NCBI GenBank assembly: GCA_028868895.1
Contig: JAGWTP010000027.1
Coordinates: forward strand, 1 to 39,042
Reading direction: 5' to 3'
Length of the DNA: 39,042 bases
DNA from: Burkholderiales bacterium
GTDB lineage: Bacteria > Pseudomonadota > Gammaproteobacteria > Burkholderiales > Burkholderiaceae_C
Position 1 is the stretch's first letter; each line of letters starts with the position of its first letter. The notes below the pieces were generated by a model. The model was not told the origin of the DNA. It saw nothing but the letters and a program-made list of their open reading frames with translations, and searched no databases. This document shows, in pieces, positions 1 to 39,042 of this stretch. A program made the position numbers and the translations under genes.

Positions 1-856
1 CGTGGGTGTAGATCGTGGTGGTCGAGATGTCGGCGTGGCCGAGCAGAAGCTGCACCGCGCGCAGGTCGGCGCCGTGGTTGAGCAGGTGGGTCGCGAAAGC
101 GTGGCGCAAGGTGTGCGGTGACAGCGGCACCTGCACGCCGGCGCGCAGCGCGTGGGCCTTGATCAGCTTCCAGAACATCTGGCGCGTCATCGGGCCGCCG
201 CGGCCGGTCACGAAGAGCGCGTCGCTCGCCTGGCCCTTGAGGATCGGCGCGCGCGCCTCACGCAGGTAGCGCTGCAGCCACGCATGCGCCTCTTCGCCGA
301 ACGGCACCAGCCGCTCCCGCGCACCCTTGCCGGTGACGCGCAACGCGCCCTCGCTCAGGCTCACGTGCACGCTCTGGAGCGTGACAAGCTCGCTGACGCG
401 CAGGCCGCTGGCGTACATCAGCTCGAGCATCGTGCGGTCGCGCAGGCCGAGCGGCGTGGCGACATCGGGTGCGCCGAGCAGCGCCTCGACCTGCGCCTCG
501 CTGAGCGTTTGGATCGAGCGCGGAACCTGCTTCGCGCTGGTCAGCTTCAGCGTCGGGTCGGCGCTGGCCAGGTGCTCGCGCAGCGCCCAGCGAAAGTAGC
601 GCCTGAAGACCGTCAGACGCCGGTTGCCGCTGGTGGCCTTGCTGCCTGGGTGGCGTGCCACGGCGTAGCCGAGCAGGTCGGATTCGCGCGTGGTGTCGAT
701 CGCGCGGCGATCGGTGGCCGCGAGCCAGTCGGCGTAGATCGACAGGTCGCGCCGGTACGCGGCCAGCGTGTTCGCCGAGAGGCCGTCTTCGATCCAGACC
801 GCGTCGAGGAAGCGGTCGATCGATGCGCCGCTGGCCTCGCGTGCGGTGGTCGTCAG
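1..856 (-). CDS. xerD: Tyrosine site-specific recombinase XerD (3' end cut by window edge)
   Basis: Partner of XerC in resolving chromosome dimers at dif during division. The frame reads through an N-terminal SAM-like core-binding domain ([25 protein letters not shown]) into the catalytic domain: ASGLRVSEL with the first Arg, a [10 protein letters not shown] strand, [15 protein letters not shown] with His-x-x-Arg, [13 protein letters not shown] with the nucleophile Tyr283. The window ends two codons after that Tyr, so only a short tail is missing. The start is unusual. Between the in-frame upstream TGA and the core domain there is no ATG, GTG or TTG; the first GTG lies about 65 codons in, inside the fold. 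A CTG at 854-856 has GGAG seven bases upstream and gives a normal N-terminus, so I use it. It directly follows the stop of the binding-protein gene, suggesting coupling. Length and housekeeping neighbours favour XerD over a phage integrase. Confidence 0.88.
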
Positions 857-860
857 GGCC

Positions 861-1832
861 TCACTCCAGCGTGAGCTTCTGCAGCTTCACGACCTTCTTG
901 TAGACCTCGAACTCGGCCGCGATCTGGGTGGCGAATTGCTCGGGCGAGTTGGCCACGATCAGCGAGCCGGTGTCTTCGATGCGCTTCTTCACGGCCGGGT
1001 CTTCGAGCGTCTTGCGCACCGCGGCGTTGACCTTGTCGACCACCTCCTTGGGCAGGCCCTTGGGGCCGTAGATGCCGTAGTAGGCCATCCGGTTCACCGG
1101 CTCCAGGCCCACCTCCTTGAACGTCGGCACGTTGGGCAGTTGGGCCAGGCGCTGCGGCGCGGCGACGACGATCGCGATCAGGCGTCCGTCCTTGATGAAG
1201 GGCAGCGCCGACGGCAGGTTGTCGAAGATGATCGGCACCTGGCCGGCGACCGTGTCGTTTAGTGCCGGGCCCGCGCCGCGGTACGGGATGTGGGTGATGA
1301 AGGTGCCCGAGAGGTTCTTGAACAGCTCCATCTGCAGGTGGCCGATGCCGCCGGTGCCCGAACTCGCGAAGCTGTACTTGCCGGGGTTCTTCTTGATCTC
1401 GGCCAGGAAGCCCTTGTAGTCGCGCGCCGGGAAGCTCGGGTGCACCGCGATCACGTTGGGCGTGGCGGCGATGTTGATGATCGGCGTGAAGTCGGTCAGC
1501 GGGTTGTACGGGATCTTCGGGTTGATCGCCGGGTTGGCCGCGGTCGTCGACACCGTGGCCATGCCGAGCGCGTAGCCGTCGGGCACGGCCCGGGCGGTCT
1601 CGGTGGCGCCCACCGAACCGCCGCCGCCGGCACGGTTCTCGACGATCATGGTCTGGCCGAACGGACCGCTGATCTTCTCGGCCACCACCCGCGCGATGAT
1701 GTCGGTGGTGCCGCCCGGCGCGAACGGCACGACCAGCCGCACCGGTTTGGTCGGGTAGCCGTCGGCCCAGGCGCCCTGCGCGCCGAGCAGGAGCGTGGCG
1801 GCGCCGGCGGTGATCAGTGTTCTGCGTTGCAT
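861..1832 (-). CDS. Bug-family (tripartite tricarboxylate transporter) periplasmic solute-binding protein
   Basis: Predicted 323-residue periplasmic binding protein of the TctC/Bug family, which captures small carboxylates or related organic acids. The ATG at 1832 is chosen because it starts a clear signal peptide ([20 protein letters not shown], cleavage near AWA-D) followed at once by the family hallmark [19 protein letters not shown]. Other typical blocks are [58 protein letters not shown] and [15 protein letters not shown]. Longer upstream in-frame starts add an implausible basic extension. No TctA/TctB membrane partners are nearby; orphan Bug genes are common in Burkholderiales, so the ligand cannot be told from context. 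The stop lies next to the start of xerD on the same strand. The gene is divergent from the AEC transporter, with a 112-bp gap. Confidence 0.92.
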
Positions 1833-1944
1833 GGGGTGGGGCTCCGGCGGTTGACGATGCGCAAGTCTAGAGCCTGCTCCGGCACGGCCGACACCGCGAA
1901 CACCCTGAGCCGCCGTCGATGGATCGCGCTGGCACACTCGCCGC

Positions 1945-2847
1945 ATGGCCACCGCGCTGCTGTTGTTGCCCGACTTCCTGCTGATCGCGCTGGGCTTCGT
2001 GCTGTGCCACCGCAGCGCGCTGAACCGCCCGGTCTGGGACGCCGCCGAGCGGCTCGTGTATTACCTGCTGTTTCCGGTGCTGCTGTTCAACTCGATCGTC
2101 AAGAGCCCGCTGCAACTCGGCCAGACCGCGAGCCTGGCGCTGGCCAGCGTGGGCGTGGTGGCCGCCGGCGTGCTGTGCGCGTTCGCGATCGGGCGGCTGC
2201 CCGGCGTGGATGCGCGGCGCCACGCCGCGGGCGCGCAGACCGCGTTCCGCTTCAACTCCTTCATCGGGCTGGCGCTGGCCGAACGGCTCGGCGGCCCGCC
2301 GGGCCTGGCGTGGATGGCGCTGAGCATCGCGATGTGCGTGCCGCTGTGCAACGTGGCGGCGGTGTGGCCGCTGGCGCGCCACGGCGGGCATTCGTATGGG
2401 CGGGAGTTGCTGCGCAACCCGCTGATCCTGAGCACTGCGGCCGGCATCGCCGCCAACCTGGCGGGGTTGAAGTTCCCCGACGCGCTGGCCACCACCTTGC
2501 AGCGCATCGGCCTGGCCGCGCTGCCGCTCGGGTTGATGGCCACCGGCGCGGGCCTGCGCCTGGGCGGGCTGAAGGCGGCGCCGGGGCTGGCCGCCGCGCT
2601 GATGGCGGTGCGCCACGCGGTGCTGCCGGCGATCGCGATCGGCCTGACCGCGGCGCTCGCACTGCCGGCCGAGCAGCGTTCGATCGTGGTGCTGTTCGCG
2701 GCGCTGCCGACCGCGTCGAGCGCCTACGTGCTGGCGGCGCGGATGGGCGGCGACGGCGGCTACGTGGCCGGGCTGGTGACGCTGTCGACGCTGCTGGGCA
2801 TGTTCAGCATCCCGCTGTGGCTGGCGGTGCTGGCCGCGGCGCACTGA
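1945..2847 (+). CDS. AEC (auxin efflux carrier) family transporter
   Basis: A 300-residue inner-membrane protein of the AEC/malonate-carrier family, expected to have about ten transmembrane helices. It is almost entirely hydrophobic helices with short polar loops: [107 protein letters not shown], and a C-terminal [19 protein letters not shown]. The LFPVLLFNS and [12 protein letters not shown] segments are typical of the family. Substrate is not predictable from sequence; malonate or other dicarboxylates are known for relatives. Its 3' end overlaps the convergent queG by 44 bases. No strong ribosome site is visible before the ATG. Confidence 0.88.
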
Positions 2848-3964
2848 CGTCGGGCGCGCCAGCGCCCTGGTCCAGTGCCCACTCGATGTGCTCGCGCACC
2901 AGCGGGCCGGCCTGCGCGAGGCGGCCGCGCAGCGCAGCGGCGATCGCCGCCGCCTCGTTCGCATCGACCGCCGCGCGCAGCGCGTTGCCCAGCGCCACCG
3001 CGCCGTTGCGCTGCCAGCGCTCGTAGCCGATGCGGCGGATTGCGCTGCCTTCGGTGTGGTGCAGGAACTCGGCCTCGCTCCAGGCCCAGAGTTGCAGCAG
3101 CGTCGCGCTGCCGACCGATGCGCGCGCATCGAAGTCGGGCAGCGGGCTGCGCTGCGCGTACTTGTTCCAGGGGCAGACGAGCTGGCAGTCGTCGCAGCCG
3201 TAGATGCGGTTGCCGATCAGCGCGCGCAGCTCGAGCGGGATCGGCCCGGCGTGCTCGATCGTCAGGTACGAGATGCAGCGCCGCGCGTCGAGCCGGTAGG
3301 GGGCGACGATCGCGCGCGTCGGGCAGACGTCGATGCAGGCGCTGCAGCTGCCGCAATGCGCGTCCGCCGGCGGCGTCAGCGGCAGCGCCAGATCGACGTA
3401 GATCTCGCCGATGAAGAACATCGAACCGGCGTCGCGGTTCAGCGCCAGCGTGTGCTTGCCGCGCCAGCCGATGCCGCTCATCGCGGCGAGCTCGACCTCG
3501 AGCACCGGCGCCGAATCGGTGTACACGCGGTGGCCGAGCGGGCCGACCGCCTCGGCGAGCCGGTCGGCCAGGCGCTGCAGGCGCGCGCGCAGCACCTTGT
3601 GGTAGTCGCGGCCGCGGGCGTAGATCGACACTGCCCCCAGCCGCGGCTCGGCCAGGCGCTGCCATTCGACCGCCTGCCAGTCGTCGGGCGTGGCGCGCGG
3701 CAGGTAGTCCATGCGCGCGGAGATCACCCGCACCGTGCCCGGTACCAGCTCGGCCGGGCGGGCGCGCTTCAGGCCGTGCGCGGCCATGTAGGCCATCGAA
3801 CCGTGATAGCCGTTGCCCAGCCACTGCAACAAGCCCGCTTCGGCGTGTGCGAGATCGACATTGGCTACGCCGATCTGTGAAAATCCCAGTTCCGCGGCCC
3901 ACACGCGCAATTGCGCCAGCAATGCCTGTTGCGCCTCCAAGCCCCCATGCCGAGCACCGTTCAT
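2804..3964 (-). CDS. queG: Epoxyqueuosine reductase QueG
   Basis: Cobalamin- and iron-sulfur-dependent enzyme that reduces epoxyqueuosine to queuosine in tRNA, the last step of queuosine synthesis. The 386-residue product has the N-terminal AAELGFSQIGVANVDL and GNGYHGSMAYMAAHG blocks, then DYLP, YARGRDYHKVLRARL, the DSAPVLEVELA segment that carries the catalytic Asp, and GWRGKHTLALN. Two 4Fe-4S clusters are marked by CGSCSACIDVCPTRAI and CDDCQLVCPWNKYA, and a HEAT-like helical tail follows. The ATG at 3964 overlaps the divergent tsaE start by 18 bases; a TTG about 14 codons downstream is a possible alternative start. The 3' end overlaps the convergent AEC transporter gene. Confidence 0.95.
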   Translation of the reverse strand: MNGARHGGLEAQQALLAQLRVWAAELGFSQIGVANVDLAHAEAGLLQWLGNGYHGSMAYMAAHGLKRARPAELVPGTVRVISARMDYLPRATPDDWQAVEWQRLAEPRLGAVSIYARGRDYHKVLRARLQRLADRLAEAVGPLGHRVYTDSAPVLEVELAAMSGIGWRGKHTLALNRDAGSMFFIGEIYVDLALPLTPPADAHCGSCSACIDVCPTRAIVAPYRLDARRCISYLTIEHAGPIPLELRALIGNRIYGCDDCQLVCPWNKYAQRSPLPDFDARASVGSATLLQLWAWSEAEFLHHTEGSAIRRIGYERWQRNGAVALGNALRAAVDANEAAAIAAALRGRLAQAGPLVREHIEWALDQGAGAPDVSAPRPAPPATAGC

Positions 3965-4441
3965 CTGCCGATTCTAGAAACCCGCTCGCTGCATTGGCCG
4001 AACGAGGCCGCCTGCGAGGCCAGCGCCACCGCCCTCGCCCGCCGCCCCGGCCTGCAAAACGCCTACATCGAACTGCACGGCCCGCTCGGCGCCGGCAAGA
4101 CCACCTTCGTGCGCCACCTGCTGCACGCGCTGGGCGTGCCCGGCCACGTCAAGAGCCCGACCTACGCGGTGATGGAGCCCTACGAGCTCGAGCGGGCGGG
4201 CGCACCGTTCAACGTCTGGCACTTCGACTTCTACCGCTTCAACGACCCGCAGGAATGGGAAGACGCCGGCTTTCGCGACGTGTTCGCGAGCCGCGGCCTG
4301 AAGCTCGCCGAATGGCCCGAGCAGGCTGCCGGGCTGCTGCCGGTGGCCGACCTGCGCATCGACATCGAGCCGCTCGACGGCGACGCGCGCCGCGTGCGCT
4401 GCACGGCCCAGTCCACCACCGGCATGGAGCTGCTCGCATGA
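3947..4441 (+). CDS. tsaE: TsaE, ATPase of the tRNA threonylcarbamoyladenosine (t6A) machinery
   Basis: Small P-loop ATPase that works with TsaB and TsaD to install t6A37 on ANN-decoding tRNAs. The 164-residue product has Walker A GPLGAGKTT (residues 45-53), the switch-like VKSPTYAVMEPYE, HFDFYRFNDPQEWEDAGFRD, and EWPEQAAGLLP near the C-terminus, all family hallmarks. The ATG at 3947 is chosen because an earlier in-frame TTG would run well into queG. The stop overlaps an ATG (ATGA at 4438-4441) that opens a spacer ORF. A queG / tsaE / amidase neighbourhood also occurs in E. coli (queG, tsaE, amiB). Confidence 0.95.
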   Translation: MPSTVHLPILETRSLHWPNEAACEASATALARRPGLQNAYIELHGPLGAGKTTFVRHLLHALGVPGHVKSPTYAVMEPYELERAGAPFNVWHFDFYRFNDPQEWEDAGFRDVFASRGLKLAEWPEQAAGLLPVADLRIDIEPLDGDARRVRCTAQSTTGMELLA

Positions 4442-4656
4442 GACACCCTGTGTCAACCCCCGCGTTGCGGGACGAGCGCCGGGCCGCTCCCAATGGCCAT
4501 GAGGTGGCCCACTTCGTGGCCCATGCGGCCCGCGCCGGCCGCGAGACGCCGCCGGCGTTCGTGGCGTCCAAGCCGGCGCAGGCCGGCCCGGAGCCGCGCC
4601 ACTTACTCCCCTCGGGGGATCGGCCGACGTATCCGTCGGACGAGGGGCTGTCATGA
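4438..4656 (+). CDS. Doubtful 72-codon ORF in the tsaE-amiC spacer
   Basis: Open frame starting at the ATG embedded in the tsaE stop (ATGA) and ending with a TGA that overlaps the next ATG (ATGA at 4653-4656). The product (MRHPVSTPALRDERRAAPNG and onward) is rich in Ala, Arg and Pro and has no hydrophobic core, no recognisable domain and no predicted export signal. It may be a genuine translationally coupled peptide, or more likely the coding appearance of a non-coding or repeat-derived insertion. Within it, GTGGCCCA and TGGCC words recur (4504-4527). I do not recognise a family. Confidence 0.2.
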   Translation: MRHPVSTPALRDERRAAPNGHEVAHFVAHAARAGRETPPAFVASKPAQAGPEPRHLLPSGDRPTYPSDEGLS

Positions 4657-4715
4657 GCCTCCCCGGCCGCCCGAAAGGCGAATTCACCGCAGTGCGAAGC
4701 ACGGAGGTTGCCTGA
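4653..4715 (+). CDS. 20-codon leader peptide upstream of amiC
   Basis: Short frame encoding MSLPGRPKGEFTAVRSTEVA. Its ATG overlaps the preceding stop (ATGA) and its TGA overlaps the amiC ATG (TGATG at 4713-4717). The amiC Shine-Dalgarno GGAGG (4703-4707) lies inside it. From memory, very similar LPGRPKGE peptides appear before or fused to the N-termini of many unrelated Burkholderiales proteins, which would mark a conserved upstream element; I could not check this here. Translation of the peptide would melt the structure described for 4656-4709 and allow amiC initiation. That role is inference. Confidence 0.5.
   Translation: MSLPGRPKGEFTAVRSTEVA
4656..4709 (+). promoter_or_regulatory. Structured leader that can sequester the amiC ribosome-binding site
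   Basis: AGCCTCC at 4656-4662 can pair with GGAGGTT at 4703-4709 (seven pairs, one G-U), which would bury the amiC Shine-Dalgarno GGAGG. Enclosed within are two small hairpins: CGCC/GGCG (4668-4671 with 4677-4680, loop CGAAA) and GTGC/GCAC (4692-4695 with 4699-4702, loop GAA). Together they make a compact three-stem fold overlapping the 20-codon leader peptide. The pairings are read directly from the sequence; a regulatory function is inferred. Confidence 0.45.
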
Positions 4716-6052
4716 TGACGCGGCCGGTGCGCCGCCGCGACGCGCTGCGCGGCATGGGATCGCTCGCGTTGCTGCTCGGCAGCGGCGAGCTCGCGTTCGG
4801 CGCCAGCATCGTCGCGGTGCGAGTCTGGCCGGCGGCCGAGTACACGCGGGTGACGATCGAGTCCGACACCGCGCTGTCGCAGCAGCACTTCATGGCCGAG
4901 AACCCGAGCCGCCTGGTGATCGACATCGACGGCCTCGAGCTCAGCCCGGCGCTGCGCGAACTGGTCGGCAAGGTGCGCCCCGACGACCCCTACATCGCCG
5001 GCGTGCGCGCCGGCCAGAACCAGCCGCGCGTGGTGCGCCTGGTGATCGACCTGAAACAGCCGACCGCGCCCCAGCTGTTCACGCTCGCGCCGGTCGCCGC
5101 GTACCAGTACCGGCTGGTGTTCGACCTGTACCCGGTCCACGAGCAAGACCCGCTGCTGGCACTCATCCGCGACAAGGAACACGCCGAGCAGCAGGCCGCC
5201 CAGTCCGTTCAAGACGCGCTCGGTGAATTCATCGGCAAGGTCGACAAGCCCGCGGCGCTGCCGCCGTCGGCCCACGCACCGTGGCCTGCGCCGCAGCAGC
5301 AGACGCCGGCGCCGCTGCCGCCCAAGCTGCAGCACAAGATCGACCGCCTGATCGTGGTCGCGATCGACCCCGGCCACGGCGGCGAAGACCCCGGCGCCAC
5401 CGGGCCGAGCGGCCTGCACGAGAAAGACGTGGTGCTCGCGGTGGCGCTCCAGTTGCGCGACCGCATCAACACGCTGCCCAACATGCGCGCGATGCTGACC
5501 CGCGACGCCGACTACTTCGTGCCGCTGGTCGACCGCGTGCGCAAGGCCCAGCGCGTGCAGGCCGATCTGTTCGTGTCGATCCACGCCGACGCGTTCATCA
5601 GCCCGCAGGCGCGCGGCGCCTCGGTGTTCGCGCTCAGCCAGGGCGGCGCCAGCAGCGCCGCGGCGCGCTGGATGGCCAACCGCGAGAACGCCGCCGACGC
5701 GATCGGTGGCGTCAACCTCAAGGCGACCGACGCGACCGTGATGCGCACCCTGCTCGACATGAGCACGACCGCGCAGATCCGCGACAGCCTCAAGCTCGGC
5801 GGCGAGGTGCTGGGGCAGATCGGCAAGGTCGGCCGGCTGCACAAGGGCAGCGTCGAGCAGGCCGGCTTCGCGGTGCTCAAGGCGCCCGACATCCCGTCGA
5901 TCCTGGTCGAGTCGGGCTTCATCTCGAACCCCGAAGAAGAAGCCAAGCTGCGCAGCCCCGCGTACCAGGCCGAGCTGGTGCACGCACTGGCGATCGGCAT
6001 CCAGCGCTACTTCGCGAAGAACCCGCCGCTGGCAAGGTCGCGGCAGTTGTAG
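4715..6052 (+). CDS. amiC: N-acetylmuramoyl-L-alanine amidase (AmiC type, AMIN + Amidase_3)
   Basis: Periplasmic zinc amidase that cleaves the peptide from MurNAc to split septal peptidoglycan during daughter-cell separation. The 445-residue product begins with a twin-arginine-like signal (VRRRDALRGMGSLALLLGS, ending near AFGAS). An AMIN localisation domain follows at about 32-140 (VAVRVWPAAEYTRVTIESD, NPSRLVIDIDGLEL, VRLVIDLKQP), then a Pro/Ala-rich linker, then the Amidase_3 domain at about 215-440. Zinc and catalytic residues are visible: His221 in AIDPGHGGEDPG, Glu236 in GLHEKDVV, His290 in SIHADAF, Glu399 in VESGFISNPEEE. ATG 4715 follows GGAGG by seven bases; longer upstream in-frame starts would only add spacer sequence. 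Tat export, as known for E. coli AmiC, fits the signal. Confidence 0.94.
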   Translation: MTRPVRRRDALRGMGSLALLLGSGELAFGASIVAVRVWPAAEYTRVTIESDTALSQQHFMAENPSRLVIDIDGLELSPALRELVGKVRPDDPYIAGVRAGQNQPRVVRLVIDLKQPTAPQLFTLAPVAAYQYRLVFDLYPVHEQDPLLALIRDKEHAEQQAAQSVQDALGEFIGKVDKPAALPPSAHAPWPAPQQQTPAPLPPKLQHKIDRLIVVAIDPGHGGEDPGATGPSGLHEKDVVLAVALQLRDRINTLPNMRAMLTRDADYFVPLVDRVRKAQRVQADLFVSIHADAFISPQARGASVFALSQGGASSAAARWMANRENAADAIGGVNLKATDATVMRTLLDMSTTAQIRDSLKLGGEVLGQIGKVGRLHKGSVEQAGFAVLKAPDIPSILVESGFISNPEEEAKLRSPAYQAELVHALAIGIQRYFAKNPPLARSRQL

Positions 6053-6064
6053 GCCGCTTGCTGC

Positions 6065-6080
6065 GCCGTCGTGCGACGGC
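6065..6080 (+). terminator. Possible amiC terminator hairpin
   Basis: GCCGTC (6065-6070), loop GTGC, GACGGC (6075-6080) forms a perfect six-pair GC stem 12 bases after the amiC stop. There is no T-run after it, so it is either a weak intrinsic terminator or an RNA 3'-end stabiliser. Confidence 0.35.
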
Positions 6081-6126
6081 GGCGTGAACCGCACCTCGCC
6101 GCAACAATAGCTGCCAAAATCGACCC

Positions 6127-6417
6127 ATGCGCCCTTCCGTTGCCCTCGCCGCCAAACGCAACCAGGTCCTCGCCTTGGCCGCCGCGCGCGGTGCGCGCGA
6201 GTTGCGCGTTTTCGGTTCCGTGGCGCGTGGCGAGGATCACGAAGGCAGCGACATCGACCTCTTGATCGCCATGCCATTGGGAACGTCATTGCTGCAGATC
6301 GTGGGTCTGCAGCAAGAGATCGAGGACGCCTTGGGCATGCGCGTCGACCTGTGCACCGAGCGCGAACTGCACCCGACCCTGCGGCCACGCATTCTGGCCG
6401 AGGCCCGCGCGTTGTGA
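6127..6417 (+). CDS. mntA: MntA-type minimal nucleotidyltransferase antitoxin
   Basis: A 96-residue minimal nucleotidyltransferase. The GSX10DXD signature of the family is intact: Gly30-Ser31, then Asp42 and Asp44 in FGSVARGEDHEGSDIDLLI, followed by the helix IVGLQQEIEDALGMRVDLCT. In characterised MntA-HepT pairs the antitoxin transfers AMP groups to a tyrosine of the HEPN toxin and inactivates it; that function is assigned by family. The stop overlaps the GTG start of the HEPN gene (GTGA, 6414-6417), so the two are translated as a unit. An AT-richer stretch at 6110-6120 (CAACAATAGC) just upstream could be a -10 region, but no convincing -35 is seen. It lies between a cell-wall gene and a signalling operon. 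Confidence 0.85.
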   Translation: MRPSVALAAKRNQVLALAAARGARELRVFGSVARGEDHEGSDIDLLIAMPLGTSLLQIVGLQQEIEDALGMRVDLCTERELHPTLRPRILAEARAL

Positions 6418-6758
6418 ACGAACGCGATGACTTGTTTCTCGGGCATGTGCTCGACGCCGCTGTCGACATCGAGGCATTCACGGCCGAGGGGCGCCAGGCC
6501 TTCATGGCCGACCGAAAGACACAGAGCGCCGTCATCCGCCAGTTGGAGATCATCGGCGAGGCCGTCAAGAACCTCAGCGTCGCGCTGACGCAAAGTGAGC
6601 CGGCCATTCCTTGGCGCCAAATTGCTGGCGCCCGGGATCGCCTGATCCACGCCTACTTCAGCGTGGATCTCGACGCCGTCTGGTCGATGGTCGAACAGGA
6701 CCTTCCGGCCCTGCGCGACGGCATCCAGCGCCTGAGGGACACCGCGCCGAAACCTTGA
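6414..6758 (+). CDS. hepT: HepT-like HEPN ribonuclease toxin (DUF86)
   Basis: A 114-residue all-helical HEPN protein. The RX4HXY catalytic motif is present as Arg74, His79 and Tyr81 in [13 protein letters not shown]; the Tyr is the residue modified by MntA in studied systems. Other family blocks are [17 protein letters not shown] and a C-terminal [11 protein letters not shown] helix. The GTG start at 6414 overlaps the mntA stop; the next ATG in frame would remove much of the first helices. HEPN toxins of this type cleave RNA when free of the antitoxin. All key residues are intact, so the module looks functional rather than decayed. Confidence 0.85.
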
Positions 6759-6760
6759 CC

Positions 6761-6778
6761 GCTGGCGGGAACGCCGGC
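6761..6778 (+). terminator. Possible mntA-hepT terminator hairpin
   Basis: GCTGGCG (6761-6767), loop GGAA, CGCCGGC (6772-6778) makes a seven-pair stem with one G-U pair, two bases after the hepT stop. A CTTTT run follows about ten bases later, which is looser than a classical terminator. It may isolate the toxin-antitoxin pair from the kinase operon. Confidence 0.4.
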
Positions 6779-6894
6779 AGCAACAGCTTTTCGTCTCGGG
6801 TTGCAAAGCCGCGCGCGCCTGTAGACTGCGCCGCATCCTCCGTGCCGGCTGCTGCCGCGCGGGTTCGTCGAGCCCCTGTCGTTTCGAGCCGCCC

Positions 6895-9800
6895 ATGCCT
6901 GGTCCGAAGAGCAAGCGCAAACCGAAAGTCGACGCCTCGTCGGGCCTGTGGCTGACCGGGTTGCGCAATGCCGGCAAGCTGTACAACGCCCTGATCGACG
7001 AGGCCCTCACGCTGAGCGGTGCGCAACGCGTACTGCTCATGCTAGAAACGCCCGACGCAGCGCAGCTCGCCGGCGCACGGCTGCCGCGTGGCGAAGACGA
7101 GCAGGTGCTGCTCGCGGCCGTGACGCCGTGGTTCGACGAGGCGCGCCGCACTCGCGCCGCGAGCCTGCGCATCGGGCCCGACGGTGCCGCGGCGATCGAC
7201 CAGCGCAGCTGCGTCGTCGCCCCGTTGATCTGGCAGCGCGAATGGCTGGGCTGTCTGTATTGCGACATCCAAGGCGTGGCGGGTCGCTTCGGCCAGGTCG
7301 ATCGCGATCGGCTGGCGTTGCTGGCAACCCAGGCTGCGGCCGCGCTCGCCAACATCCGTTTCGCCGACGGCCTGCAGCGCCAGGTGGCCGATCGCACCGC
7401 GGAGCTCGCGCAACGCGCCGGCGAACTGGCGTTGATCAACAGCATCCAGCAGGGCGTGGCGGCCAAGCTCGAGTTCCAGGCCATCGTCGACCTGGTGGGC
7501 GACAAGCTGCGCGAGGTGTTCGCCACCGGCGACCTGAGCATCATGTGGTGGGACGACCAGACCAATCAGGTCCAGTCGCTGTACCGCTACGAGCACGGCC
7601 TGCCGTTGCCGCTGCCGCCGGCTCGGCGGTTGAAGCCCGACGAGCCGGTCGCACGGATCCTGCGCAGCCGCGAGGCCGGCGTCTCGAACACCCGCGCCGA
7701 GCAGACCCGTGCCGGCCTTAGCCCGGCGCCGGGCACCGATTGGGCGCACTCGCTCGCCGCAGTCCCCATCATCGGCCGCGACCGCGCGCTGGGGATCATC
7801 GCGTTGCAGGATCACGAGCGCGAGTACGCCTTCGGCAGCCACCAGGTCCGGCTGCTCGAAACGGTGGCAGCGAGCATGGGCGTGGCGCTGGAGAACGCGC
7901 GCCTGTTCGACGAGACGCAGCGCCTGCTGAAGGAGACCGGGCAGCGCAATGCCGAACTGGCGGTGATCAACAGCATCCAGCAGGGGTTGGTGGCGCAGCT
8001 GGACCTCCACGCGATCGTCGATCTCGTGGGCGACAAGCTGCGCGAAGTGTTTGCCACCGGCGACATGGGCATCTGCTGGTACGACGAGACCACGGAGCTC
8101 TGCACCTTTGCCTATTTCTACGAGCATGGCATGCGACGCAGGGATGTGGCGCCGTTCACGATGAGCCGCAGCGCCCGAAACGTGCAAATGCTGAGCGAGC
8201 GCCGCGCCATAGCGGTGAATTCGACCGCCGCGATGGGCATGGCCGTGGCGGGCACCGACTTGCCGAAATCCGACATGCGTGCACCGGTGGTGGCGGCTGG
8301 CCGCGTCATCGCGGTGGTTGGCATCGACAACTTCGAGCGCGAGAACGCCTTCGGCCCCGACGCGCTGCGCCTGCTCGACACGGTATGCGCGGCCATGGGC
8401 ATGGCGCTGCAAAGCGCACGCCTGTTCGACCAGACCCAGGCCGCGCTGCAGCGCCAGACCGCGAGCGCCGACATCCTGCGCGTCATCAGCCAGTCGCCCA
8501 ACGACGTGATGCCGGTGGTCGAGGTCATCGTCAGCACGGCTCGGCGGTTGCTGGGCTGCTACCGCACGGCCTTCCTGCGCCGCGAGGGCGAGTTCCTGAA
8601 AGCCATACTGCATGCCACGGCCAGTGGGTCGGCGCCGGGCATGGTCGGGCGGATTCCGCTGGACCCGGCGCACAACTTTCCGTCGCGCGCGCTGGTCGCG
8701 CGTGCCCCGCTGCACATCCCGGACTGGTCGACGGTCGAATTGCCCGCGCACGAGCAGACCGTCCAGCGCCAGACGGGTTGCCGGTCGTCGCTGCTGCTGC
8801 CGCTGCTGCGCGGCCACGATCAGGAAGGCCTGGGCGTGCTGGCCTTCCAGCGCGACGTGCCCGAGCCATTCAGCGACGCCGACATCGCGCTGGCGCAGTC
8901 CTTCGCCGACCAGGCCGTGATCGCGATCGAGAACGTTCGCCTGTTCAACGAGACGAAGGAAGCGCTGGACCAGCAGACCGCCAGCGCCGACGTGCTGCAG
9001 GCGATCAGCCGCTCGATGGCCGATGCGCAACCGGTGTTCGAGCGCATCCTCGACAGTTGCCAGGCGCTGTTCGGCACCGACGAAATGGGCGTGTGCCTGG
9101 TGAGCGGCGATCGCATCGACTTTCCGGCCTACCGTGGCCGCTTCGCCGAGATGATCAAGGCCCAGTACCCGCGACCGCTGGCCGGGTCGGTGAGCGAAGG
9201 CGTGATGCGGCGTGGCGAGGTCGTGCACATCGCCGACGCCGCGGCGGACGACCTTCCCGAGTACGTCTCCCGGCTCGCCGCCAGCCACGCCAACTTCTCG
9301 CTCGCGAGTGCGCCGATGCTCTGGCAAGGCCAGGGCATCGGCACCATCGACATCGCGCGCTCGCCGCCACGGCCGTTCAGCGACAAGGAACTGGCGCAGC
9401 TCAAGACCTTCGCCGACCAGGCCGTCATCGCGATCCAGAACGCACGGCTGTTCAACGAGACCAAGCAGGCGCTGGAGCGGCAGACCGCGACGGCGGCGAT
9501 CCTGGGCACGATCGCCCAGGCGCGCGGTGACGTGCAGCCGGTGCTGGACGCCATCGTGCACAGCGCGCGCGATCTGGCAGACGGGCTGACGGCCACGCTG
9601 TGGCACGTCGAAGACGGTGCGATTGCGCTGCTCGCCCGCACCCGCACCGACTCCGACCATGTGCTGCTGACCCACGAACGGCACCCGGTGGTCGGCAATT
9701 TCCTGGCAAGCCCCGTGTACACGCTGCAGCCGCTGGCCCTGCCCGACGTCGAGGCCGAGCCGCTCGTCGGCGAGGAGTGGCGCAAGATCGCCCGTGCCCG

Positions 9801-12800
9801 CGGCTATCGCTCGATCGTCGTCGTGCCGATGCTGCGCGACGGCACCTGCGTCGGCCTCGTCAGCGTCACCCGCCGGGAACCGGGCCCGTTCCCCGAAAGC
9901 ATCGTGGCGCAGCTGCAGACCTTCGCCGACCAGGCCGTGATCGCGATCCGGAATGCGCGGCTGTTCAACGAGACAACGGAGGCGCTCGAACGGCAGACCG
10001 CCACGGCCGAGGTGCTGAAGGTCATCGCGCGGTCACCCCACGACGTGCAGCCGGTGTTCGAGGCCATCGCCGCCAGCTCCAAGCGGCTGATGCAAGGCCA
10101 GTCGGCGGCCGTGCTTCTGGTGCGCGAAGGGCAGCTCCATCTGGCGGCGTTCACTCCGGTCAGCCTCGAAGCCGACCGAACGTTGCGGGCCTCGTTCCCC
10201 TTTCCGCTGGCCGCGCATCCCAACGCTGCGCGCATGGGCGCCGGCGAAGTCACGCACTTCAGCGATACCGAAGCCGACTGGGCGGAGACACCGGCGCTGC
10301 GCGACATGGCACGCCAGCGCGGCTTCCGCAGCTTGTTGACCACACCCCTCACACGCGACGGTGCAGTCATCGGCCTGATCAGCGTCACGCGCGCCGAACC
10401 CGGGCCGTTCTCGCCCGCGCACATCGCCCTGCAGCGCACCTTTGCCGATCAGGCGGTGATCGCCATCGGCAACGTGCGGTTGTTCAACGAAACGAAAGAG
10501 GCCCTGGAACTGCAGACCGCCACGTCCGACGTGCTGCGGGCCATCAGCAGTTCGATCAACGACGCCCAGCCAGTGCTCGACAAGATCCTCGACAGCTGCA
10601 GCCAGCTGATGCCCGCCAACGCCATGTTCGTCAATCTGGTGGGCGACGATGGGCGCCTGCACCTGGCCGCGTCGCTGGTGATCGGGCAAGCAGACCGCCC
10701 GGGCTGGACACAGCTGGAACTGGAGACGATCGAGAAGACCACGGCAGCTGTCTACCCCATGGCTCTGGAGAGCACCGGAACGGCCTTGGCCATCGCCAGC
10801 GGCCGGGTGCTCAACTTCCCCGATGTGCTGGAGGGCGACGCTGTGCCGCACGGCGTGCGCGCGCCGGCGCAGTGGCTGGGCCGCAACTACTCGCAGATGA
10901 TGGCGCCCCTGGTGCAGGGCGAGCGCGGCATCGGCAGCATCGCGGTGATGCGCGAGGCGCTTGGCGGCTTCACCGAGAAAGAGCAGTCGCTGCTCAAGAC
11001 CTTCGCCGACCAGGCGGTGGTCGCCATCCAGAACGCGCGGCTGTTTCGCGAGACGCAGGAAGCGCTGGAGCAACAGACCGCGAGCACCGAGGTGCTGCAG
11101 GTCATCACCGCGTCGCCCGGAGACCTGCGGCCTGTATTCGATGCGATTGCTGAAAAGGTGGCCCGCCTCTGTGAGGCCGATGACGGTGGTCTGTGGTCGG
11201 TGCAGGGCGGTGTGGCTCGCGCTGCCGGTCGTTCGGTCGAGGGGGGCAAGTGGTCTGAAGCCATTCGCGAGCTTGGGGAGGTGGAGTTTCCAGTGGAACA
11301 CCTGCTGGGCCGCGAACCGCTGAAGCATGCGTGCCTTCATGTGGCCGACCTGATGGACACACCAGCGTACCGGGCCGGGGTTCCCGTCACGAGACATTTC
11401 GTGGACCTGGGTGGCGTCAGGACCAGCCTGTTGGTGCCCTTGATCGACGATGGGTCGGTGGTGGGCATCCTGAGCGCGATACGGCGCACCGTGCGGCCGT
11501 TCAGCGAGCGACAGATTGCGCTGGTTCAGGCGTTTGCCGCACAGGCGCAGATCGCGATGAAGAACGCGCGATTGATCAACGAGACGAAAGAGGCGCTGGA
11601 GCAGCAGACCGCCGCGGCTGAGGTGTTGGCGGTGATCAGCAACTCGGTGTCGGACGCGCAACCGGTCTTCGACAAGATACTTGACAGTTGCCAGCGATTG
11701 ATCGCCGCGAACGACCTGTGCGTGATGACGATCGACGCGGACGCCATCGCTCATCTGGGATCGGTGCGCGGCTCTGGCGGCAGCCAGTTCGCGAAGTTCC
11801 GGCCAAGTCCGGTTGATCAGACCGTGATCGCCGAGGCCATGCGCGAGCGCCGCACCATGATTTACTCGGACGCTCTGCATGGCAGTGACGTCCCCGATGT
11901 GGTTCGCCGCATGGCGGCCAAGATTGGAAACTTTTCGCTGGTCGTGGCGCCCATGCTCTGGCAGGACCGTGGCGTGGGTGCATTGCTGGTCGCACGCTTT
12001 GTCTTGCATGCGTTCACAGCGAAAGAGGTGACGCTGCTCAAGACCTTCGCCGACCAGGCCGTCATCGCGATCCAGAACGCGCGCTTGTTCACCGAGACCC
12101 AGGAGGCGCTGGCGCGCCAGACCGCCACGGCCAATGTGCTGAAGGCGATCAGCCGCTCGACCTTCGACCTCGATGCGGTACTCGACACACTCATCAGCAC
12201 CGCCGCGCGCCTGTGTCACGCCTGGTTCGGCATCATGTTCAAGGTCGACGGCGAGGTGTTCCGCCCGCTCGCCCGGGTCGGCGCCACGCCGGAGCTGTTT
12301 GAGCACCTGCGAGCCAATCCTCTTTCAGTGCACGACCAGGATTCGGCGACGTCTCGCGCCCTTGTGGCCGGCCATGCCGTGCAGGTCGAGGATGCAGCGG
12401 ACGCCCAGAAGTACGGGCGCGGCGACGTTCAGCAAGTGGGCGCCTTCCGCACGATTCTGGCGGTGCCGATCCTGCGCGAAGGCGTGGCCATCGGCGTGCT
12501 GACGCTCGGCCGCGCCGAGGTACGGCCTTACAGCGACAAGGAGATCGAGCTCGTCACATCTTTTGCCGACCAGGCCGCGATCGCGATGGAGAACGTGCGG
12601 CTGTTCAACGAGACGAAAGAAGCGCTGGAGCAGCAGAAGGCCTCGGCCGAGGTGCTCAGCGTGATCAGCAACTCGGTGTCGGACTCGGCGCCGGTGTTCG
12701 AGGCCATCGTGCAGAGCTGCCAGCGGCTGTTTGCCAGCGGCAACTCCATCATCTCGCTGGTGAACGAGGACGGCATGGTCCGTCACGAAGCGATCGCCGT

Positions 12801-15360
12801 GAATCCGCAGCACACCGACGTGAGCGCCGCCGAGGCGCGCCGGTTCCTCGACCGCGGCTACCCGCGGCCGCTGACGCAGTCGTACCAGAACTACCCGATC
12901 CGCAAGCGCCAGTTGGTGCACTACCCCGACATGGTCCACGGGCCCGGCGTTCCCGAATCGATGCGCCAGATGGGGCGTGACGTCGGAAACTTCTCGATGC
13001 TGATCGCGCCCATGCTGTGGGAGGGCAAGGGCATCGGCACGATCCACGTGACGCGCTTGCCGCCCATGCCGTTCACCGAGAAAGAGTTCGGCCTGCTGCG
13101 CACTTTTGCCGACCAGGCCGTGATCGCGATCCAGAACGCGCGGCTGTTCAACGAGACCAGGGAGGCGCTGGAGCGGCAGACGGCCACGGCCGCAGTCCTG
13201 AGCGTGATCAGTGGCTCGGTCGCCGACACCGCGCCGGTGTTCGACAAGATCCTCGACAGTTGCCAGCATCTGTTCGCCACCGAGCAGTTGGGCATCTTCG
13301 TCGCCGGCGACGATGGCCAGGTGAATGTGGGCGCCTGGCGCGGAACCGCGCTCGCCGCCGTCGTCGAGACGTTTCCGCGGCCCACGGACCAGACGGCTAC
13401 CGGTGCGGTGATCCGGCAGCGGCGCACCCTGCACATCCCGATGGCGATGTCGGCGCCCGACATTCCGCCCGTCGTGCGCGACATCGCGCAGCGCATCGGC
13501 GATTTCTCGGTCGCGTGGGCTCCGATGCTGTGGGAAGACCGCGGGGTCGGTTCGATCTGCGTGCTGCGCCAGCCGCCCAAGCCGTTCTCGAACAAGGAAC
13601 TCGAGCTGCTCAAGACCTTCGCCGACCAGGCCGCCATCGCGATCCAGAATGCGCGGCTGTTCAAGCAGGCGCGGGAGGCGCGCGCCCAAGCCGAAGACGC
13701 CCGCCTTCAGGCCGAAGCCGCGAACGACGCAAAGAGTTCGTTCCTCGCCACCATGAGCCACGAGATCCGCACGCCGATGAACGCGGTGATCGGTATGAGC
13801 GGGCTGCTGCTCGACACCGCGCTCGACGTGGAGCAGCGCGACTATGTGGCGACGATCCGCGACTCGGGCGACGCGCTGCTGACGATCATCAACGACATCC
13901 TCGATTTTTCGAAGATCGAGGCCGGGCGCATGGACATCGAGTTGCACCCGTTCGACCTGCGCGACTGCGTCGAGTCGGCGCTCGACCTGGTCAGCACGCG
14001 CGCGACCGAGAAGCACCTCGACACCGCCTATGTGTTCGAGGGCGACGTGCCCGCGGCGGTGAGCGGCGACCTGACGCGGCTGCGCCAGATCATCCTGAAT
14101 CTGCTTTCGAATGCGGTGAAGTTCACCGAGGCCGGCGAGGTGGTGCTGACGGTGAGCGCGCAGCCCGTTCGCCCCGAGCCTGTCGAAGGGCTCCCCGGAG
14201 TGGGTCGGGACGGGCTTCGACCGGCTCAGCCCGAACGGGACACCGCGAATGACGTCGTGCTCACGTTCGCGGTGCGCGACACCGGCATCGGCCTGACCGA
14301 ACTGGGCATGAGCCGCCTGTTCCAGTCGTTCTCGCAGGCCGACTCGAGCACCACGCGCAAGTACGGCGGCACCGGCCTGGGGCTGGCGATCAGCAAGCGC
14401 CTGGCCGAGTTGATGGGCGGCACGATGTGGGTCGAGAGCGCGGGCGCCGGCGCGGGCTCGACCTTCTTCTTCACGATCACGGTGCCGACCGCCGAGCTGC
14501 CGGCCAGCCGGCGCCGTGACTTCGTCGGCGTGCAGCACGAGCTGAGCGCCAAGCACGTGCTGATCGTCGACGACAACGCGACCAACCGGCGCGTGCTCGC
14601 GCTGCAGACCGGCAAGTGGGGCATGAGCTCGCGCGACACCGAATCGCCGGCCGAAGCGCTGCGCTGGCTGGCCGCGGGCGCGCGGTTCGACCTGGCGATC
14701 CTCGACATGCACATGCCCGAGATGGACGGGCTCGAGCTCGCGCGCCGGATCCGCGCGACGCACGCCGCGCTGCCGCTGGTGCTGTTCAGTTCGCTCGGGC
14801 GGCGCGAGGGCGGCGACGCCGAAACGCTCTTCAACGCCTACCTCGCCAAGCCGATCCGCCAGTCGCACCTGTTCGACACGCTGGTGAGCCTGCTGGCGAA
14901 AGCACCGGCCGCGAAGGCCGAAACGCGCCGCGCCGCGACGCCGCGCCTGGACCCGGCGATGGCCGCGCGCCACCCACTGCGCATCCTGCTGGCCGAAGAC
15001 AACGTCGTAAACCAGAAGCTCGCGCTGCGCCTGTTGCAGCAGATGGGCTACCGCGCCGACCTGGCCAGCAACGGCATTGAGGCGGTCGAATCCGTGCAGC
15101 GCCAGCCCTACGATGTGGTGCTGATGGACGTGCAGATGCCCGAGCTCGACGGGCTGGACGCGACCCGCCAGATCTGCGCGCTGATGACCAAGGCAGAGCG
15201 CCCGCGCATCGTCGCGATGACCGCCAACGCGATGCAGGGTGACCGCGAGATGTGCCTCGCGGCGGGCATGGACGACTACCTGACCAAGCCGATCCGCGTC
15301 GAACGGCTGGTCGAGGCACTGAACGAGGTACAGACCCGCGAAGACCGAAGACATGCATGA
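6895..15360 (+). CDS. Giant soluble hybrid histidine kinase with about 13 tandem GAF domains
   Basis: A 2821-residue sensor kinase with no signal peptide or membrane helix, so cytosolic. About thirteen GAF domains run from near residue 20 to 2255. Each of the last twelve ends in an (A/V)RLF-type helix at residues 335, 508, 681, 850, 1021, 1194, 1381, 1558, 1729, 1901, 2082 and 2253, a 169-187 residue period. The linkers are close variants of [18 protein letters not shown]. Next come HisKA (His2289 in SHEIRTPMN), HATPase_c (N box [12 protein letters not shown] boxes RDTGIGL and [11 protein letters not shown]), and two receivers (Asp2604 in [11 protein letters not shown], Asp2745 in [11 protein letters not shown]). 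Residues 2424-2449 come from a palindromic repeat inserted between the N and G1 boxes. The stop overlaps the HPt start by eight bases. Ligands of the GAF domains cannot be told. A weak TTGCAA / TAGACT pair at 6801-6827 may be its promoter. Confidence 0.93.
14164..14239. repeat. Palindromic (REP-like) element inside the kinase gene
   Basis: Two 25-base arms, 14164-14188 and 14215-14239, are inverted copies of each other with about four mismatches; the left begins CCCGTTCGCCCCGAGCC and the right ends GGCTCAGCCCGAACGGG, with a 26-base spacer. The arms contain the GAGCC-TGTCGAAG / CTTCGA-GGCTCAGC words that I recognise from dispersed intergenic palindromes of many Burkholderiales. It encodes PVRPEPVEG...LRPAQPER in frame within the ATP-binding domain of the giant kinase, between VVLTVSAQ and [11 protein letters not shown]. 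Confidence 0.75.
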
Positions 15361-15700
15361 CGACACCGGCCAGCCCACGATCGACCTTGCCACCTATGGC
15401 GAGCTTCTGGCCACGACCGGCGACGACTTCGCAAAGGAACTCGTCGGCACGTTCCTCGAAGAAGCGCCGGTGATGCTGGCCGAGTTGCGCGCGGCGCACG
15501 CGGCCGGCCATGCCGACGCCTTCCGGCGCGCTGCGCACTCGCTCAAGTCGAACAGCCATACCTTCGGCGCACTCACGCTGGCCGCGATGGCGCGCGCGCT
15601 GGAGCTGAACCCGCTGCCGACTGACGCCAGCGCGCTCGATGCGTTGGCGTACGAATACGCCCGCGCCGCGGCGGCGTTGGCGGAGCTGCGCGATGCATGA
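15353..15700 (+). CDS. Stand-alone HPt phosphotransfer protein
   Basis: A 115-residue histidine phosphotransfer domain. The phosphorylatable residue is His62 in [16 protein letters not shown], which matches the HPt consensus (AHxLKGxS, here with Asn where Gly is usual). The helices around it ([20 protein letters not shown] before, [12 protein letters not shown] after) fit the four-helix bundle. It begins MHD and overlaps the kinase stop by ATGCATGA; its own stop overlaps the next gene by the identical eight bases. The kinase itself lacks an HPt domain, so this protein most likely carries phosphate from a kinase receiver to the receiver of the downstream cyclase. No DNA-binding or membrane part is present. 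Confidence 0.9.
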
Positions 15701-16763
15701 CACCCGCGCCTCCGGCGCCCGCCTGCTGGTCGCCGACGACAACAAGGTCAACCGCCTGCTGCTCACGCGCAGCCTGGAGTTGCAGGGCCACCGCGTGGCC
15801 AGCGCCGAGAACGGCCGGGTCGCACTCGACATGCTGCGTGCTGCACTCGACACCCAGGCCTTCGACCTGCTGCTGCTCGACATGGAGATGCCCGAGCTGA
15901 ACGGTTTCCAGGTGCTGGAGATGCTGACGGCAGACCGGGCGCTGCGCGACTTGCCGGTGATCGTGACCTCGTCGCTCGAAGGCATCGCCCACGTCGTGCG
16001 CTGCATCGAGCTCGGCGCGGAAGACTACCTCAGCAAGCCGGTGAACCCGGTGCTGCTCAAGGCCCGCATCGGTGCAAGCCTGGAGAAAAAGCGCCTGCGC
16101 GACCAGCAAAAAGAGCTGGTGCGCCGTTTCGCCACCTCCGAGGTCGCGCAGGACATGCAGCAATCGGGCTTCGCGCTCGGCGGCCGGCGCGTGACCGGCG
16201 CGGTGATGTTCGCCGACATCCGCGGCTTCACGGCGCTGGTCGAGTCGCAGCCGCCCGAAGAAACCATCGAGCTGCTCAACACCTGGTACACGCTGATGTT
16301 CGACGCGATCTCGGGCCACGGCGGCGTCGTCAACCAGATGATCGGCGACGGGCTGATGGCGATCTTCGGCGCGCCGCTGCCGCTGCCCGACCACAGCGCC
16401 GCCGCGGTGCGCGCAGCACTCGAGATGATCGAGATGATCGAGCTGCTGAACGCCGATCGGGAGGCCGCCGGCAAGCCGGTCATCCGCATCGGCATCGGCA
16501 TCGCCAGCGGCGAGATGGTGGCCGGCTACACCGGCACGCAGCAGCGCGCCACCTACACCTGCATCGGCGACACCGTGAACCTGGCGGCGCGGCTCGAGGC
16601 GCACACCAAGGTCGCGCAACGCGCGATCCTGATCGACAGCGCCACCCGCGCCGGCCTGGGCCCGCACACCGAGGTCGAGGCGATCGGTGCGGCGGCGTTT
16701 CGCGGCAAGGCGGCGCCGGTGGAGGTGTACGCGGTGCCGACCCCGGCCGCAATAGCTTCGTGA
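15693..16763 (+). CDS. Response regulator with class III adenylate/guanylate cyclase output
   Basis: A 356-residue two-domain protein. The receiver (about 10-130) has the acidic pair in LLVADDNKVN, phospho-acceptor Asp63 in LLLLDMEMPELNG, the Thr/Ser switch in VIVTSSLEG, and the conserved Lys in YLSKPVNP. A helical linker (LEKKRLRDQQKELVRRF) leads to a class III cyclase domain at about 165-350: metal-binding Asp175 in FADIRGFT and Asp219 in MIGDGLMAIFG, then YTCIGDTVNLAARLE with the transition-state Asn and Arg. Gln215 stands where adenylate cyclases usually have the substrate-selecting Lys, so the product (cAMP, cGMP or other) is uncertain. The MHD start overlaps the HPt stop by eight bases. 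It is the likely output of the kinase-HPt relay. Confidence 0.9.
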   Translation: MHDTRASGARLLVADDNKVNRLLLTRSLELQGHRVASAENGRVALDMLRAALDTQAFDLLLLDMEMPELNGFQVLEMLTADRALRDLPVIVTSSLEGIAHVVRCIELGAEDYLSKPVNPVLLKARIGASLEKKRLRDQQKELVRRFATSEVAQDMQQSGFALGGRRVTGAVMFADIRGFTALVESQPPEETIELLNTWYTLMFDAISGHGGVVNQMIGDGLMAIFGAPLPLPDHSAAAVRAALEMIEMIELLNADREAAGKPVIRIGIGIASGEMVAGYTGTQQRATYTCIGDTVNLAARLEAHTKVAQRAILIDSATRAGLGPHTEVEAIGAAAFRGKAAPVEVYAVPTPAAIAS

Positions 16764-16810
16764 TCCGATTGCGACGAGCCCCAACCCCACTCACCCCAGG
16801 AGCCAAGCCC

Positions 16811-17758
<948 letters not shown>

Positions 17759-17788
17759 GTTCGGTCCGGCCCGGGCGGCCCGCGCGCG

Positions 17789-18433
17789 TCAGGCCGCGCT
17801 CGTGCGCCGCGCCCGCCACGCACCCCACAGCACCAGCAGGCCGGGCAGCAGGATCGCGCTCCAGATGATCTTGTCCAGGTGCGCCTTGACCCACGGGACG
17901 TTGCCGAACAGGTAGCCGGCCACCGTGACGCCGCCGACCCACAGCGTGCCGCCGGTCACGTCGTAGAACGTGAACTTGCGGCGCGTCATGCGCGCCACGC
18001 CGGCCACGAACGGCGCAAAGGTGCGCAAGAACGGCATGAAGCGCGCCGCCACGATCGTGATGCCGCCGTACTTCTCGTAGAAGGCGTGCGCTTGCAGGAA
18101 CGCGGCCCGGTTGAACCAGCGCGAGTGCTCCCACTTGAACACCTTCGGCCCGAAGTAGCGGCCGATCGCGTAGTTGCTCTGGTTGCCCAGGATCGCGGCC
18201 GCGATCAGCAGCGCGAGCACCAGCGGCAGGTTCATCAGCCCGGCGCCACAGAGCGCACCGACGACGAACAGCAGCGAGTCGCCCGGCAGGAACGGCATCA
18301 CCACCACGCCGGTCTCGATGAAGATGATCAGGAACAGCAGCGCGTAGACCCACGCGCCGTAGGCTTGCACGAAGGTGGCCAGGTGCACGTCGACGTGCAC
18401 GATGAAGTCGAGGATGAAGCGCAGGATTTCCAT
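17789..18433 (-). CDS. DedA-family (SNARE-associated) membrane protein
   Basis: A 214-residue inner-membrane protein of the DedA family, linked in other bacteria to undecaprenyl-phosphate or phospholipid flipping and envelope homeostasis. Hallmarks are FIETGVVVMPFLPGDSLLFVVGAL, NQSNYAIGRYFGPKVF, FYEKYGGITIVAARFMPFLRTFAPFVAG (conserved Arg and Pro residues), and two further hydrophobic helices at VTGGTLWVGGVTVAGYLFG and IIWSAILLPGLLVLWG. It ends in a short basic tail. It lies 65 bases downstream of the HD-GYP gene on the same strand and may be co-transcribed with it; GGCAA-CGC-TTGCC at 18478-18490 in the gap is a small hairpin. Confidence 0.93.
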   Translation of the reverse strand: MEILRFILDFIVHVDVHLATFVQAYGAWVYALLFLIIFIETGVVVMPFLPGDSLLFVVGALCGAGLMNLPLVLALLIAAAILGNQSNYAIGRYFGPKVFKWEHSRWFNRAAFLQAHAFYEKYGGITIVAARFMPFLRTFAPFVAGVARMTRRKFTFYDVTGGTLWVGGVTVAGYLFGNVPWVKAHLDKIIWSAILLPGLLVLWGAWRARRTSAA

Positions 18434-18498
18434 GGGCGGCGATTATCGGGGCAGGCCGCACGCGCCCCGCGAGCCGCGGCAACGCTTGCCAAGACGCG

Positions 18499-19818
18499 TC
18501 AGGCCGGCGCTTCGAGCGCCTCGATCGCGTCCAGCCACGCGGCCACCGCGGGCGGAAAGGCCTGCCCGCGGGCGCTGGCGCGCCAACGATGGCGCAACTG
18601 GTTCGCGCTCGCGCACAGCTGCCAGTGCAGTTCGCGCGCCAAGGCCCAGAGCTCGCCCCGGACCTGCGCGTCGGGCTCGCTGCCCAGCATCAGCAGGCCG
18701 AGCTGGTCCGGGGTGATGCCGGCCTCGAACAGCATGCGTTGCAGCGTCTCGGCCTGGTCGGCGACGGCCTTGAGCACCGCCTGCGCGGCCGCGTCGACCT
18801 GCGGCGCCGAATCGGCCGCGGCCACGTGCCACTGGTTCAGCAGGTTCGCCAGCTCCCGAAGCCGGTCCACCAGGTCGGTCAACGCGCCTTCCACATCGTT
18901 CGGGTCGGCCGGCAACGCGCGCAGCAGACGGTGGATCGACGGCACCAGGGCCGCGTCGAAGCGCCGCGGGCTCACGCGCAGCAGCAGCGAGACGCGCTGC
19001 TCCGGATGCTTGCGGCCGCCGTCGAACATCGCGGTGACGACCTCGCACAGCGAGAGCAGCCGCCCGAGCGGGCTGATCGCGTCACCGACCAGCCCGCGCG
19101 GGTAGCCCGAGCCGTCGAGCCGTTCATGGTGTTCGACGATGGCGCGTGCCACCTGCTTCGGGTAAGCCTGAAAACGCGCGATCAACATCGACGACGTGAC
19201 CGGGTGCGCGTACAGCGGGCGGCGGTCGTCGCCGCTCAGGCGCACGCCGGAGTCGAGCATCTGCGCATCGACGTGCAGCATGCCCAGATCGTGCAACAGC
19301 CCCGCCGTGGCCGCCACCGTCATGTCGTAGACCGGCGCACCGCCTTCGCGCACCAGGTGAGCGCACAGGATCGCCATCAGGATGCTGTGCTCGAACAGCG
19401 CCGGCCGCGTCTCGCGGGCCAGCGTCAGGTGAAAGGCCACCGGCTGCGGCAGCGCGATCGCCTCGATCGACTGCAGCAGCATGCTGCGCATCCGTCCCGG
19501 CGGCCCCATCAGCGCGAAGAACGGCCGGCTCGCCATCGCCGCTTCGCAGGCCTGGCGCAACTGCGCGCTGGTGATCGGCGCGTCGGTGTCGATGCTTTCG
19601 TCGAGCGGCGCGGCCAGCCGGTGCGAGACCAGCCGGTCGTACAACTTCGCATCGATCTGCACGCCGCCTTCGAGCAACTTGACACCCTGCTGGTTGTAGA
19701 TCGCCTCGCGGCTGACGACCGGGCGGCTCTGGCCGAGCTGCGTCACGGCCTTCACGAACGCGGGGCTGTTCGGGTCGGCGGCCACGGCTGGAGCGAGATC
19801 GGAGGCGGTTTCAGTCAT
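18499..19818 (-). CDS. HD-GYP domain protein (probable cyclic-di-GMP phosphodiesterase)
   Basis: A 439-residue cytosolic protein. The N-terminal about 110 residues (REAIYNQQGVKLLEGGVQID) resemble the leader region seen in other HD-GYP/HDOD-like proteins. The HD-GYP core at about 130-290 has FEHSILMAILCAHL, LLHDLGMLHVD with the HD pair, a conserved His in YAHPVTSSMLI, and HHERLDGSGYPRGLVGDAISPLGR, so the metal and GYP residues appear complete. The C-terminal third is a helical region of unknown role (VDRLRELANLLNQ, QAETLQRMLFEAGI). HD-GYP domains hydrolyse c-di-GMP to pGpG or GMP; catalytic activity here is inferred from intact motifs. It is divergent from mutL. Confidence 0.88.
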   Translation of the reverse strand: MTETASDLAPAVAADPNSPAFVKAVTQLGQSRPVVSREAIYNQQGVKLLEGGVQIDAKLYDRLVSHRLAAPLDESIDTDAPITSAQLRQACEAAMASRPFFALMGPPGRMRSMLLQSIEAIALPQPVAFHLTLARETRPALFEHSILMAILCAHLVREGGAPVYDMTVAATAGLLHDLGMLHVDAQMLDSGVRLSGDDRRPLYAHPVTSSMLIARFQAYPKQVARAIVEHHERLDGSGYPRGLVGDAISPLGRLLSLCEVVTAMFDGGRKHPEQRVSLLLRVSPRRFDAALVPSIHRLLRALPADPNDVEGALTDLVDRLRELANLLNQWHVAAADSAPQVDAAAQAVLKAVADQAETLQRMLFEAGITPDQLGLLMLGSEPDAQVRGELWALARELHWQLCASANQLRHRWRASARGQAFPPAVAAWLDAIEALEAPA

Positions 19819-19939
19819 GAGGGATGGCCTGGGTATGCGTGGCCGACGGTACCCCGCGGCGCCACCGATCGACCCGGCGAACAGGGCTGGCTTTGCCGGC
19901 CAGTTGCCGCGATCGGGTGGGCCCAGAGCGGTCGGTTTC

Positions 19940-19945
19940 TACAAT
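19940..19945 (+). promoter_or_regulatory. Possible -10 box very close to the mutL start
   Basis: TACAAT lies six bases before the mutL ATG at 19952. If it is a -10 box, transcription would begin at or near the A of ATG and give a leaderless mRNA. No good -35 is present at 17-base spacing (the nearest TTGCCG, 19904-19909, is too far), so support is weak. Confidence 0.3.
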
Positions 19946-19951
19946 GCCCCG

Positions 19952-21856
19952 ATGAACGCCCTGCTGCAGCCGCCCCCGCGCCGCCCGATCCGCGAGCTGC
20001 CCGATGAGCTGGTCAGCCAGATCGCCGCCGGCGAGGTGGTCGAGCGGCCGGCTTCGGTGGTTCGCGAGCTGGTCGACAACGCGCTCGACGCCGGCGCGGC
20101 CGAGATCGCGATCAGGCTCACCGGCGGCGGCATCCGCGCGATCGTTGTCGAGGACGACGGCCACGGCATCGCGGCCGGCGAACTCGCGCTTGCCCTGCGC
20201 CGCCACGCGACCAGCAAGATCGCGTCGCTGCACGAGCTCGAAGGCGTGGCGACGATGGGATTCCGCGGCGAGGCGCTGGCCGCGATCGCGTCGATCGCCG
20301 AGGTCTCGATCGCCAGCCGCACTGCCGACGCCGCGCACGCGCAGCGGCTCGATGCGCGCTCCGGCGAGCTGGCGCCGAGCGCGCGTGGCGTGGGCACCAG
20401 CGTCGAGGTGCGCGAGCTGTTCTTCGCCACGCCGGCGCGGCGCAAGTTCCTGAAGACCGAGGCGACCGAACTTGCGCACTGCATCGAGGCCGTGCGCCGC
20501 CACGCGCTGGCGCGGCCCGAGGTCGGCTTCGCGGTCTGGCACGACGGCAAGCTGACGCAGCAGTGGCGCCGCGCCAGCGCCGCGCAGCGGCTGCTCGACG
20601 TGCTCGGCAGCGACTTCATCGAGCACAGCCGCGAGCTCGCGCTCGAGACCGCCGTGCTGCGCGTGAACGGCCGCAGCGGCACGCCCGAATCGGCACGCGC
20701 GCGCGCCGACCAGCAGTACGTGTACGTCAATGGCCGCTTCGTTCGCGACAAGCTGATCGCCCACGGCGTGCGCAGCGCCTACGAAGACGTGCTGCACGGC
20801 GGGCGCCAGCCGGCCTACGTGCTGTTCATCGAGATCGCGCCCGACCGGGTCGACGTGAACGTGCACCCGACCAAGGTCGAGGTGCGCTTCCGCGATTCGC
20901 GCGAGGTCCACCAGGCGGTGCGCCGGGCGGTGGAGGTCACGCTGGCGGTGCCGCGCGCCGGGCTTGGCGTCGCCGCCCCCGAGCCGAACGCCACGCCACC
21001 GTTCGGCAGCGGCGGCACGGCACATCCGGGCGCCGCGTTCGACCCGGCGACGCGGCGCTACGCGAGTGCGCAGCAGATCTCGCTCGGCCTGCAAACCTAC
21101 GCCGCACTGTCAGCGCAAGAGCCGCCGGCGCGCTGGGCCGGCCAGCCGGTGGCCGCGCCGAGTGTGCCGGGTACGGGCGCGCACGCAGCGCCGGGCGTCA
21201 TCACCGCCGCCACGGTGGACGCCCATTCGAGCGCTGCCACCGATGCCTCAACCGATGACAGCACCTGGCCGCTGGGCCACGCGGTGGCACAGATCGGCGG
21301 CGTGTTCGTGCTGGCCGAGAACGCGCAGGGGCTGGTGATCGTCGACATGCACGCGGCCCACGAGCGCATCGTCTACGAACGGTTGAAGGCGAGCCTGGCG
21401 GGCCGGGCGGACGCCGCGATCGAGTCGCAGCCTTTGCTGATCCCCGCGACCTTTGCCGCCACGCCGCACGAGATCGCCACCGCCGAGGCCCAGGCCGACA
21501 ACCTGCGCGCGCTCGGGCTGGATGTGGCGCCGCTGTCGGCCGCCGTGCTTGCGGTGCGCTCGCAGCCGGCGGCACTGGTCGGTGGCGACGTGGTCGAACT
21601 GGCCCGCAGCGTGCTCGCCGAGCTGGCGCAGTTCGACGCCAGCAGCGTGATCCAGCGCGCGCAGCACGAGATCCTGTCGACCATGGCCTGCCACGGCGCG
21701 GTGCGCGCGAACCGCCGCCTCACGCTCGAAGAAATGAACGCGCTGCTGCGCGACATGGAGCGCTGCGACCGCGCCGACCAGTGCAACCACGGCCGCCCGA
21801 CCTGGCGCCAGATCACACTGCGCGAGCTCGACGGCCTGTTCTGGCGCGGGCGGTGA
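19952..21856 (+). CDS. mutL: DNA mismatch repair protein MutL (endonuclease type)
   Basis: A 634-residue MutL that links mismatch recognition by MutS to strand incision. The N-terminal GHKL ATPase has QIAAGEVVERPASVVRELVD with NALDAGA, VEDDGHGI, ATSKI, GFRGEAL and GVGTSVEV, followed by QQYVYVNGRFVRD. A Pro/Ala-rich linker (about 340-455) leads to the C-terminal dimerisation domain. That domain carries the metal-binding endonuclease motif as DMHAAHERIVYE (consensus DQHA-x2-E-x4-E), plus MACHGAVRANRR and CNHGRPTW. This is therefore the nicking type, unlike E. coli MutL, which works with MutH. The ATG at 19952 is chosen because it directly precedes the conserved PIRELPDELVSQIAAGE block; longer in-frame starts add unrelated residues. 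Confidence 0.96.
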   Translation: MNALLQPPPRRPIRELPDELVSQIAAGEVVERPASVVRELVDNALDAGAAEIAIRLTGGGIRAIVVEDDGHGIAAGELALALRRHATSKIASLHELEGVATMGFRGEALAAIASIAEVSIASRTADAAHAQRLDARSGELAPSARGVGTSVEVRELFFATPARRKFLKTEATELAHCIEAVRRHALARPEVGFAVWHDGKLTQQWRRASAAQRLLDVLGSDFIEHSRELALETAVLRVNGRSGTPESARARADQQYVYVNGRFVRDKLIAHGVRSAYEDVLHGGRQPAYVLFIEIAPDRVDVNVHPTKVEVRFRDSREVHQAVRRAVEVTLAVPRAGLGVAAPEPNATPPFGSGGTAHPGAAFDPATRRYASAQQISLGLQTYAALSAQEPPARWAGQPVAAPSVPGTGAHAAPGVITAATVDAHSSAATDASTDDSTWPLGHAVAQIGGVFVLAENAQGLVIVDMHAAHERIVYERLKASLAGRADAAIESQPLLIPATFAATPHEIATAEAQADNLRALGLDVAPLSAAVLAVRSQPAALVGGDVVELARSVLAELAQFDASSVIQRAQHEILSTMACHGAVRANRRLTLEEMNALLRDMERCDRADQCNHGRPTWRQITLRELDGLFWRGR

Positions 21857-21863
21857 ACGCAAG

Positions 21864-21879
21864 TGCGGGAAACCCCGCA
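21864..21879 (+). terminator. Possible mutL terminator hairpin
   Basis: TGCGGG (21864-21869), loop AAAC, CCCGCA (21874-21879) is a perfect six-pair stem seven bases after the mutL stop, followed only by TT. It may be a weak intrinsic terminator before the mdh promoter region. Confidence 0.35.
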
Positions 21880-21997
21880 TTCGCCACCTGGACTGGCCTA
21901 AACTTGCGGCCGATCGCAGCACCGCGCGCGGCGCAGCGCACCGCCGATCCAGACCGATCACACCGCATCCTTTTCATCCCCTCTCCCGGAGAAACCC

Positions 21998-22984
21998 ATG
22001 AGCAAGAAGCCCGTTCGAGTCGCAGTCACCGGCGCCGCCGGCCAGATCGGTTACGCCATCCTGTTCCGCATTGCCTCGGGCGAAATGCTCGGCAAGGACC
22101 AGCCGGTCATCCTGAGCCTGCTCGAAGTGCCGATGGAAAAGCCACAGCAGGCACTCCAGGGCGTGATGATGGAACTGCAGGACTGCGCGTTCCCGTTGCT
22201 CGCCGGCATGGAAGCGCACGGCGACCCGATGGCCGCCTTCAAGGACGCCGACTACGCGCTGCTGATCGGCTCGCGCCCGCGCGGCCCGGGCATGGAACGC
22301 GCCGAGCTGCTCGCCGTCAACGCGCAGATCTTCACAGCGCAGGGCAAGGCGCTGAACGCCGTGGCCAGCCGCAACGTCAAGGTGCTGGTGGTGGGCAACC
22401 CGGCCAACACCAATGCCTACATCGCGATGAAGAGCGCGCCGGACCTGCCGCGCAAGAACTTCACCGCGATGCTGCGCCTGGACCACAACCGCGCGCTGAG
22501 CCAGATCGCCGCGAAGACCGGCAAGCCCGTGGCCGACATTGAAAAGCTCATCGTGTGGGGCAACCATTCGCCCACGATGTACGCCGACTACCGGTTCGCA
22601 ACCGTCGGCGGCGCCAGCGTCAAGGACCTGATCAACGACCCGGCCTGGAACGTCGACACCTTCCTGCCCACCGTGGGCAAGCGCGGTGCGGCAATCATCG
22701 CGGCACGCGGCGTGTCGTCGGCGGCGTCGGCGGCCAACGCCGCCATCGACCACTTGCGCGATTGGGCGCTGGGTACCCAGGGCAAGTGGGTCACGATGGG
22801 CGTTCCTTCGGACGGCCAGTACGGAATCCCGAAGGACATGATGTTCGGCTTCCCGGTGACCACCGAGGGCGGCGAATACAAGGTGGTCGAAGGCTTGGCC
22901 GTCGACGCGTTCAGCCAGGAGCGCATCGACATCACGCTGGCCGAGTTGCAAGGCGAGCAGGACGGCGTGAAGCATCTGCTCTGA
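21998..22984 (+). CDS. mdh: Malate dehydrogenase
   Basis: NAD-dependent oxidation of malate to oxaloacetate in the TCA cycle. The 328-residue enzyme is the cytosolic-type (MDH type 2) homodimer common in betaproteobacteria. It has the Rossmann motif [19 protein letters not shown], substrate-binding arginines in [25 protein letters not shown], the LRLDHNRA block with catalytic Asp context, and catalytic His in [13 protein letters not shown]. An SD-like GGAG lies in CCCGGAGAAACCC just before the ATG. A TAAACT at 21899-21904 is a possible -10 box. It leads a block of central-carbon genes (CitE-like lyase, acnB). Confidence 0.97.
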
Positions 22985-23026
22985 GCCCGCAACGCCGCGG
23001 CACCCGAACAGGTCGACGCACCGGGT

Positions 23027-23048
23027 GCGCCGGCCGGTTCTTGTTCAC
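23027..23048 (+). terminator. Weak terminator-like hairpin between mdh and the CitE-like gene
   Basis: CGCAC (23027-23031), CGG, GTGCG (23035-23039) makes a short GC stem, then CCGGCCGG and a T-rich TTCTTGTT. It could attenuate read-through from mdh. Support is weak. Confidence 0.22.
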
Positions 23049-23063
23049 ATCGACGACGACACC

Positions 23064-24107
23064 ATGACCGCCCGCACCGTCCACCCGCGCCAGGCCCTGT
23101 TCGATGCCGATGAAGCGGTTGCCGCCCTGCCCGTGTGCGACCACTACTGCGGTGTCGAGGCGCGCATGCGCAAGAGCCTGGAGCTGCAGGCCGAGCTCGG
23201 AGCGGTGTTCGACGTGACGCTCGATTGCGAAGACGGCGCGCCGATCGGCGGCGAAACCGAGCACGCGCACATGGTGGCCGAGCTGGCGGCATCAGGCGCG
23301 AACCGCCACGGGCGCGTCGGGGCGCGGGTGCATCCGGTGGACCATGCCAGCTTCGCCGACGACGTCGCCACGCTGGTGGCGCGCGCCGGGCACCGGCTGG
23401 CCTACCTGATGGTGCCCAAGCCGCGCGGGCTGGGCGACGTCGAACGCGCCTGCGCCGAGATCGACCACCAGAGCCGCGTGCACAACCTGGCGCGGCGCCT
23501 GCCGGTGCATGCGCTGATCGAAACCCACGGCGCGCTGCGCGAAGTCGAAGCGATCGCGGCGCATCCGCGCATCGAGTCGCTGTCGTTCGGGTTGATGGAT
23601 TTCGTCGCCGCGCACCGCGGCGCGATCCCCGCGCACGGCATGAGCGCCGAAGGCCAGTTCACGCACCCGCTGGTGCTGCGTGCCAAGCTCGAGATCGCGG
23701 CCGCCTGCCACGGCCACGGCAAGACACCGTCGCACTGCGTCGTCACCGAATTCAACGACGCCCAGGCGATCACGGCGGCCGCCACGCGCGCCTCGCGCGA
23801 GCTCGGCTACACCCGCATGTGGAGCATCCACCCGAACCAGATCCGGCCGATCGTTGCCGCGTTCGCGCCGAGTCCCGCCGAGGTCGAGCACGCGATCGAA
23901 ATCATTTGCGCGGCGCAGGACGCCGCCTGGGCACCGATCCGCCACCGGTTCGCGCAGCGCGACACGCTGCACGACCGCGCCAGCTACCGCTACTACTGGC
24001 AGGTGCTCGAACGGGCCGATCGCACCGGCCAGCCGCTGCCGGCGCCAGTGCGCCAGCGCTTCTTCGCCGACGCACCACGCGCCCGACGCCCTGACGCCGA
24101 CGAATGA
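23064..24107 (+). CDS. HpcH/HpaI aldolase / CitE-like CoA-ester lyase family protein
   Basis: A 347-residue TIM-barrel protein of the CitE-like superfamily. Visible blocks are FDVTLDCEDGAPIGGE (metal/acid region), GRVGARVHPVDHASFADDV (conserved Arg), AYLMVPKPRGLGDVERA, VHALIETHGALREVEAIAAHPRIESLSFGLMDFVAAH (the conserved Glu and Asp), and TRMWSIHPNQI. Members cleave malyl-, citramalyl- or citryl-type CoA esters or act as thioesterases; the exact substrate cannot be read from sequence. The LDCEDG form differs from the DLEDAV-like form of classical CitE. ATG 23064 is chosen over one 13 codons earlier because no ribosome site supports the longer form. Its place between mdh and acnB suggests a role near the TCA or methylcitrate/glyoxylate routes. 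Confidence 0.85.
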   Translation: MTARTVHPRQALFDADEAVAALPVCDHYCGVEARMRKSLELQAELGAVFDVTLDCEDGAPIGGETEHAHMVAELAASGANRHGRVGARVHPVDHASFADDVATLVARAGHRLAYLMVPKPRGLGDVERACAEIDHQSRVHNLARRLPVHALIETHGALREVEAIAAHPRIESLSFGLMDFVAAHRGAIPAHGMSAEGQFTHPLVLRAKLEIAAACHGHGKTPSHCVVTEFNDAQAITAAATRASRELGYTRMWSIHPNQIRPIVAAFAPSPAEVEHAIEIICAAQDAAWAPIRHRFAQRDTLHDRASYRYYWQVLERADRTGQPLPAPVRQRFFADAPRARRPDADE

Positions 24108-24186
24108 CCCCGAATCTGTTGCAAACGCATACGCATCGGCGAGCCGCCCCAACACAATCACGACTCCACTTCAGGACGCCCACACC

Positions 24187-24732
24187 ATGAACACGACCCA
24201 CCCCACCCGCAGGTCTGCGCTTGCCATCGCCGCAGCACTCGCGTTGTTCGCCGCCGCGCCGGTCGCGATGGCGCAGGCCCCGACCCACAAGCCGCTGGCC
24301 AAGTCGCACCACAAGGCGGCGGTGGCCAAGCCGGCCGAGGTGGCCGCGCCCGCCGCGGCCGACGCCGACCAGATCGCGGCGGCCACGCAGGTCTACTACG
24401 GCGCCTACGCCTGCGAACTCAACGACAAGCTCAGCGTCACCGCCAGCCCCAAGTACCCGGCCTATGTGGAACTGCGCCATGGCAAGGCCGACTACCTGAT
24501 GAAGCCGGTGGTTTCGTCGACCGGTGCGATCCGGCTCGAAGACGTGCGCGGCGAGGCGCTGATGGTGCAGATCGCGAACAAGTCGATGCTGCTGAACGTG
24601 AAAACCTCACACCGCATCGTCGATGACTGTGTCAGTTCGAAACAGCGCGAATTGATCGAGGCCTCCAAGGCGTCGAAGGCCGCGTCGGCCGATCTGCTGA
24701 AGACCAACGTCGCCGCGCTGCCGTCCAAGTAA
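24187..24732 (+). CDS. Conserved exported protein, two-cysteine, possibly MliC-like
   Basis: A 181-residue protein with a clear signal peptide (RRSALAIAAALALFAAAPVA, cleavage after AMA near residue 29). A Lys/His/Ala-rich linker to about residue 65 is followed by a compact domain: YYGAYACELNDKLSV, YPAYVELRHGKADYLMKPVVS, GAIRLEDVRGEALMVQI, SMLLNVKTSHRIVDDC. Cys76 and Cys148 would form one disulfide. The CELND...PVVS-TGA-RLED pattern recalls the beta-barrel of C-type lysozyme inhibitors (MliC/PliC), but the similarity is only suggestive. I recall similar proteins beside acnB or mdh in other Burkholderiales. Function unknown; periplasmic location likely. Confidence 0.75.
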   Translation: MNTTHPTRRSALAIAAALALFAAAPVAMAQAPTHKPLAKSHHKAAVAKPAEVAAPAAADADQIAAATQVYYGAYACELNDKLSVTASPKYPAYVELRHGKADYLMKPVVSSTGAIRLEDVRGEALMVQIANKSMLLNVKTSHRIVDDCVSSKQRELIEASKASKAASADLLKTNVAALPSK

Positions 24733-24759
24733 GCCCCGGAAAGGCCGGTGGCGGCCGTG

Positions 24760-24797
24760 TTGTACGCATGGTTAGGTATGTATAATTCTTGCATACC
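24760..24797 (+). promoter_or_regulatory. Promoter and palindromic operator of the AbrB-PIN module
   Basis: A perfect TATAAT (24781-24786) with TTGTAC at 24760-24765 (15-base spacing) forms a promoter in an otherwise GC-rich region. GGTATG (24775-24780) and CATACC (24792-24797) are perfect inverted arms straddling the -10 box, a layout expected of an autoregulatory operator bound by the AbrB/MazE-fold antitoxin encoded 18 bases further on. Confidence 0.65.
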
Positions 24798-24815
24798 AAC
24801 TCTCGAGGGCGTGCC

Positions 24816-25061
24816 ATGGAAGCCACCGTTGCCGAGCGCGGGCAGATCACCCTGCCCAAGGCCGTGCGCGATGCACTGGGCCTGACCAAGGGCACGCTGC
24901 TCAAGGTCGAACTCGACGGCGCGCGCATCATCCTGCGCAAGAACGTCGACGACGCGATCTCGCGTGCGCGCGGTCGATTCAAGCTGGACGGGTTCGCCTC
25001 GACCGACGACGCGATGCGCGCGATTCGCGGCCGCGCGCCCGGCGATCCGCTGGACACCTGA
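24816..25061 (+). CDS. AbrB/MazE-fold antitoxin
   Basis: An 81-residue swapped-hairpin DNA-binding antitoxin. The N-terminal half is the AbrB fold (VAERGQITLPKAVRDALGLTKGTLLKVELDGARIILRK); the C-terminal half (DDAISRARGRFKLDGFASTDDAMRAIRG) is probably the flexible part that wraps the toxin. ATG 24816 is preferred; a TTG nine codons upstream would put the start inside the operator palindrome. It is followed after 17 bases by the PIN toxin gene, a standard vapBC-like order. The dimer is expected to bind the palindrome over its own promoter and repress, more strongly with the toxin. Confidence 0.88.
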   Translation: MEATVAERGQITLPKAVRDALGLTKGTLLKVELDGARIILRKNVDDAISRARGRFKLDGFASTDDAMRAIRGRAPGDPLDT

Positions 25062-25078
25062 CACCGGCGCCGCCGCCC

Positions 25079-25486
25079 GTGATCGCGATCGATTCCTCGG
25101 TCATCATCGACCTGCTCGCCGACGACGCCCGCACCGCCGAGGGCGCCGAGGCGAGCCTTCGGCAATCGCTGACCAACGGCCCGGTGGTCGTGTGCGATGT
25201 GGTGCTGGCCGAGGTCACCACCGCATTGCGCGACGGTGCCGAAGCCCTGGGCGTGCTTGAAGAGATGGGCATCGCCTTCCTGGCGCTCGAGGCCCGGTCG
25301 GCCGTGCGCGCCGGTGAAATGCAGCGCCGCTACCGACAACGTGGCGGGTTGCGCCAGCGCACCGTGCCCGACTTCATCGTCGGCGCCCACGCCTTGCTTC
25401 AGTGCAGCGCGTTGATCACGCGCGACGCGAGCTTCTTCCGCGACTATTTCAAGGGCCTGAAGCTCATCGTGCCCAAAGGCGCCTGA
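25079..25486 (+). CDS. PIN-domain ribonuclease toxin (VapC-like)
   Basis: A 135-residue PIN-domain protein. The acidic metal-binding residues fit the family: Asp5 in IAIDSSVIIDLL, Glu45 in VVLAEVTTAL, Asp98 in TVPDFIVGAHAL and Asp116 in ITRDASFFRDYF. VapC toxins cut specific RNAs, often initiator tRNA or 23S rRNA; the target here is unknown. GTG at 25079 is the start because it directly precedes the first beta-strand. With the upstream AbrB-fold gene it forms an intact module set between the exported protein gene and acnB. Confidence 0.88.
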   Translation: MIAIDSSVIIDLLADDARTAEGAEASLRQSLTNGPVVVCDVVLAEVTTALRDGAEALGVLEEMGIAFLALEARSAVRAGEMQRRYRQRGGLRQRTVPDFIVGAHALLQCSALITRDASFFRDYFKGLKLIVPKGA

Positions 25487-25555
25487 GCCGCAAACCCGAC
25501 GCCACGCGTACTCACACGCAACCCCATCTCAACTTGAACCTCCAGGGAGCATTCC

Positions 25556-28165
25556 ATGCTTGACGCCTACCGCCTGCACGTTGCCGAGCGCGCCGCACTC
25601 GGCATCCCGCCACTGCCGCTGTCGGCCGCGCAAACCGCCGCACTGATCGACCTGCTGAAGGCGCCGCCCGCGGGCGAGGAAGCCGCGCTCGTGGAACTGC
25701 TGACGCACCGGGTGCCGGCCGGTGTGGATGACGCGGCCAAGGTGAAGGCGAGCTATCTTGCCGCGCTCGCTCACGGCACCGAGACCTGCGCGCTGATTGG
25801 CCGTGAACGCGCGACCGAACTGCTCGGCACGATGCTGGGCGGCTACAACATCGGCCCACTGGTCGAATTGCTCGACGACGCGGTGGTCGGCGCCGTCGCC
25901 GCCGAAGCGCTGAAGAAGACGCTGCTGATGTTCGACCAGTTCCACGACGTCCAGGAAAAGGCGGGCAAGGGCAACCGGCATGCCAAGGCCGTGCTGCAGA
26001 GCTGGGCCGACGCCGAATGGTTCACCTCGCGCCCCGAGGTGCCCAAGAGCATCACGGTGAGCATCTTCAAGGTCGCCGGCGAGATCAACACCGACGACCT
26101 CTCGCCGGCGCCCGACGCCTGGAGCCGCCCCGACATCCCGCTGCACGCACTGGCAATGCACAAGAACGCCCGCCCCGGCGTGGTGCCCGAACAAGACGGC
26201 AAGCGCGGCCCGGTGAAGTTCATCGAAGCGCTGCGCGCCCGGGGCCATCTGGTGGCCTACGCCGGCGACGTGGTCGGCACCGGATCGAGCCGCAAGTCGG
26301 CCACCAACTCGGTGCTGTGGTTCACCGGCGAAGACATCCCGTTCGTGCCGAACAAGCGTTTCGGCGGCGTCTGCCTTGGCGCCAAGATCGCGCCGATCTT
26401 CTACAACACGATGGAAGACTCGGGCGCGCTGCCGATCGAGCTCGACGTGAGCCGCATGAACATGGGCGACGTGGTCGAACTGCGTCCTTACGAAGGCAAG
26501 GCGCTGAAGGACGGCCAGGTCATCGCCGAATTCAAGGTCAAGAGCGAAGTGCTGTTCGACGAGGTGCGCGCCGGCGGGCGCATTCCGCTGATCATCGGCC
26601 GCGGCCTGACCGCCAAGGCGCGCGAAGCGCTGGGCCTGCCGCCGAGCACGCTGTTCCGCCTGCCGCACAACCCGGCGGACACCGGGAAAGGTTTCAGCCT
26701 GGCCCAGAAGATGGTCGGCAAGGCCTGCGGGCTGCCGGTCGCGAACGGCCAGCAACAGGGCGTGCGCCCGGGCACCTACTGCGAGCCCCGCATGACCAGC
26801 GTCGGCTCGCAAGACACGACCGGCCCGATGACCCGCGACGAACTCAAGGACCTGGCCTGCCTGGGTTTCAGCGCCGACCTGGTGATGCAGAGTTTTTGCC
26901 ACACCGCGGCGTACCCGAAACCGGTCGACGTGAAAATGCACCACGAGCTGCCCGACTTCATCAGCACCCGCGGCGGCATCTCGCTGCGCCCGGGTGACGG
27001 CGTGATCCATTCGTGGCTGAACCGCCTGCTGCTGCCCGACACCGTGGGCACCGGCGGTGACTCGCACACCCGCTTCCCCGTGGGCATCAGCTTCCCGGCC
27101 GGCTCGGGACTGGTGGCGTTCGCCGCCGCGACCGGCGTGATGCCGCTGGACATGCCCGAGAGCGTGCTGGTGCGCTTCAAGGGCACGATGGCCGACGCCG
27201 CCAAGCGCGGCGTCACGTTGCGCGACCTCGTCAACGCGATTCCGCTCTACGCGATCAAGCAGGGCCTGCTCACGGTTGCCAAGCAGGGCAAGAAGAACAT
27301 CTTCAGCGGCCGCATCCTCGAGATCGAGGGCCTGCCCGACCTCAAGGTGGAGCAGGCCTTCGAGCTGAGCGACGCCTCGGCCGAGCGCAGTGCGGCCGGT
27401 TGCACCGTGCACCTGAATGCCGCGCCGATCGCCGAATACATCACCAGCAACATCGCGCTGATGAAGTGGATGATCGCGAGCGGCTATGCCGACGCGCGCT
27501 CGCTGCAGCGGCGCATCGCAGCACAGCAGGCGTGGCTCGCGAACCCGCAACTGTTGCACGGCGATGCCGACGCCGAATACGCCGCCGTGATCGAGATCGA
27601 CCTGGCCGACGTGCAGGAGCCCATCGTCGCCTGCCCGAACGACCCCGACGACGTGAAGACGCTCTCCGACGTGGCCGGCGCCGCGATCGACGAGGTCTTC
27701 ATCGGCTCGTGCATGACCAACATCGGCCACTTCCGCGCCGCCAGCAAGCTGCTCGAAGGCAAGCGCGACATCCCCGTCAAGCTGTGGGTCGCGCCGCCCA
27801 CCAAGATGGACGCGAAGAAGCTCAGCGACGAAGGCCACTACGGCGTGCTCGGCAGTGCCGGCGCACGCATGGAGATGCCCGGCTGCAGCCTGTGCATGGG
27901 CAACCAGGCGCAGGTCAAGGAAGGCGCCACGGTGTTCAGCACCAGCACGCGCAACTTCCCGAACCGGCTGGGCAAGAACAGTAACGTCTATCTCGGTTCG
28001 GCCGAACTGGCCGCGATCTGCGCCAAGCTCGGCCGCATCCCGACGCGCGCCGAGTACCTGCTCGACATCGGCGTGCTCACGCAAACCAGCGACACGGTCT
28101 ACCAGTACCTGAACTTCGACCGGATCGCGGAATTCACCGACGCCGCCGCAGACGCCGGCGCCTGA
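25556..28165 (+). CDS. acnB: Aconitate hydratase B
   Basis: Bifunctional aconitase / 2-methylisocitrate dehydratase, isomerising citrate to isocitrate in the TCA cycle. The 869-residue length matches the AcnB class (E. coli 865). The N-terminal HEAT-like domain ([20 protein letters not shown]) precedes the swivel domain ([18 protein letters not shown]-type block), as in AcnB and unlike AcnA. Core motifs include [41 protein letters not shown] and [21 protein letters not shown]. The 4Fe-4S ligands are Cys719 (GSCMTNIGH), Cys777 and Cys780 ([10 protein letters not shown]). An AGGGAG ribosome site sits about seven bases before the ATG. Confidence 0.97.
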
Positions 28166-28178
28166 GCGGCAACCACCG

Positions 28179-28204
28179 GGGCGCCGCGATGGCCCGCGGC
28201 GCCC
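28179..28204. terminator. Bidirectional terminator between acnB and the ammonium transporter gene
   Basis: GGGCGCCGCG (28179-28188), loop ATGGCC, CGCGGCGCCC (28195-28204) is a perfect ten-pair GC stem in the 92-base gap between two convergent genes. It lacks long T-runs on either side but is the strongest hairpin in the gap and could serve both genes. Confidence 0.55.
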
Positions 28205-28257
28205 GGCCACGGCCTCGAAGCCGCGGCACGAGCGCGCCGCGGTGTCGTGTCAAGGCT

Positions 28258-29460
28258 TCACCAGTTCGCTTCGTGCTCCGGGGTGGCGCCGATGCGGTGG
28301 ATCGACAGGTCGGCGCCCTCGTATTCCTCTTCGAGCGTGAGCCGCAGCGAGGTCACGCGCTTCAGACCGCCGTAGACGACCAGGCCGGCGATCAGGGCCC
28401 AGCCGATCCCCATCAGCGTGCCCATCACCTGCGCGCCCAGGCTCACGCCGCCGACACCGGCGAGCGCCTTGGCGCCGAAAATGCCGCAGGCGATGCCGCC
28501 CCAGGCGCCGCACAGGCCGTGCAGCGGCCACACGCCGAGCACGTCGTCGATCTTCCAGCGGTTCTGCGTCAGCGTGAACATCGAGACGAAGATCGCGCTG
28601 GCCACGCCACCCACCACGAGCGCGCCCGCCGGGTGCATCACATCCGATCCGGCGCACACCGCCACCAGCCCGGCCAGCGGGCCGTTGTAGGCGAAGCCGG
28701 GGTCGTTGCGGCCGAGCAGCACCGCCACCAGCGTGCCGCCGGCCATCGCCATCAGCGAGTTGACCGCCACCAGGCCGGAGATCTTGTCGATCGTCTGCGC
28801 GCTCATCACGTTGAAGCCGAACCAGCCGACCGCGAGCACCCAGGCACCGAGCGCCAGGAACGGGATGCTCGACGGCGGGTGCGCGCTGATGCCGCCGTCC
28901 TTGCGGTATCGGTTGCTGCGCGCGCCGAGCATCAGGACGGCGATCAGCCCGACCCAGCCACCGAACGCGTGCACGACCACGCTGCCGGCGAAGTCGTGGA
29001 ACTCGGCGCCGGTGAGTTGCTTGATCCAGCCCTGCACGCCGAACCGGTTGCCCCAGACCACGCCTTCGAGCAGCGGGTAGGCCACGCCGACCAGCACCGC
29101 GGTGGCCACCAGTTGCGGCCCGAAGCGCGCGCGCTCGGCGATGCCGCCCGAGACGATCGCCGGGATCGCCGCCGCGAACGTCAGCAAGAAGAAGAAGCGC
29201 ACCAGCTCGTAGCCGTTCTTCAGCGCCAGCGTGTCGGCGCCGCTCAGGAAGCCCACGCCATAGGCCACGGTGTAGCCGATGAAGAAGTAGGCAATGGTGG
29301 AGACCGAGAAGTCGACCAGGATCTTCACGAGCGCGTTGACCTGGTTCTTCTTGCGCACGGTGCCGAGTTCGAGGAACGCGAAACCGGCGTGCATCGCCAG
29401 CACCATCACGGCGCCCAACAAAATGAACAGGGCGTCCGTGCCCTGCTTGACCTGATCCAT
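28258..29460 (-). CDS. amtB: Ammonium transporter (Amt/MEP family)
   Basis: A 400-residue channel-type ammonium transporter with about eleven membrane helices. Visible family blocks: LFILLGAVMVLAMHAGFAFL, GTVRKKNQVNALVKILVDF, SGGIAERARF, FHDFAGSVVVHAFGGWVGLI (first pore His) and WPLHGLCGAWGGIACGIFG (second pore His). The ATG at 29460 is chosen because GGAGG lies six bases upstream on that strand and the helix starts directly; the longer frame adds 22 residues with no support. A glnK partner is not adjacent. A sigma-54-like promoter and repeated half-sites lie just upstream, consistent with nitrogen control. The symbol is a family name; the exact paralogue is not certain. Confidence 0.92.
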   Translation of the reverse strand: MDQVKQGTDALFILLGAVMVLAMHAGFAFLELGTVRKKNQVNALVKILVDFSVSTIAYFFIGYTVAYGVGFLSGADTLALKNGYELVRFFFLLTFAAAIPAIVSGGIAERARFGPQLVATAVLVGVAYPLLEGVVWGNRFGVQGWIKQLTGAEFHDFAGSVVVHAFGGWVGLIAVLMLGARSNRYRKDGGISAHPPSSIPFLALGAWVLAVGWFGFNVMSAQTIDKISGLVAVNSLMAMAGGTLVAVLLGRNDPGFAYNGPLAGLVAVCAGSDVMHPAGALVVGGVASAIFVSMFTLTQNRWKIDDVLGVWPLHGLCGAWGGIACGIFGAKALAGVGGVSLGAQVMGTLMGIGWALIAGLVVYGGLKRVTSLRLTLEEEYEGADLSIHRIGATPEHEANW

Positions 29461-29487
29461 GCGATGCCTCCCGAGTGCGCTTTGTGT

Positions 29488-29569
29488 TGGTGCCCCACGC
29501 ACCATACGTGAAGCAAACCGCACCATGAAAGCAATTCGTGTGCCTTGAATGGTGCGGATTTACGCACCA
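29488..29569 (-). promoter_or_regulatory. Sigma-54-like promoter flanked by GCACCA/TGGTGC half-sites
   Basis: On the minus strand, AGGCACACGAATTGCTT (about 29529-29545) has GG, ten bases, then GC, the sigma-54 -24/-12 pattern. Five GCACCA or TGGTGC words surround it: 29488-29493, 29499-29504, 29520-29525, 29550-29555 and 29564-29569. The last two form a perfect TGGTGCG-N6-CGCACCA palindrome just upstream of the -24 element; the first two form TGGTGC-N5-GCACCA in the predicted leader. The words resemble NtrC half-sites (GCAC/GTGC), but their order is inverted relative to the classical site, so the regulator is uncertain. Confidence 0.5.
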
Positions 29570-29664
29570 ATCGAGAGCCGCCTCGCATCCGGTTGCACCG
29601 GTTCGGATCGTTGGCGCCCAACGTTGAAGCGCGGGGTCGGACCAGCCTCCAGGCTGATGTCGGC

Positions 29665-31110
29665 TCAGTCGCGTTCGGGCGCGATCTCGGTGGCGTAGTC
29701 CACCAGCGCGCCGAGGATGTCCTGGCCGCGCTCGTCGGCCTGCTCCTGCAACGCGTCGATGCGCTCGAAGTACGCGTCCAGCGTCAGCCCACCCGCAACG
29801 CCGTCGTGCAGGCGGCGGGCGCAATGCTCGCGCCATTGCACCTGCTCGGCCTGGTTGAGCGTGGTCGGGAAGTTGCGCGCCCGGTACCGAAACAACAGCT
29901 CGTCCAGCCGCTTGTCGGAGAACGCTGGCCGCTTGGCGGCGAGTTGCGCGCCATCGAGCGCGCGCAGGCGCTGCAGCACGCGCCGGTCTTCGTTGCCGAC
30001 GAAGCCGCCGTACAGGTCTTCGTCCACGTCGGTCGGCTCCGCGCGCGGCGGGCGTTCGAAGATCGCCGGCCACATGCCGGCGAGCAGCTGCGCGTGGCGC
30101 GCCGCGAGTTCGGCGTGGCGCAACGCGCGCGGGATGTCCAGGCCCCAGTGCGAAGCGCGCTCGCCGCTCAAGGTGTTCAGGTTGCCGATCACGATCGGCG
30201 ACTTGTTGATGTGGATGGTCTTGATCGGCAGGCGCGTCACGCCGTCGGGCAGGTCCTCGGTGCGGGTGAACATCCGCGTGCGGATGGTCTCGACGTTCGA
30301 CCCGAACAGTTCGCTCGGGTCGGCCGAGAGGTCCCAGACGATGATCTCGTTCTTGTTGCTCGGGTGCGGCGCGAGCGGCCAGACCGGCGCGATGCAACCG
30401 CGCTCGACGCCGTACATGCCCGAGATGTGCAGGAAGGGCTTGCCCTGCTCTTGCGCTTTCGCCATCTCGCGCAGCACCTCGTGCTTGCTGCGCAGGCGCA
30501 GGCAGAACTCCCACAGGCGGGGCTGGCGGGTCTTGACCAGGCGGGCCAGCGCGATCGTCGCCCGCACGTCCGACAACGCGTCGTGGGCCGCGGCGTGCGC
30601 CAGGCCGTTGGCGGCGGTCAGGTGTTCCAGGCGAAACGAGGCCTGGCCGTCCTCGCGCGTCGGCCACTCGATGCCGTCGGGCCGCAGCGCCCAGGTGCAG
30701 CGCACCACGTCGAGCAGGTCCCAGCGGCCGCACTCGTTCTGCCATTCGCGCGCGTACGGGTCGATCAGATTGCGCCAGAACAGAAAGCGCGTGACCTCGT
30801 CGTCGAAGCGGATCGAGTTGTAGCCCACGCCGACCGTGCCGGGCTGCGCGAGCTGGGCCTCGATCGCGGCGGCGAACGCGTGCTCGGGCAGCCCGCGCTC
30901 CAGGCAGGTCTGCGGCAGGATGCCGGTGAGCAGGCAGGCCTCGGGGTCGGGCAGGTAGTCGGGGGCAGGCTGGCAGTAGTGCATCAGCGGCGTGCCGATC
31001 TCGCGCAGTTGCGCGTCGGTGCGCACGCCGGCGAACTGCGATGGCCGGTCGCGCCGTGGCACCCGGCCGAAGGTTTCGTAGTCGTGCCAGTAGAAGGTCA
31101 TCTCGCTCAT
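29665..31110 (-). CDS. sbcB: Exodeoxyribonuclease I
   Basis: Single-strand-specific 3' to 5' DNA exonuclease acting in mismatch repair, recombination and repair. The 481-residue protein matches the family length (E. coli 475). The DEDD nuclease core is visible: YWHDYETFG with the first Asp and Glu, GYNSIRFDDEVTRFLFWRNL, WDLLDVVRCTWALRP, SFRLEHLTAANGL and AHDALSDVRATIALARL. The SH3-like and helical C-terminal parts follow (LPIKTIHINKSPIV, FRYRARNFPTTLN, LDAYFERIDAL). Start ATG 31110 gives MSEMTFYW; a second ATG at 31101 is equally close to the fold. It is upstream of the ammonium transporter on the same strand, separated by 204 bases, and divergent from serC. Confidence 0.95.
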   Translation of the reverse strand: MSEMTFYWHDYETFGRVPRRDRPSQFAGVRTDAQLREIGTPLMHYCQPAPDYLPDPEACLLTGILPQTCLERGLPEHAFAAAIEAQLAQPGTVGVGYNSIRFDDEVTRFLFWRNLIDPYAREWQNECGRWDLLDVVRCTWALRPDGIEWPTREDGQASFRLEHLTAANGLAHAAAHDALSDVRATIALARLVKTRQPRLWEFCLRLRSKHEVLREMAKAQEQGKPFLHISGMYGVERGCIAPVWPLAPHPSNKNEIIVWDLSADPSELFGSNVETIRTRMFTRTEDLPDGVTRLPIKTIHINKSPIVIGNLNTLSGERASHWGLDIPRALRHAELAARHAQLLAGMWPAIFERPPRAEPTDVDEDLYGGFVGNEDRRVLQRLRALDGAQLAAKRPAFSDKRLDELLFRYRARNFPTTLNQAEQVQWREHCARRLHDGVAGGLTLDAYFERIDALQEQADERGQDILGALVDYATEIAPERD

Positions 31111-31235
31111 GCGGCGCAATCTAACAGGCCGGGCCAACGTGGCGGCTTCGGCTAAGCTAGTGCGCTCGCCGGCCTGCGGGTTGCAGGCTGCCGAGGCCAC
31201 CCGGCCCAGCGCCAACTTCCGGAGACCCGATCGCC

Positions 31236-32318
31236 ATGACCCGTGTATTCAACTTCAGCGCCGGCCCCGCCACCCTGCCCGAGCCGGTGCTGCGCACCGC
31301 CGCGCAGGAAATGCTCGACTGGCACGGCTCGGGCATGTCGGTGATGGAGATGAGCCACCGCGGCAAGGAGTTCATCGCCATCCACGCCGAGGCCGAGGCG
31401 CTGCTGCGCGAGCTGCTCGGCGTGCCCGCGAACTACAAGGTGCTGTTCCTGCAGGGCGGTGCGATCGGCCAGAACGCGCTGGTGCCGATGAACCTGCTGC
31501 GTGGCAAGACGGCCGCCGACTACGTCGACACCGGCGAGTGGTCGAAGAAGTCGATCAAGGAAGCCAGGCACTACTGCAGCGTCAACGTGGCCGCCAGCAG
31601 CGCGGCCGGCGGCTACACCAGCGTGCCCAAGCAGAGCACCTGGAAGCTCGACCCGAACGCCGCCTACGTGCACATCTGCTCGAACGAAACGATCGGCGGC
31701 GTCGAGTACCACTGGACGCCCGACACCGGCGCGGTGCCGCTGGTGGCCGACATGTCGTCCAACATCCTGTCGCGCCCGGTCGATGTGAGCCGCTACGGCC
31801 TGATCTACGCCGGCGCGCAGAAGAACATCGGCCCGGCGGGCCTGACGATCGTGATCGTGCGCGACGACCTGCTCGGCGGCGCGCTGCCGATCACGCCGTC
31901 GGCGTTCGACTACAAGCAGCAGGCCGAGGCCGATTCGATGCTGAACACGCCGCCCACCTACGCGATCTACATCGCCGGGCTCGTATTCAACTGGATCAAG
32001 GCCCAGGGCGGCCTGAAGGCGATGGAAGCACACAACCGCGCCAAGGCGGCGGTGCTCTACGACTTTCTCGACGCCACGTCGTTCTACACCAGCCCGGTCG
32101 CGCGCGAAGACCGTTCGCTGATGAACGTGCCGTTCAAGCTGAAGGACGAGGCGCTCGACGAGGCGTTCCTGAAGGGCGCGCAAGCCCTGCGCATGTTGCA
32201 GTTGAAGGGCCACCGCTCGGTGGGCGGCATGCGCGCATCGATCTACAACGCGATGCCGGTCGAGGGCGTGCAGGCGCTGGTGGCCTACATGAAGGAATTC
32301 GAGGTCCGCCATGGCTGA
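31236..32318 (+). CDS. serC: Phosphoserine aminotransferase
   Basis: PLP enzyme that converts 3-phosphohydroxypyruvate and glutamate to phosphoserine and 2-oxoglutarate (serine synthesis); it also acts in pyridoxine synthesis. The 360-residue product starts [15 protein letters not shown] and has [45 protein letters not shown], and the PLP Lys196 in [13 protein letters not shown], then the helix and [18 protein letters not shown] at the C-terminal domain. The CCGGAGACCC region gives a ribosome site. Its stop overlaps the serA start by eight bases, so the next pathway enzyme is coupled to it. Confidence 0.97.
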
Positions 32319-33525
32319 CGCCAGCGTCGGCGCGGCCGTGCCGGCGCAGTTCAAGGTGCTGGTGCTGAACCAGATTGCCGCCGGCGGCCTGAAGCGGCTG
32401 CCGGCCGAGCGCTACGTGGTCGGCAAGGACATCACCGCCCCCGACGCGGTGCTCGTGCGTTCGGCCGACATGCACGCACTGTCCATCCCGGCCAGCGTGC
32501 TGGCGATCGCGCGGGCTGGCGCCGGCACCAACAACATCCCGGTGCGCGCGATGAGCGAACGCGGCGTGCCGGTCTTCAATGCCCCGGGCGCCAACGCCAA
32601 CGCGGTCAAGGAACTGGTGCTGGCGGCGATGCTGATGAGCGCGCGCAACCTCGCGCCGGCGCTGCGCTTCGTCGCCAGCCTGGACCCGCACGCGCCCGGC
32701 ATGGACCAGGCCGTCGAAGACGGCAAGAAGGCATTCGCCGGCTTCGAGCTCGCCGGCCACACGCTGGGCATCGTCGGCCTGGGCAAGGTCGGCTGCCTGG
32801 TCGCCGACGCCGCGATCAAGCTCGGCATGCAGGTCTACGGCTACGACCCGCACATCACGGTCGACGCCGCGTGGAGCCTGCCGGCGCAGGTGAAGAAGGC
32901 CGCCAGCGTGGCCGAGGTGTTGAAGCACGCCGACTTCGTCACGCTGCACGTGCCGCTGATCGACGCGACCCGCGACCTCGTCAACGCCGACAACATCGGC
33001 CTGATGCGCGCCGGCGCAGTGTTGCTCAACTTCTCGCGCGAAGGCGTCGTCAACGAGCCGGCGGTGCTGACCGCGCTCGACGCACAGCGCCTGCGCGGGT
33101 ACGCCTGCGACTTCCCGAGCGCGGCCCTCAACGGCAACCCGCGGGTGATCGCGCTGCCGCACCTCGGCGCCTCCACCGCCGAAGCCGAAGAGAACTGCGC
33201 GGTGATGGTCGCCGAGCAGCTGCGCGACTTCCTCGAACACGGCAATGTGAACAACGCGGTCAACTTTCCGGCGGTGAGCATGGCGCGCGAATCGGCCTAC
33301 CGCGTGGCCATCGCCAACGCCAACGTGCCCAACATGCTCGGCCAGATTTCGACCGCGATGGCCAACGCCGGGCTGAACATCCACAACATGGTGAACAAGT
33401 CGCGCGGCGACATGGCCTACACGCTGGTCGATGTCGACAGTGTCGTGAACGTTGGTGTGCTCGACGCGATCCGCGCCATCGATGGCGTGCTGTCGGTGCG
33501 CTACCTGCCGCACCACGACGCCTGA
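32311..33525 (+). CDS. serA: D-3-phosphoglycerate dehydrogenase
   Basis: NAD-dependent first step of serine synthesis: 3-phosphoglycerate to 3-phosphohydroxypyruvate, the substrate of SerC. The 404-residue protein has the substrate domain ([40 protein letters not shown]), the Rossmann motif [34 protein letters not shown], active-site Arg in [12 protein letters not shown] and His in [15 protein letters not shown], and a C-terminal ACT-like domain ([22 protein letters not shown]) that probably senses L-serine. The loop after FSR departs from the usual SRG form. The start overlaps serC by eight bases. Encoding steps one and two in consecutive genes in reverse order suggests a dedicated serine operon. 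Confidence 0.95.
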
Positions 33526-33626
33526 GCTCGTTGATCTGCGGCACAGCCAAGGGCGCTGCTTTCTGCTAGAACCGAACCTCGTCGTGTCTTGCGGACTGCG
33601 GTGGCACTCATGCGCGAAGGAGCCAG

Positions 33627-36600
33627 GTGACCGAAATGGAATCGACGCCGGGCACGCCCGGCCTGCGGCGCCGCACCGCGTGGGTGATCGCCGCCATGTG
33701 GAGCCTCGGGGTGCTCGGCGTCGCTGCGTGGTGGTTGCAGGATCGGCTCGCCGAACACCACGAAGAATCCGCCGCCACCGGCGCGGTGCGCCTGAGCGGC
33801 GTCAAGGAGACGCTGGCGATCACGCTGCGGCAACTCGCCGCGCTGCCGCACGATCTGTCGCACCGCCGGACCGTTCCTGAGTTCGTCGCGGGCACGTCCG
33901 CCACCGACGCGCCAGCGGCGCAGAGCGTCGAGATCCAGCAGACGCTCGACCGGCTCAGCGCCGATTTCAGCCTGCCGCTGGTGGCGCTGATCAACCGCCG
34001 CGGCGAGTTGCTGGCAAGCAACGAGGCTTCGGGCGGCCGCGCCGGCAGCGCGTCGGCTCCGTTGCCGATCCAGACTTTCTTCAATGAGGCGATGGCGCGC
34101 GGCTCGTCGATCCAGTTCTCCGCGGATCGGGACGGCGGCCTTCCGGAGTTCTATTTCGCGAGCCGGGTGCTGCGCGACAGCGTGCCGGTCGGCGTCGCGG
34201 TGGTCACGCAAGACACCGGCACGTTGAACCGCCTTCTCAGCGAAGCTCGTGGCGCACGCGTGTTTGCCAGCGACCCCAACGGCGTGATCGTGCTGGCCGA
34301 CCGCAGCGATCTGCTGATGATGCGGCTGCCAGGCTCGGCGCAACGGCCCGAGGCCGAGTGGCAGGCGATCTACCGCCGGGTGCCGCAGCCGGTCGCGTGG
34401 CAGCAGTCACGTCGCAGCGGCGATGCCGGCGGCGCGCTCATCACGCACCTCGGCGGCCTGCGCCATGTCTCGCTGTCGTCGCCGCTGGCCGACACGCCGC
34501 TCAAGATCTGGGTGCTCGAACCGTTGCAGGAAGAATCGACGATCGTGCGCAATGCCTGGATCGGCGGCGTTGTCGTCTGGCTGTTCGGGTGCGCGCTGAT
34601 CTGGCTCGGCTGGCGCCGCGTTCATTCGCTCGACGCCGCGGTGCAGGCGCGCCGCGAGATCTTCGAGCTGACGCAGGCGCTGCCGCTGACGGTGTTCCGC
34701 TACACCCGGCCCGCCCACGGCGCGCCACGCTTCACCTTCATCGGCCGCGGCGTCGAGGCCCTCTTCGGCGTCGATGCCGCCAAGCTCGAAGCCGACCCCG
34801 AACTGCCGTGGCGCCTGGCCGGCGACGACCGGCCGCCGACCCGGCCGCACGAGTTCAGCATCGAGCGCGGCGACCGCGTGACCTGGGTGCTGGCCGACAG
34901 CACGCCCAAACCCGAGGCCGACGGCGGCACCACCTACAACGGCTACTGGCTCGACATCACCGCGCGGCGCGAAGCCCAGGCGCGCTTCGCCGCGGTGTTC
35001 GAGCATGCGTCGACGAGCTACCTGTTCTTCGACGCACGACACGGCCTGATGCACTGCAACCCGGCCACGCTGAAGCTGTTCGGCGCCAGCGAAGAGCAGA
35101 CACTCGTCGGCCGCAACCCGTGGACGCCGGGCCTGTCTCCGGAGTTGCAGGCCGACGGCCAATCGAGCCGAACCCGCGCGCTCGAGGGGCTGCGCGAACA
35201 CACCGCCACGCGCCAGCGCGTGCGCACCTTCGAGTGGCGTTTCAGGCGCCTCGACGGCAGCGAGTTCGACACCGAGGTCAGTGTGATCGCACTCGAATGG
35301 GTCGGCACGCCCGAGTTCTGCGCAGTAATCCAGGACATCACCGCGCGCAAGCAGCTCCAGGCCTCGATGCAGCAGGCGCGCGATGCGGCCGAGGCGGCCA
35401 ACCAGACCAAGTCGAGTTTCCTCGCCAACATGTCGCACGAGCTGCGCACGCCGATGAACTCGATCATCGGCATGACCCATCTCGCGCTCGAAGACGGCCT
35501 GCCTGACAAGCAGCGCGACTACATCGAAAAGGCCCACAGCTCGGCGCGCAACCTGCTTCAGATCCTCAACGACATCCTCGACGTCTCGAAGATCGAAGCC
35601 GGCCAGCTGGCCCTGGAGCGAATCGACTTCGAACTCGAATCGGTGGTCAGCGAGATGGCCGACGTGCTCGGACTCAAAGCCGACGAGAAGGGTCTGGAGC
35701 TGCTGTTCAGCGCCTCACCCGACTTGCCGCGCCGCCTCGTCGGCGACCCCACCCGGCTGCGCCAGGTGCTGGTGAACCTGGGCGGCAACGCGATCAAGTT
35801 CACCGACGCCGGCGAAGTCACGGTCGGCATGGAGCTGGCGCAGCAGGACGCCGATTCGGTCGAGGTCCACGCCTGGGTGCGCGACACCGGTGTGGGCATG
35901 AGCGCCGACGAGCTGGCGCGCCTGTTCCAGCCGTTCGTGCAGGCCGACAGCTCGACCACCCGGCGCTACGGCGGCACCGGCCTGGGCCTCGTGATCAGCC
36001 GCCAGCTCGTCGAGCGCATGGGCGGGCGGATGTGGGTCGACAGCGAACCCGGCAAGGGCTCCACCTTCCACTTCACGGCGCGCTTCGGGCGCAGTGCGCC
36101 GCGCGCCGCGGCCCGGGCCTGGATGGCCAACGAGCTGCGCGGCCAGCGTGCGCTGCTGGTCGACGACAACGCCGCCGCGCTCGATGTGATGAGCTCGATG
36201 CTCGAAACGCTGGGCGTGGTCGTCGACCGGGCCGCCAGCGGCGAGCAGGCGCTGGCGATGGTCGACGCCCAGCCGCAGGCTTACACCTGGTTCCTGATCG
36301 ACTGGAAGATGCCGGGTATGGACGGCGTGGCCTGCGCCCGCCGCATCCTCGAGAAGCACCCGCTGGTTCGCCCGTGCATCCTGCTGGTGACCGGCTTCGC
36401 GCGCGACGACGCGCTGCGCGCGAGCGCCGGCGTGCCGCTGGCCGGCGTGCTGCTCAAGCCGGTCACACCGTCGAGCCTGCACGACTGCCTGGTGCAGGCC
36501 CGCCGGCTGGCATCGGCCGCGCCGGTCACCGCCCGGCGCGTCATCAACACGCCGCCACTGTCGCAGGCCGTGCGCGAGCGGCTCGCCGGCGCGCGCGTGC

Positions 36601-37361
36601 TGCTTGTCGAGGACCACCCACTGAACCAGCAGTTGGCCAGCGAGTTGCTGCACCGTGCCGGCATGGAGGTCGTGCTGGCGCAGGACGGCCGCGAGGCGCT
36701 GGCCCGACTCGCCGCCGACGGGCCGTTCGACGGCGTGCTGATGGATTGCCAGATGCCGGTGATGGACGGCTACACCGCCACCCGCGAACTGCGACGTCAC
36801 CCCGAATGGCAACGCCTGCCGGTGATCGCGATGACCGCCAGCGCGCTCGCCGAAGACCGCGATCGGGCGCTGGCCAGCGGCATGAACGCGCACATCGCCA
36901 AGCCGATCCAGGTCGAATCGATGCTGCGCACGATGGCCGACTGGATCGTCGGGCCGAATGCGGCGGCGCCAGCGCACACCGCCGATCCGGCGACGAACGG
37001 CGCCGACGCGGCGGCGTCGCCGGCCATCGACACCGCCGTGGGCCTGTCGTACTGCATCGGCAACGAAGACCTCTACCGGCGCTTGCTCGAAGGCTTCCGC
37101 GATGCCGAGGCCGACTTCGCAGCCGATGTCGGGCCGGCGATCATCGACCGGCGCTGGGCCGACGCGCTGCGCCGCTCGCACGACCTGAAGGGCCTGGCCG
37201 GCACGATCGGCGCGCAGCGGCTGCTTGCGGCCGCGCAGGTGCTGCACGCTGCGCTGGCGGCGCAGCACGCCGAGGCCGCCAGCGCCGCGCTCGAGCGCAC
37301 GGGCGCGGAACTGGCGGCGGTGCTCGGCGAAATCGAGGCGCTGCTGCCGGGCAGCCGATGA
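33627..37361 (+). CDS. Membrane hybrid histidine kinase with two receivers and an HPt domain (BarA-like)
   Basis: A 1244-residue sensor kinase. Transmembrane helices at about 18-37 and 311-330 enclose a periplasmic sensor of roughly 270 residues, probably Cache-like (SADFSLPLVALINRRGELLASN, DPNGVIVLADRSDLL). Then come two PAS-like domains (about 340-450 and 455-575), HisKA with His604 (NMSHELRTPMNSIIGM), HATPase ([36 protein letters not shown]), receiver 1 with Asp892 (FLIDWKMPGMDG), receiver 2 with Asp1040 (LMDCQMPVMDG) and HPt with His1185 (RRSHDLKGLAGTIGA). All relay residues are present. GTG 33627 is the chosen start, with AAGGAG four bases before it; an ATG lies nine bases on. No cognate regulator is adjacent, so the output is unknown. 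Confidence 0.93.
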   Translation: MTEMESTPGTPGLRRRTAWVIAAMWSLGVLGVAAWWLQDRLAEHHEESAATGAVRLSGVKETLAITLRQLAALPHDLSHRRTVPEFVAGTSATDAPAAQSVEIQQTLDRLSADFSLPLVALINRRGELLASNEASGGRAGSASAPLPIQTFFNEAMARGSSIQFSADRDGGLPEFYFASRVLRDSVPVGVAVVTQDTGTLNRLLSEARGARVFASDPNGVIVLADRSDLLMMRLPGSAQRPEAEWQAIYRRVPQPVAWQQSRRSGDAGGALITHLGGLRHVSLSSPLADTPLKIWVLEPLQEESTIVRNAWIGGVVVWLFGCALIWLGWRRVHSLDAAVQARREIFELTQALPLTVFRYTRPAHGAPRFTFIGRGVEALFGVDAAKLEADPELPWRLAGDDRPPTRPHEFSIERGDRVTWVLADSTPKPEADGGTTYNGYWLDITARREAQARFAAVFEHASTSYLFFDARHGLMHCNPATLKLFGASEEQTLVGRNPWTPGLSPELQADGQSSRTRALEGLREHTATRQRVRTFEWRFRRLDGSEFDTEVSVIALEWVGTPEFCAVIQDITARKQLQASMQQARDAAEAANQTKSSFLANMSHELRTPMNSIIGMTHLALEDGLPDKQRDYIEKAHSSARNLLQILNDILDVSKIEAGQLALERIDFELESVVSEMADVLGLKADEKGLELLFSASPDLPRRLVGDPTRLRQVLVNLGGNAIKFTDAGEVTVGMELAQQDADSVEVHAWVRDTGVGMSADELARLFQPFVQADSSTTRRYGGTGLGLVISRQLVERMGGRMWVDSEPGKGSTFHFTARFGRSAPRAAARAWMANELRGQRALLVDDNAAALDVMSSMLETLGVVVDRAASGEQALAMVDAQPQAYTWFLIDWKMPGMDGVACARRILEKHPLVRPCILLVTGFARDDALRASAGVPLAGVLLKPVTPSSLHDCLVQARRLASAAPVTARRVINTPPLSQAVRERLAGARVLLVEDHPLNQQLASELLHRAGMEVVLAQDGREALARLAADGPFDGVLMDCQMPVMDGYTATRELRRHPEWQRLPVIAMTASALAEDRDRALASGMNAHIAKPIQVESMLRTMADWIVGPNAAAPAHTADPATNGADAAASPAIDTAVGLSYCIGNEDLYRRLLEGFRDAEADFAADVGPAIIDRRWADALRRSHDLKGLAGTIGAQRLLAAAQVLHAALAAQHAEAASAALERTGAELAAVLGEIEALLPGSR

Positions 37362-37450
37362 GCCACTGTGCGGGTCTCGGGCAAGCGACCGCCGCGGCGC
37401 GCTGACACAATGAGTTTTCGTCCGAACGGCCCATCCACGAGGTAGTCGCC

Positions 37451-39042
<1,592 letters not shown>

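Follow-up and report, generated by a model that had tools for sequence, protein, structure and literature searches.

A thirteen-GAF hybrid histidine kinase beside Hpt and receiver-cyclase genes: a candidate multi-sensor phosphorelay in a Burkholderiales bacterium

The locus

The window (the whole stretch of DNA that was analyzed, 39,042 nucleotides of contig JAGWTP010000027.1 from a Burkholderiales bacterium) encodes a multi-GAF hybrid histidine kinase, an Hpt protein, and a receiver-cyclase (Table 1). Profile searches order the kinase as 13 GAF domains, HisKA (residues 2279-2344), HATPase (HATPase_c, residues 2391-2529), and two receivers. The Pfam GAF family PF01590 matches 13 stretches (E 7.2e-141), GAF_2 matches 12, and GAF_3 matches 10. 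A purpose-built unit profile also places 13 units; unit 3 was missing from the first unit listing and was placed by later profile runs. The modeled units 1-4 and 11-13 have a GAF-like order of strands and helices. The motifs of a hybrid kinase with a separate Hpt are all present: the SHEIRTP box, the N, G1, and G2 boxes, the receiver Asp and Lys residues, and the Hpt HxxK.

An earlier sequence-only reading had proposed a 2821-residue kinase with about thirteen tandem GAF domains and two receivers, and had named a profile search finding far fewer GAF domains as counter-evidence. The ORF, the 13 profile stretches, and the receiver matches with their acceptor Asp and Lys bear the proposal out. 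The kinase had also been called soluble, which is plausible because its top 19-residue hydropathy window scores 1.76 and falls inside a GAF strand region, and no Pfam membrane domain was matched. A TPR-like region hidden ahead of the kinase gene was rejected: tblastn with the N-termini of six relatives gave a single match with E<0.01 (0.003), the gene's own start.

Table 1. Features of the kinase locus, in window positions.
Feature	Position	Strand	Basis and details
Multi-GAF hybrid histidine kinase, 2821 aa	6895..15360	+	ATG start; ORF, Pfam, and own profile
GAF unit 1, class 1, N-terminal cap	6979..7347	+	Profile placement
GAF units 2 and 3, class 6, INSIQ type	7477..8400	+	Profile placement; class from unit tree
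GAF units 4-13, class 4	8515..13644	+	Profile placement; class from unit tree
GAF unit 12, a clean cassette absent from L062, a close relative	12613..13155	+	Window units 11 and 13 correspond to L062 units 9 and 10
HisKA/DHp	13729..13926	+	SHEIRTP box at residue 2288, phospho-acceptor H2289
HATPase_c	14065..14481	+	NLLSNA, DTGIG, and GTGLGL boxes
Receiver 1	14557..14910 (edges approximate)	+	Acceptor D2604, lysine in AKPI
Receiver 2	14983..15321	+	Acceptor D2745, lysine in TKPI
Hpt protein, 115 aa	15353..15700	+	AAHSLKSN box (H62); 8 nt (ATGCATGA) shared between its start and the kinase stop
Receiver + class III nucleotide cyclase	15693..16763	+	Overlaps Hpt stop by the identical 8 nt, ATGCATGA

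The kinase-Hpt-cyclase module

Class III cyclases possess catalytic metal Asp residues together with an Asn and an Arg, and adenylyl cyclases typically carry a Lys/Asp pair at the substrate sites. The window cyclase, which likely starts at 15693 within a listed ORF beginning at 15639, matches the class III family (PF00211, E 4.2e-24) and keeps D193, D237, N314, and R318; at the sites of the Lys/Asp pair it has Q233 and T307.

The window was compared with 80 loci; 79 of these 81 sequences gave a receiver-cyclase frame, and a kinase and an Hpt lie directly upstream of it in 53 of the 79. These 53 modules include the window and L076, which is the same contig as L062. In the alignment of the 53 module cyclases, the receiver Asp is conserved in 53, D193 in 51, D237 in 52, N314 in 50, and R318 in 52, while site 233 is Gln in 39 and Leu in 12 and site 307 is Thr in 50. 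Simple motif patterns matched all three cyclase sites in 25/53, and by the alignment most of the misses are pattern artefacts. Some catalytic residues are lost in L133 and L134, and the L130 cyclase is cut by the contig end. HxxK is present in every Hpt (35 by the stricter pattern, the remaining 18 by eye), and 4 of the 53 modules have a kinase-Hpt fusion. The module is sporadic in Beta- and Alphaproteobacteria, Chloroflexi, Actinobacteria, and one delta MAG. Plasmid carriage of the cyclase was rejected, as a search of 72,556 records gave no match at 1e-60.

Counting units in relatives, a check that the sequence-only reading had called for, gives 0-14 GAF domains per kinase in the same module. 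Kinases were taken as complete when they did not touch the locus start, and L086, L127, and L132 in that set are split by stops. In 6/46 loci the adjacent kinase has no GAF domain, which means that the output does not require the array. With its Hpt and receiver-cyclase partners, the kinase has the nucleotide cyclase as its likely output. The unit for interpretation exceeds the kinase gene and looks like a phosphorelay of kinase, Hpt, and receiver-cyclase that ends in a nucleotide cyclase. The sequence-only reading had the multi-GAF hybrid kinase right; it missed the Hpt and cyclase partners, the 0-14 variation of the array, and the order and mosaicism of its units.

Classes and order of the GAF units

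Unit classes are a chosen cut of a clustering; the linker and order counts use 8 classes, and other cuts were tested for the linkers. Units spanning <110 profile columns were dropped from the unit tree, which keeps 394 of 410, and L076 was excluded from the unit, linker, and tree counts. Cut at 12, the tree divides the window units into u1; u2-u3; u4; u5, u8, u10, u12, and u13; and u6, u7, u9, and u11. The GAF sub-types noted earlier reappear in these clusters, and the tree agrees that the array mixes at least three GAF lineages instead of one amplified copy.

The order of the classes is fixed, with the cap first and class 6 before class 4. Class 1 sits at position 1 in all 22 frames that contain it. 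Class 6 precedes class 4 in 126 ordered pairs and follows it in none (both classes occur in 18/71 frames), and no within-protein shuffle out of 1000 had as few class 4-before-6 pairs, a test in which shared descent stays. These counts rule out random mixing of the GAF classes.

Linker lengths

The ten linkers from u3 to u13 of the window are all of one length, and the spread in unit spacing comes from the GAF cores. Across the relatives there are 339 adjacent pairs, of which 338 were measured (one was dropped for a missing anchor or a distance over the limit) and 325 have both classes assigned. Within each class pair, these 325 GAF-GAF linkers differ in length solely by multiples of 7 at 8 classes; between different class pairs, the lengths differ by non-multiples of 7. 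All non-modal linkers are multiples of 7 off the mode at 8, 10, 12, and 20 classes (70 linkers at 8), and a single one breaks the rule at 4 or 6 classes. Non-multiples make up 116/159 of the non-modal linkers at 2 classes and 135/169 at 1 class, and the rule thus depends on dividing the units into classes. Among the 13 pairs with a unit of unassigned class, one group holds lengths of 54 and 58; the linker of 58 comes after a truncated fragment resembling class 1, and 58 is the usual length for that class. The core lengths of classes 4 and 6 occupy every residue class modulo 7.

The distance from the last GAF to the His is 40 residues in 53 frames, 47 in 3, and 160-182 in 4 (a His box was found in 60/71 frames). 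On the unit tree there are at least 13 + 11 length changes, among which there may be cassette swaps. A clean heptad pattern of hydrophobicity is absent from the modal linkers, where the period peaks at ~3.3 residues and not at 3.5. By eye, for the ERT signature of the S-helix (central heptad), the u1-u2 linker has DRT and its relatives have ERT; the linkers inspected for other unit classes mostly lack it.

Predicted structure and comparison with known systems

In AlphaFold models of units 11-13 with the kinase and of units 1-4, helices bridge the units and reach the DHp helix, and the predicted helix is continuous from GAF 13 past H2289. Mean pLDDT is 86.4 and 85.4, pTM is low (0.56 and 0.43), and in the kinase model pLDDT drops to 66-73 over residues 541-570, the part of the helix that leads up to and surrounds the His. 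The linker lengths and these predicted helices support the long signaling rod suggested earlier. Among the best Foldseek matches of the unit 11-13 and kinase model are phytochromes (8upk, rank 1), GacS (7z8n, rank 6), and RetS (6dk7, rank 16); multi-domain TM is low (TMq 0.21-0.34), and here the input is a GAF array and the output a cyclase.

The nearest solved sequence to the class-4 units is 1ykd (E 3.9e-17), the tandem GAF domains of a cyanobacterial adenylate cyclase, presumably CyaB2. Cyclic-nucleotide-binding GAF domains carry the NKxnFx3DE motif, and cyanobacteriochrome GAF domains carry a Cys motif that attaches bilin. The GAF domains of 1ykd lie within a cyclase; in the window, the cyclase is instead a protein of its own with a receiver, and none of the 13 GAF domains has NKxnFx3DE (all 410 units gave 2 loose matches). 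Cyclic-nucleotide feedback through the GAF domains, prompted by the 1ykd match, was rejected for want of this motif. A bilin photoreceptor was likewise rejected, as two simple bilin Cys patterns gave no match in the 410 units.

For the number of GAF domains in one protein, excerpts of PMC6696110 and PMC5812497 give "up to seven" and "seven", figures against which the array of 13 is unusually long, as had been claimed. Like PtxD and other multi-GAF cyanobacteriochromes described there, the kinase has a row of GAF sensors in one protein; unlike these bilin-binding proteins, it has 13 GAF domains, no bilin Cys pattern, and a kinase-Hpt-cyclase output. Its linkers resemble the signaling-helix or coiled-coil linkers of sensor kinases and PadC diguanylate cyclases, for which excerpts of PMC6798134, PMC9587094, and PMC1592074 tie multiple-of-seven lengths to coiled-coil register (54% multiples of seven for PadC). 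Those linkers mostly join sensor to effector, whereas the rule described here holds from sensor to sensor in arrays of up to 14 units. In the open-access PMC literature, no description of the module or of an array of at least 10 GAF domains was recognized, no phrase naming 10-13 GAF domains was found, and neither were the multiple-of-7 rule, class order, and mosaic arrays for such proteins. Orthologues of the same layout, which would have been counter-evidence to an unusual array, did not appear in that literature, and the module relatives have different arrays. The parts are known, and the arrangement is new.

Mosaic evolution of the array

Judged by the unit tree and by the extra cassette of unit 12, the arrays are mosaic. 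All 13 window units have their nearest relatives in other kinases, often at other positions, and the closest other unit within the window protein is 37-52% identical. The nearest relative lies in the same protein for just 34/394 units, which weighs against plain tandem amplification of one GAF domain. Amplification would account for the DNA repeat families common to units 4-13 (61-73% identity to the reference copy), the exact matches of up to 45 bp in the unit end helix, and the 20/394 units whose nearest relative is next door, but we consider it very unlikely. Units 2 and 3 share a 156-nt DNA repeat (81% identity). Still less credible, to the point of being nearly negligible, is the possibility that misassembled repeats created the array: the source assembly comprises 196 contigs, and in some sister genomes (L071, L072, L073) the kinase or the array is bypassed at joins, but the ORF is intact, the units within the protein are too dissimilar, and records titled as Ruegeria strains, not MAGs, hold arrays of 10 and 11 units (L117, L126). 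In the same gene pair, dN is 0.33-0.38 for the GAF cores vs 0.08 for the kinase, so the cores evolve faster. Comparison with the relatives suggests that the GAF sensors are interchangeable modules, connected by linkers whose length is tightly constrained. Cassette exchange would be workable because the linkers share length and sequence.

Proposed mechanism and alternatives

From the domains, catalytic motifs, gene order, length rule, unit order, mosaic relationships, and predicted helices, all read from the sequence, we infer ligand binding, dimer geometry, the phosphotransfer route, the cyclase product, and the direction of control as follows. The kinase and its two partners probably route many chemical inputs into one second-messenger enzyme through a multi-sensor phosphorelay, a reading to which we give a probability of roughly two in three. 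The relay, probably cytoplasmic, would run from the GAF rod to the kinase, its receiver(s), the Hpt, and the receiver-cyclase. The 13 GAF domains would stack as a long, probably dimeric rod, its units joined by unbroken helices whose length is locked. A ligand bound in one or several GAF pockets would shift the helices and alter DHp/ATPase kinase activity at the rod end, and the array may integrate many ligands in this way. Phosphate would pass from H2289 to D2604 and/or D2745, then to H62 of the Hpt and the receiver of the cyclase protein, and the phosphorylated receiver would switch cyclic-nucleotide synthesis. The array would evolve as entire GAF cassettes are gained, lost, or replaced. Weighing against this reading are the lack of a known ligand motif, the hydrophobicity period of ~3.3 residues, the low pTM and the pLDDT drop near the His, the dependence of the length rule on unit classes, the Gln at site 233 where adenylyl cyclases usually have Lys, the two cyclases with lost catalytic residues, and the kinases that have no GAF domain.

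A bolder version, which we hold tentatively and at slightly less than even odds, is that of a fixed kinase-Hpt-cyclase output onto which interchangeable GAF cassettes are plugged. The cassettes would be swapped between kinases at a near-universal whole-heptad helical adaptor and ordered as cap, distal class, and kinase-proximal class. If so, bacteria could retune which chemicals set the second-messenger level and leave the output untouched. How a receptor with several sensors arrives at a single decision is an open question, and most work on it concerns one or two sensor domains. Here, one output carries a graded series of 0-14 units, the linker lengths follow a rule, and close relatives differ cleanly by a single cassette. 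This makes the rules of sensor stacking directly testable, and such rules could guide the building of multi-input biosensors.

Two other readings concern the rod itself. The rod may be antiparallel or not dimeric, as in the cyanobacterial adenylate cyclase tandem GAF domains, with the locked lengths due to something other than a parallel coiled coil. The 1ykd match and the lack of a clean heptad period favor this reading, as do the antiparallel prokaryotic inter-GAF coiled coils known to PMC1592074 in the excerpt available. It is nevertheless unlikely, as the linker lengths change in sevens. The predicted helix also runs into the DHp domain, which in histidine kinases is a parallel dimer. Alternatively, most GAF domains could be structural spacers, forming a long stalk whose role is reach or positioning, with ligand binding confined to one unit or a few. 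The variation in unit number at constant output, the fast evolution of the GAF cores (omega 0.21-0.77 in 13 pairs), and the lack of a known ligand motif are consistent with spacers. We regard this as doubtful, though worth serious consideration, since omega is <1 in 13/13 pairs, many distinct GAF lineages are retained, and the class order is conserved. In PtxD, moreover, at least six of the seven GAF domains bind bilin, according to the excerpt of PMC5812497.

Organization of the module

The sequence-only reading, which described a 2821-residue multi-GAF kinase with two receivers, was accurate. The open reading frame encodes 13 GAF domains, HisKA, HATPase_c, and two receivers, and the kinase boxes and both receiver aspartates with their lysines are all found. 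The kinase stop and Hpt start overlap in eight bases, ATGCATGA, and the same eight bases are shared by the Hpt stop and cyclase start. These identical overlaps suggest that translation of the three genes may be coupled. QueG and an AmiC-type amidase are encoded upstream of the module and MutL downstream; three congeneric genomes (L061, L072, and L073) likewise have AmiC and QueG on the contig that carries the module.

Features of the window and of related loci
Locus	Feature	Position (strand)	Details
Window	Multi-GAF hybrid kinase	6895-15360 (+)	2821 residues
Window	Hpt protein	15353-15700 (+)	Directly after the kinase
Window	Receiver fused to class III cyclase		Directly after Hpt
Window	Alpha/beta hydrolase		Next gene past the receiver-cyclase
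Window	HD_5 domain protein	18499-19818 (-)	Between alpha/beta hydrolase and MutL; possibly HD-GYP type
Window	Second hybrid kinase	33627-37361 (+)	PAS, HisKA, HATPase, two receivers; weak C-terminal Hpt match, under Pfam's cut-off
L061	Tandem multi-GAF kinase	7390-17235	13 GAFs; single Hpt and cyclase behind
L062	Tandem multi-GAF kinase	719-8977	10 GAFs; single Hpt and cyclase behind
L084	Module kinase	2552-9706	Single open frame; prolyl-oligopeptidase domains before four GAFs and kinase
L112	Module kinase	147-6656	N-terminal protein kinase and AAA ATPase ahead of its GAF

Linkers between GAF domains

Linker length was counted in residues between two anchors, one in the final helix of a GAF domain and the other in a helix of the GAF domain that follows. 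It was measured for 338 of 339 adjacent pairs in 71 frames, and both unit classes (clusters on the tree of GAF units, eight by default) were assigned in 325. Within the same class pair, these 325 linkers vary exclusively by 7 or 14.

Linker lengths by class pair, residues (n)
Pair	Modal	Other
4-4	48 (117)	55 (25), 62 (1)
6-6	54 (58)	47 (25)
1-6	58 (10)	65 (8), 44 (1)
3-4	48 (8)	55 (4)
6-4	48 (8)	55 (2), 62 (1)
4-3	48 (5)	55 (1)
6-7	54 (3)	47 (1)
7-6	54 (2)	47 (1)

Each of the 70 non-modal linkers is off its mode by a multiple of 7. There are no exceptions at 10, 12, or 20 classes and one at 4 or 6. With a single class, 135 of 169 non-modal linkers are not multiples of 7, and with 2 classes 116 of 159, because fixed offsets between classes hide the rule. 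GAF core lengths served as the control: in class 4 (n=188) and class 6 (n=128) they occupy every class modulo 7. The unit tree requires at least 13 length changes in class 4 and at least 11 in class 6. The phospho-acceptor His follows the final GAF at a distance of 40 residues in 53 of 60 frames, 47 in three, and 160-182 in four, where a PAS-like domain lies in between (by Pfam in L106, by reading in the other three).

Two AlphaFold models, one covering units 11-13 plus the kinase and the other units 1-4 (mean pLDDT 86.4 and 85.4), place single helices across all five modelled inter-GAF junctions. One helix runs from GAF 13 beyond H2289, with confidence there down to 66-73. With pTM values of 0.56 and 0.43, the models do not establish the overall geometry. 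Along the modal linker, hydrophobicity has its peak near 3.3 residues, not 3.5, which does not help a coiled-coil reading.

Most likely, the GAF domains form a dimeric rod on which each may act as a sensor. Sensor signals would travel along in-register helices to the kinase, and the phosphorelay would terminate at the cyclase. The window cyclase keeps its catalytic residues but has Q and T at two sites where adenylyl cyclases usually have K and D, so its residues do not point to one particular product. The source genome has six other class III cyclase matches and 19 cyclic-nucleotide-binding matches (18 above the curated cut-off), making it plausible that a network receiving the cyclic nucleotide is present. 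In the module relatives L133 and L134, the catalytic residues of the cyclase are altered, and these enzymes are possibly inactive.

Heptad-spaced linkers and coiled-coil signaling are established for sensor-effector pairs, and one review already extends the argument to consecutive sensor modules (PMC6798134, PMC9587094, PMC1592074). Receptors with seven GAF domains are described elsewhere (PMC6696110, PMC5812497), whereas this module reaches 13-14 units, and its length rule runs from sensor to sensor. The open-access literature searched yielded no description of the module, the 13-14 unit scale, the inter-sensor rule, the fixed class order, or the cassette mosaic; within that literature, all five appear to be new.

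Unit order and mosaic

All 22 frames that contain class 1 have it at the first position. Class 4 stands ahead of class 6 in 0 ordered pairs versus 126 in reverse (18 frames). The nearest relative lies in the same protein for 34 of 394 units, 20 of them adjacent. When 57 kinases are ranked by core distance, 74 of 338 units find their closest foreign unit in the top-ranked kinase, and the median rank of the kinase with the closest foreign unit is 5; these are raw figures.

The kinase regions of the window and L062 are 87% identical. Window units 11 and 13 are counterparts of L062 units 9 and 10, and unit 12 is an exact extra cassette. In this comparison, dS reaches 0.82 and 1.06 for the unit 11 and 13 pairs, against 0.43 for the kinase and 0.32 for both the receivers and the cyclase. 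The higher values in the units fit separate histories of units and output, though homogenization between L062's tandem kinases could also reduce the kinase dS. Identity between paired linker helices is 78-92% for 12 of 13 unit pairs and 59% for the remaining, short u1 pair; between the paired GAF cores it is 43-74%. Among window units 4-13, DNA identity is 77% in the end helix and 42% in the core. Exact DNA repeats in the array reach 45 bp, a length that would be sufficient to support recombination.

Distribution and variants

Named genomes were scanned with the receiver-cyclase alignment, which gave at least 80 loci, a minimum estimate of the spread. A receiver-cyclase frame was obtained in 79 of 81 sequences, the window included; L131 is split over two frames, and L138 is under the score limit. 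Among the matches listed, 53 of the 79 frames have a kinase and Hpt directly upstream. The other 26 comprise five with Hpt and no kinase frame, two with a kinase and no Hpt (L092 and L152), and 19 weaker cyclase matches with neither. Of the five, L085, L087, L089, and L114 end close upstream, and L100 has no kinase frame in its 3 kb upstream. By record title, hosts among the matches listed include Rhizobacter, Variovorax, Rubrivivax, Inhella, Paucibacter, Bradyrhizobium, Rhodobacteraceae, Anaerolineales, Thermoleophilia, an actinobacterium, and one delta MAG. Of 399 genomes sampled evenly across the order, 11 match at 1e-60 and seven exceed 590 bits, the window's own among them; the module is therefore sporadic in the order.

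Among the matches listed, 46 loci have an adjacent kinase that stays within the bounds of the locus; it carries 0 to 14 GAFs, and at least 10 in 10 of the 46. The window's 13 are second only to L091, where Pfam confirms 14. Hpt is fused to the kinase in four listed loci (L106, L116, L124, and L128), and the cut frame of L114 also has the receiver-Hpt order. At least two kinases in a row precede a single Hpt and cyclase in L061/L062, L069, L078, L096, L097, L098, L099, L120, and L122; the L061/L062 tandem may feed one relay.

Many betaproteobacterial relatives carry ~480-540 extra residues ahead of GAF 1, TPR-like in one of three tested (L069, by a Pfam match barely over the cut-off). Most or all of this extension is missing in the window, L077, L078, L081, and L101. 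In L071, L072, and L073, of the same genus as the window, the array or entire kinase is absent between its neighbors, either through real deletion or through repeat misassembly. L092, a Burkholderiales-like kinase and cyclase in a record titled Klebsiella pneumoniae MAG, is probably from a mislabelled bin. In the one-contig genome of L070, ~12.5 kb separates the receiver part from the cyclase part and the two are on opposite strands, an arrangement like that left by an inversion within the receiver-cyclase gene.
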